Assembly: GCA_903642255.1 (NCBI GenBank)
Contig: CAHJWP010000005.1
Span: 1-40,837 of the forward strand
Reading direction: 5' to 3'
From: Sphingomonadaceae bacterium
Lineage (GTDB): Bacteria > Pseudomonadota > Alphaproteobacteria > Sphingomonadales > Sphingomonadaceae
Length of the DNA: 40,837 nt
A model generated the notes under the pieces. That model did not search any database, had not been told where the DNA came from, and worked only from the letters and a program-made list of their open reading frames with translations. Below, one piece after another: positions 1-40,837 of this stretch. Each line of letters begins with the position of its first letter. Positions within the stretch are counted from its first letter, which is position 1. The position numbers and the translations under genes are program-made.

Positions 1-5
1 CAGCG

Positions 6-1502
6 TCATGCCGCCACCCGCGTCAGCGACACGCCGAGCCCGGCGCGCCGCCGCAGCCATAGGCTCGGCCGGTAGCGCGGGTCGCCGGTCGCCGCCTGCA
101 CCCCTGCGAGGATCGCCAGCACCCGCCGCGCCCCGATCCGGTCGCCGAGCGCCAGCGGGCCGATCGGATATCCGAGGCCGAGGCGCACCGCGGCGTCGAT
201 GTCGGCCGGCGTCGCGATGCCGCGCTGCGCGATCTCGCACCCGGTGTTGACGATCATCGCCGCGATCCGCTGGGCGACGAACCCCGGACTGTCGGCGATC
301 ACCGTCACCTTGCGGCCGTCGCTCGCCAGCAGCGCGTGCGCCGCGGCGGTCACATCGGACAGCGTCAGCGGCGAGCGCATCAGCGTCCGCCGCGCGACAA
401 AATCGGGCAGCGGATCGACCGCGACCGTCCGTTCGGGATCGAGTCCGAGACGGACGGCAGCGGTCGACACGTCCTCCCCCCACAGCGACAGGATCAGCAC
501 GGGCGCGGACGCATCGTCGGGCGACGCGGCGGTCGCGAACCCCGCGGCGGCGCACAGGGCGATCAGCTCGACGTGGCGGTCACCGTCGCCGACCCACACG
601 GTGCGGCGGACATCGGGCACCGGCGGCTCGGCCGGCTCGGCCTTCGCACCGTCGGGATAGGCGTAGAAGCCCTGTCCCGTCTTGCGGCCGAACAGGCCGG
701 CCGCGAGGCGCGGCGGGACGAGCGCCGACGGCCGGTAGCGCGGGTCCTGCTGGAACTGGTCGTAGATCGACTGCATGACGCTGCCCGAGACGTCGAGCCC
801 GGTCAGGTCGAGCAGCTCGAACGGCCCCATGCGGAAACCCAGCCCCTCGCGCACGATCCGGTCGACCCCGGCAAAGTCGGTGACCCCCTCCTCGACGAGC
901 CGCAGCCCCTCGGTGTAGAGCGCGCGCCCGGCGTGGTTGATCAGGAACCCCGGCTGGTCGGTCGCCGCGACGGCGCGGTGGCCGGCTCCCTCGACCAGCG
1001 CGCGGAGCCGGTCGGCGACGGCGGGATCGGTGCGGATGCCGGGGATGACCTCGGCGATCTTCATCAGCGGGACGGGGTTGAAGAAGTGCAGCCCGGCGAC
1101 GCGCTCGGGGTGGCGGCACCTCGCCGCGATGGCGCTGATCAGCAGCGACGAGGTGTTGCTGGCGAGGATACAGTCCGGCGCGACGACCGCCTCCAGCTCG
1201 GCGAACAGGCCCTGCTTGGCGTCGAGCCGCTCGACGATCGCCTCGACGACGATGCCGCACCCCGCGAGGTCGGCGACCGATGCCGCGACGCCGATCCGGC
1301 CGGCCATCGCGTCGCGCGCGTCCGCCGTCAGCGTGCCCTTCGCCACCTGGCGGTCAAGCATGCCGCAGACGAAGGTCCGCGCCTCGCCAGCGGCTGCCGC
1401 GTTGGCGTCGAACAGAAGGATGTCGTGGCCGGAGTAGGCGAACAGCTGGACGATGCCGCGGCCCATGACGCCCGCGCCGATGACGCCGATGATCTCGCTC
1501 AT
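6..1502 (-). CDS. 3-hydroxyacyl-CoA dehydrogenase, long PaaH-like form
   Basis: A 498-residue NAD-dependent 3-hydroxyacyl-CoA dehydrogenase that should oxidise a 3-hydroxyacyl-CoA to the 3-ketoacyl-CoA in the cytoplasm. The N-terminus has the Rossmann motif GAGVMGRG (about residues 9-16). The catalytic region reads SNTSSL and GLHFFNPVPLMK, with the His of HFFNP and the following Glu of the family. Two C-terminal 3HCDH helical domains follow, one near residues 180-285 and one near 400-490. This gives the ~500-residue length of PaaH/3-hydroxyadipyl-CoA dehydrogenases rather than the ~285 residues of short 3-hydroxybutyryl-CoA dehydrogenases. An AGGA lies about 10 nt before the ATG. It is the last visible gene of a minus-strand set with an acyl-CoA dehydrogenase 12 nt upstream and an enoyl-CoA hydratase before that, so three consecutive beta-oxidation-type steps are together. 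The substrate is not shown by the sequence. Confidence 0.93.
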   Translation of the reverse strand: MSEIIGVIGAGVMGRGIVQLFAYSGHDILLFDANAAAAGEARTFVCGMLDRQVAKGTLTADARDAMAGRIGVAASVADLAGCGIVVEAIVERLDAKQGLFAELEAVVAPDCILASNTSSLLISAIAARCRHPERVAGLHFFNPVPLMKIAEVIPGIRTDPAVADRLRALVEGAGHRAVAATDQPGFLINHAGRALYTEGLRLVEEGVTDFAGVDRIVREGLGFRMGPFELLDLTGLDVSGSVMQSIYDQFQQDPRYRPSALVPPRLAAGLFGRKTGQGFYAYPDGAKAEPAEPPVPDVRRTVWVGDGDRHVELIALCAAAGFATAASPDDASAPVLILSLWGEDVSTAAVRLGLDPERTVAVDPLPDFVARRTLMRSPLTLSDVTAAAHALLASDGRKVTVIADSPGFVAQRIAAMIVNTGCEIAQRGIATPADIDAAVRLGLGYPIGPLALGDRIGARRVLAILAGVQAATGDPRYRPSLWLRRRAGLGVSLTRVAA

Positions 1503-1514
1503 GTCGCTCGGGTC

Positions 1515-3191
1515 CTAGTTGGCGCGGCCGAGCAGCCCCCGGGCGATGACCTGCGCCTGGATTTCCGCCGCCCCCTCGAAGATGCTGAGGATGCGCGCGT
1601 CGCACAGCACGCGACTGATCTGATATTCGAGCGCGAAGCCGTTGCCGCCGTGGATCTGCAGCGCATTGTCGGCGTTCGACCAGGCCACACGTGCCGCCAG
1701 CAGCTTGGCCATGCCGGCCTCGATATCGCAGCGCTTGTCGGCGTCTTTCTCGCGCGCCGCGGCATAGGTCAGCTGGCGGGCGATCATCGTCTCGACCGCC
1801 ATCGCACCGAGCTTGCCGCCCACACGCGGGAAGGTGATCAGCGGCTCGCCGAACTGGACCCGGTCGAGAGCGTAGCGCAGGCCGAGTTCGAGCGCGTTCT
1901 GCGCCACGCCGACAGCGCGCGCCGCGGTCTGGATGCGCGCGCTCTCGAACGTCTCCATCAGCTGCTTGAATCCCTGCCCCTCGACCCCGCCGAGCAGCGC
2001 GTCGCCGGCCACTGCGAAGCCGTCGAAGGCGAGCTCGTACTCCTTCATTCCGCGGTAGCCGAGCACCTCGATCTCGCCGCCGGTCATGCCGGCCGCGGGG
2101 AATGGTTCGGCGTCGTCGCCGCGCGGCTTGGCGGCGAGCAGCATCGACAGGCCGCGGTAGCCGCCCGCCGCCGGATCAGTGCGGACCAGCAGGGTCATCA
2201 GGTCGCTGCGCGCGGCGTGGGTGATCCACGTCTTGTTGCCGTCGACGCGCCACCCTTCCGCCCCGGCCGCATCGGTCGTTCGGACCGCCCGCGTCCGCAG
2301 GCTGGCGAGGTCGGAGCCGGTGTTGGGTTCAGTGAATACCGCCGTCGGCAGGATCTCGCCGCTGGCGAGGCGCGGCAGGTAATGCGCCTTCTGCGCCTCG
2401 GTTCCGCCGAGGCGGATCAGTTCGGCGGCGATCTCCGACCGCGTGCCGAGCGAGCCGACGCCGATATAGCCGCGCGACAGTTCCTCCGAGACGACGCACA
2501 TCGCCAGCTTGCCGAGGCCGGACCCGCCATATTCTTCCGGGATCGTCAGTCCGAAGACACCGAGTTCCGCCATCGCCGTAACAACGTCCAGCGGGATATA
2601 GTCGTTGCGCAGGTGCCAGCCGTGCGCGTGCGGCGCGACGCGGTCGTCGACGAAGCGGTGGAACTGGTCCGCCATCATGTCGAGCAGGTCGTCGCCGAGC
2701 GCCGTCCGCGCCATTTCCCCCGCGCCGAGCAGCGCCGCGATCCGCACCCGCGCATCGCCGCCGCCCGCCGCGATCAGCGCGGCACAATCAGCATCGCCGA
2801 GCAGCGCCGCCGCGTCCGCCGCCAGCCCGAGGTCGCCCGGCCGCACCGTCTCGACCTGACTCATCGCGATGCCGCCGCCGAGCTGCGCGAGATACTCGCC
2901 GAAGCCGCAGACGAGGATCAGCCGCTCGACCTCGCGCAAGCCGCCATCGCCGGCCAGCGCCTCGGCCCAGCCGAGCAGCGCGCGCAGGCCCGCGGCATAG
3001 GTGAACAGCCACGCGAGCCCGTGCGCCGCATGCTGATGCCGGTTGACCAGCGCTGCATCGACCTTGCCGCCCGGCGCGACGAGCGCCGCCGTCGCCGCGC
3101 GGGCGTGGGCGCAGTAGCGCTCGACCGCGGCGAGGGCGGTATGACAGCGCGCGGTCAGCGCGGCGTCGGCGTTCGGATCGTCGAGGGCCAT
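1515..3191 (-). CDS. Acyl-CoA dehydrogenase with N-terminal extension, methylsuccinyl-CoA dehydrogenase-like
   Basis: A 558-residue FAD-dependent acyl-CoA dehydrogenase. The first ~150 residues are an extra helical region absent from ordinary ~380-residue family members. The ACAD core follows: an N-terminal helical domain ending in IPEEYGGSG and EELSRGYIGVGSLG, a middle beta domain with the flavin/substrate motif TEPNTGSDL, and a C-terminal domain with RVQFGEPL and the conserved IHGGNGF. The extension plus the EELSRGYIGVGSLGTRSEI stretch is what I recall for methylsuccinyl-CoA dehydrogenase of the ethylmalonyl-CoA pathway, so a 2-branched or dicarboxylic acyl-CoA substrate is plausible but inferred. 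The open frame continues upstream; I chose the ATG at 3191 because it lies 11 nt past the hydratase stop. An in-frame ATG 19 codons earlier would overlap the hydratase. It sits in a minus-strand set with the hydratase and the 3-hydroxyacyl-CoA dehydrogenase. Confidence 0.9.
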   Translation of the reverse strand: MALDDPNADAALTARCHTALAAVERYCAHARAATAALVAPGGKVDAALVNRHQHAAHGLAWLFTYAAGLRALLGWAEALAGDGGLREVERLILVCGFGEYLAQLGGGIAMSQVETVRPGDLGLAADAAALLGDADCAALIAAGGGDARVRIAALLGAGEMARTALGDDLLDMMADQFHRFVDDRVAPHAHGWHLRNDYIPLDVVTAMAELGVFGLTIPEEYGGSGLGKLAMCVVSEELSRGYIGVGSLGTRSEIAAELIRLGGTEAQKAHYLPRLASGEILPTAVFTEPNTGSDLASLRTRAVRTTDAAGAEGWRVDGNKTWITHAARSDLMTLLVRTDPAAGGYRGLSMLLAAKPRGDDAEPFPAAGMTGGEIEVLGYRGMKEYELAFDGFAVAGDALLGGVEGQGFKQLMETFESARIQTAARAVGVAQNALELGLRYALDRVQFGEPLITFPRVGGKLGAMAVETMIARQLTYAAAREKDADKRCDIEAGMAKLLAARVAWSNADNALQIHGGNGFALEYQISRVLCDARILSIFEGAAEIQAQVIARGLLGRAN

Positions 3192-3202
3192 GGCCGACTG
3201 TA

Positions 3203-4033
3203 TCAGCTCTTGCGCTGCAGCCGCTTGGCCTTTTGCCGTTCGCGCCATGCGGTCATCAGTCGCTTCGGTTCGTCGGACGTATGCGCCCGGCCGACCGCGC
3301 GCACCCCGGCCTGGACCGCGTCGGCGATCGACATCTGCTCCCAGTCGCGGCACAGTTCCTTCTGGATGCGGATCGCGCGCGGCCCCGCCATGCAGATCGA
3401 GTGGACCCAACGCTCGATGGCCGCGTCGAGCTCGTCGGGGGCGACGAGCTTCTCGATATAGGTGAAGTGGTACGCCTCCTCGGCGGAGATCATCTCGCCG
3501 GTGAAGACCAGCTCCATCGCCTTGCCCCAGCCGGTCAGGCGCGGGATCAGGCACGCCTCCATGCCCGACGGCACGCCGTACTTGACCTCGGGCATGCCGA
3601 AGCGCGACCGGGTCGAGGCGACGCGCATGTCGCATGCCGTGGCGATCTCCATACCCGCACCGAGGCAATAGCCGTCGATCCGGGCGATCACCGGCACCGG
3701 CACGCGGCGGATGCTGTCGCAGGCGTGGTGGGTCGTCTTGCTGCCGCGTTCGGCGACGACGTGATCGGGGAATTCCGACATCTGGCCGATGTTCGCCCCG
3801 CCGATGAACGCCTCGGTTCCTGCACCGGTCAGCACGACGCAGCGCAGGTCCGCCTCCTGCGATACCTCGGCCATCTTCTCGGCGAGCAGCGCGCGCCCCT
3901 CGACCGGCAGGGCGTTCTTCTTCTCGACGTTGTTGACGATGACATAAGCGACGCGGCCGCCTTCCGACCGCGCCTCCCACCGCACGAGGATCAGGTCCTC
4001 GCGGTCGTAGTGCGGTTCAGCCATCGACGCCAT
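3203..4033 (-). CDS. Enoyl-CoA hydratase/isomerase (crotonase) with both catalytic glutamates
   Basis: A crotonase-fold protein of about 276 residues expected to add water to a 2-enoyl-CoA. The oxyanion-hole segment reads AFIGGANIGQM. The stretch GAGMEIATACD carries the first catalytic Glu position and MPEVKYGVPSGME carries the second, so both acid/base residues of true hydratases are present, unlike the crotonase at 37839-38660. It is the first gene of the minus-strand set that continues with the acyl-CoA dehydrogenase (11-nt gap) and 3-hydroxyacyl-CoA dehydrogenase. Several starts are possible: ATGs at 4045, 4033 and 4024 lie within eight codons. I chose 4033 because a GGA is seven bases ahead of it; the choice is weak. 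The 150 bases up to the next gene contain no other reading frame I would call. Confidence 0.9.
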   Translation of the reverse strand: MASMAEPHYDREDLILVRWEARSEGGRVAYVIVNNVEKKNALPVEGRALLAEKMAEVSQEADLRCVVLTGAGTEAFIGGANIGQMSEFPDHVVAERGSKTTHHACDSIRRVPVPVIARIDGYCLGAGMEIATACDMRVASTRSRFGMPEVKYGVPSGMEACLIPRLTGWGKAMELVFTGEMISAEEAYHFTYIEKLVAPDELDAAIERWVHSICMAGPRAIRIQKELCRDWEQMSIADAVQAGVRAVGRAHTSDEPKRLMTAWRERQKAKRLQRKS

Positions 4034-4183
4034 CGTCACATCCATTCCGTTCGTTCCAGCCCGCGGTCGTCGCGCGCATCGGCGTCTGGCGCAGGCAAAT
4101 TGCCGGACTGTCATCTGCGAAGCGGGACGACCGTAACAAGTCAGTTTTGATGCACCGGAAATGAGGCGAACTCATCCCCGCCA

Positions 4184-5320
4184 TCACCGCAGGTCAACCG
4201 ACTGAACGTGCCCGGTGTCGGACGCCGCGATGATGGTGTCGAGCAGGCGGTGCAGCTCGAGCCCCGTGCCGAAATCGGGTGCCACCGGCCCGCCGCTGCG
4301 GATGGCGGCGGCCAGTCCGCGATAGAGGTGCGCGACGTTGACCAGCGTGGCGTGCGGCACGTCGACTCCCGGATACGGCTGGACGGTCGGCAGGCCGGCG
4401 GGGATGTCGCCGCTGTCGGCGACGGGGATCGCGGCGAGCGACCGCTCCGGCAGCGTCGCGCCGGTCAGGGTCAGTTCGCTCATCTGGAAGTTGAGCGGTC
4501 CCGGCCAGCCGACTGCCAACGTGCCCGTCTCGCCGAACACTTCGAGCGCGATGGCGTGCCCGGCGACGACACCGCCCGAAATGCAGATCGACAGCGCCGC
4601 GCCGCTCACCATCAGGCCCGACACGAGGATTTGGTCGGGCGCGTCCTTGGCCACGCGTTCACCGGTTTCGACGACCTCGACCGCGTCGAACTGCGTTGCG
4701 ACGACCCCGGCGAGGCTGGCGATGTCGCCGGCGACGAAACGCAGCGCGTCGATCGCATGGCCGCCTTGGATGTTGAGGGTACTCGCCCCGTTGGCCTTGT
4801 CGATGACGTACAGCCCCTCGCGGCTGCGCCGTCCGCCGCCGCCGGGGAGCGCGCAGGCGAGGCGGACGGCGATGACGCGGCCGATATGGCCATCGGCGAC
4901 CAGCGTCTTCGCCCGGAGCAGCGCCGGGGCGCCGCGCGCCTGCAGGCCGACCATCGCGCGGACGCCCTTCGCCGCCGCCAGCGCCGCCATCTCGGCGGCC
5001 TGCGCCGTCGTCGCCGCCAGCGGCCATTCGCAGTAGACGTGCTTGCCGGCGGCGAGCGCGAGCATCGTCAGCCGGTAATGGTCGGGAGCCTTGACCGTCA
5101 CGGCGACGAGATCAACGTCAGGGCAGTCGATCAGCGCCTGCGGATCGGTGAAGGCGTGGCGCGCACCGAACGCCGCCGCGCTGCGCTCCGCCGTCTCGGC
5201 CCGCGTCGTCGCGACGGCGACGAGGTCGAAATCGTCGAGCCGGTGGAGCACGGGCACGTGGACCGAGCTGCCCCAGCCCTTGTCGGGATTGGCCCCGATG
5301 ATGCCGACGCCGATCGTCAC
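4184..5320 (-). CDS. Gfo/Idh/MocA-family oxidoreductase, Gal80-like
   Basis: A 378-residue NAD(P)-dependent oxidoreductase of the Gfo/Idh/MocA family. The N-terminal Rossmann domain starts with GIIGANPDKGWGSSVHVPVL, and the C-terminal half should be the mixed alpha/beta substrate domain. The family's EKP motif, whose Lys contacts cofactor and substrate, reads EWP here (YCEWPLAAT, near residue 98). Yeast Gal80 and bacterial Gal80-like proteins also carry EW at this place, so this belongs to that branch. Whether it is a working dehydrogenase or a sensor is open. Start is GTG (the first codon is CAC on the plus strand) with only a weak GGGA ahead. It is divergent from the lactonase-like amidohydrolase at 5568. 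A pair that oxidises a hydroxyl to a lactone and then opens it would fit, as inference. Confidence 0.85.
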   Translation of the reverse strand: MTIGVGIIGANPDKGWGSSVHVPVLHRLDDFDLVAVATTRAETAERSAAAFGARHAFTDPQALIDCPDVDLVAVTVKAPDHYRLTMLALAAGKHVYCEWPLAATTAQAAEMAALAAAKGVRAMVGLQARGAPALLRAKTLVADGHIGRVIAVRLACALPGGGGRRSREGLYVIDKANGASTLNIQGGHAIDALRFVAGDIASLAGVVATQFDAVEVVETGERVAKDAPDQILVSGLMVSGAALSICISGGVVAGHAIALEVFGETGTLAVGWPGPLNFQMSELTLTGATLPERSLAAIPVADSGDIPAGLPTVQPYPGVDVPHATLVNVAHLYRGLAAAIRSGGPVAPDFGTGLELHRLLDTIIAASDTGHVQSVDLR

Positions 5321-5484
5321 GTCGCCGATCCCGCGCCGCCGACGACCGCTGACGGGGTGTCCGCCGCGGTGGCGGGACGGCGCGAAATGGGCCCGGTCGG
5401 GGCACGCGCTGGGATCGGGCCGGTATCGGCGTGGTATCGCGGGCGGTCCGCGTCGGGTCTCATGAAATCATCGCCTTGGACCCC

Positions 5485-5515
5485 TTGCCCGGTCGCATCC
5501 AGAACGGCATATACT
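5485..5515 (+). promoter_or_regulatory. Possible promoter of the amidohydrolase gene
   Basis: TTGCCC (5485-5490) and TATACT (5510-5515) are separated by 19 bases and lie 52 bases before the ATG at 5568. A direct repeat AGAACGG occurs at 5501-5507 and 5525-5531, 24 bases apart, or a little over two helical turns, and could be an activator or repressor site. The spacer is longer than the usual 17 and the -35 is a half match, so this is tentative. The remaining sequence between 5321 and 5484 is GC-rich and shows nothing else I can support. Confidence 0.3.
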
Positions 5516-5567
5516 CCGGTTATTAGAACGGGCGGCGCGGATCAAGCGGGAAGGGAGCCGACGCGAA

Positions 5568-6593
5568 ATGACCGGCGGACCCGTCCTGCAGCGGTCGCTG
5601 GCCGAGCTCGCGGCGTGGCAGAGCGGTCCGGCCGAGGAAGTGATCGACCCCGGCCTGCCGATCGTCGACGCTCATCATCACATGTGGTGGCGCCCGCCCG
5701 AGGCGTATCAACTGCCTGAAATCCTTGCCGATACCGGCTCGGGCCATAATGTCCGCGCGACCGTCTTCGTCCAATGCACGGCGATGTACCGCGCCGATGG
5801 TCCCGAGGCCTTCCGCCCGGTCGGCGAGACCGAATATGTCGGCGGCGTCGCGGCGATCAGCGCCAGCGGCCTGTTCGGCGACACCAGGCTGTGCGCCGGC
5901 ATCGTCGGCTACGCCGACCTCCGCAACCCCGGCGTCGCCGCCGTCCTCGACGCCCATATCGCCGCCGGCAGCGGCCGCTTCCGCGGAATTCGCCAACAGG
6001 CGCAACAGGATAGCCACGTCGGTGCGCTCGCCCGCGCCGTCCCCCCACGCGACCTGCTGCGTGATTCTGCCTTCCGCCGCGGCTTCGCGCGCCTCGCCCC
6101 GCTGGGCCTCGGTTTCGACGCGTGGGTCTATTTTACCCAGCTCGGCGACGTCGCCGACCTCGCCGCCGCCTTCCCCGAAACATCGATCATTCTCAACCAC
6201 ATCGGCGCCCCCCTCGGCGTCGGCTATTACGCCGACCGTCGCGCCGAGGTATTCGCGGCATGGTCGGCGGGCATCGCCACCCTCGCTCGCCACCCCAACG
6301 TCAGCATCAAGCTCGGCGGCCTCGGCATGGCGGCGTACGGCTTCGGCCTCGCCGAGCGCTCCGCTCCGGCGTCGTCAGTCGAACTCGCAACCCTGTGGCA
6401 GCCGTACCTCGACGTCTGCATCGCCGCCTTCGGACCCGACCGCGGCATGTTCGAGAGCAACTTCCCGGTCGACAAACAGGCGTGCAGCTACCGCACATTA
6501 TGGAATGCTTTCAAGCGGATGACCGCCGGTCACTCGCCGGACGAACGGACCGCGATGTTCAGCGCCACCGCGATGCGGGTCTACCGCTTATAG
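5568..6593 (+). CDS. Amidohydrolase-2 family hydrolase, lactonase-like
   Basis: A 341-residue TIM-barrel hydrolase of the amidohydrolase-related (PF04909-type) family, which includes 2-pyrone-4,6-dicarboxylate lactonase, 4-sulfomuconolactonase and sugar lactonases. The first strand carries the HxH-type signature VDAHHHMWW (about residues 32-40). Later come RGIRQQ, ILNHIGAP with a conserved His, SIKLGGLG, and FESNFPVDK, which holds the last-strand acidic residue region. The likely role is hydrolysis of a lactone or a related carboxyl derivative in the cytoplasm. An AAGGGAG ribosome site lies about 10 nt ahead of the ATG. The gene stands alone on the plus strand, divergent from a Gfo/Idh oxidoreductase. 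Its TAG stop (6591-6593) directly abuts the TAA stop of the convergent epoxide hydrolase. The substrate is not shown; a lactone made by the Baeyer-Villiger enzyme or the neighbouring oxidoreductase is a reasonable guess. Confidence 0.87.
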   Translation: MTGGPVLQRSLAELAAWQSGPAEEVIDPGLPIVDAHHHMWWRPPEAYQLPEILADTGSGHNVRATVFVQCTAMYRADGPEAFRPVGETEYVGGVAAISASGLFGDTRLCAGIVGYADLRNPGVAAVLDAHIAAGSGRFRGIRQQAQQDSHVGALARAVPPRDLLRDSAFRRGFARLAPLGLGFDAWVYFTQLGDVADLAAAFPETSIILNHIGAPLGVGYYADRRAEVFAAWSAGIATLARHPNVSIKLGGLGMAAYGFGLAERSAPASSVELATLWQPYLDVCIAAFGPDRGMFESNFPVDKQACSYRTLWNAFKRMTAGHSPDERTAMFSATAMRVYRL

Positions 6594-7733
6594 CAGCGGA
6601 CGAAAGAACGCCGCGATGTCGGCGGCCAGCGCGGCGGGCTGCTCCATCGCGGCGAAGTGTCCGCCGCGCGGCATCTCGCTCCAGTGCCGGACGTCGTAGA
6701 CCCGTTCGAGCCACTCGCGCGGCGGCAACGCCACCTCCCCCGGAAACAGCCCAAAGCCGAGTGGCGGCAGGACCCGCTCGCCTGGAGCGAACGCCAGCGG
6801 GGACGTCTGCGCCTCGCGGTACAGCCGGATCGACGACCCGATTGTGCCGGTGAACCAGTAGACTGCAACGTTGGTCAGCAGCGCATCCATCGCAAACGCT
6901 GTGCTCAGGTCGCCGTCGCAGTCGGAAATCGCCCGGAACTTGTCGAGCAGCCACGCCGCGAGCCCGGCAGGCGAGTCGTTGAGCCCGTAAGCGAGCGTCT
7001 GCGGCCGCGCCGCGTGGATCGTCGTGTGCGAACTGACGCCGCCGATGTTCGTCCGCATCCGGTCGAGGAACGCGGTCTCGGCCGCCGACAGCGCGCGCTC
7101 GCTCAGGTCGGGCTGGAGCGACCCGGGTACCCAGTTGAGGTGGATGCCGCCGATGCGTTCGGGATGGGCCAGCGCCAGCCACGTCGACACCGTCGCGCCC
7201 CAGTCGCCACCCTGCACGCCATAATGGTCGTAGCCGAGACCAGCCATCAGGTCGGCCCACATCCCGGCGATACGCTTCGGCGTCATCCCCGGCGCTGTCG
7301 GGCGATCGGAGAAGCCGTAGCCCGGCATCGACGGCACGATCACGTCGAAGGTGTCCGCCGCGTCGCCGCCGAATGCCGCCGGGTCGGCGAGTAGCGGCAC
7401 GATGTCGAGCATCTCGACGAACGATCCGGGCCAGCCGTGGCTGATCAGCAGCGGGCGTGGCGATTGCCCCCGCCCACGCGCGTGGATGAACTGTATATCC
7501 AGGCCGTCGATGCGCGCCTTGAACTGCGGCAGGACGTTGATCGCCGCCTCCTGCGCGCGCCAGTCGAAGTCGTAGGCCCAATAGTCGAGCGCGCCCTTCA
7601 GCCAGCTCTCTAGGGCACCATAGCTCCACTCGGCGTCGTTTACCTCGTCGGGCCACCGCGTCCGCACCAGCCGTGCCCGCAGGTCGGCGATGTCGGCATC
7701 GGGAACGGCAATCCGGAACGGCCGTACCTCCAC
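6588..7733 (-). CDS. Epoxide hydrolase, EHN-type alpha/beta hydrolase (copy 1)
   Basis: An alpha/beta-hydrolase of 381 residues with the N-terminal EHN domain of microsomal and juvenile-hormone-type epoxide hydrolases (opening with RPFRIAVPDADIADL). It should open an epoxide to a vicinal diol through a covalent ester. Seen: oxyanion loop SHGWPGS (about 98-104), nucleophile Asp177 in QGGDWGA, cap-domain Tyr in RPQTLAYGLNDSP, and catalytic His359 in RGGHFAAME. Start is GTG at 7733, two bases after the stop of the upstream P450 gene. The open frame runs further up but only inside the P450 gene, and the family's usual N-terminus matches the GTG start. Translation is probably coupled to the P450, making a P450-epoxide hydrolase pair. 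A paralogue with the same catalytic set lies at 14734-15927. Confidence 0.92.
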   Translation of the reverse strand: MEVRPFRIAVPDADIADLRARLVRTRWPDEVNDAEWSYGALESWLKGALDYWAYDFDWRAQEAAINVLPQFKARIDGLDIQFIHARGRGQSPRPLLISHGWPGSFVEMLDIVPLLADPAAFGGDAADTFDVIVPSMPGYGFSDRPTAPGMTPKRIAGMWADLMAGLGYDHYGVQGGDWGATVSTWLALAHPERIGGIHLNWVPGSLQPDLSERALSAAETAFLDRMRTNIGGVSSHTTIHAARPQTLAYGLNDSPAGLAAWLLDKFRAISDCDGDLSTAFAMDALLTNVAVYWFTGTIGSSIRLYREAQTSPLAFAPGERVLPPLGFGLFPGEVALPPREWLERVYDVRHWSEMPRGGHFAAMEQPAALAADIAAFFRPLL

Positions 7734-7735
7734 TC

Positions 7736-9022
7736 CTAGACGGCGATCGGCGCGTGCGGTGTGAAGCGGATCGGCATATGCTTGATGCCCGGGAAAAGGT
7801 TCGACGCCGACCGCTCGGGCACGCCCAGCACCTCGATGTCGAGCATGTTCTCCAGCATATACTCGAGCATCACCCGCATCTCGAGCCGGGCGAGGTGCGC
7901 CCCGAGGCAAAAATGCTTGCCGAAGCCGAAGCCAAGATGGGCATTGGGCTTGCGCTGGCTGTCGAAGCGGCCCGCGTCGCGAAATGCCGCCTCGTCGCGA
8001 TTGGCCGACAGGTTCCAGACGACGACGAGGTCGCCCTTCCTGATGTCGCGGTCGCCGAGTTTCGTGTCCTCCATCGCGGTCCGCATCTGGTGGTTGAGCG
8101 GCGTCGCCCAGCGGACGAACTCCTCGACGGCGACCTTCAGCGCGCCCGGTTCATGGCGGTGTGACCGCAGCCGCGCCATCTCGGACGGATCGGCACACAG
8201 CGCCTCGAGCCCGGCGCAGAGCGTGTTGCGCGTCGTCTCGTGCCCCGCGGCGAAGAACATCAGGCCGTTATAGGCTAGTTGTTCGTTGCTAAGCAGCCTG
8301 CCGTCGACTTCGGTGCGCGCCATAACGCTGATCAGGTCCGCGCCGTCGCCGGCTCGCCGTTCCAGCGCCAGCCCGAGACAATAGCCGTTGATTTTCGTTA
8401 GCGCCGCGCCGGCGGTTTCTATCGGCGTGCCGATGCTGAACTCGGGATCGTCCGGCGACGCGAACATGTTGTTCCAGATGTACATGTCGTGCCAGTCGCG
8501 GCGCGGGATCGCCATAACATCGGCGATCACCATCAGCGGCAGCTTGGCGGCGACATCGATCGCGAAGTCGCACGCCCCGGTCGGCAGTACGTCGTTGAGG
8601 ATTTCGACGCTCAGCCTGCGCACCAGCGTTTCCAGTTTGGCGACGTTCGGCAGTGCGAACATCTCGGCGAACGCCCGGCGCAGGACATTGTGCGGCTCGC
8701 CGTCCATCGATGACAGGCTCGCGCCGTCGCGGGTCAGCCGTAGCGCTTCCGAATTGGCCTCGTCCTCAAAGTCGGGGTGGGCGGGGAGAACGTTGCCGGC
8801 CTGCTGGATGCTGAACGTCTTGTTGTCGTTGGCGTAGACCTGCTGCGCTTCCTTGAACCGCGTCACCGACCAAAAGCCGCGACTGAGCCGACCTTCGGTC
8901 CAGTGCACGGGATCGTCGCGGCGCAGGCGGGCGTAAACCGCTTCCGGTTTGGTATCGGCGAAGAAGCTGGGGTTGGTGAGGTTCCAGTCGTCAGCGGCAC
9001 GGCCGTCGATGGTTTCGAGCAC
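7736..9022 (-). CDS. Cytochrome P450, class I bacterial type (copy A1)
   Basis: A soluble 428-residue P450 that should use ferredoxin-supplied electrons to hydroxylate or epoxidise a hydrophobic substrate. Motifs in order: the I-helix AAGHETTR with the acid-alcohol pair intact, EEFVRW supplying the K-helix ExxR, and the heme loop FGFGKHFCLGAHLAR with the ligand Cys372. No membrane anchor is present. Start is GTG, with AAGGGAAC about five bases ahead. The epoxide hydrolase begins two bases after its stop, so epoxidation followed by hydrolysis is a natural reading. The protein shares length and many stretches (for example HWTEG, LSRGFWSVT, LGAHLARLEMRVMLEY) with the P450 at 10701-11987, so the two are paralogues. 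The substrate cannot be read from sequence. Confidence 0.95.
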   Translation of the reverse strand: MLETIDGRAADDWNLTNPSFFADTKPEAVYARLRRDDPVHWTEGRLSRGFWSVTRFKEAQQVYANDNKTFSIQQAGNVLPAHPDFEDEANSEALRLTRDGASLSSMDGEPHNVLRRAFAEMFALPNVAKLETLVRRLSVEILNDVLPTGACDFAIDVAAKLPLMVIADVMAIPRRDWHDMYIWNNMFASPDDPEFSIGTPIETAGAALTKINGYCLGLALERRAGDGADLISVMARTEVDGRLLSNEQLAYNGLMFFAAGHETTRNTLCAGLEALCADPSEMARLRSHRHEPGALKVAVEEFVRWATPLNHQMRTAMEDTKLGDRDIRKGDLVVVWNLSANRDEAAFRDAGRFDSQRKPNAHLGFGFGKHFCLGAHLARLEMRVMLEYMLENMLDIEVLGVPERSASNLFPGIKHMPIRFTPHAPIAV

Positions 9023-9188
9023 GACAGTTCCCTTCAGACCCGGAAACTCATAATTTAGCCGTTCCCGCAGCCCCCGGGGACTGCATCATTTCTCATGTGC
9101 GGATGAGGGCAATCGTCATTATCCACCTTGGCGATGAGCAGCGCGCGGCGTGGCCATGGCGCACAGGTTCGACCGGAAGGAAACGGCA
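9023..9188. promoter_or_regulatory. Divergent control region between P450 A1 and aldehyde dehydrogenase
   Basis: The 166 bases between two divergent starts must hold promoters for both genes. It contains an inverted repeat CTCAT / ATGAG at 9092-9096 and 9103-9107 with a six-base spacer, and an A/T-rich patch near 9049-9058 that could supply a -10 for the P450. No clear -35/-10 pair is visible on either strand. The dyad has short arms and may be chance. Confidence 0.35.
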
Positions 9189-10694
9189 ATGGCGTCCACC
9201 GCAAGCGTGACTCCCGACACTCTGGCTGCGATCGACCCGCGCGTCGCGGCGTTCCTGAAACGGTGCCCGACCAGGTTGCTGATCGGCGGCGAGTGGCTCG
9301 CGGCGCGTTCGGGCGACACCTTCGAGAGCTTCGACCCGTCGACCGGTGCAGTGCTCGGCACGTCGGCCGCCGGCGACAGGGCCGACGTCGACCTCGCCGT
9401 GATCGCCGCCCGGCGTGCGTTCGAGGACCCGGTGTGGTCGGGCATGTCGCCGCACGACCGCACGCGCCTGCTGCTACGCATCGCCAACATCGTCGAAGCA
9501 AACCTTGAGGAACTGGCGCAGATCGAATCGCTCAACAACGGGGCACCGCTGTCGTTCGCCCGGGCGATGATCACCAGTGTCGTCGATACGTTCACCTATT
9601 ATGCGGGCTGGCCGACAAAAATCTATGGTGAGACCAATCCGAGCGTGCCGGGCATTCTCAACTATACGCTGCGCGAGCCGGTCGGCGTCTGCGGCCAGAT
9701 CGTGCCGTGGAATGGTCCGTTGAGCAGTGCGGCGTGGAAGATCGGCCCGGCGCTGGCGTGCGGCAATACCGTGATCCTCAAGCCGGCCGAACAAACACCG
9801 TTGAGCGCGATACGCTTCGGCGAGTTGCTGATCGAGGCCGGCGTGCCGCCCGGCGTCGTCAACATCGTCACTGGCATGGGCGAGACTGCGGGGGCCGCGA
9901 TCACCGACCATCCCGGCATCGACAAGGTTGGCTTCACCGGCTCGACCGAGGTCGGCAAGAAGATTCTTGCTGCCTCAACCTCGAACCTCAAGCGCGTCAC
10001 GCTGGAACTCGGCGGTAAATCGCCGAACATCATATTCGCCGACGCCGACCTCGACGCTGCCGCAGCGACCAGTGTCCAGGGCTTCTGCTTCCTGTCAGGC
10101 CAGATCTGCGTGGCTGCGTCGCGCATGTTCGTCCACGAGAGCGTCCACGACGCCTTCGCCGCCAAGCTTGCCGACAGCCTCGCCCACTTCACCGTCGGCG
10201 ACCCGTTCGACGCAACGACGACGATGGGACCGCTGGTGTCGCGCGAGCAGTTCGATCGCGTCACCTCGTATTTCGCCATCGGGCGCGCCGATGGCGCGCG
10301 CGTCGCCGCCGGAGGCGCGGCGGTCGACCGACCCGGCTATTACGTCCAGCCGACAATCTTCGCCGGCGTCAGCAACGACATGCGAATCGCGCGCGAGGAA
10401 ATCTTCGGACCGGTTACCGTACTGATCCCGTTCACGGACGAAGACGAGGTTATCGCACTGGCCAACCAGACCGAATTTGGCCTCGCGGCGGCGGTTTGGA
10501 CCCGCGACCTTGGCCGCGCCCACCGCGTCGCGCGTGCGCTCAAGGCGGGCACGGTGTGGATCAACACATATCTCCACGTCGACCTGATCTCGCCGTTCGG
10601 CGGCTACAAGCAGTCAGGCATCGGTCGCGAGCTCGGCCGCCACTCGATCGACGCCTATACAGAGATCAAATCGGTCTACGCCAAGCTCGACTGA
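9189..10694 (+). CDS. NAD(P)-dependent aldehyde dehydrogenase
   Basis: A 501-residue aldehyde dehydrogenase oxidising an aldehyde to the carboxylate. The general-base Glu273 lies in LELGGKSPN and the nucleophile Cys307 in GQICVAASR. Also present are the cofactor motif GFTGSTEVGKK and the C-terminal SPFGGYKQSGIGRE, all at the expected spacing for the ALDH superfamily. I start at 9189 rather than at the ATG 13 codons upstream because GGAAGGAAA at 9175-9183 is correctly placed for it. The gene is the only plus-strand gene between two P450 blocks; it is divergent from P450 A1 and convergent with P450 A2, whose stop is six bases past its own. This position suggests it handles aldehydes arising from the P450/epoxide-hydrolase products. 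Confidence 0.94.
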   Translation: MASTASVTPDTLAAIDPRVAAFLKRCPTRLLIGGEWLAARSGDTFESFDPSTGAVLGTSAAGDRADVDLAVIAARRAFEDPVWSGMSPHDRTRLLLRIANIVEANLEELAQIESLNNGAPLSFARAMITSVVDTFTYYAGWPTKIYGETNPSVPGILNYTLREPVGVCGQIVPWNGPLSSAAWKIGPALACGNTVILKPAEQTPLSAIRFGELLIEAGVPPGVVNIVTGMGETAGAAITDHPGIDKVGFTGSTEVGKKILAASTSNLKRVTLELGGKSPNIIFADADLDAAAATSVQGFCFLSGQICVAASRMFVHESVHDAFAAKLADSLAHFTVGDPFDATTTMGPLVSREQFDRVTSYFAIGRADGARVAAGGAAVDRPGYYVQPTIFAGVSNDMRIAREEIFGPVTVLIPFTDEDEVIALANQTEFGLAAAVWTRDLGRAHRVARALKAGTVWINTYLHVDLISPFGGYKQSGIGRELGRHSIDAYTEIKSVYAKLD

Positions 10695-10700
10695 GAATGC

Positions 10701-11987
10701 TCAGGCCGCGATGCGACTGCCGGTATCGCCGGTGCCGACCCGGCGCCGGAAGCGGATCGGTAAGTGCTTGATCCCCCAGAACAGGTTCGAAGCGGCCATT
10801 TCCACGGGCCCGGCAAGTTCGATGTCGTCCATGTATTCAAGGACGTATTCGAGCATGACGCGCATTTCGAGCCGGGCGAGGTGCGCTCCGAGGCAAAAGT
10901 GCTTGCCGGCCGCAAAGCCGATATGATTATTCGGCGCGCGCGCGGCATTGAAGGCGCCGGCATCGACGAACCCGGTCTCGTCGCGATTGGCTGATGCGAA
11001 CCACGGCACAACCCAGTCGCCTTCCTTGATCGCCGTGCCGCCGAGGTCGAAATCCTCGGTCGCGGTCCGCAGCGTATGGGTGAGCGGCGACGCCCAGCGC
11101 ACCATTTCCTCACCCGCGGTCGCGAGCACCTTCGCGTTGAATCGCTGTTCACGAAGCGCGGCTATTTGGCCTGGTGCCCGCAGCAGCTCGAGGACTCCTG
11201 CCGACAGGGCAGCGCGCGTCGTCTCGTGCCCGGCGGCGAAGAACATCAGGCCGTTGAAGCCAAGCTTTTCGTCGTCGAGTCTGACCCCGTCGATCTCGGC
11301 GAGGCTGAGCTGGCTGATCAGGTCGTCGCCCGGGTTCCCGCGGCGTTCGCGGGCAAGGGTCGTGAGATACTCCATTAGCCCCCGGGTGCCGGCGGTCGAT
11401 GTGGTGACCGCATTGCCAAGGCTCCACTCGGGGTCTTCGGGCGCCGCCATCATGTTGTTGAAGCGATAAAGCTGCTCGGCGTCCGCCACCGGCAGGTTCA
11501 TCATCTCGCCGATGACGACGAGCGGCAGGCGGCCTGCCATGTGGACCGTGAAATCGCACTCGCCCCGGTCAAGCACGGTCTCGAAGATGCTTTGCGTGCA
11601 GCGCCGGACCAATGCCTCGAGACTGCCGATGCCGCCGACCGAGAAGCGGTCGGCAAACACCTTGCGGAGGTGCTTATGCGGCTCGCCGTCCATCATCGAC
11701 AACTGGGCGCCAGAGCGGGCGAGATGGAGGAAGTAGCTGGTCTGAGGGTCCTCGAGATCGGCGTTCGCCGGCAGGGCGGCCCCGAAGCGACCCGAGCTGA
11801 ACACGCGCGTGTCGTTCATCATCACGGTCCGGACGTCGGCGAGCTTCGTCACCGACCAGAAACCCCGGCTCAGCGCGCCTTCGGTCCAGTGGATCGGGTC
11901 GTCCCGCCGCATCCGGGCGAAGATCGCATGCGGGTCGCCGGTGGCGAAGAACGTCGGGTCGGTCAACTTCCTGTCATCTTCCCGCAT
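10701..11987 (-). CDS. Cytochrome P450, class I bacterial type (copy A2)
   Basis: A soluble 428-residue P450 with AAGHETTR in the I helix, EEMVRW as the ExxR segment and FAAGKHFCLGAHLAR as the heme loop (Cys365). It is a paralogue of the P450 at 7736-9022: the N-terminal segments around DDPIHWTEG and LSRGFWSVT and the region after the heme loop match closely. The start at 11987 has AAGGA seven bases before it; an ATG nine codons upstream lacks such a site. It is the last gene of a minus-strand operon of epoxide hydrolase, ferredoxin, TonB-dependent receptor and P450, so the ferredoxin two genes ahead is its likely electron donor. Role: first or second oxygenation of a hydrophobic substrate, substrate unknown. 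Confidence 0.95.
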   Translation of the reverse strand: MREDDRKLTDPTFFATGDPHAIFARMRRDDPIHWTEGALSRGFWSVTKLADVRTVMMNDTRVFSSGRFGAALPANADLEDPQTSYFLHLARSGAQLSMMDGEPHKHLRKVFADRFSVGGIGSLEALVRRCTQSIFETVLDRGECDFTVHMAGRLPLVVIGEMMNLPVADAEQLYRFNNMMAAPEDPEWSLGNAVTTSTAGTRGLMEYLTTLARERRGNPGDDLISQLSLAEIDGVRLDDEKLGFNGLMFFAAGHETTRAALSAGVLELLRAPGQIAALREQRFNAKVLATAGEEMVRWASPLTHTLRTATEDFDLGGTAIKEGDWVVPWFASANRDETGFVDAGAFNAARAPNNHIGFAAGKHFCLGAHLARLEMRVMLEYVLEYMDDIELAGPVEMAASNLFWGIKHLPIRFRRRVGTGDTGSRIAA

Positions 11988-12046
11988 CGTCGTGTCCTTG
12001 CCACCGGTATCCACGCATGGTCGTCGTCGTGTCTGCGAGTCGCCGA

Positions 12047-14359
12047 TTAGAGCTTGAAGCCGATCGCGACGCCATAGGTACGTGGCTCGATCTCGGCCTT
12101 GCCGAGACGGAACGGGCTCGTCCCGACCCCGATCTGCTGCAGGTCGGTGAGGTTCTGTCCGAAGACGCGGACATAATAACGCTCCCGTGGCGCGAACAGC
12201 GTCGCCGCGGCGTTGGCCCGGTCGTAGGCAAACACCACGTTGCCGTCGCCGACCACAGTCTTGAACGATGACGTGTGGAAATAATCGCCGGTGAAGACGA
12301 TCTTCCAGTCGTTTTTCATGCTGAGCGTATAGTCGGCCCCGACATCGAACGATACGGTCGGTGCGCCCAATCCCTGCGTGCCCGACGCGTCGATACTGGC
12401 GGCAAACGGGACACCATTGGCATCCAGCCGAAATCCCCCGGCGTTCGGAAAGCTGCCGAAGCGTGCGTGCAGGTAGGAACCGTTCGCCCGGAAGGTCAAA
12501 TCGGGCGTCGCGCGCCAGATAATGTCACCGTCGAAGCCATAGATGTGCTCGCTGCCCGCGTTCTCGAGAAGCTGGGTCTGCGCTGCCGTCGCGGTGATGC
12601 TGCTGACCTGCAGGTTACGATAATTATAATAGAATGCCGCGGCGTTGATCTGCAGCGTGCGGTCGAAGAACTTCGACTTGATCCCGGCCTCGAAGGCGTC
12701 GAGCACCTCGGGCTTGACCGCCGCCGGCGGGCAGCCCGTCGTCGCGCCGGGGGCGCACGGCGGACTGAAGTCGCTGAAGTTGTAGACGCCGCTCTTGAAG
12801 CCGCGGTTGTAGCTGACGTAACCGAGAATATCGTCGCTGAATTCATGGTCGAGGGCGAACCGCCACGTCAGTTTCTTATAGTCGACGGTGGGCTGCGTCA
12901 CGCTATAAAATGGAAAGATCGACGGCGGCAGCCCGGTTCCCGGGCCGCCAGCCCCAGATACGGCATAATGATAATTACGACTTTCGTCCGAATAGCGCAG
13001 GCCAGCGGTGAATTTGGTGTTGCTGGTTATGCTGTACGTCGCCTGTCCATATACCGCCTTGGCGTTGATGGTGCCACCCTCGTCGATGTGGGTGACCGAC
13101 CCGCCGGGAACTGTGCCCACCGGTGCCAGTGTCGGATCGTTGGCAACTTCACGTGGCGCATTCTGGATGATGTTCAGCGTCGATTTCGGTACACCACGAT
13201 AGTAATACAGTCCACCTGTCGCCTGCAGCGGACCGTTACCAGTGGTCAAAACCTGTAGCTCTTGGGAAACATCTTCGACTTTAACAAGGTTGCCAAAATA
13301 GAAAAGATTGGCGCTGGTACCGTCGTAGTCGAGACCCTGCGTCGTTCGGGCATTGTCGTAGCCGGTAATCGAGACAATATCGAAGCCGGGCAGTGAGTAC
13401 CGCAGGTGAAGGCTAGGCTGGAAGTACTTCACGGTCCCGTAGTCCGGGGTGCCGGTATACGTATAGCGGGCAAAACCGGCTGTTCCACCGACTTGAACGC
13501 CGATCGGTATGGTGCCGGGCACCGGGCTCACCGGGTTGAGATCGGTATACTGCCGGTCATAATAGATGAAGGATGCGATCGCCTCAAAGTTACCGGGCCG
13601 CCAGATGATCTTGCCGTTGATGGCATCGACGCCGGTGCCGCCAAACTTGCCGAGATTGCTGTATAACGGGTTGGTGTACTGCTCGTAGTCGCCGCCCAAG
13701 CGGTGCAGATAGGCGACGCTCACGCCGAGCGTATCGGTGATCGGCGTCCCACCGAACAACCGCCCGCTGAACTTGTCGAGGTTACCGTACGATGCCTCGC
13801 CCTCGATCTCGGTATGATCGGTCGGTCCGCGGGTCGTCACCGTGATTGCACCACCCGTCGCGTTACGCCCGAACAGCGTTCCCTGCGGACCCTTCAGCAC
13901 CTCGATCTGCGAAATCGCGGCGAGATCGATGTTGCTAGCGGTCTTGTCCGACTGGTAGACTCCGTCGACATACAGCGCCACTGAGTTGTCGTTGGCAACC
14001 GCCGGCGTAAGCGCCCCGACGCCGCGCAACACCGGCGTGAAATAGGCATTCGCCTGGGTCGAACTGCCGACCGTCAGGCCGGGCGTGATACGCGGCAGGT
14101 CGATTGTCGATCCGATCCCCGACGTCTCAAGCTGCGCCGGGGTGATCGCTGTGACTGCGATCGGCACCTTGCTCAGTGATTCCGACCGGCGCTGGGCGGT
14201 CACGACAATGTCGGCGATTTCGCCCGACGGCGAAGCGGCTTCCGGCGCGACGGCCGGCGCGGCGGCCGTCTGCGCGATGGTCGCCACCGGCATCAATATG
14301 CTGGACAAAAACAGGACCCGGACGAATGCGTCACGCGACTTACCTGCGGTATTCAACAT
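12047..14359 (-). CDS. TonB-dependent outer-membrane receptor
   Basis: A 770-residue outer-membrane receptor for energised uptake. A signal peptide with a hydrophobic run VLFLSSILMPVATIAQ covers about residues 14-30. After it come a TonB-box-like ADIVVTAQRR, a plug domain (about 55-170, with GPQGTLFGRNATGGAI) and a 22-strand-type barrel of the family's usual length ending in GVAIGFKL. AAGGGGAG stands eight bases before the ATG. In sphingomonads such receptors often accompany degradation genes for organic compounds, and this one sits inside an operon with an epoxide hydrolase, a ferredoxin and a P450. Import of the P450 substrate or a related compound is therefore more likely than siderophore uptake; that is inference. 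The gene looks poorer in GC than its neighbours: 25 of 60 bases are G or C at 13261-13320, against 46 of 60 at 39601-39660. Confidence 0.93.
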   Translation of the reverse strand: MLNTAGKSRDAFVRVLFLSSILMPVATIAQTAAAPAVAPEAASPSGEIADIVVTAQRRSESLSKVPIAVTAITPAQLETSGIGSTIDLPRITPGLTVGSSTQANAYFTPVLRGVGALTPAVANDNSVALYVDGVYQSDKTASNIDLAAISQIEVLKGPQGTLFGRNATGGAITVTTRGPTDHTEIEGEASYGNLDKFSGRLFGGTPITDTLGVSVAYLHRLGGDYEQYTNPLYSNLGKFGGTGVDAINGKIIWRPGNFEAIASFIYYDRQYTDLNPVSPVPGTIPIGVQVGGTAGFARYTYTGTPDYGTVKYFQPSLHLRYSLPGFDIVSITGYDNARTTQGLDYDGTSANLFYFGNLVKVEDVSQELQVLTTGNGPLQATGGLYYYRGVPKSTLNIIQNAPREVANDPTLAPVGTVPGGSVTHIDEGGTINAKAVYGQATYSITSNTKFTAGLRYSDESRNYHYAVSGAGGPGTGLPPSIFPFYSVTQPTVDYKKLTWRFALDHEFSDDILGYVSYNRGFKSGVYNFSDFSPPCAPGATTGCPPAAVKPEVLDAFEAGIKSKFFDRTLQINAAAFYYNYRNLQVSSITATAAQTQLLENAGSEHIYGFDGDIIWRATPDLTFRANGSYLHARFGSFPNAGGFRLDANGVPFAASIDASGTQGLGAPTVSFDVGADYTLSMKNDWKIVFTGDYFHTSSFKTVVGDGNVVFAYDRANAAATLFAPRERYYVRVFGQNLTDLQQIGVGTSPFRLGKAEIEPRTYGVAIGFKL

Positions 14360-14409
14360 CGATTTTCTCCCCTTGGTTATTGTTTCAATCGCCTAGGCTA
14401 TTGGCTGCC

Positions 14410-14733
14410 TTATGTTTGCCGATCCGGTGTCGTCATCGTGATCCCATCAAGTTCGCTGGTCAGAGTAATCTGGCAACTCAGCCGGCTGGTCGGGCGGCGC
14501 TCGGCGACTGTCCCATCGAGCAATTCGTTCTCGTGCTCGGCCATCGGTACCAGCCGGTCGAACCATGCTTCGTCAACATAGACGTGGCAGGTTGCGCAGT
14601 TGCAGAATCCGCCGCACTCGGCCTCGATGCCCTTCACGTCCCGCGACGTCGCGATGTACATGACCGAATCGCCAACATCGCCATCGACGGTGGTCGACGT
14701 CCCGTCATCGTGCAGAAAATTGACCTTCGGCAT
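14410..14733 (-). CDS. [2Fe-2S] ferredoxin, adrenodoxin/putidaredoxin type
   Basis: A 107-residue electron carrier. Cluster ligands are Cys40, Cys46, Cys49 and Cys87, giving the C-x5-C-x2-C-x37-C pattern of vertebrate-type ferredoxins that serve bacterial class I P450s. An extra Cys44 sits within the loop. Its ATG follows directly on the TGA of the upstream epoxide hydrolase with no base between, so it is probably translated by coupling. It is the only ferredoxin in a window with four P450s, and no ferredoxin reductase is seen, so the reductase must be encoded elsewhere. The TonB receptor and P450 A2 follow downstream in the same direction. Confidence 0.95.
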   Translation of the reverse strand: MPKVNFLHDDGTSTTVDGDVGDSVMYIATSRDVKGIEAECGGFCNCATCHVYVDEAWFDRLVPMAEHENELLDGTVAERRPTSRLSCQITLTSELDGITMTTPDRQT

Positions 14734-15927
14734 TCAGCACTCCCCGACATGTTGCGCCGCGCCGTCGCGCAGCGGCCTGAAAAAGGCGCGGATGTCGCCG
14801 ACCAGCAGGTCCGGTTCCTCCATCGGCGCGAAATGGCCGCCGCGCTCGGCAACCGTCCAGCGTTGCAGGTTGAAGTAGCGCTCGACCCACGCGCGCGGCA
14901 TCATCAGGACTTCCTTTGGAAAAACGAGCGCAGCGGTCGGCACCTCGATCACCGGTGTCCTGTCGTGCCACGCCGCCCAGCCGTTGCGCGCCGGTTCGGC
15001 GTAATAGCGCGCCGAGGTAGCGTAGCTTTCGGTCAGCCAGTAGATCATGGCCGTCGTGATCACGTCGTCCCGGCTGAACCGCGTCTCGACATCGCCCGCG
15101 CAATCGCTCCACGCGCGGCGCTTCTCGACGATCCATGCGAGCAACCCGACCGGCGAGTCGTTCAGAGCATAGCTGATGGTCTGCGGGCGCGTCCGCTGGA
15201 TCGCAGAATAAGCTGTCGCCGTTCTAAGGAACTGCTGATTTCGGTCGAACCAGCCAGCTTCTGCGGGGCCGTAGTCCGCCGCGCCTGGCAGGCCGGCTCC
15301 GCCGCCACGACTGCTGTCGATCGGCAACATGAAGTGGAGATGGAGACCGAACAGCTTGTCAGCGTGAGCATGGCCGAGCTGCGCGGTAACCAGCGCGCCA
15401 AAATCCCCACCCTGGGCGGCAAAGCGCTTGTACCCCAGTTCGCCCTGCATCAACTTTACCCAGAGTTCGGCCGTTGCCGCAAAATCGACGCCTGCGGTCA
15501 GCGGAGTCGAGAAGCCGAAGCCGGGCAGCGATGGCACCACGACATCGAACGCGTCGGCGGGATCCCCACCATAGGCCGCCGGATCGGTCAGCGGACCGAT
15601 GACTTTGTGATAATCCCAAAAGGTCCATGGCCAGCCATGCGACAGGATCAGCGGCATCGGCGATGGCCCCCGGCCGCATTCATGCACATAATGGATCGAC
15701 ACGCCGTCGATCTCGCCGCGAAAATGCGTGAAGCCATTGATCGCGCGCTCGTGGGTCCGCCAGTCGTAGCCGTTGAGCCAATAAGCGTGCAGCGATCGAA
15801 GGTAATTGTAGTCGGTACCGTAACTCCAGTCGTCATTGTCGATCAGCTCCGGCCAACGCGTCTCAACAAGCCGCTGCCGCAGATCGTTCAACTGGCACTC
15901 GTCTATGCTGATCTTGAACGGATCCAT
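14734..15927 (-). CDS. Epoxide hydrolase, EHN-type alpha/beta hydrolase (copy 2)
   Basis: A 397-residue epoxide hydrolase with an N-terminal EHN domain (FKISIDECQLNDLRQRL region), the oxyanion loop SHGWPWTF, nucleophile Asp175 in QGGDFGA, cap Tyr in RPQTISYALNDSP and catalytic His365 in RGGHFAPME. It shares this complete set with the paralogue at 6588-7733; the HGWPGS loop of that copy reads HGWPWT here, which could change the entrance to the active site. First gene of the operon with ferredoxin, TonB receptor and P450 A2. A TTGACA on the minus strand (15968-15963) lies shortly upstream of its ATG and may be part of its promoter, although a good -10 is not evident. Confidence 0.93.
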   Translation of the reverse strand: MDPFKISIDECQLNDLRQRLVETRWPELIDNDDWSYGTDYNYLRSLHAYWLNGYDWRTHERAINGFTHFRGEIDGVSIHYVHECGRGPSPMPLILSHGWPWTFWDYHKVIGPLTDPAAYGGDPADAFDVVVPSLPGFGFSTPLTAGVDFAATAELWVKLMQGELGYKRFAAQGGDFGALVTAQLGHAHADKLFGLHLHFMLPIDSSRGGGAGLPGAADYGPAEAGWFDRNQQFLRTATAYSAIQRTRPQTISYALNDSPVGLLAWIVEKRRAWSDCAGDVETRFSRDDVITTAMIYWLTESYATSARYYAEPARNGWAAWHDRTPVIEVPTAALVFPKEVLMMPRAWVERYFNLQRWTVAERGGHFAPMEEPDLLVGDIRAFFRPLRDGAAQHVGEC

Positions 15928-16182
15928 AACTCTTAGTATTTCTCGTAAAAACGGAGCGATAGTGTCAAATACTCGGACGCTAGCGATATTCCGGAGCTTC
16001 CTTCGAGCCGCCCCGACAAGCTTTAAAGTGCGTCTTACAGATGTCTTTGAGAGAACTTCGCCGAAAAATTGACAGGACGGCTCGAAATTTTCTCACATCG
16101 GCGCTTGGCCGGCGCGAATCCGGAAGACGCAGACTATAGGATGAAAATTGGGGGCGTCAGGTGACGCTCACCAAGAGGGGAC
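15928..16182. promoter_or_regulatory. Divergent promoter region, A/T-rich
   Basis: The 255 bases lie between the divergent starts of the epoxide hydrolase operon and the dehydratase operon and contain no gene. It is clearly A/T-rich for this window: 26 of 60 bases are G or C at 16021-16080. TTGACA hexamers face outward on both strands, minus at 15968-15963 and plus at 16069-16074. A TATAGG lies at 16135-16140. No hexamer pair has ideal spacing. The perfect palindrome listed separately lies close to the plus-strand start. Confidence 0.5.
16154..16167. promoter_or_regulatory. Perfect inverted repeat, possible operator
   Basis: GCGTCA and TGACGC form perfect six-base arms around GG, ending 15 bases before the ATG of the dehydratase gene. 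The position between a possible -10 (TATAGG, 16135-16140) and the ribosome site would suit a repressor operator. No dedicated regulator gene adjoins it, and the protein that would bind is unknown. As RNA it would be a weak two-base-loop hairpin, so a DNA site is more likely. Confidence 0.35.
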
Positions 16183-17031
16183 ATGGTCGACATTACGCAC
16201 CTCAGACAATGGATCGGACGGCAGACTGTTGATACCGGATATGCCGCCGGCGCGCCGCTCGCCGGACTCGCCGCCCTGCTCGATCACGACACGCCACCGT
16301 GGCCCACAGGCGACGTGCCGCCGCTCGGCCATTGGTTGTATTTCCTGCCGGCGGCGCGGCAGTCCGAATTGGGTGAGGATGGTCACCCGCACCGCGGCGG
16401 CCTCCTGCCGCCAGTGCCCCTACCTCGCCGGATGTGGGCGGGCGGCGAGGTCCGGTTCGCCGCATCACTGCGCATCGGCGGTTCGATCAGCCGCCGCTCG
16501 ACGGTGAGCAACGTCACTGCCAAAATGGGCAGCAGCGGCGAGATGGTTTTCGTCACCGTCGGCCACGAGATTTTCGATGCCGACGGGGCGCTCTGCATCG
16601 AAGAGCGGCAGGACATCGTCTATCGCGGCGAGGCGACGGCAACCGCCGCTGCCCCGGTGCCGCCTGCCGCGCCCCGACTGGCGCAGATGTCGCGCCGCAT
16701 TGTCGCCGATCCGGTCCTGCTGTTCCGCTACTCGGCGCTGACCTTCAACGCCCATCGGATCCACTACGATCGCGACTACGCCCGCGAGCGCGAGGGTTAT
16801 CCCGGCCTCGTCGTCCACGGGCCTTTGCAGGCGACGTTGCTCGTCGATCATCTGCTGCGCGCGACACCCCGGGCGCACCTCACGAGCTTCGCGTTTCGCG
16901 CGCGCCGCCCGTTGTTCGACGGCGAGGAAATCGGACTGCACCTCGACCAGATGTCGGGCATCAGCGAACTCTGGACCACCGGCCCCGACGGGCAGCCAGC
17001 GATGACCGCGCGGGCCAGCCAACTATCTTGA
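16183..17031 (+). CDS. HTD2/MaoC-type hydroxyacyl-thioester dehydratase, mesaconyl-C4-CoA hydratase-like
   Basis: A 282-residue double hot-dog protein of the HTD2 / FAS1-like dehydratase group, which includes mesaconyl-C4-CoA hydratase. It would hydrate or dehydrate an acyl-CoA. The N-terminal half is the degenerate hot-dog domain. The C-terminal half has FNAHRIHYDRDYA (about 193-205), holding the catalytic His-Asp of the MaoC hydratase motif, followed by the typical GYPGLVVHGPLQATLL. The ATG has AGAGGGG just ahead at slightly short spacing. It heads a plus-strand operon with a thiolase (11-nt gap) and an MFS transporter. Together with the methylsuccinyl-CoA-dehydrogenase-like enzyme at 1515 it hints at branched C5-dicarboxyl-type thioesters, but the two genes are 13 kb apart and the link is a guess. 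Confidence 0.88.
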   Translation: MVDITHLRQWIGRQTVDTGYAAGAPLAGLAALLDHDTPPWPTGDVPPLGHWLYFLPAARQSELGEDGHPHRGGLLPPVPLPRRMWAGGEVRFAASLRIGGSISRRSTVSNVTAKMGSSGEMVFVTVGHEIFDADGALCIEERQDIVYRGEATATAAAPVPPAAPRLAQMSRRIVADPVLLFRYSALTFNAHRIHYDRDYAREREGYPGLVVHGPLQATLLVDHLLRATPRAHLTSFAFRARRPLFDGEEIGLHLDQMSGISELWTTGPDGQPAMTARASQLS

Positions 17032-17042
17032 GGAGATCGGAA

Positions 17043-18257
17043 TTGCGCGACGTCGTCATCTGCGAGCCCCTGCGAACGCCGGTCGGCCGGTTCGGCGGCG
17101 TGTTCAAGTCATTGCACGCCCACGAACTCGGCGCGATCGTCATCTGCGGACTTCTCGAGCGCACCGGAATACCGCACGAAGAGGTCGAGGACGTGCTGTT
17201 CGCCCAGTGTTATCCGAGCATGGACGCTCCCGCGCTGGGACGCGTCGTAGCGCTCAACGCCGGACTGCCGATCGACGTCGGCGGGCTGCAGATCGACCGG
17301 CGCTGCGGTTCGGGGCTGCAGGCGCTGATCTATGGTGTGATGCAGGTCGCGACCGGAGCCTCGGATCTCGTGCTCGCCGGCGGTGCCGAATCGATGAGCA
17401 ACGCGCCGTTCTACACGACGAAGATGCGCTGGGGCGTTCCGGGCGAGGGCATGACCTTCGACGATTCGCTGGTGCGCGGGCGGCTCGTGGCGGGCGGGGT
17501 CAACTTCCCGGTTCCGGGCGGCATGATCGAGACCGCCGAGAATCTGCGCCGCGAGCATGCCATCCCGCGCGACGAGCAGGACGCCTTCGCCGCCGAATCG
17601 CACCGCCGTGCGGTGGCGGCGCAGGAGTCGGGCGTCTTCGCCGAGGAGATCGTGCCGGTGACCGTCAAGTCGCGCAGGAGCGAGGAGGTTGTCACGCGCG
17701 ACGAGCATCCCCGGCCCGGCGTGACGGCAGAATCGCTCGGCCAGCTAAAGCCGCTGCGGCTGCGCGACGATCCGCAGTCGACGGTTACCGCCGGCAATGC
17801 CAGCGGGCAGAACGACGGCGCGTCAGTGGCAATCGTCACCACCGTCGACAAAGCAAGGGCGCTCAGTCTGCGGCCGTTCGCGCGGCTGGTTTCGTGGGCG
17901 GTGGCGGGCGTGCCGCCCAAGACTATGGGCATCGGACCCGTGCCGTCGACCGCCAAGGCACTTGCCAAGGCGGGCCTCGACCTCGCCGACATCGACCTGA
18001 TCGAGCTCAACGAAGCGTTTGCGGCACAGGTGCTGGCCTGTACCCGCGAGTGGGGCTTCACGCCGGCCGACTTCGACCGCATGAACGTCAACGGCTCGGG
18101 CATCTCGCTGGGTCATCCGGTCGGCGCGACCGGTGGCCGCATTCTCGCGACATTGCTCCGCGAGATGGACCGGCGGCACGCGCGCTATGGCATCGAGACG
18201 ATGTGCATCGGGGGCGGACAGGGCATCACCGCCGTCTTCGAGCGCCGTGGCGACTGA
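17043..18257 (+). CDS. Thiolase (acetyl-CoA acyltransferase), TTG start
   Basis: A 404-residue thiolase that should cleave a 3-ketoacyl-CoA with CoA, the last step of a beta-oxidation round. The acyl-accepting Cys88 lies in DRRCGSGLQA, followed by GGAESMSNAPF, NEAFAAQ, the His of NGSGISLGHPVGATG and the second Cys in CIGGGQGI, so all catalytic residues are present. The start is TTG at 17043: GAGGAG at 17030-17035, overlapping the stop of the upstream dehydratase, is seven bases away, and no ATG or GTG fits the family's N-terminus (RDVVICEPLRTPVGRFGG). The reading frame stays open far upstream only because it shadows the dehydratase gene. It lies between the dehydratase and an MFS transporter in one plus-strand operon. 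Confidence 0.94.
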   Translation: MRDVVICEPLRTPVGRFGGVFKSLHAHELGAIVICGLLERTGIPHEEVEDVLFAQCYPSMDAPALGRVVALNAGLPIDVGGLQIDRRCGSGLQALIYGVMQVATGASDLVLAGGAESMSNAPFYTTKMRWGVPGEGMTFDDSLVRGRLVAGGVNFPVPGGMIETAENLRREHAIPRDEQDAFAAESHRRAVAAQESGVFAEEIVPVTVKSRRSEEVVTRDEHPRPGVTAESLGQLKPLRLRDDPQSTVTAGNASGQNDGASVAIVTTVDKARALSLRPFARLVSWAVAGVPPKTMGIGPVPSTAKALAKAGLDLADIDLIELNEAFAAQVLACTREWGFTPADFDRMNVNGSGISLGHPVGATGGRILATLLREMDRRHARYGIETMCIGGGQGITAVFERRGD

Positions 18258-18265
18258 TCGTCGTT

Positions 18266-19651
18266 ATGGCCGTGGCAGCGTCGGCCGCTGACGTCGTCGA
18301 GGACCGGCCGGCCTTGATCCGGCGGCGGTGGGCGGCCTTCGCGGTGGCGCTGGCGACGGTCATGTCGGTGCTCGACGGCGTGATGCTGAACGTCGCGCTG
18401 CCGAACATCGGCCATAGTCTCGGCGCGTCGCCGGCCGACGCGATCTGGGTCGTCAATGCCTATCAGCTCGCGGCGGTGCTGGTGATGCTGCCGATCGGCA
18501 AGCTCGCCGATATCGTCGGCCACCGCCGGGTCTACCTGACGTGCATGGCGGTGTTCACCTTCGCCTCCGCGGGATGTGCGTTGTCACAGACGTTGCCACA
18601 ATTATCGCTCTGCCGTTTCGTGCAGGGATGTGGCGGCGCGGGCGTCGTCGGCATCACCAACGCGATGCTGCGTCACATCTATCCGCCGAAGCTGCTGGCG
18701 CGCGGGATCGGCATCAATTTGATGGTGGTCGCCGTGGCGCTCGCCTCTGGGCCGACCATCGCGTCGCTGATCCTCGACTTCGTCGGCTGGCCATGGCTGT
18801 TCCTCGTCAACGTCCCGATCGGCGTGCTGCTGCTCGGCATCGGCGCGCGGACGCTGCCGACGACGGCGGGCTCGGGCGACAAGTTCGACATGTTCAGCGC
18901 GCTGCTGACGATGGCGACCTTCGGCCTGGTGGTGTTCGCGACCGATGCGCGCGCCCATAGTGAAAACCTGTGGCTACCGGCCGCGCTCGCCGTCGGCGGC
19001 ATCGCCCTCGGATCATGGCTGATCCGGCACCAGTTGCGGCTGCCGGCCCCGCTGTTCCCAGTTGATCTGCTCCGGAGCCGCATGTTCGGCCTGTCGGTCG
19101 GCACGATGTTCGCGGCGTCGATGGCGCAGATCATGGCCTATGTCGCGCTGCCCTTCTTCTTCCAGACCGACCTCGGCCTGAGTCAGCTCGCGACCGGGCT
19201 GCTGTTCCTGCCATGGCCGGTAGCGATCGCGTGCATCTCCCCCGTCGCCGGACGGCTCGGCCGGCACTATCAGCCGGGGCTGCTGTGCGGAGTGGGGCTG
19301 GGGTTGTTCGCGGCGGGACTGACGTCGCTCGCGCTGCTGGGGACAGGCAACGGTCTGTGGGAAATCGCTGGCCGAATGGCCCTGTGCGGCCTCGGCTACG
19401 GGCTCTTCCAGCCGCCGAGCAGCCGCGCGATGATCACCTCCGCCCCGATCGCCCGGGCCGGCAGCGCCAGCGTGATGGGTGCGACGGGGCGCGTCGTAGG
19501 TCAGGCCGTCGGCGCGGCAGCGGTCGCGAGCGTCTTCCGCCTGCTGCCCGACCACGGCCGCGTCGTCGCCCTCGGCATCGCGGCGGCGGTCGCCGTCATC
19601 GCGATGGTAGTGAGCCTCGCGCGGGGCGTCGGCACACCAGGCGAGGCCTGA
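18266..19651 (+). CDS. MFS transporter, DHA2-like drug:H+ antiporter family
   Basis: A 461-residue inner-membrane protein with about 14 hydrophobic segments, the layout of the DHA2 branch of the major facilitator superfamily. The first segment contains FAVALATVMSVLDGVMLNVALP with the D-x-x-x-x-N-V-A-L-P pattern of DHA2 proteins, and the loop between segments 2 and 3 has GKLADIVGHRR (motif A). It is more likely an exporter of toxic intermediates than an importer, but direction is not shown by sequence. The ATG at 18266 has a poor ribosome site and lies eight bases after the thiolase stop, so coupling is probable. Its stop is four bases from the stop of the convergent LysR gene. Confidence 0.9.
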   Translation: MAVAASAADVVEDRPALIRRRWAAFAVALATVMSVLDGVMLNVALPNIGHSLGASPADAIWVVNAYQLAAVLVMLPIGKLADIVGHRRVYLTCMAVFTFASAGCALSQTLPQLSLCRFVQGCGGAGVVGITNAMLRHIYPPKLLARGIGINLMVVAVALASGPTIASLILDFVGWPWLFLVNVPIGVLLLGIGARTLPTTAGSGDKFDMFSALLTMATFGLVVFATDARAHSENLWLPAALAVGGIALGSWLIRHQLRLPAPLFPVDLLRSRMFGLSVGTMFAASMAQIMAYVALPFFFQTDLGLSQLATGLLFLPWPVAIACISPVAGRLGRHYQPGLLCGVGLGLFAAGLTSLALLGTGNGLWEIAGRMALCGLGYGLFQPPSSRAMITSAPIARAGSASVMGATGRVVGQAVGAAAVASVFRLLPDHGRVVALGIAAAVAVIAMVVSLARGVGTPGEA

Positions 19652-19655
19652 TCGG

Positions 19656-20618
19656 TCAGGCGCTGGCGGCGCGCAGCATCGACACGACGTTGGCGCTGTC
19701 AGGCCCGAGCTCCTCGGCGAGCTGGCGGAGCAGCCATTCGCGGAACACGACAATATGGTCGGCATTGCGGCGTTCGCGCGGCACGGTCAGATAATAGCCG
19801 AGGTCGCGCTTCAGCACCGTGTCGAACGGCACGACGAGCTGGCCATTGGCGATCTCATTATGAAAATAAGCTTTCTGCGCGATGGCGATGCCGACGCCCG
19901 AAATCGCCGCCTGATTGGTGATGCTGAGCTCGTCGAACATCAGCGTGTCATGCGCGGTGAGGTCGGGGGACCCCGCCGCCGTCAGCCAGTCGGCCCAGTC
20001 GTGCCGCCGCCCCTCGAAGTGCAGCAGCGTATGCCGGGCGAGGTCGGCGACATCCATCGTCGTGCGGCCGGACTCAAGCAGCTTGGGGCTGCACACCGGC
20101 CGCAACTCCTCGTGAAACAGCAGCGTGCTCTCGAAGCCCTGCCACTGGCCGCGGCCGTAGCGCAACCGCACGTCGAACTGGTCCCGGTTGAACTCGGCGT
20201 TGTCGGTCGCCGAAATCAGCCGCACCTTGATGTTGGGATGATGCAGCTGGAAATCGGGCAGACGCGGGATCAAGAAGCCGATCATGAAGCTCGTATAGGT
20301 CCAGACCGTCAGCACTTGCGACGTCTTCGACCCGAGGAACTCGTCGGTCGCATCGGCCAGCTGCGAGAAGATGTCGGTGACCTGATGCGCGAGGATCCGG
20401 CTCTTCGGCGTCAGTTCGAGCCCGTTGCCGAGTCGCTTGAACACCGGCGCACCGAAATAATCCTCTAGCGTCTTGACCGCCCGGCTGATCGCACCCTGCG
20501 TGACGCACAGCTCTTCGGCGGCGAGTGTGAAACTCATGTGGCGCGCGGCGACCTCGAAGGCACGGAGCGGATTGAGTGGGCCGGTACGGCGTGCCCCGCG
20601 GCGGATCGGCGATATCAT
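19656..20618 (-). CDS. LysR-family regulator, GcvA-like
   Basis: A LysR-type transcription regulator of 320 residues from this start. The N-terminal winged helix reads PLNPLRAFEVAARHMSFTLAAEELCVTQGAISRAVKTLE, the arrangement typical of the GcvA/AmpR branch. The co-inducer domain follows to the C-terminus. Three starts are possible: 20654, 20624 and 20618. GGGGA is eight bases before 20618 and GGAAG a similar distance before 20654, so this is undecided. It is divergent from an SDR and the CoA-ligase pair (20789-23571) and probably controls them; a dyad with T-N11-A form lies between (20717-20733). Its own ligand is unknown. Confidence 0.9.
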   Translation of the reverse strand: MISPIRRGARRTGPLNPLRAFEVAARHMSFTLAAEELCVTQGAISRAVKTLEDYFGAPVFKRLGNGLELTPKSRILAHQVTDIFSQLADATDEFLGSKTSQVLTVWTYTSFMIGFLIPRLPDFQLHHPNIKVRLISATDNAEFNRDQFDVRLRYGRGQWQGFESTLLFHEELRPVCSPKLLESGRTTMDVADLARHTLLHFEGRRHDWADWLTAAGSPDLTAHDTLMFDELSITNQAAISGVGIAIAQKAYFHNEIANGQLVVPFDTVLKRDLGYYLTVPRERRNADHIVVFREWLLRQLAEELGPDSANVVSMLRAASA

Positions 20619-20716
20619 AGTCATCTTCCCCAAGACGCTTGTTTCGGTGACCATATCATCTTCCGAGACCGATTGACAGCATGCGGTCCGACATTTGGAA
20701 CAAGGCACCCGCCCGA

Positions 20717-20733
20717 CATGACGGTCGATCATG
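20717..20733. promoter_or_regulatory. Possible LysR operator (T-N11-A dyad) before the SDR/CoA-ligase operon
   Basis: CATGA (20717-20721) and TCATG (20729-20733) are perfect inverted arms around a seven-base centre. The inner part has the T-N11-A form (T20719, A20731) favoured by LysR proteins. It lies between the divergent LysR and SDR starts, 55 bases before the SDR ATG. A TTGACA at 20673-20678 may belong to the plus-strand promoter, but no good -10 is seen. Short dyads also arise by chance. Confidence 0.35.
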
Positions 20734-20788
20734 CCGGCAATGACAAAACTAGCTTGATCTTTCAGGCCCCGAACCGCTTCCCGAAGCA

Positions 20789-21550
20789 ATGACGATGGAG
20801 CGACTACAGGGCCGGATCGCGATGGTCACCGGTGGAGCCAACGGCATCGGCCGCGCCTGTGCGCTGCGGCTGGCGGCCGAAGGCGCGGCGTTGGCGGTGA
20901 TCGACCTCGAGCCGGCCCCGCTCGACGATCTGCGGGTCGAGGTCGAGGCCGCGGGCGGCACGCTGTTCGCCCGCGCCGCCGACTGCACCGACCTCGACGC
21001 CGTGCTCGGGTTCGTCGCCGACGCCGAGCGTGAATATGGCCGCATCGACGTGCTGCTCAACAATGTTGGGCAGGGCGCGCGCGAGCGCAAATCGTCGTTT
21101 CTCGACTCGGACGAGGCGGTGTGGCGCTTCGTCATCGAGATCAACCTGTTCACGACGATGCGCTTCACCCGCGCCGTCGCCCCCGGAATGGTCGCGCGAA
21201 ATTCGGGCCGGGTGATCAACATGTCATCGGAATCGGCGGTCATCGGGCCGGCGGGCAGTCACGATTACAGCGCCGCCAAAGCCGGCATTCTCGGCTTCAC
21301 CAAGGCCGTCGCCAGCGAGTTCGCGCCGCACGGCGTCACGGTTAACGCGATCTGCCCGGGGCCGGTGATGACGCGCGCCCTTGAACGCAGCGCCGGCGAC
21401 CACGTCAAAAAGGCGATGGCGTCGATCCCGGTTGGCTTCGTCGGCACGCCCGAGGACATCGCGCCGATGGTCGCCCTGCTGGCCAGCGACGAGGGGCGAT
21501 TCATCACCGGCCAGACGATCATGGTCAACGGGGGGCGCTGGTGGCTTTAG
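20789..21550 (+). CDS. Short-chain dehydrogenase/reductase
   Basis: A 253-residue classical SDR oxidoreductase. The cofactor motif is TGGANGIG (about 14-21), followed by NNVG, the catalytic Ser in NMSSESAV and the Tyr-x3-Lys of YSAAK, and the C-terminal GQTIMVNGG. It probably interconverts an alcohol and a ketone with NAD(H); an acidic residue after strand 2 (VIDLEP) favours NAD. The first of two near ATGs is used (20789); the second is two codons later. It leads an operon with the succinyl-CoA-synthetase-like beta and alpha genes, whose first start lies 22 bases after its stop, and is divergent from the GcvA-like regulator. Confidence 0.93.
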   Translation: MTMERLQGRIAMVTGGANGIGRACALRLAAEGAALAVIDLEPAPLDDLRVEVEAAGGTLFARAADCTDLDAVLGFVADAEREYGRIDVLLNNVGQGARERKSSFLDSDEAVWRFVIEINLFTTMRFTRAVAPGMVARNSGRVINMSSESAVIGPAGSHDYSAAKAGILGFTKAVASEFAPHGVTVNAICPGPVMTRALERSAGDHVKKAMASIPVGFVGTPEDIAPMVALLASDEGRFITGQTIMVNGGRWWL

Positions 21551-21572
21551 CAAAGGGAAACGCGCGCCGGTG

Positions 21573-22715
21573 ATGCTCCTCGAACACGACGCGAAAGAAC
21601 TGCTCGCCGAACGCGGCCTGCCGGTGCCGCGCGGCGAACTGCTCCGCGCCGGGCAGACACCTGCGGTTCCAGCGCCCGCCGTCGTCAAGGTGCAGGTGCC
21701 AATCGGCGGCCGCGGCAAGGCCGGCGGCATCCGCATGGCGCGGACGCCCGAAGCCGTCGTTGCCGCGCTTGCCAACCTGACCGGCATGACAATCAAGGGC
21801 CACGTCGTCCGCGCCTGCCGCGTCGAGGCGACGGTCGACTTCGTGGCGGAGGCGTACCTCAGCTTCACCCTCGACGCCGGCCCGGGCAACATTCGCGTGA
21901 TGATGTCGGCCAGCGGGGGCATCGAGATCGAGGATGCAACCGACGACCTGCTTGGCGAGAGCGTCGATGCCGAGCTCGACACCGTTCGCGCTGCAGTCGA
22001 CCGGCTCGCCGCGCGCCTGCCAGAATCGCTGCGCGCTCCGCTGCGGGATGCCGGGCACCAACTGGCGGCGGCATTCTTCGATTTCGAGGCGGTGCTGCTG
22101 GAGATCAACCCGCTGTTCGTCGCCGCCGACGGCAGCTGGACGATCGGCGATACCAAACTGTCGGTCGACGAGAACGCTTTCCCGCGTCAGCCGCGCCTGC
22201 AACGCGTGATCGAGGCCAACGCCGACCTGTACCCCGAGGCAGCGCTCAAGCTCGAGCAGGGCTTCGACTTCGTCCGGCTCGACGACAACGGCGACATCGG
22301 GCTGGTCACGACCGGCGCCGGCCTGTCGATGCAGCTGATCGACGAACTCCTCGCGCGGGGACGGCGACCGTACAACTTCTGCGACATCCGCACCGGCCAG
22401 TTCAGAGGCGACCCGGCGCGGCTGATCAAGGTGCTCGAATGGATCGCCGCCGGGCCGTCGATCCGCTCCGTACTGATCAACTTCTTCGCCGGCCACACCG
22501 ACCTCGGCGAGATCGCGCGGCTGCTGATCGCGGCGCTCGCCGCGGTGCCGCAGCTGCAGGTGCCGGTGACCGCGCGCTTCATCGGCAACGGGCTGGAAAA
22601 AGCCCGGGCAATCGTCGCCGAGGCGGGCGACCCGATCGCCATCGAAACCGACCTCGAACGCGCCATCGATCTCGCGATCCAGCGCGCCGACGCCCGCGAG
22701 AACGCCGATGCATGA
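21573..22715 (+). CDS. ADP-forming acyl-CoA ligase beta subunit, succinyl-CoA synthetase-like (diverged)
   Basis: A 380-residue ATP-grasp subunit related to SucC and malate-CoA ligase MtkA. Seen: N-terminal EHDAKELLAERGLPVPRG, the ATP-grasp loop VQVPIGGRGKAGGI, the glycine-rich MSASGGIEIED, the metal-binding LLEINPLFV, and, in the CoA-ligase domain, VTTGAGLSMQLID where SucC has a GAGLAM segment. With its partner it should join a carboxylate to CoA with ATP cleaved to ADP. It is visibly diverged from a housekeeping SucC and sits with an SDR under a LysR regulator, so a catabolic acid, perhaps dicarboxylic, is more likely than succinate. GTG at 21570 or ATG at 21573 could start it; AAAGGGAAA is 9-12 bases ahead. 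It overlaps the alpha gene by eight bases. Confidence 0.88.
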   Translation: MLLEHDAKELLAERGLPVPRGELLRAGQTPAVPAPAVVKVQVPIGGRGKAGGIRMARTPEAVVAALANLTGMTIKGHVVRACRVEATVDFVAEAYLSFTLDAGPGNIRVMMSASGGIEIEDATDDLLGESVDAELDTVRAAVDRLAARLPESLRAPLRDAGHQLAAAFFDFEAVLLEINPLFVAADGSWTIGDTKLSVDENAFPRQPRLQRVIEANADLYPEAALKLEQGFDFVRLDDNGDIGLVTTGAGLSMQLIDELLARGRRPYNFCDIRTGQFRGDPARLIKVLEWIAAGPSIRSVLINFFAGHTDLGEIARLLIAALAAVPQLQVPVTARFIGNGLEKARAIVAEAGDPIAIETDLERAIDLAIQRADARENADA

Positions 22716-23571
22716 CGCCTTCATCGCTCCCGACGTGCCGGTCATCGTCCAGGGCATGACCGGCCGCGCCGGCCGCACCCACACGCTAGGCATGCGGGCT
22801 TATGGCACCAATATCGTCGGCGGGACCTCGCCACGCGACGAGGACGTCGGCGGCCTGCCCGTATTCCGCAGTTGCGCCGCGGCGGTCGCTGCGACGGGCG
22901 CGCTTGCCAGCGTCGCGATCGTGCCGCCGCTGGCGGTGCTGCCGGCGATCGTCGAGGCGATCGACGCCGGCATCAAGACGGTCGTGACGATCACCGAGGG
23001 CATGCCGATCCACGACGCGGTCGCCGCGCGCCGCACGGTGGCGCGGGCCGGCGCGCGGTGGATCGGAGCCTCGACGCCGGGCATGGCGATTCCCGGCCGG
23101 ATGAAGCTCGGCTTCCTGCCCAACGTATCGCTATCGCCCGGCAACCTCGGTGTTATGGCGAAGAGCGGCACGTTGTCCTACGAGGTCTGCCACCGCCTCG
23201 TCGCGCGCGGCTTCGGCCAGAGCCTGTGGGTCGGCGTCGGCGGCGATCCGGTCAAGGGCACGCGCTTCGCCGACATGCTGCCGTTCTACGCCGCCGATCC
23301 GGCAACGCACGCGCTGGTCATTGTCGGCGAGATCGGCGGCGACGAGGAGGAAGCGCTCGGCGCGGCGATGCTGGCGCAGGGCTTCACCAAGCCGGTCTAC
23401 GCGCTGATCGCGGGCCAGGCGGCGCGCGAGGGCGTGACGATGGGCCACGCCGGCGCACTGATCCACGGCAACGTGGGCACCGTGGCAACCAAGACCGCAG
23501 CGTTGACCGCGGCTGGTGCGCGGGTGTTCACGCGTATTCAGGACTTGATCGAGGCCGTCGCGGCCGGATGA
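22708..23571 (+). CDS. ADP-forming acyl-CoA ligase alpha subunit, succinyl-CoA synthetase-like (diverged)
   Basis: A 287-residue CoA-binding subunit of the SucD/MtkB family. The N-terminal CoA-binding Rossmann domain contains IVQGMTGRAGRTHT, and the ligase domain contains the phosphorylated His247 in MGHAGALIHG, matching the active-site His of SucD. ITEGMP and SPGNLGVMAKSGTLSYEV are family landmarks. It begins inside the last codons of the beta gene (ATG at 22708, beta stop at 22713-22715), so the two subunits are translationally coupled and should assemble together. Its context is an SDR plus the beta subunit, not the TCA-cycle genes expected around sucCD. Confidence 0.9.
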   Translation: MHDAFIAPDVPVIVQGMTGRAGRTHTLGMRAYGTNIVGGTSPRDEDVGGLPVFRSCAAAVAATGALASVAIVPPLAVLPAIVEAIDAGIKTVVTITEGMPIHDAVAARRTVARAGARWIGASTPGMAIPGRMKLGFLPNVSLSPGNLGVMAKSGTLSYEVCHRLVARGFGQSLWVGVGGDPVKGTRFADMLPFYAADPATHALVIVGEIGGDEEEALGAAMLAQGFTKPVYALIAGQAAREGVTMGHAGALIHGNVGTVATKTAALTAAGARVFTRIQDLIEAVAAG

Positions 23572-23599
23572 CTGGTTGCGCGACGGATGTGCAGGGATA

Positions 23600-23614
23600 C
23601 TCCGAGCCTCGGGG
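23600..23614. terminator. Short hairpin between convergent genes
   Basis: CTCCGA and TCGGGG can pair (one G-T wobble) around a three-base loop in the 45-base gap between the CoA-ligase alpha gene and the convergent alcohol dehydrogenase. There is no T run on either side, so if it terminates transcription it is not a textbook intrinsic terminator. Confidence 0.25.
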
Positions 23615-23616
23615 TG

Positions 23617-24666
23617 CTAAACCTCAGCGTCCTCGGGAATCAGCAGTATCTTCGATGCGTCACCCGCCCGACAAAGCCCAAACGCCGCGATAGCCTGCGA
23701 CAGCGGCATTCGGTGCGTGATCAGCGGCGCGAACGATTCGGGATCGCTCGCCATTGCCTCGAGCACGACGTCCCACGCCGCGGGTGGAACACGGGACACG
23801 CCGCGAATCTGAAGACGGTTCTTGACGAGCTTCATCATGTCGACGGTCGCCGGCAACTCGCCCATGCCCGCCACCGCAAGCACGCCAAGCGGACGCAACA
23901 GCGCCAGGCCCTGATCGATGACGCTGGCGACGCCCGCTGCATCGATCACAATGTCAAAACCGGTGCCGGCCAGCTGCTTCAGGCGCACCGCCGCGTCAGG
24001 CTCCGCCATGTCGAACAACGCGGTGAAACCGAGTGCCCGGAGCGTTTCAAAGCGTGCCGGATCACGCATGCCGACGACGGCGACCTCCGCCGCCCCGAGC
24101 GCTCGCGCCAACATCGCGACGCCCTGTCCGATCGGCCCGGGACCAAACACCAGCACACGATCACCGGCCTTCATCCCGGCAACCGACAGCGCGTGAGCTC
24201 CGACCGTCAACGGCTCGACGAGTGCGCCCATCTCGAGCGGTATCGCGTCGGGCAAAGGATAGGCGTAACTCGCCGGCACTGTCACCAGCCGCGCAAAGGC
24301 ACCATCCTGCACCATGCCGATCGCCTGACGGTCGAGGCATCCTACCGCGTCGTCGGCGCGGCAGGCGGCGCATCTTCCGCAGGCGACTGCCGGGTTGATC
24401 ACGACACGCTCGCCGATCGCGGGGCTTGCAACGCCTTCGCCCACCGCGATCACGCGTCCTGAAGTCTCGTGTCCCAGCGTGACCGGCAGCGCCTTGCCCA
24501 TGAAACTGCTATAGCTCGCGCCCCAGCTTTCGATTGACAGGTCGCTGCCGCAGATGCCGGTGGCGGCAACCTCGATCGTTACTTCGCCCGGACCTGGCGG
24601 CAGCGGCGTCGCGATTTCGCACAGCTCGAGGCCAGGACAGTCGCGCGTTTTTTGCAATGCGAGCAT
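23617..24666 (-). CDS. Zinc-dependent alcohol dehydrogenase, MDR family
   Basis: A 349-residue medium-chain dehydrogenase oxidising a secondary or polyol-type alcohol with NAD(P). Catalytic zinc ligands appear in GICGSD and GHETSGRV, and the structural-zinc lobe has four Cys in NPAVACGRCAACRADDAVGC. The nucleotide fold has VFGPGPIGQG. GGAGGT stands four bases before the ATG at 24666, the reason to prefer it over the longer open frame upstream. It is the last gene of a minus-strand set: quinone-oxidoreductase-like MDR, LysR regulator, then this gene after a 58-base gap. Substrate unknown; diols from the epoxide hydrolases are candidates. Confidence 0.93.
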   Translation of the reverse strand: MLALQKTRDCPGLELCEIATPLPPGPGEVTIEVAATGICGSDLSIESWGASYSSFMGKALPVTLGHETSGRVIAVGEGVASPAIGERVVINPAVACGRCAACRADDAVGCLDRQAIGMVQDGAFARLVTVPASYAYPLPDAIPLEMGALVEPLTVGAHALSVAGMKAGDRVLVFGPGPIGQGVAMLARALGAAEVAVVGMRDPARFETLRALGFTALFDMAEPDAAVRLKQLAGTGFDIVIDAAGVASVIDQGLALLRPLGVLAVAGMGELPATVDMMKLVKNRLQIRGVSRVPPAAWDVVLEAMASDPESFAPLITHRMPLSQAIAAFGLCRAGDASKILLIPEDAEV

Positions 24667-24724
24667 CGTTACCTCCGTCAATGAGCCATACCACCGCCCG
24701 CCCGACGACGGCGCGGAATTTATG

Positions 24725-25642
24725 TCATTCCGCCATGACACCGACGCTGCTGGCGAAAAAGTTGGCGACCATCGGCCGGTCGTTGTCCGTGCGGCGCAGC
24801 ATCTCGACCGACGAACGAGCATCGATCGCCAAATGTCGATAGACTATGCCGCTGAGATGCAGGCTGGAGACGCTTTCCGGCAAGATCGACACGCCGAGGC
24901 CCGAGCCGACCATCGAGATCGCCGTTTGCCAGCCCGGCACCTCCTGCACAACATGCGGCGTGAAACCGGCCGCAGCACAGATGCCCAGAATGCGTGCCAC
25001 CCCCTGGGAAGCACCATCGCGCGGGAACAGGACGAAGGGGTCCCCCGCCATGTGCGCAATGTCGACCGGGCCGTCGGTGCCGGCGAGCGGATGGCCTGTC
25101 GGCAGGATCGCGACATAGCGTTCTGTGAACAGGGGGACCGCATCGATGCCAGCGGCGGCGGCCGGATCGCGCATCAGGGCAACGTCTATATGCCCCGTCC
25201 TTAGAGCGTCGAGCATCGCATCCGGGAGCAGCTCATAAAGCTCCACGCCGACGTTGGCATGGCGGCGGCGGAAGGCGCGGACGACGCGTGGCAGGATGGC
25301 GAGCGCCGTCGTCGGGGTGAAGCCGACGATCAGTCGCCCTGCCTCGCCGGTGGCGATCTCGCGGACCCGCTCCAGCCCGGCGGCAAGCTGGCCGAGCTGC
25401 GCCTCGGCGAGGTCGCGTAGCGCCACACCGCTGGGCGTCAGTTCGACCCGTCTGGTGTCGCGGTCGAACAGGCGGCAGCCTAACTGTGCCTCAAGCCGTT
25501 GAATCTGTTGACTGAGTGGCGGCTGCGAGATCCCCAGACGAGCCGCGGCGCGGCCAAAGTGCAGCTCCTCGGCGACGACGCGGAAGGCGTATAGCTGGCG
25601 CAATTCGATCGGCGGCGGCCCCTTGAAGCCGGCGGTCGTCAC
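24725..25642 (-). CDS. LysR-family regulator
   Basis: A 305-residue LysR regulator with the winged-helix segment LRQLYAFRVVAEELHFGRAAARLGISQPPLSQQIQRLE (about 14-48) and a C-terminal ligand domain (VGFTPTTALAILPRVV onward) as in the catabolic BenM/CatM-like group. Start is GTG at 25642, overlapping the stop of the upstream MDR gene by four bases (GTGA), so it is translated by coupling. Lying between two dehydrogenase genes, it likely regulates its own operon and perhaps the divergent SDR/LLM-monooxygenase genes at 26721-28845; a T-N11-A dyad is found in that divergent region (26647-26659). Confidence 0.92.
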   Translation of the reverse strand: MTTAGFKGPPPIELRQLYAFRVVAEELHFGRAAARLGISQPPLSQQIQRLEAQLGCRLFDRDTRRVELTPSGVALRDLAEAQLGQLAAGLERVREIATGEAGRLIVGFTPTTALAILPRVVRAFRRRHANVGVELYELLPDAMLDALRTGHIDVALMRDPAAAAGIDAVPLFTERYVAILPTGHPLAGTDGPVDIAHMAGDPFVLFPRDGASQGVARILGICAAAGFTPHVVQEVPGWQTAISMVGSGLGVSILPESVSSLHLSGIVYRHLAIDARSSVEMLRRTDNDRPMVANFFASSVGVMAE

Positions 25643-26580
25643 GCCAGTTCGAGGACGATCTTGCCGCGGGTGCGGCCGGTGCGGCTGAGCGCCAGCGCCT
25701 CGCCGACCTCCTGAAAAGGAAAGCGTTTCGCGATGCCAACCCGCACCACGCCCGCATCCATCAGCGCATCAATGGTGCGCAGCTGCGGACCGTCCTGCGT
25801 CACCGCCGTCTTCACCGCAGTCACCCGGTGCCGGGCGGCGGCGTCGAGATCGAGCGCCCCCCACGCGTTGACCAGCGTCCCGCCGGGCTTCATCACCGTC
25901 ATCGACCGCGGCTGGACGTCCTCGCCGATCAGGTCGATGACGAGATCGACGTCGCGCACCCGGTCCTCGAACGGACCCACGGTATAATCGACTACCTCGT
26001 CGGCCCCGAGCGCCAGGACGTGGTCGAGATTGCGCGCCGACGCGGTGCCGATGACATACGCCCCTGCGGCGCGGGCGAACTGCACCGCGAAGCTGCCGAC
26101 GCCGCCCGCCGCGGCGTGGATCAGCACGCGTTGCCCCGGTTGCACCCGGCCGCGGTCGTGGAGCGCCTGCCACGCGGTCAGCGCCGCCAGCGGCACGGCG
26201 GCGGCGTGGGCGAAATCGAGGCTCGCCGGCTTCGGCGCGACATTTGCAGCCGTCACCGCAACGTAGTCGGCGAATCCGCCATGGGCATAGCGGAACGTCG
26301 AGTCGGTCATGCCGTGAACCGCATCGCCGACGGCGAAGCCGGCGACATCGGCACCGACCGCCGCCACTTCGCCGGCGAAATCGCCGCCCAGCGTGACCGG
26401 CAGGTCGAAGCGCATGAACGCCCGCAACAGGCCGTCGCGCATCTTCCAGTCGACCGGATTGACGCTCGCGGCGCGCACCCGGACGAGAAGCTGGTCGGGG
26501 CCCGGCACCGGCACGTCGACCACGTCGACCGTGAGGCCGGCGGGACTGTCGTAATCGTGCACCCGTGCCGCGCGCATCAT
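25639..26580 (-). CDS. NADPH:quinone oxidoreductase-like MDR protein
   Basis: A 313-residue zinc-free medium-chain reductase of the quinone oxidoreductase/enone reductase type. The N-terminal GroES-like domain has SVNPVDWKMRDG and GGDFAGEV; the nucleotide domain has AAAGGVGSFAVQFARAAGA. The Cys/His zinc ligands of alcohol dehydrogenases are missing. It would reduce a quinone or an alpha,beta-unsaturated ketone with NADPH. Tandem ATGs at 26580 and 26577 follow GAGGAG; the second has the better spacing. First gene of the set with LysR and zinc alcohol dehydrogenase, divergent from an SDR. Confidence 0.92.
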   Translation of the reverse strand: MMRAARVHDYDSPAGLTVDVVDVPVPGPDQLLVRVRAASVNPVDWKMRDGLLRAFMRFDLPVTLGGDFAGEVAAVGADVAGFAVGDAVHGMTDSTFRYAHGGFADYVAVTAANVAPKPASLDFAHAAAVPLAALTAWQALHDRGRVQPGQRVLIHAAAGGVGSFAVQFARAAGAYVIGTASARNLDHVLALGADEVVDYTVGPFEDRVRDVDLVIDLIGEDVQPRSMTVMKPGGTLVNAWGALDLDAAARHRVTAVKTAVTQDGPQLRTIDALMDAGVVRVGIAKRFPFQEVGEALALSRTGRTRGKIVLELA

Positions 26581-26646
26581 CGTCTCCTCGTCGGCGGCTA
26601 TAGTATAAAGCCCGTTGTAAAGGCGGGATCATTAGCAATCTGAGGG

Positions 26647-26659
26647 TGACGAAAAGTCA
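26647..26659. promoter_or_regulatory. Possible LysR operator (T-N11-A dyad) in a divergent region
   Basis: TGAC and GTCA flank GAAAA, giving T26647-N11-A26659 with four-base arms, in the 140 bases between the MDR/LysR/alcohol dehydrogenase set and the SDR/LLM-monooxygenase pair. Four-base arms at this spacing arise about once in 256 positions by chance, so this is a candidate only. The same region holds a TATACT on the minus strand near 26600 that may be a -10 for the MDR gene. Confidence 0.3.
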
Positions 26660-26720
26660 TTCGACAATGTCCGCGGCCGCTGTTCTTACCGGCGTTGCAG
26701 GATTGGCGAGAGACCGAAGC

Positions 26721-27482
26721 ATGGACGCGCGTTTCACCGGCCGCATCGCGCTGGTCACCGGGGCCGGCAGCGGCATCGGCCGTGCCGTCGCCCTCGGCTT
26801 CGCCCGCGAGGGCGCGAAGGTCGCCGTGGTTGACGTCGCCGGGGCCGATGGCGTCGCCGCCGAGATCGCGGCGGCGGGCGGTACGGCGATCGCCATGGGC
26901 GTCGATGTCGGGGACGCCGCGGCCGTCGCCGCAATGGTCACCCGCACCGTCGCCGAACTCGGCGGTCTCGACTGTGCCTATAACAATGCCGGCATCTTCG
27001 CCGAAACGGGCTTCACCGCCGACTGCGACGACGACGTCTGGGAGCGTATCATGGCGGTCAACCTGCGCGGCGTCTTCCTGTGCATGAAACACGAGATTCG
27101 GGCGATGCTGGCGGCCGGCAAGGGCGGCGCGATCGTCAACGCATCGTCGGCCACCGCCTATCGCACCGTCCCGGGTTCGCCGGCCTATTCGGCGAGCAAG
27201 GCGGCGGTCGCGGCGCTGACCCGCGTCGCTGCGGTCGAATATGGCGGGCACGGCATTCGGATCAACGCCGTCGCGCCCGCCGGCATCGCGACGCCGATGC
27301 TCGAGAAAGGCCTCGGCGACAACGCCGAGCGCCGGGCGAAAGTCGGCGCGAGCCGTGTGCTCAAGCGCCTTGGCACGCCCGACGAGGCGGCCGATACGGT
27401 GCTCTACCTGTGCTCCGACCAGGCCAGCTACATCACCGCGCACACGATGTACCTCGACGGCGGTGCGATCTCGGCAGCGTGA
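26721..27482 (+). CDS. Short-chain dehydrogenase/reductase
   Basis: A 253-residue classical SDR with TGAGSGIG at the N-terminus, NNAG, the catalytic Ser in NASSATAY, YSASK and the C-terminal MYLDGGAIS. VVDVAG after strand 2 favours NAD. The ATG at 26721 begins the usual family N-terminus; a GTG 25 codons upstream is possible but would add an atypical leader. It is the first gene of a two-gene operon with an LLM flavin monooxygenase, whose ribosome site overlaps this stop codon. An alcohol-to-ketone step feeding the monooxygenase would be logical (inference). Confidence 0.92.
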   Translation: MDARFTGRIALVTGAGSGIGRAVALGFAREGAKVAVVDVAGADGVAAEIAAAGGTAIAMGVDVGDAAAVAAMVTRTVAELGGLDCAYNNAGIFAETGFTADCDDDVWERIMAVNLRGVFLCMKHEIRAMLAAGKGGAIVNASSATAYRTVPGSPAYSASKAAVAALTRVAAVEYGGHGIRINAVAPAGIATPMLEKGLGDNAERRAKVGASRVLKRLGTPDEAADTVLYLCSDQASYITAHTMYLDGGAISAA

Positions 27483-27489
27483 GGACACG

Positions 27490-28845
27490 ATGACCAAACA
27501 TATGATCCTGAATGCCTTCGAGACCAACGCGCCCGGCTTCATGCCGCCCGGGCAATGGACGCACCCGCAAGACGAGTCGTTCAACTACACGACGCTCGAG
27601 CACTGGGCGAAGCTGGCGCGGCTACTCGAGCGCGGCAAGTTCGACGGCATCTTCCTCGCTGACGTGCTCGGCATCCTCGACATCTACGGCGGCAATGCCG
27701 ATGCGGCCCTGAAGGCCGGGGCGTGGACGCCGGCGCACGATCCGATGATGCTGATCCCGGCGATGGCGATGGTGACGACCAACCTTGGCTTCGGCGTCAC
27801 CGGCAACCTGAGCTATGAAGAGCCGTTCCTGTTCGCGCGGCGCATGTCGACGCTCGACCACCTGACCGGGGGCCGCGTCGGCTGGAACATCGTCACCGGC
27901 TATCTCGACAGTGCCGCGAAAGCGCTCGGCCGCAGCGCTCAGCTGCCCCACGACGAACGCTATGTCGCGGCGGAAGAGTTCATGGATGTCATGTACAAGC
28001 TGTGGGAGGGCAGCTGGGAAGACGGTGCCGTCGTCCGCGACCGCGAGGCACGGATGTACGCCGACCCGGCCAAGGTCCACACCGTCCACCACCACGGCAA
28101 ATATTACGATATGGACGCGATGCACCGCTGCGAGCCGTCGCCGCAGCGCACGCCGGTCCTCTACCAGGCGGGCTCGTCGACCGCCGGCCGGGCCTTCGCG
28201 GCGAAGCACTGCGAGTGCATCTTCGTCGCCGGCACGTCGCAGGCCGATGCGCGCAGCATCAGCGACGACATCCGCCGCCGCGCCGCCGAAGCCGGGCGCG
28301 ATCCCGCCGACATCAGGATCATCATCGACGGCGTCGTCGTCGTCGGCGAGACCGAGGCCGCGGCACAGGCGCTGCTCGCCGAGCACCAGAGATACCTCAT
28401 CCCCGAAGGCTCGCTGGTGATGATCAGCGCCGGCATGGGGGTCGACCTGTCGAAGGGCGATCTCGATGCGCCGCTGGGGCCGGTCAAGAGCCAGGCCAAC
28501 CAGTCGGCCACCGAGGCGCTGACGAGGCGCGACGACGTCTGGACGCCGCGTCGCATCGCCAACCACCTCCACGCCGGACGCGGCGCGACGATCGTCGGCT
28601 CGCCGACGCAGGTCGCCGACGAAATGGAGGAGTGGATCGACAAAGCCGGCATCGACGGCTTCAACCTGTCGAACGGCTTCCGCTTCCGGACGATGGAGAA
28701 CTTCGTCGACATGGTGGTGCCCGAGCTCCAGCGCCGCGACGTGTTCAAGCGCGACTATGCGCCGGGCACGCTGCGCGAGAAGCTGCGGACGAAGCCGGGC
28801 GCGCGCCTGCCGGAAAGCCATCCGGCGAGCGGCTACCGACGCTAG
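27490..28845 (+). CDS. LLM-class FMN-dependent monooxygenase (NtaA/SnaA/DszA group)
   Basis: A 451-residue luciferase-like monooxygenase of the group that includes nitrilotriacetate monooxygenase, DszA and SnaA, which use reduced FMN from a separate reductase. Features: N-terminal MILNAFETNAPGFMPPGQWTHP, FDGIFLADVLG, the conserved SYEEPFLFARRMSTLDHLTGGRVGWNIVT and YQAGSSTAGRAFAAKH. Length agrees with the family. Start at 27490 with GAGGA seven bases... overlapping the SDR stop; tight coupling is likely. The group includes type II Baeyer-Villiger-like and heteroatom monooxygenases, so a ring ketone is a possible substrate. No flavin reductase is nearby. Its TAG stop overlaps the TAG stop of the convergent P450 in the sequence CTAG. 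Confidence 0.93.
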   Translation: MTKHMILNAFETNAPGFMPPGQWTHPQDESFNYTTLEHWAKLARLLERGKFDGIFLADVLGILDIYGGNADAALKAGAWTPAHDPMMLIPAMAMVTTNLGFGVTGNLSYEEPFLFARRMSTLDHLTGGRVGWNIVTGYLDSAAKALGRSAQLPHDERYVAAEEFMDVMYKLWEGSWEDGAVVRDREARMYADPAKVHTVHHHGKYYDMDAMHRCEPSPQRTPVLYQAGSSTAGRAFAAKHCECIFVAGTSQADARSISDDIRRRAAEAGRDPADIRIIIDGVVVVGETEAAAQALLAEHQRYLIPEGSLVMISAGMGVDLSKGDLDAPLGPVKSQANQSATEALTRRDDVWTPRRIANHLHAGRGATIVGSPTQVADEMEEWIDKAGIDGFNLSNGFRFRTMENFVDMVVPELQRRDVFKRDYAPGTLREKLRTKPGARLPESHPASGYRR

Positions 28846-30083
28846 CGGACCAGCATCGGGATCGACGCGGGGCCGCGCTCCTTGGGGCCGCCGATGATGT
28901 CCGGGTGGAACGACGGGTCGGCCATGTGAAGGCCGGGGAAGCGCCGCACCAGCCCGCCGACGGCGATGCGGCTGGCGGTCCGCGCCAGCGACATGCCGAT
29001 GCAGTGGTGGACGCCGTATCCAAACGCCATCGTGTCGCGCCGCGCCGTCCGCGTGATGTCGAAGCGCAGCGGGTCGGCATGGCGCGCGGCATCGAAGTTC
29101 GGCGCGCCGGTCATCAGGATCACCGGCATCGCCCGGGGGATCGGCACCCCGCCCAGTTCGGTGTCGTTCACCGCGAAGCGCAGGACGTTATAGGCATTGG
29201 AGTCGATGCGGATGCCCTCGTCGACCGTGCTCGCCGCGAGGTCGGGCTCGCGCTGGAGCAGCTCGAGCTGGTCGCGGTTGCGGCACAGCCGCCACAGGGT
29301 CCATGCGACGGTGTTGGCCGTACCACCCTGCCCCGCGACGTACAGGACAAACATCGTCGCGAACAGTTCGTCGGTCGAGATCTTCCCCGCCTCGAAATGC
29401 GCCGCGACGATCGCCCCGACGACGTCGTCGGTGGGCCTGCGTTTCTGGTCGGCGATCAGGGCCTCGCAATAGGCGCGCCCCTCGTCCCACGCCGCGATGA
29501 AGGGCGCGGGCGGCGGCGCGCCGGGGGCGAGGTTGTTGAACCCTGACATACTGTGGGCGAGCCGCAGGAAGATCGGCCAGTCGGGCTCGGGCAGGCCGAG
29601 CAGCAGGCCGAACAGCACCTTGGCCGACAGCTTGCGGCCATAGTCGGCCTGTGCATCGAATCCGCCGGCATCGTCGATCCCGTCGAGCAGCGCGGCGACA
29701 TAGTCGGTCAGTTCCGCCTCGATCGCCGCCAGCCGCCGCGGCGAGAACGCCGGGGCCATCAGGCGCCGCAACCGCGTGTGAGTCGGCGGGTCGTTATCGG
29801 TGACGACCGGCAGGCCGCGGAAATAGGCGAACTTCTCGACGCCCGGCCAGTTCTGCTTCTCGCTGGTGAAGCTGGCATAATCCTCGAGACAGCGCTGTAC
29901 CTCGGCGTGGCGCGCGACGACCGCCTGCGGCGCGTCGCCGAACATGACGTAGAACGGCGCGTCGGTCGTCCACCGGGCGAAATATTCCTGCGGCGACCGT
30001 TTCACCGCGCCGAACAGGTCGACGTCGACCAGCCGCGACCGGTCATAGGCGATGTCGGCATCGGCGCGCATGACCGTGGCCAT
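28842..30083 (-). CDS. Cytochrome P450 (copy B1) with unusual I helix
   Basis: A 413-residue soluble P450. The heme loop is FGYGVHHCIGMSLAR with ligand Cys361, and DEGIR supplies the ExxR. The I-helix motif, normally AGxET/AGxDT, reads VAGQGGTANT: Gly253 and Gly254 stand where the acid and alcohol should be, with a Thr one residue later. The acid-alcohol pair that delivers protons for O2 cleavage therefore appears to be missing. The close paralogue at 35439-36671 has a similar change, while the two A-type P450s keep AGHETT. AGGAG lies eight bases before the ATG at 30083. It faces the SDR/LLM-monooxygenase operon and is divergent from the Nudix/LysR pair. It may be an oxygenase with a different proton route or a peroxide-using enzyme; sequence does not decide. 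Confidence 0.94.
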   Translation of the reverse strand: MATVMRADADIAYDRSRLVDVDLFGAVKRSPQEYFARWTTDAPFYVMFGDAPQAVVARHAEVQRCLEDYASFTSEKQNWPGVEKFAYFRGLPVVTDNDPPTHTRLRRLMAPAFSPRRLAAIEAELTDYVAALLDGIDDAGGFDAQADYGRKLSAKVLFGLLLGLPEPDWPIFLRLAHSMSGFNNLAPGAPPPAPFIAAWDEGRAYCEALIADQKRRPTDDVVGAIVAAHFEAGKISTDELFATMFVLYVAGQGGTANTVAWTLWRLCRNRDQLELLQREPDLAASTVDEGIRIDSNAYNVLRFAVNDTELGGVPIPRAMPVILMTGAPNFDAARHADPLRFDITRTARRDTMAFGYGVHHCIGMSLARTASRIAVGGLVRRFPGLHMADPSFHPDIIGGPKERGPASIPMLVR

Positions 30084-30246
30084 CGTAGAGTCTCCTGTCT
30101 CCAGCGTCGCCGCATCGTAGAGAAAAGGTGCCGCGCCAGCCTCCGAGGATTCGTCATGGGCGCGCCACTTATCGGCATTGCGGTGCATTCCGGTTGGCGC
30201 GGCGCGAGCGGATGGTAGACGCTGGCCGGCAGGGAGGAAAACCGGC

Positions 30247-30927
30247 GTGCAACCAGTGGCGCAGCATCACGCCGGCGACTTGGCGCAGGCCCGTCGCCGC
30301 GCCGTCCGCCCGCGCGACGCTGCGACGCTGATCCTCGTCGACCGGGCGGCCGGCGCGCCCGCGATCCTGATGGGGCGACGCAGCGCCGGGCACAGCTTCA
30401 TGCCGGGCAAATGGGTGTTCCCCGGCGGCCGCATCGAGCCCAGCGATTTCCGGGTCGCCTGCGCGACGGAACTGACTCCCTGCGTCGCCAGCGAACTCGA
30501 AGCCAGCCTCCCCCCGGCGCGGGCGCGCGCGCTGGCGGTGGCGGCGGTGCGCGAGACGTTCGAGGAGACCGGCCTGCTGCTCGGCCGGGCGGCGTCGCTG
30601 CCGCGCGGCCGGGCATGGACCGCATTCGGGGCGCACGGCGTCGCGCCGGACCTCGCGTGCCTCGGTTATGTCGCGCGGCTGATCACGCCGCCGGTCCGCG
30701 CCAAACGGTTCGACACGCGGTTCTTCATCGCCGACGCCGCACATCTGGTCAGCCGCGAGCCCGTCGACAGCCGCGAGCTCGAGGAAATCGCGTGGTTCGC
30801 TCTCACGGCGACCGCCGCGCTCGACCTCGCCGCGCCGACGCGAATGGTGCTCGGCCACCTTGCGGCGCGCCTTGCCGGCACCGCGCCCGAGCCGCTGTTC
30901 CGGCGCTTCCGGTCGCCGGCGGAATGA
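30247..30927 (+). CDS. Nudix hydrolase, NUDT19/RP2-like with split Nudix box
   Basis: A 226-residue Nudix protein. The Nudix box is in two parts: FPGGRIEP (about 58-65) and RETFEETGLL (102-111), with about 27 residues more between Gly and Arg-Glu than the standard Gx5Ex7REUxEExGU spacing. An insertion at this place is typical of the NUDT19/RP2 group, members of which cleave coenzyme A or acyl-CoAs to 4'-phosphopantetheine and 3',5'-ADP. The metal-binding Glu residues of RETFEETG are present. Start is GTG at 30247 with AGGGAGGAAAA ahead; the open frame upstream lacks such a site. The following LysR gene overlaps its stop by four bases. A role in CoA turnover during catabolism of CoA thioesters is plausible. 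Confidence 0.88.
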   Translation: MQPVAQHHAGDLAQARRRAVRPRDAATLILVDRAAGAPAILMGRRSAGHSFMPGKWVFPGGRIEPSDFRVACATELTPCVASELEASLPPARARALAVAAVRETFEETGLLLGRAASLPRGRAWTAFGAHGVAPDLACLGYVARLITPPVRAKRFDTRFFIADAAHLVSREPVDSRELEEIAWFALTATAALDLAAPTRMVLGHLAARLAGTAPEPLFRRFRSPAE

Positions 30928-31835
30928 GCCCCGATTTTTTCGAGCGCTTCAACCTCCGCCACCTGCGCTATTTCCTTGCCATCGCCGACGCCGGCAGCTT
31001 TCGCGCGGCGTCGGCCCGGCTGAACATCGCGCAGTCGGCGGTGTCGCGGCGGATCGCCGACCTCGAGGCGATCTTCGCCGTGCCGCTGTTCGACCGCCAC
31101 CCGCGCGGGGTCACCCTGTCGGCGGCGGGCGAGGCGCTGCGCCACGGTGCGCGCCGCATCGGGGCCGAACTCGACGCGGCGAAGGCGGCGCTGAAGCGGC
31201 CCGCCGGCGCCGAAGCGTTGCTGCGGGTCGGCCTCTACGGGACGACGTCGCAGCTCGCCTTCGTCCCGCCGCTCATCGCGCGCTTCCGCGACGAGCTGCC
31301 CAACACCGCGCTCGACCTCTCGCCGATCGCGACGGGCGAGATCGACGCGGCGAGCCTGGCGACACTCGACGTCGCACTGTTCGAGAACACGCCGGCTCCG
31401 TCGGGCTGGCGCGCGCAACGTCTGCTGTCGAGCGCCTATGTCGCCGCGGTCCCGCGCGGCCATCCCCTGACGGCCCCCGCCGCGATTTCATTCGACGTGC
31501 TGTGCGAGGTCGAGCTGATCTGTTTTCCCGGCACCGCCAACCCGGCCGGCCACGATGCGCTGATCCGCGCCGCTGCGGAGCGCGGCCGGGCGCTCAACAT
31601 CATCCACGAGACGTCGTCGGAATGCGCGCGCCTTGCCCTTGCCGCGGCGGGCATGGGCATCGCGATCGTCTCGCCGCTCGCCGCCGCCCACGACCAGGGG
31701 TTCGCCGTCGAATATCGCGCCATGACCGGCGTCACGCTGCCCTTCGACCTGTGGCTGGCGACACAGTCCGACGCCGCCGCCGCCGTCCACTTCGCCGACA
31801 TCGCCGCGGCGACCGTCGCCGGCCTCAGCCGCTGA
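30924..31835 (+). CDS. LysR-family regulator
   Basis: A 303-residue LysR regulator with winged helix NLRHLRYFLAIADAGSFRAASARLNIAQSAVSRRIADLE and a ligand domain from about residue 93 (LRVGLYGTTSQLAFVPPLI). The ATG overlaps the Nudix stop (ATGA), so regulator and Nudix hydrolase are co-translated and it has no promoter of its own. Its 3' end overlaps the 3' end of the convergent LysR gene by 11 bases. Likely target: the Nudix operon and the divergent P450 B1 gene; no operator is evident in 30084-30246. Confidence 0.92.
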   Translation: MSPDFFERFNLRHLRYFLAIADAGSFRAASARLNIAQSAVSRRIADLEAIFAVPLFDRHPRGVTLSAAGEALRHGARRIGAELDAAKAALKRPAGAEALLRVGLYGTTSQLAFVPPLIARFRDELPNTALDLSPIATGEIDAASLATLDVALFENTPAPSGWRAQRLLSSAYVAAVPRGHPLTAPAAISFDVLCEVELICFPGTANPAGHDALIRAAAERGRALNIIHETSSECARLALAAAGMGIAIVSPLAAAHDQGFAVEYRAMTGVTLPFDLWLATQSDAAAAVHFADIAAATVAGLSR

Positions 31836-32718
31836 GCGCCGCCGCGCGGATCGCGTCGGCGACCCGCCGGCCATTGGCCGACAGCGTGGCGGACGACCAG
31901 ACGAGGTCGAGATCGACGGTCACGTCGAGGTCGGTGACGGTGCGGAACACCAGCTGCCGGCGCCAGCGGCGGGCGGCCGCCCCCTCGAGGGTCAGGGTGA
32001 TGCCCATCCCCGCCGCGACCATCGCCAGCTGGGTGTCTTCGTCGACGATATAGTGGCGGATGTCGGGGACGAGCCCGCCCACCGAGCAGGCGGCGATCAG
32101 CCGGTCGTGGACCGCCCCGGTGCCGGTCCGCGACTGGAAGACGAACGCTTCACCGGCCAGGTCGGCGAGTCGCACGTTTTCGACCTGCGCTAGCGGGTGG
32201 CCGCGGGCCAGCGCCAGCACGAAACGCTGCTGCTGGAGGGCACTGAAGCCGATGTCGGGTTCGGCATCCCATCGGCCGTAGAACAGCCCGAGGTCGAGCG
32301 TGCCCTCGCGAATCCGGTCGAGCTGGCCCGGGCGGACCACCGACAGGTGGATGTCGAGGTCGGGCAGCGCCTGACGCGCGTGGATCAGCGCGGCAGCGAC
32401 GAGCGGCAGTTCGGCGGCGATGCCGTTGGTGCCGATCCGCACGATACCGTCGCGGCCCTTGGCAAGGCTTGCCATGGTTTCGCCGATCAGCGTCGCCTCG
32501 TCGACGATGCGCCGAGCATGGACCGCGAACGGCCGCCCCGCAGCAGACAGCCTGATCTCGCCGTCGCGCCGGTCGAACAGCGCCGTGCCGACGTCGAGTT
32601 CGAGGTCGCCCAGCCGCCGGTAGAGCGTCGAGGGATCGACCGCGAGCCGCCGCGCGGCGCGCGCGAAGTTGCCCTCGCGGACCACGGCGAGAAAGTAGCG
32701 GAGATGCCGAAGCTCCAT
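31825..32718 (-). CDS. LysR-family regulator
   Basis: A 297-residue LysR regulator opening MELRHLRYFLAVVREGNFARAARRL, then VDPSTLYRRLGDLE, and a ligand domain from about residue 90. The recognition-helix segment DPSTLYRR differs from the usual QSAVSxxI pattern, so its DNA preference may differ from its neighbours. The ATG at 32718 matches the family N-terminus; the longer open frame adds an unrelated leader. It is divergent from the Baeyer-Villiger monooxygenase operon, 85 bases away, with a good T-N11-A dyad between (32759-32771), so it most likely controls that operon. Confidence 0.93.
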   Translation of the reverse strand: MELRHLRYFLAVVREGNFARAARRLAVDPSTLYRRLGDLELDVGTALFDRRDGEIRLSAAGRPFAVHARRIVDEATLIGETMASLAKGRDGIVRIGTNGIAAELPLVAAALIHARQALPDLDIHLSVVRPGQLDRIREGTLDLGLFYGRWDAEPDIGFSALQQQRFVLALARGHPLAQVENVRLADLAGEAFVFQSRTGTGAVHDRLIAACSVGGLVPDIRHYIVDEDTQLAMVAAGMGITLTLEGAAARRWRRQLVFRTVTDLDVTVDLDLVWSSATLSANGRRVADAIRAAALSG

Positions 32719-32758
32719 CGCATAGCCTCTTGGGGTGCGCGGCCAGCATAAGCAGCGA

Positions 32759-32771
32759 TGCCGGTTCGGCA
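32759..32771. promoter_or_regulatory. Candidate LysR operator (T-N11-A) before the Baeyer-Villiger operon
   Basis: TGCCG and CGGCA are perfect five-base arms around GTT, giving T32759-N11-A32771, the classic form of a LysR recognition site. It lies midway in the 85 bases between the divergent LysR start (32718) and the monooxygenase start (32804). This is the best-formed of the dyads in the window; five-base arms at this spacing are expected about once in 1,000 positions by chance. Confidence 0.45.
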
Positions 32772-32803
32772 ATCAATCCTTGCCTAATCGCCGCTGGAAA
32801 CGA

Positions 32804-34483
32804 ATGGCGACGCCGCGCAAGAGACACTCCATGGTCGCCGAGCAGCCTCAACCGGTCGTCACCGAAGTCGATGCCATCGTCGTCGGGGCCGGCATCGGCG
32901 GCATCTATGCCTTGCATCGGTTCAAGCAGCAGGGCCTGTCGGTGCTGTGTCTCGAGAGCGCAGCCGGGGTCGGCGGGGTATGGTTCCACAACCGCTATCC
33001 CGGCGCGCGGGTCGACGTCGAAAGCAGCGAATACTGCTACCATTTCTCGCCGGAGCTGTTCGGCGAATGGCGCTGGACCGAGCGCTATGCCGCGCAACCC
33101 GAACTGCTGGCGTACTTCAACCACGTCGTCGACCGGTTCGGGCTCCGCGGCGACATCCGCCTCGAAACGCCGATGCAGTCGGCGCGCTGGGTGCCGCACG
33201 AGGCGCGCTGGCACGTCGCGACGGCGACCGGATTGCACTTCGCCGGTCGCTTCCTCGTCATGGCGACCGGCAACCTGTCGGCCGCACGCGACCCCGACTT
33301 CCCGGGCCTCGCCGACTTCGCGGGCGAATGGGTCCAGGCGTCGCACTGGCCCGACCGCCCAGTCGACATCGCCGGGCGACGGATCGCCGTGATCGGCACC
33401 GGCTCGTCGGGCGTCCAGACCATTCCGGTGCTCGCCGCACAGGCCGAGCACCTCACGGTGTTCCAGCGTACCCCCAACTTCTCGGTCCCGGCGCGTAACG
33501 GACCGTCCGACGGGGCGCTGATCGATGCGATCGCCCAAGACGTGCCCGGTCGCCGCAGCCATCTGCTCGCCACCCGCGCCGCTATCACCAGCGGGCAGAA
33601 CCCCCTGCTGCCCTACGCCGCTTACACCGAGGCCGAACGCACCAGCCGTCTCGAATGGCAATGGGCGCAGGGTGGTCAGGGGATGAACCGCGTGTTCGCC
33701 GACCAGGGCACCGACCAGTTGGTCAACGACCGCGTCGCCGATTTCGTCCGCGCGAAGATCCGCGAGATCGTCACCAACCCCGCCGTGGCCGAAAAGCTGT
33801 GCCCCTATGACCACCCGATCGGCTCGCGCCGCCTGTGCGTCGACACCGATTATTACGCAACCTACAACCGCGCGAACGTGACGCTGGTCGACATCGCGGC
33901 CGACCCGATCGAGCGGATCACCCCGACCGGCATCCAGACGCGGGCCGGCCATTACCCGGTCGACCTGATCGTCTTCGCCATCGGCTTCAACGCCTTCCGC
34001 GGCGCGCTCGACCGGGTCGACATCCGCAACGAGCGCGGCGCAACGCCGACCGGCGGCTGGCAGCGCGGGCCCCGCACGCTGCTCGGGCTGATGACCAGCG
34101 GCTTCCCGAACTTCTTCTTCCTGACCGGTCCCGGCAGCCCGTCGGTGCTGTCGAACCTCGTGCTGATGAACGAGGCGCATGTCGACTGGGTCGCCGGCCT
34201 GATCGCGCACATGACGACCAACGGCTATGACACGGTCGAACCCGACCGCACCGCGGTCGAGGCGTGGACGGGAACAGTCGCGGAGGCGGCGAGCAAGCTG
34301 CTGCGGCTCGGGGTCAAGAACTATATGGTCCACGTCAACGCCGATGACGGCAGCCGGGTGTTCATGCCATACATCGGCGGCCTCGACCGCTACACGGAAA
34401 TCATGCGCGACATTGCGGCAAACGGGTACCCCGGCTTCCGCTTAAGCCAGCTTGTCGCCCCGAACCAGACTGCGGCGGCGTGA
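32804..34483 (+). CDS. Flavin-containing Baeyer-Villiger-type monooxygenase with altered fingerprint
   Basis: A 559-residue class B flavoprotein monooxygenase that should insert oxygen next to a ketone, giving an ester or lactone. FAD motif GAGIGG near residue 30, the BVMO segment GGVWFHNRYPGARVD near 53-67, and NADPH motif GTGSSG. The BVMO fingerprint FxGxxxHxxxW[P/D] reads FAGEWVQASHWP: the His is Gln178 (codon CAG, 33335-33337) and a His appears three residues on. The fingerprint His is important in studied enzymes, so activity may be changed. ATG at 32804 has GGA five bases ahead; ATG at 32831 is the alternative. First gene of an operon with SDR (4-base overlap), P450 B2 and an ABM-domain protein. 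Confidence 0.9.
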   Translation: MATPRKRHSMVAEQPQPVVTEVDAIVVGAGIGGIYALHRFKQQGLSVLCLESAAGVGGVWFHNRYPGARVDVESSEYCYHFSPELFGEWRWTERYAAQPELLAYFNHVVDRFGLRGDIRLETPMQSARWVPHEARWHVATATGLHFAGRFLVMATGNLSAARDPDFPGLADFAGEWVQASHWPDRPVDIAGRRIAVIGTGSSGVQTIPVLAAQAEHLTVFQRTPNFSVPARNGPSDGALIDAIAQDVPGRRSHLLATRAAITSGQNPLLPYAAYTEAERTSRLEWQWAQGGQGMNRVFADQGTDQLVNDRVADFVRAKIREIVTNPAVAEKLCPYDHPIGSRRLCVDTDYYATYNRANVTLVDIAADPIERITPTGIQTRAGHYPVDLIVFAIGFNAFRGALDRVDIRNERGATPTGGWQRGPRTLLGLMTSGFPNFFFLTGPGSPSVLSNLVLMNEAHVDWVAGLIAHMTTNGYDTVEPDRTAVEAWTGTVAEAASKLLRLGVKNYMVHVNADDGSRVFMPYIGGLDRYTEIMRDIAANGYPGFRLSQLVAPNQTAAA

Positions 34484-35391
34484 GCGTGGCCGGGCGCTCG
34501 CTCGAAGGCCGGGTCGCCATCGTCACCGGTGCCGGGGGGGCGATCGGGCGCGCCGCCGCCCTGCTCCTCGCCGGCGAAGGGGCGCGCGTCGTCGCCAACG
34601 ACCTCGGCGCGAAACTCGACGGCGACGGCCGCGATGCCGGTCCCGCCGAAGCGACCGCCGCCCTGATCCGAGAGGCGGGCGGCCAGGCGATCGCCAACAC
34701 CGACAGCGTCGCCAGCTGGGCCGGCGCGAGCCGCATGGTCGAACAGGCGCTGGATAGCTTCGGCCGCGTCGACATCCTCGTCAACAACGCCGGCAACATC
34801 CGCTACGCCGCCTTCCAGGACAGCGACCCGGCCGACGTCGATGCGCTGATCGGCGTGCACCTCCAAGGCAGTTATTACGCCGCGCGCGCCGTCGCCCCGC
34901 ACTTCGTCGCGCAGAAGTCGGGAGCCTATGTCCACATGACGTCGAGCACCGCGCTGATCGGCATGGCCGGCAACGCCGGCTATGTCGCCGCCAAGATGGG
35001 CGTTGTCGGCCTGTCGCGGGCGATCGCGATCGACATGGCGAAGTTCAACGTCCGGTCGAACTGCATCGCGCCGGCCGCCGCCAGCCGTATGTCCCCGCAG
35101 CGCGCGACGGCCGAGGCCGAGGCGCTGTGGGCGGCGAAGGTCCGCCCCGAACAGGTCGCGCCCCTCGTCGCCTACCTCGCCGGCGACGCTGCGGCAGGCA
35201 TCAGCGGCCAGATCATCGGCGCGCGCGGCAACGAGTTCTACCTCTACAGCCAGTCGCGCCCGGTCCGGACGCTCCACCGCGACGACGGCTGGACGGTTGC
35301 GCGGATCGCGGCGCATCTCGGCCCGGCATGGGCCTCGTCGCTGACGCCGCTCGAAGAGACGTATCAGGTCTTTGCGTGGCCACCGTTGTAG
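34480..35391 (+). CDS. Short-chain dehydrogenase/reductase, long form
   Basis: A 303-residue SDR resembling the dehydrogenase unit of multifunctional enzyme type 2 and related ~300-residue SDRs. TGAGGAIGRAAA lies at the N-terminus and VANDLGAKLDGDG after strand 2, followed by NNAG, the catalytic Ser in MTSSTAL and YVAAK. A tail of about 60 residues follows the usual SDR end. The MFE-2-like members act on 3-hydroxyacyl-CoA or similar. GTG start overlapping the monooxygenase TGA (GTGA), hence coupled. It could supply the ketone for the Baeyer-Villiger enzyme or act on the opened product. P450 B2 follows 47 bases later. Confidence 0.9.
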   Translation: MSVAGRSLEGRVAIVTGAGGAIGRAAALLLAGEGARVVANDLGAKLDGDGRDAGPAEATAALIREAGGQAIANTDSVASWAGASRMVEQALDSFGRVDILVNNAGNIRYAAFQDSDPADVDALIGVHLQGSYYAARAVAPHFVAQKSGAYVHMTSSTALIGMAGNAGYVAAKMGVVGLSRAIAIDMAKFNVRSNCIAPAAASRMSPQRATAEAEALWAAKVRPEQVAPLVAYLAGDAAAGISGQIIGARGNEFYLYSQSRPVRTLHRDDGWTVARIAAHLGPAWASSLTPLEETYQVFAWPPL

Positions 35392-35438
35392 AATATGTCC
35401 CGCGATACAGAACAATGTGACGCCTGTGGGAGGCTGCG

Positions 35439-36671
35439 GTGCTAGTCGACGCGATTGAGTACGACCGCAGCAAGGTCCGCGACATCGATCTGTGGGACCC
35501 GGCGTTGAAGGCCGATCCCGGTGCGACGTTCGTGCAGTGGTCGGGCGAGGACCCATTCTATATCCGCCACGGCAGCGCGCTGCAGGCGGTCGTCACGCGG
35601 TTCGACGATGCCAAACGCGCCCTCGAGGATCAGGTCCGATTCAGCAACGTTAAGCGGGCGTGGCCGGGAATGGAGAAGTACAACTTCTGGCAGGGCCTGC
35701 CAGTCGTCACCGACAACGATCCGCCGGACCACACCAAGCTGCGCCGCCTGCTCGCCCCGGCGTTCTCGCCGCGCCGCCTCGCCTCGGTCGAGGCTGGCGT
35801 CCAGCAGTTCATCGCCGGCCGCCTCGACGCTATCGCCGCCGAAGGCAGCGGCCGCTTCGAGCTGATGCGCGTCTTCGGCCGCGAACTGTCGATCCACATG
35901 CTGCTCGGGCTGCTGATGGACATCGCCCCCGACGACCGGTCGCAGTTCGTCGCCGTGTCGGACGGCCTGTCGATGTTCGCGTCGCTGCCGGCCGGCGAGC
36001 CCGCGCCTGCGGCGTACCTCGATGCGTGGGCGAGGACCCGCGCCTATTGCGAGGAACTGATCGAGCAGCGCCGCCGCCAGCCGGTCGACGATCTGGTCAG
36101 CAACATCATCGCCGCGCACGACACCGAAGGGCGGCTGACCTCCGACGAATTGTTCGCGACGTTCATCATCCTGTTCGTCGCCGGAATCTCGGGCGTGGCG
36201 CATCTGATCGGCTGGATGATGTGGCGGCTGTGCCGCAACCCCGAGCAGATGGCCCTGCTTCGCCGCGAACCCGCGCTGATCGGCGGCGCGATGGAGGAAA
36301 CGCTGCGCATCGAACCGATCGGCTATACCGCGCTGCGTTGGTGCCAGTCGGATTTCACGATGTCGGGACTCGACTTCCTGCGCGACATGCCGGTGATGGT
36401 CGTCGAGGGCGCATCGAGCTTCGATCCGACGCGTTACGACGACCCGCTGCGCTTCGACATCACCCGCAAGCCGCGCCGCGACTCGCTGGCCTTCGGCTTC
36501 GGCATCCACCATTGCATCGGCGCCCCCGTCGCGCGGATGGCCACGAAGCACGCCGTGACCATGATGCTTGACCGTTTCCCGGAGCTGCGCCTGCAGGACC
36601 CCGACTTCCGCCCAACCGTCGTTGGCAGCCCCAAGGACCGGGGGCCAGCATCGATCCCGGTCGCCGTCTGA
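35439..36671 (+). CDS. Cytochrome P450 (copy B2) with unusual I helix
   Basis: A 410-residue soluble P450, paralogous to B1 at 28842-30083: both carry LPVVTDNDPP, then HT, LRRL and APAFSPRRLA, and a C-terminal GPASIP. Heme loop FGFGIHHCIGAPVAR (Cys359) and METTLR-type ExxR (EETLRIEP) are intact. The I helix reads VAGISGVAH: Ser251 and Gly252 replace the acid and Thr of the AGx[E/D]T motif, codons TCG and GGC at 36189-36194. GTG start with GGGAGG six bases ahead. It follows the Baeyer-Villiger enzyme and SDR and precedes an ABM-domain gene by 18 bases, all in one direction. Reaction unknown; missing proton-relay residues argue for an unusual O2 or peroxide mechanism, or a substrate hydroxyl replacing the Thr. 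Confidence 0.94.
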   Translation: MLVDAIEYDRSKVRDIDLWDPALKADPGATFVQWSGEDPFYIRHGSALQAVVTRFDDAKRALEDQVRFSNVKRAWPGMEKYNFWQGLPVVTDNDPPDHTKLRRLLAPAFSPRRLASVEAGVQQFIAGRLDAIAAEGSGRFELMRVFGRELSIHMLLGLLMDIAPDDRSQFVAVSDGLSMFASLPAGEPAPAAYLDAWARTRAYCEELIEQRRRQPVDDLVSNIIAAHDTEGRLTSDELFATFIILFVAGISGVAHLIGWMMWRLCRNPEQMALLRREPALIGGAMEETLRIEPIGYTALRWCQSDFTMSGLDFLRDMPVMVVEGASSFDPTRYDDPLRFDITRKPRRDSLAFGFGIHHCIGAPVARMATKHAVTMMLDRFPELRLQDPDFRPTVVGSPKDRGPASIPVAV

Positions 36672-36689
36672 ATCCCGAGAGGAACCGCC

Positions 36690-36980
36690 ATGCTTGCCCT
36701 GATCGCCACGCTGAAGATCGACCCCGCCAACGCCGCCCGCTTCGAGGCCGAGTTCACCGAGGTCGCCGCCAAGGTTCGCGCCGACGAGCCGGGCAACATC
36801 GCCTACAACCTGACCCGCAGCCGCACCGAGCCGGGCACGTACCGCGTCATGGAGATCTACCGCGACGACGAAGCGCTCCGCGCCCACAGCGGCTCGGAGC
36901 ATTTCAAGGCGTTCCGCCCGACGATGGCCGAACTCCTCGTCGCGCCGCCGGAGATGGAGAAGCTCGACGTCGTGGTTTGA
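36690..36980 (+). CDS. Small ABM-domain (antibiotic biosynthesis monooxygenase-like) protein
   Basis: A 96-residue ferredoxin-like alpha/beta-barrel protein of the ABM/YgiN family: LALIATLKIDP, then EPGNIAYNL, the strand TYRVMEIYRDDEAL and HSGSEHFKAF are typical. Family members act as cofactor-free quinol or polyketide monooxygenases or as heme-degrading enzymes, and many have no known role. GAGAGGAA stands before the ATG, 18 bases after the P450 stop, so it closes the Baeyer-Villiger/SDR/P450 operon. It could oxidise a quinol-like intermediate or serve as an accessory protein; nothing in the sequence chooses. Confidence 0.9.
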   Translation: MLALIATLKIDPANAARFEAEFTEVAAKVRADEPGNIAYNLTRSRTEPGTYRVMEIYRDDEALRAHSGSEHFKAFRPTMAELLVAPPEMEKLDVVV

Positions 36981-37017
36981 AGTCGGCTGCCGAGGCCGGT
37001 GCTGCCCGCTGCCGACT
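36981..37017. terminator. Inverted repeat between convergent genes
   Basis: AGTCGGC (36981-36987) and GCCGACT (37011-37017) are perfect seven-base arms around a GC-rich 23-base loop, beginning right after the stop of the ABM-domain gene and ending ten bases before the stop of the convergent cyclase gene. It occupies most of the 46-base gap and could serve as a two-way terminator, though no T run follows on either strand. Confidence 0.4.
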
Positions 37018-37026
37018 ACCAACACC

Positions 37027-37830
37027 CTAGAACAGTGCGATCGGCCGGATCGGTGAGCCCGTCCCGCCCTTGATGCGCAGCGGCAGCGCGCAGAACATGA
37101 ACTCGTAGACCTTGGCCGCCGCCAGCTCGTCGAGCCGCATGTTCTCCATGATGTTGATGCCGCGCTTGACCATCAGCTCGACGTGCGCCGGCATCGCCGA
37201 CGGGCGACGGTCGTAGGCGAAGGTATCGGCCCCGGTCACGCGGATGCCGTGATCCCCGAGCCACGCCGCCGCTTCGCCGTCGGGGCCGGGGCCGCCTTCG
37301 AACACGCCGACATATTTGCGGTGGTCGCCCCAGTAGCGTTCCCACCCCGAGCGGATCAGGACGGCGTCGCCGGGCCGGATGTCGACGTGCTGCCGCTCCG
37401 CCGCCGCCGCGAGTTCGGCCGCGGTGATGCCGTACGCCGGTTCGAGGCTCTCGACCCCAAGCAGCCCCGGCATATCGAGTAGCACGCCGCGCATGAACAG
37501 CGGTTCGACCGTCTCGATGCCATGCTCGACATAGCCGTCGCGGCGCGTCGCCACCGCGTCGGAGTCGCGGTCGGGATAGACCATGCCGCAGCACGCGATA
37601 TGGTTGAGGGCATCAATGTGCGTGCCGTTGTGGCTGCCCATGGTGAACATGTCGCTCGACGCCGAGACGTCGGAGCCGCCGATGCGTGCATCGTTATGGA
37701 GCTTGGTCAGCCGGAACATGAACGGCGGATGGTTCGGGCTGTTCGGAATATCCTCGTGCAGCACATGGCCGAGTTCGACGATGCGGCCTGCGCTGACGAT
37801 GCGGCGGAAGTCGGCGAGCCACGTCATCAT
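37027..37830 (-). CDS. Cyclase-family metal-dependent hydrolase (kynurenine-formamidase-like fold)
   Basis: A 267-residue protein of the putative cyclase family (PF04199 type), which includes bacterial kynurenine formamidase and isatin hydrolase. The metal-binding motif HxGTHxDxxxH is present as GSHNGTHIDALNH (His67, His71, Asp73, His77). Further family landmarks are GDAVLIRSGWERYW and ENMRLDEL. Members hydrolyse amides, lactams or lactones at Zn or Mn. Near a Baeyer-Villiger enzyme, hydrolysis of a lactone or ring-cleaved product is a fair guess. Two ATGs in tandem (37830 and 37827) follow GAGGAG; the second has more usual spacing. It follows a PaaG-like crotonase by eight bases in one minus-strand operon. 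Confidence 0.9.
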   Translation of the reverse strand: MMTWLADFRRIVSAGRIVELGHVLHEDIPNSPNHPPFMFRLTKLHNDARIGGSDVSASSDMFTMGSHNGTHIDALNHIACCGMVYPDRDSDAVATRRDGYVEHGIETVEPLFMRGVLLDMPGLLGVESLEPAYGITAAELAAAAERQHVDIRPGDAVLIRSGWERYWGDHRKYVGVFEGGPGPDGEAAAWLGDHGIRVTGADTFAYDRRPSAMPAHVELMVKRGINIMENMRLDELAAAKVYEFMFCALPLRIKGGTGSPIRPIALF

Positions 37831-37838
37831 ACTGCTCC

Positions 37839-38660
37839 TCAGCGGCCGGTGAAGCGCGGCGGGCGCTTTTCGGCGAAGGCCATGCGGGCCTCGGTCGCGT
37901 CGTCGCTCAGGCTCGACCGGATCATGTTGGCCGTCTCGCCGTCGAGCACGGTGGCGAACGTGCCCGCTTCGGCGGCGTTGAGGTTGCGCTTGATATAGCG
38001 GTAGGCGAGGCGCGGGCCGCCGACGAAGCGCCGGGCGAAGGCCTCCGCCGCGGCGTCGAGCCCGTCATCGGCCACCAGCCGCGTGACGAGGCCGATCCGC
38101 AGCGCTTCTTCCGCGCCGACGGGCTCGTCGAGCAGGAGCAGTTCGCGCGCTTTGGCGGTGCCGAGAAGCCTGGTCAGCGTGAAGCTCGCGCCGAAGTCGC
38201 CCGAGAAGCCGGCGGCGGCAAAGCCGGCGCGGAACATCGCGGTAGGCGAGGCGATCCGGAAATCGCACGCCGCGGCCAGCGCAAGACCGGCACCGACCGC
38301 TGGACCGCGCACCATGGCCACCGTCGGCTTGGGCATGTCGTGGAGGAGTTCGGCGGCGTGGACGTTGGCGCGCAGCCGGTCGTAACGCATTTCCGGTGCA
38401 TGCCACGCCGGATCGTCGCTCCACGCGGCGGCGAGCGGGTCGTCCGGGTCGGCCACGCGCGACCGCCGCCGGTCGCCACCGGCGCAGAACGCCCGGCCCG
38501 CGCCGCGCAGGAGCACGGCATGGACGGCCGGATCGACCGCCGCCGCCGCGAGCGCGGCGACGAGCTGGCGCATCAGCGGCTGCGTCAGCGCGTTGAGCGC
38601 CGCCGGCCGGTCGAGGGTCAGGGTCAGCAGGTTGCGCTCAAGATTTTGGGTCAGCGCCAT
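37839..38660 (-). CDS. Crotonase-family enoyl-CoA isomerase/hydratase, PaaG-like
   Basis: A 273-residue crotonase. The oxyanion-hole loop is FCAGGD and the helix GAGLALAAACDF is typical, but the two hydratase Glu positions are Ala (GAGLALAAACD) and Phe (AGFAAAGFSGD). An Asp in SGDFGAS falls where PaaG-type and Delta3,Delta2-enoyl-CoA isomerases have their catalytic Asp. Isomerase or ring-expanding chemistry is therefore more likely than simple hydration; the alignment was done by eye. ATG at 38660 has GGAG eight bases ahead. It heads a two-gene operon with the cyclase-family hydrolase and is divergent from the SDR at 38711, only 50 bases away. Confidence 0.88.
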   Translation of the reverse strand: MALTQNLERNLLTLTLDRPAALNALTQPLMRQLVAALAAAAVDPAVHAVLLRGAGRAFCAGGDRRRSRVADPDDPLAAAWSDDPAWHAPEMRYDRLRANVHAAELLHDMPKPTVAMVRGPAVGAGLALAAACDFRIASPTAMFRAGFAAAGFSGDFGASFTLTRLLGTAKARELLLLDEPVGAEEALRIGLVTRLVADDGLDAAAEAFARRFVGGPRLAYRYIKRNLNAAEAGTFATVLDGETANMIRSSLSDDATEARMAFAEKRPPRFTGR

Positions 38661-38710
38661 GATATTTGCTCCGTTGACCGCACCCCGCCTTTGCCGCGAA
38701 CGACGGACCG

Positions 38711-39577
38711 ATGACGACCGCCACCGAATCGTTCGCGCCGACATGGTTCGTGACGGGAGCTGCCACCGGCTTCGGTCGCGAGATCGTCATGCACGCCCTC
38801 GCCGCCGGCGCGAATGTCGTCGCCACCGCGCGCGATCCGGCCAAGCTGGCCGACATGGCGCACGACAGGCTGCTGGCACTTGCGCTCGACGTCACCGATC
38901 CCGCCGCGGTGACCGCTGCCGTCGCCGCCGCGGAGGCACGCTTCGGCCGCATCGACGTCCTCGTCAACAACGCCGGCTATGGCCTGATCGCGGCGGTCGA
39001 GGAAGCGACCGATGCCGAAACCCGCATCCTCATGGAGACTCACTTCTTCGGCAGCGTCGCGCTGATCCGCGCCGTCTTGCCGGGCATGCGGGCGCGCCGC
39101 CACGGCCACATCGTCAACTTCTCGTCGGTCGCCGGCGTCGTCGGCTTCTCCGGCACCGCGCTCTATGCCGCCGCCAAGTTCGCGATCGAAGGACTGTCGG
39201 AGGGGCTGGCGAAGGAACTCGCCCCGCTCGGCATCAAGGTGACGATCATCGAGCCGGGGCCGTTCCAGACCAACTTCTTCACGACGTCGCGCCGGATGGG
39301 GGCGACGATCATCGCCGACTACGACGGGACGGCCGGCGCATACCGCAAGCGTGCCAGCAAGCCCGATCCGTGGTTGCCCGGTGACCCGGCGCGGGCCGCG
39401 GCCGCCATCGCCGCGGTCGTCGCCGACCGCGATCCGCCGCTGCGCCTGCTGCTCGGCCAGCCCGCCTATGACATGATCACCGCCAAGCTCGCGTCGCACG
39501 CCGCCGAGATCGAGCGGTGGAAGGTGCTGAGCCTCAGCGCCGACCGCCCCGACGCCGCCGGCCGCAGCTGGCCCTGA
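38711..39577 (+). CDS. Short-chain dehydrogenase/reductase
   Basis: A 288-residue SDR. TGAATGFGREI is the cofactor motif, TARDP after strand 2 suggests NADP, NNAG follows, and the catalytic residues are the Ser of NFSSVAGV and YAAAK. After the active site comes EPGPFQTNFF, common in SDRs of the 17-beta-hydroxysteroid-dehydrogenase-like group. The C-terminal 80 residues extend past the Rossmann core. It is divergent from the PaaG-like crotonase and three bases ahead of the nitronate-monooxygenase-family gene, so these two form an operon. Substrate unknown. Confidence 0.92.
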   Translation: MTTATESFAPTWFVTGAATGFGREIVMHALAAGANVVATARDPAKLADMAHDRLLALALDVTDPAAVTAAVAAAEARFGRIDVLVNNAGYGLIAAVEEATDAETRILMETHFFGSVALIRAVLPGMRARRHGHIVNFSSVAGVVGFSGTALYAAAKFAIEGLSEGLAKELAPLGIKVTIIEPGPFQTNFFTTSRRMGATIIADYDGTAGAYRKRASKPDPWLPGDPARAAAAIAAVVADRDPPLRLLLGQPAYDMITAKLASHAAEIERWKVLSLSADRPDAAGRSWP

Positions 39578-39580
39578 TCC

Positions 39581-40531
39581 GTGGCCATTCCCGCGGGCTG
39601 GGCCGGCCGGCTCGCCGTCCCGGCCATCGCCGCGCCGATGTTCATGGTGTCGACCCCCGACCTGACGGTCGAGTGCTGCCGCTCGGGTGTCGTCGGCAGC
39701 TTCCCGGCGCTGAACCAGCGCGACAATGCCGGCTACGCCGCGTGGCTCGGCGAGATTGGCGACCGGCTGGCGCGGCTGGCGGGCGAGACCGGCAGCGACC
39801 CGGCGCCGTTCGGCGTCAACCTCAGCATGCGCCGCGGCAACCCGCGGCTCGAGGAGGATCTCGTGACGACGATCGCGGCGCGCGTGCCGCTGGTCATCAC
39901 CTCGCTCGGCGTCTCGGCCGAGGTCGTGTCGCGCGTCCACGACTATGGCGGCATCGTCTTTCACGACATCGTCAACCAGCGCCACGCCGAGAAGGCGGCG
40001 GCGGCGGGGGTCGACGGCCTGATCCTCGTCACGGCAGGAGCAGGCGGGCACGCCGGGCGGCTCAACCCGTTCGCCTTCGTCGCCGAGGTCCGCCGCTGGT
40101 TCGACCGCACGCTGATCCTCGCCGGCGGCATCGTCGACGGGCGGCAGATCGCCGCCGCCCAGTTGCTCGGGGCCGACATGGTGTCGATGGGAACGCGCTT
40201 CATCGCCACCCGCGAGGGCGCCGCCCCCGACGCCTACAAGGCGATGATCCTCGCGGCGACCGCCGAGGACATCGTCTACACGGCGGCGATGACCGGCGTC
40301 GGCGCGAGCTTCCTGAAGGCGAGCGTTCGCGACTGGGGCATAGACCCCGATGACCTCGCCACCGCGGCGATCGACCCGGCGACGCGCACCGTCCGCCACG
40401 GCGACCGCGAGGGCAAGGTGTGGCGCGACATCTGGTCGGCGGGGCAGGCCGCCGGCGCGATCGACGACGTCCCGGGAGCCGCCGACCTGTGCCGTCGGCT
40501 GGCGGCCGAATGGCGCGGGGCACGGGCATGA
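39581..40531 (+). CDS. Nitronate monooxygenase-family FMN protein
   Basis: A 316-residue TIM-barrel flavoprotein of the nitronate monooxygenase / 2-nitropropane dioxygenase family. IAAPMFMVSTPDLTVE is the N-terminal FMN-phosphate-side segment, and VTAGAGGHAGRLNPFAFV carries the catalytic-type His157. Later, ILAGGIVDGRQIAAAQLLGADMVSMGTRF matches the phosphate-binding end of the barrel. Many members act not on nitronates but as FMN-dependent enoyl reductases or oxidases, so the family name should not be read as the reaction. GTG start three bases past the SDR stop. After it, 40532-40691 holds no gene I can support. Confidence 0.88.
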   Translation: MAIPAGWAGRLAVPAIAAPMFMVSTPDLTVECCRSGVVGSFPALNQRDNAGYAAWLGEIGDRLARLAGETGSDPAPFGVNLSMRRGNPRLEEDLVTTIAARVPLVITSLGVSAEVVSRVHDYGGIVFHDIVNQRHAEKAAAAGVDGLILVTAGAGGHAGRLNPFAFVAEVRRWFDRTLILAGGIVDGRQIAAAQLLGADMVSMGTRFIATREGAAPDAYKAMILAATAEDIVYTAAMTGVGASFLKASVRDWGIDPDDLATAAIDPATRTVRHGDREGKVWRDIWSAGQAAGAIDDVPGAADLCRRLAAEWRGARA

Positions 40532-40691
40532 CCGCGTCACCCCGGCGTCCCGCCATCGTACGCGAACATGGTGCAGCACGAGGCCGGATCGTCGAATGCC
40601 CGATGCGTCACTGGTTCCCGCCCCTCCCGCGACGTTGCACGGCGAGCCCAGCTTCATCCCGCCGCCCCGTCGGTGAAATGCAATTATAGTC

Positions 40692-40837
40692 ATGTCGCGG
40701 CGAAAAGATTTCGGCACCACGGCCGCGCCCGCCGCCCTCGCTGCCGAGGTCGCGCGAATGTTGGCCGCCAGCCCGGCGCGGGCGCCGATCCGCCAGGGTT
40801 CGCCGGTCGCTGCCCGCGCCGCGCAGGACCGGGTCGC
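40692..40837 (+). CDS. Unrecognised reading frame, cut by the right edge
   Basis: An ATG at 40692 opens a frame of 48 codons that is still open at the end of the window. It begins MSRRKDFGTTAAPAALAAE and is rich in Ala and Arg. It follows a short A/T-rich patch (40681-40690) in the 160-base gap after the nitronate-monooxygenase-family gene. No clear ribosome site is visible and I do not recognise the protein. It could be a real gene start or a chance frame in GC-rich DNA. Confidence 0.35.
   Translation, partial: MSRRKDFGTTAAPAALAAEVARMLAASPARAPIRQGSPVAARAAQDRV

Follow-up and report, generated by a model that had tools for sequence, protein, structure and literature searches.

In cytochromes P450, the I helix usually reads A-G-x-[D/E]-T-T, and P450cin (CYP176A1) retains the acid of this motif. 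Among the closest described systems, EryF (CYP107A1) works without the conserved Thr (Ala245), the 5-OH group of the substrate providing the proton path (described in PMC10741444). In P450cin, Asn replaces Thr, and the cineole route is described as comprising a P450, a dehydrogenase and a Baeyer–Villiger step (PMC8398027). In the description of CYP152 enzymes, Arg-Pro binds the substrate carboxylate and H2O2 is used (PMC5818669).

The window, a stretch of 40,837 nucleotides from a Sphingomonadaceae bacterium (GCA_903642255.1, contig CAHJWP010000005.1), contains two paralogous P450 genes, B1 and B2, whose products are 48% identical. The following features were annotated:

7736..9022 (−): canonical P450 (AGHETT), best solved match CYP125
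10701..12014 (−): second canonical P450 (AGHETT), of the same clade as the P450 at 7736..9022
14410..14733 (−): [2Fe-2S] ferredoxin resembling putidaredoxin; shares 68% identity with the ferredoxin directly upstream of the core P450 L154 of genome G831
27490..28845 (+): LLM-class FMN monooxygenase, NtaA/DmoA family (526 bits, above cut-off), convergent with B1
28842..30083 (−): B1 cytochrome P450, 413 aa if started at the Met at 30083; longest possible ATG ORF from 30188
29190..29192 (−): codon of B1 Tyr298 (ExxR+6), candidate proton donor or substrate contact
29322..29327 (−): B1 codons G253-G254 (GGT GGT), expected acid–alcohol site, register from alignments
32735..34483 (+): FAD monooxygenase, Baeyer–Villiger type (BVMO), FMO-like above the Pfam cut-off; best NCBIfam match PtlE, at 240.6 bits far under the cut-off of 1100
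34480..35391 (+): short-chain dehydrogenase (SDR), 47 bp before B2
35439..36671 (+): B2 cytochrome P450, 410 aa, third gene of the BVMO-SDR-P450 array
36189..36194 (+): B2 codons S251-G252 (TCG GGC), expected acid–alcohol site, register from alignments
36324..36326 (+): codon of B2 Tyr296 (ExxR+6)

B1 and B2 belong to the P450 superfamily by profile PF00067 (56.7 and 85.6 bits, respectively; cut-off 22.8), by the Cys-ligand loop, by ExxR and by the predicted P450 fold. The heme loop reads FGYGVHHCIG in B1 and FGFGIHHCIG in B2, and ExxR is kept in both; these motifs had been described as intact in the initial annotation, which also correctly reported that the window's two remaining P450s keep AGHETT. 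The I-helix sequence is A250-G-Q-G253-G254-T255 in B1 (numbered from the Met at 30083) and A248-G-I-S251-G252-V253 in B2. Accordingly, the earlier reading of Gly-Gly in B1 and Ser-Gly in B2 in place of Glu/Asp-Thr was confirmed from the ORFs at these coordinates, from ungapped alignments and from two AlphaFold2 models. In HMMER alignments, A-G-I-S-G-V of B2 falls on A-G-F-E-A-S of wild-type EryF without a gap, and both proteins align ungapped with canonical A-G-x-E-T-T-like chains. The I helix is continuous in each model, with block pLDDT values of 85–91 (B1) and 87–95 (B2) across the two blocks holding the motif. An acid followed by Thr or Ser at the right turn of the helix in both proteins, named in the annotation as the refuting result, was sought in these alignments and models and was not found.

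Structural neighbours of the two models have Z-scores of about 40 to 43.5 over about 370–390 aligned residues among the 50 matches listed. P450cam does not appear among the 50 matches listed for either of the models, an absence that excludes nothing. The structural matches include PDB entries 5z9i/5z9j, referred to as ‘unusual P450-like monooxygenases’.

A third paralogue, B3, was found in the same genome (G000), and four further members were found in two other genomes: L152, L149 and L154 in G831, another genome from this bacterial family, and L023 in an Acetobacteraceae MAG. All seven, hereafter the core members, have Gly or Ser followed by Gly at the mid-I-helix turn where canonical P450s have Asp/Glu followed by Thr/Ser, while Cys and ExxR are kept in 7/7; the change is thus shared family-wide, a check that the annotation had proposed. 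Among 252 further distinct P450s in the collection, only three lack both residues; among 39 P450s sampled from related genomes, the pair is kept in 38 and both residues are absent in one. Gly codons at the changed site differ between separate assemblies (GGT, GGC, GGG). Jukes–Cantor corrected dN/dS was computed for six pairs, and dN is lower than dS in all six, indicating purifying selection, with values of about 0.28 (B3/L149), 0.39 (B1/L152), 0.23 (B3/L023), 0.24 (L149/L023), 0.50 (B2/L154) and 0.59 (B1/B2). Loss of the acid–alcohol pair is a trait of the family and not a matter of chance; the earlier suggestion that a loss kept by both paralogues is probably functional is supported by its presence in seven members from three genomes, by dN < dS and by the retained Cys and ExxR. 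B1 has Thr one position on (T255) and B2 has Ser in the acid position (S251), but neither is conserved over the seven core members (V, T, L, T, L, I, I at position 255 and S, G, G, G, G, G, G at position 253 in B1 numbering), so neither rescues the pair, and both were rejected as its replacement.

The core members form a single clade (support 100/97 in an 84-row tree; 98/95 in a 39-row tree with the motif masked), nested in a clade of 14 rows (100/100) from which the acid is absent throughout. The acid-less sisters, L012, L103, L104, L018, L021, L022 and L153, belong to the same bacterial family and have Gly or Ser in the acid position (7/7). Thr is retained in six of the seven sisters and replaced by Pro in L018, whereas the core has Gly. 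L177 of G831 (GGFGTV), considered as a sister by its motif, was rejected, as it lies outside the 14-row clade. The acid would have been lost early, giving way to Gly or Ser, and the alcohol replaced by Gly later, in the stem branch leading to the core; we infer this order, as well as the number of losses and a horizontal spread.

Genome searches covered overlapping sets of 148 relatives and 396 genomes of the order, 385 of the class, 397 of the family and 398 of the phylum, as well as 14 genomes of the genus of G831 and one of the genus of G054; up to 12 candidates per genome were scored for the relatives and up to four for the order, class, family and phylum, so misses are possible. Core members were found in G000 and G831 only. 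The five other genomes of the genus of G000 gave no core member at E 1e-40, and the 13 other genomes of the genus of G831 gave none at E 1e-70. In a contig scan, among the best 80 of 557 relatives, L023 belongs to the core, identity being 37% or lower for the remaining 79. Among plasmids, a tblastn search with B2 returned 1259 records, with 40 listed matches at 30–36% identity; B3 gave none at E 1e-40, and the sister L012 gave 12 records, with six listed matches at 31–37%. No members were found in viral contigs. No P450 with Gly at both positions was described in the titles and abstract openings covered by a literature search. We take the core P450s to be a small bacterial family with a patchy distribution.

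The gene order BVMO-SDR-B2 is compact, the BVMO stop overlapping the SDR start (GTGA). A relative of the LLM-class FMN monooxygenase (61% identity) is located near the core gene L023. The nearest solved proteins to the window ferredoxin are 4ltu, 3hui and putidaredoxin. L154 is preceded on its own strand by a putidaredoxin-like ferredoxin gene, at a distance of 34 or 70 bp depending on the choice of the L154 start Met, and a ferredoxin gene begins 4 bp past the stop codon of L104, one of the acid-less sisters. In the stretches read, no ferredoxin gene was found beside B1, B2, B3, L152, L149 or L023, L154 being the only one of the seven core genes with such a neighbour. Scans of the window for promoters and terminators, Rfam families and tRNAs gave nothing useful. 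The core P450s may belong to class I, which takes electrons from a [2Fe-2S] ferredoxin, as gene adjacency hints for L154 and, among the sisters, L104. As judged from gene order, turnover is more likely driven by electrons than by H2O2; the ferredoxin gene beside one relative suggests that the core family probably still works and obtains protons in another way.

Tyr at ExxR+6 is present in all seven core members and in none of the 224 pair-keeping P450s; it also occurs in one distant P450, L005 (AGHHST). Since the Tyr is inherited by common descent, its link to the loss of the pair counts as one event, plus L005. This family-specific residue is a candidate proton donor or substrate contact.

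On balance, the core P450s are regarded, with moderate confidence, as working ferredoxin-driven, O2-dependent oxygenases that would obtain protons from the substrate and/or from the family-specific Tyr. Electron-driven turnover, proton source, reaction and substrate are all proposed here conditionally. The enzymes may take part in the catabolism of a hydrophobic compound of polycyclic or terpenoid-like nature; both protons for O–O cleavage would come from elsewhere, either from a group on the bound substrate (in EryF, the 6-DEB 5-OH) and/or from ordered water held by the Tyr at ExxR+6, the Gly-Gly turn giving room. The product of B2 would pass to the adjacent SDR and BVMO, leading to ring cleavage. 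The BVMO-SDR-B2 array fits the types of steps described for cineole and camphor degradation, namely hydroxylation, dehydrogenation and Baeyer–Villiger steps (PMC8398027, PMC4097962). For a fused OleT, in which the pair is absent, a computed mechanism has the second proton come from the carboxylic acid of the substrate (PMC10988616). The T268A mutant of P450BM3 is reported to vary in activity with the substrate, and T252A in CYP199A4 to be less damaging than the P450cam mutation (PMC9366932). Against the favoured explanation stand the single ferredoxin neighbour among seven core members and the shared descent of the Tyr, as well as two reports: P450cam Thr252 mutants lose 78–95% of camphor hydroxylation (PMC12332404), and 95% uncoupling is given for a P450cam relay mutant, printed as D251N (PMC9366932). 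As far as the cited passages describe them, the precedents all retain an acid, so the loss of both residues is a bigger change. Uncoupling of 95% fits T252A, while D251N chiefly slows turnover.

In a first rival explanation, with no relay protonating the distal oxygen, the ferric peroxo anion could last long enough for an attack on electrophilic carbon (aldehyde deformylation, C–C cleavage or Baeyer–Villiger-like insertion). Such specialization for Compound 0 is unlikely. In its favour, relay loss should slow Compound I formation, as the P450cam Thr252 mutants illustrate, and Compound 0 performs aldehyde deformylation in P450 2B4, according to 18O labelling (PMC10877606). Several nearby SDR and aldehyde dehydrogenase genes handle carbonyls, and ferredoxin adjacency is also compatible with this chemistry. 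However, P450BM-3 and 11A1 are described as staying with Compound I even on substrates poised for Compound 0, and mutants that might switch as not predictable a priori (PMC12332404); furthermore, the BVMO next to B2 already supplies Baeyer–Villiger chemistry. Equally tentative is a combined scenario, in which a ferredoxin-fed lineage shed the relay in two steps (acid, then Thr to Gly), either to hold Compound 0 as a nucleophile or with protons rewired via the Tyr at ExxR+6.

Use of H2O2 or an organic peroxide in place of NADH and O2 would make the relay unneeded, as in CYP152 enzymes, which likewise lack the pair (Arg-Pro; PMC5818669), and neighbouring flavin monooxygenases could conceivably leak H2O2. 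This is quite improbable, as ferredoxin genes adjoin one core member (L154) and one sister (L104) and no peroxide source is common to all core loci read; a CYP152-type identity is ruled out, Arg-Pro occurring in 0/7 core members. Improbable, too, is a heme that does not activate oxygen and serves rearrangement, dehydration or reduction, or a mainly ligand-binding protein. P450s without oxygen activation (CYP74, P450nor) do depart at the acid–alcohol positions, and TIGR04515 (glycosyltransferase activator) is the best NCBIfam match of B1 (104.9 bits) and the third of B2 (100.4 bits); however, Cys and ExxR are retained in 7/7 and ferredoxin adjacency speaks for electron use. Identity as a P450-derived glycosyltransferase activator is ruled out by scores far under the cut-off of 343 and by the retained Cys. 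Concealment of a normal pair by mis-alignment or sequence error has a negligible probability: nothing was found in its favour, the same change occurs in separate assemblies with differing Gly codons, and the ungapped alignments and the continuous helix of both models rule out a shifted register.

Canonical relatives, acid-less sisters mostly with Thr, and core members with neither residue form a natural series, with a ferredoxin gene next to one core member (L154) and one sister (L104), that offers a direct experimental handle on relay-free oxygen activation. The motif alone is no ground for calling P450s inactive or peroxide-driven.

EryF, a bacterial P450 of class I, shares with the core the absence of the conserved Thr, and its structure (1oxa) matches the B2 model with Z 41.8 and rmsd 2.5 over 387 aligned residues at about 30% identity; however, EryF retains Glu (AGFEAS), whereas the core lacks both residues and has Gly at the alcohol site, and thus differs from the EryF type (Ala for Thr, Glu kept). 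The P450cin pathway resembles the BVMO-SDR-B2 array, but the residue replacing Thr is Asn in P450cin and Gly in all seven core members. CYP152 enzymes (P450BSbeta, SPalpha, OleT) share the absence of the acid–alcohol pair with the core and differ in having Arg-Pro instead of Gly/Ser-Gly; two of the 14 clade rows, by contrast, have a ferredoxin neighbour.

Two paralogous P450s of the window, B1 and B2 (48% identical), are encoded by intact ORFs with PF00067 scores above the cut-off:

28842..30188, minus strand: P450 B1
35439..36671, plus strand: P450 B2

The initial annotation held that the I-helix acid-alcohol pair is replaced by Gly-Gly in B1 and Ser-Gly in B2, and that the A-type P450s of the window retain AGHETT; both points were confirmed. 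The motif is AGQGGT in B1, AGISGV in B2 and AGHETT in the other two P450s of the window. In ungapped HMMER alignments, the B1 motif lies on those of canonical chains, for example A-G-H-E-T-T, while in the proposed comparison with EryF A-G-I-S-G-V of B2 lies on A-G-F-E-A-S of the wild-type enzyme, with Ser-Gly on Glu-Ala. The AlphaFold2 models are confident overall (mean pLDDT 90.1 for B1 and 91.6 for B2) and contain an unbroken I helix (residues 237-268 and 235-266, respectively); the two ten-residue blocks containing the motif have pLDDT values of 85 and 91 in B1 and 87 and 95 in B2. Among the matches listed by VIA-align, B1 is structurally closest to CalO2 (Z 43.5, rmsd 2.3, 382 aligned) and B2 to CYP142 (Z 43.4, rmsd 2.3, 382 aligned), numerous rows being tied within 1.

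The change was found to be common to the family. The third paralogue of the same genome (G000, assembly 71% complete), B3, has the motif AGIGGL, and four further members, including three from G831, a genome of the same bacterial family with an estimated completeness of 100%, also lack the pair:

L149, G831: AGIGGL
L152, G831: AGHGGI
L154, G831: AGIGGI
L023, Acetobacteraceae MAG, bog_899: AGLGGT

Heme Cys and ExxR, described as intact in the initial annotation, are retained in all seven of these core members. Outside the core, the nearest relatives are seven sister P450s from the genomes G054, G267 and G370; Gly or Ser takes the place of the acid in them, and most keep Thr (GGLGTV, AGLGTV, GGFSTI, AGIGTT, GGVSTV in two, and GGTSPI, with Pro for Thr, in L018). 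Beside two acid-less sisters of G054, apparent molybdopterin oxidoreductase-like proteins were noted by eye (L012:2391-3644 (+) and L021:3-1532 (-)).

In a tree built from 84 of an initial 147 P450s, the core forms one side of a branch with support 100/97, and core and sisters form a 14-row set with no other row (100/100); a motif-masked tree of 39 rows gave 98/95 and 100/100, respectively. The simplest reading of these unrooted trees is a single loss of the acid before the 14 rows diverged and two separate replacements of the alcohol, one by Gly on the core stem and one by Pro in L018.

Of the 259 distinct P450 ORFs collected, the full pair is present in 225; the acid alone is missing in 23, the alcohol alone in one, and both are missing in 10 (the core, L018, L031 and L267). 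Acid-only loss is therefore not uncommon in this collection, which leans towards relatives of the query. Across five genomes carrying core or sister genes, the pair is kept in 5/9 P450s recovered from G000, 23/30 from G831, 21/25 from G054, 13/15 from G267 and 2/3 from G370; of these 82 P450s, 11 lack only the acid and seven lack both, six being core members. A control sample comprised 40 regions chosen among the P450 matches listed for 59 related genomes, with G000 and G054 excluded; L243 duplicated a gene already included, leaving 39 P450s, with weak-scoring ones under-represented, and 38 of the 39 keep the pair. The exception, L267 (ORF from 1423 (-), G062), has VGIIAP, with neither residue, and a long branch. 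A separate clade from genomes of the same bacterial family (L019, L105, L106, L108, L121 and L122) has AGN[L/I]TTT, with Leu or Ile for the acid and Thr kept.

The dN and dS values (Nei-Gojobori script, Jukes-Cantor corrected) were 0.228 and 0.816 for B3/L149 (70% identical), 0.313 and 0.800 for B1/L152 (59.6% identical), 0.286 and 1.26 for B3/L023, 0.284 and 1.20 for L149/L023, 0.499 and 1.00 for B2/L154, and 0.459 and 0.774 for B1/B2. The ratio is below 1 in all six pairs, least so in the two widest; dS is probably kept low by GC-rich third positions. Together with the conserved Cys and ExxR, this supports the earlier proposal that a loss retained by both paralogues is probably functional. 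Within the genus of G000 a core gene was found in G000 alone and not in the 5 other genomes searched, and within that of G831 in G831 alone and not in 13 others; this patchiness suggests horizontal spread.

A [2Fe-2S] ferredoxin gene (Fer2) lies upstream of L154 on the same strand, at 34 or 70 bp depending on the start Met chosen for L154. Its product is 68% identical to the window ferredoxin (14410-14733); among solved proteins, the latter best matches 4ltu, 3hui and putidaredoxin. Another ferredoxin ATG lies 4 bp past the stop of the acid-less sister L104, same strand; no adjoining ferredoxin was found for the other six core genes in the stretches read.

Conserved Cys and ExxR, ferredoxin genes by one core and one sister member, and loss of the pair most simply point to a putative working oxygenase drawing protons from another source. 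Hydroxylation is reported to fall by 78-95% in P450cam Thr252 mutants (PMC12332404), and the outcome of Thr mutation is said to vary with enzyme and substrate (PMC9366932). Substitutes are described: the substrate 5-OH in EryF (PMC10741444), a substrate acid computed to give the second proton in an OleT fusion (PMC10988616), and Arg-Pro in peroxygenases, given as having no pair (PMC5818669). The altered pairs named in PMC7481197 all retain the acid. The most interesting alternative, held less probable, is that the core P450s perform Compound-0 chemistry (PMC10877606, PMC12332404). Should the core enzymes indeed be oxygenases that obtain protons elsewhere, the Tyr at ExxR+6 (Tyr298 in B1, Tyr296 in B2) is a candidate new donor by its distribution: among 258 readable rows of 259, it occurs in 7/7 core members, 0/224 pair-keepers, 1/23 acid-only losers and 0/4 others. 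The acid-only loser with this Tyr, L005:841-2118 (+) on G000:C12, is a distant P450 with AGHHST (His for acid). I-helix Trp261 is invariant in the core and present in 11/252 others.

Two genes precede B2 in an array, first that of a BVMO-type FAD monooxygenase and then that of an SDR, and these two overlap by GTGA; B2 lies 47 bp beyond the SDR gene, and its GTG start is preceded by GGGAGG. An LLM-class FMN monooxygenase gene (526 bits) is convergent with B1. Around L023 there are relatives of this monooxygenase (61% identical) and of the window's first canonical P450 (68%), 3-hydroxyacyl-CoA dehydrogenase (62%) and acyl-CoA dehydrogenase (83%, 298 residues); between L154 and L149 in G831, there are a TonB receptor (37%), a LysR gene (54%) and a relative (46%) of the first canonical P450. 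No shared block was found around L152 and B3 in the stretches read. Amidohydro_3 genes occur close to B3 and L149 and also in L023. Two genes of PhyH-type non-heme iron dioxygenases lie near B3 (L161:5467-6525 (-) and 7801-8748 (+)). The window also contains a SucCD-like pair (21561-23568) that scores under the succinate-CoA ligase cut-offs and may be a CoA ligase acting on a different acid, and two epoxide hydrolases with an EHN domain (6588-7910 (-) and 14734-15927 (-)).

The closest solved protein to the first canonical P450 is CYP125 (293 bits). The genes suggest a putative catabolic pathway whose substrate would be a hydrophobic compound, polycyclic or terpenoid-like. Cineole and camphor degradation are described as proceeding through P450, dehydrogenase and Baeyer-Villiger oxidation steps, step types which match the P450, SDR and BVMO genes at B2 (PMC8398027, PMC4097962), and the cineole P450 is reported to lack the conserved Thr (PMC8398027).
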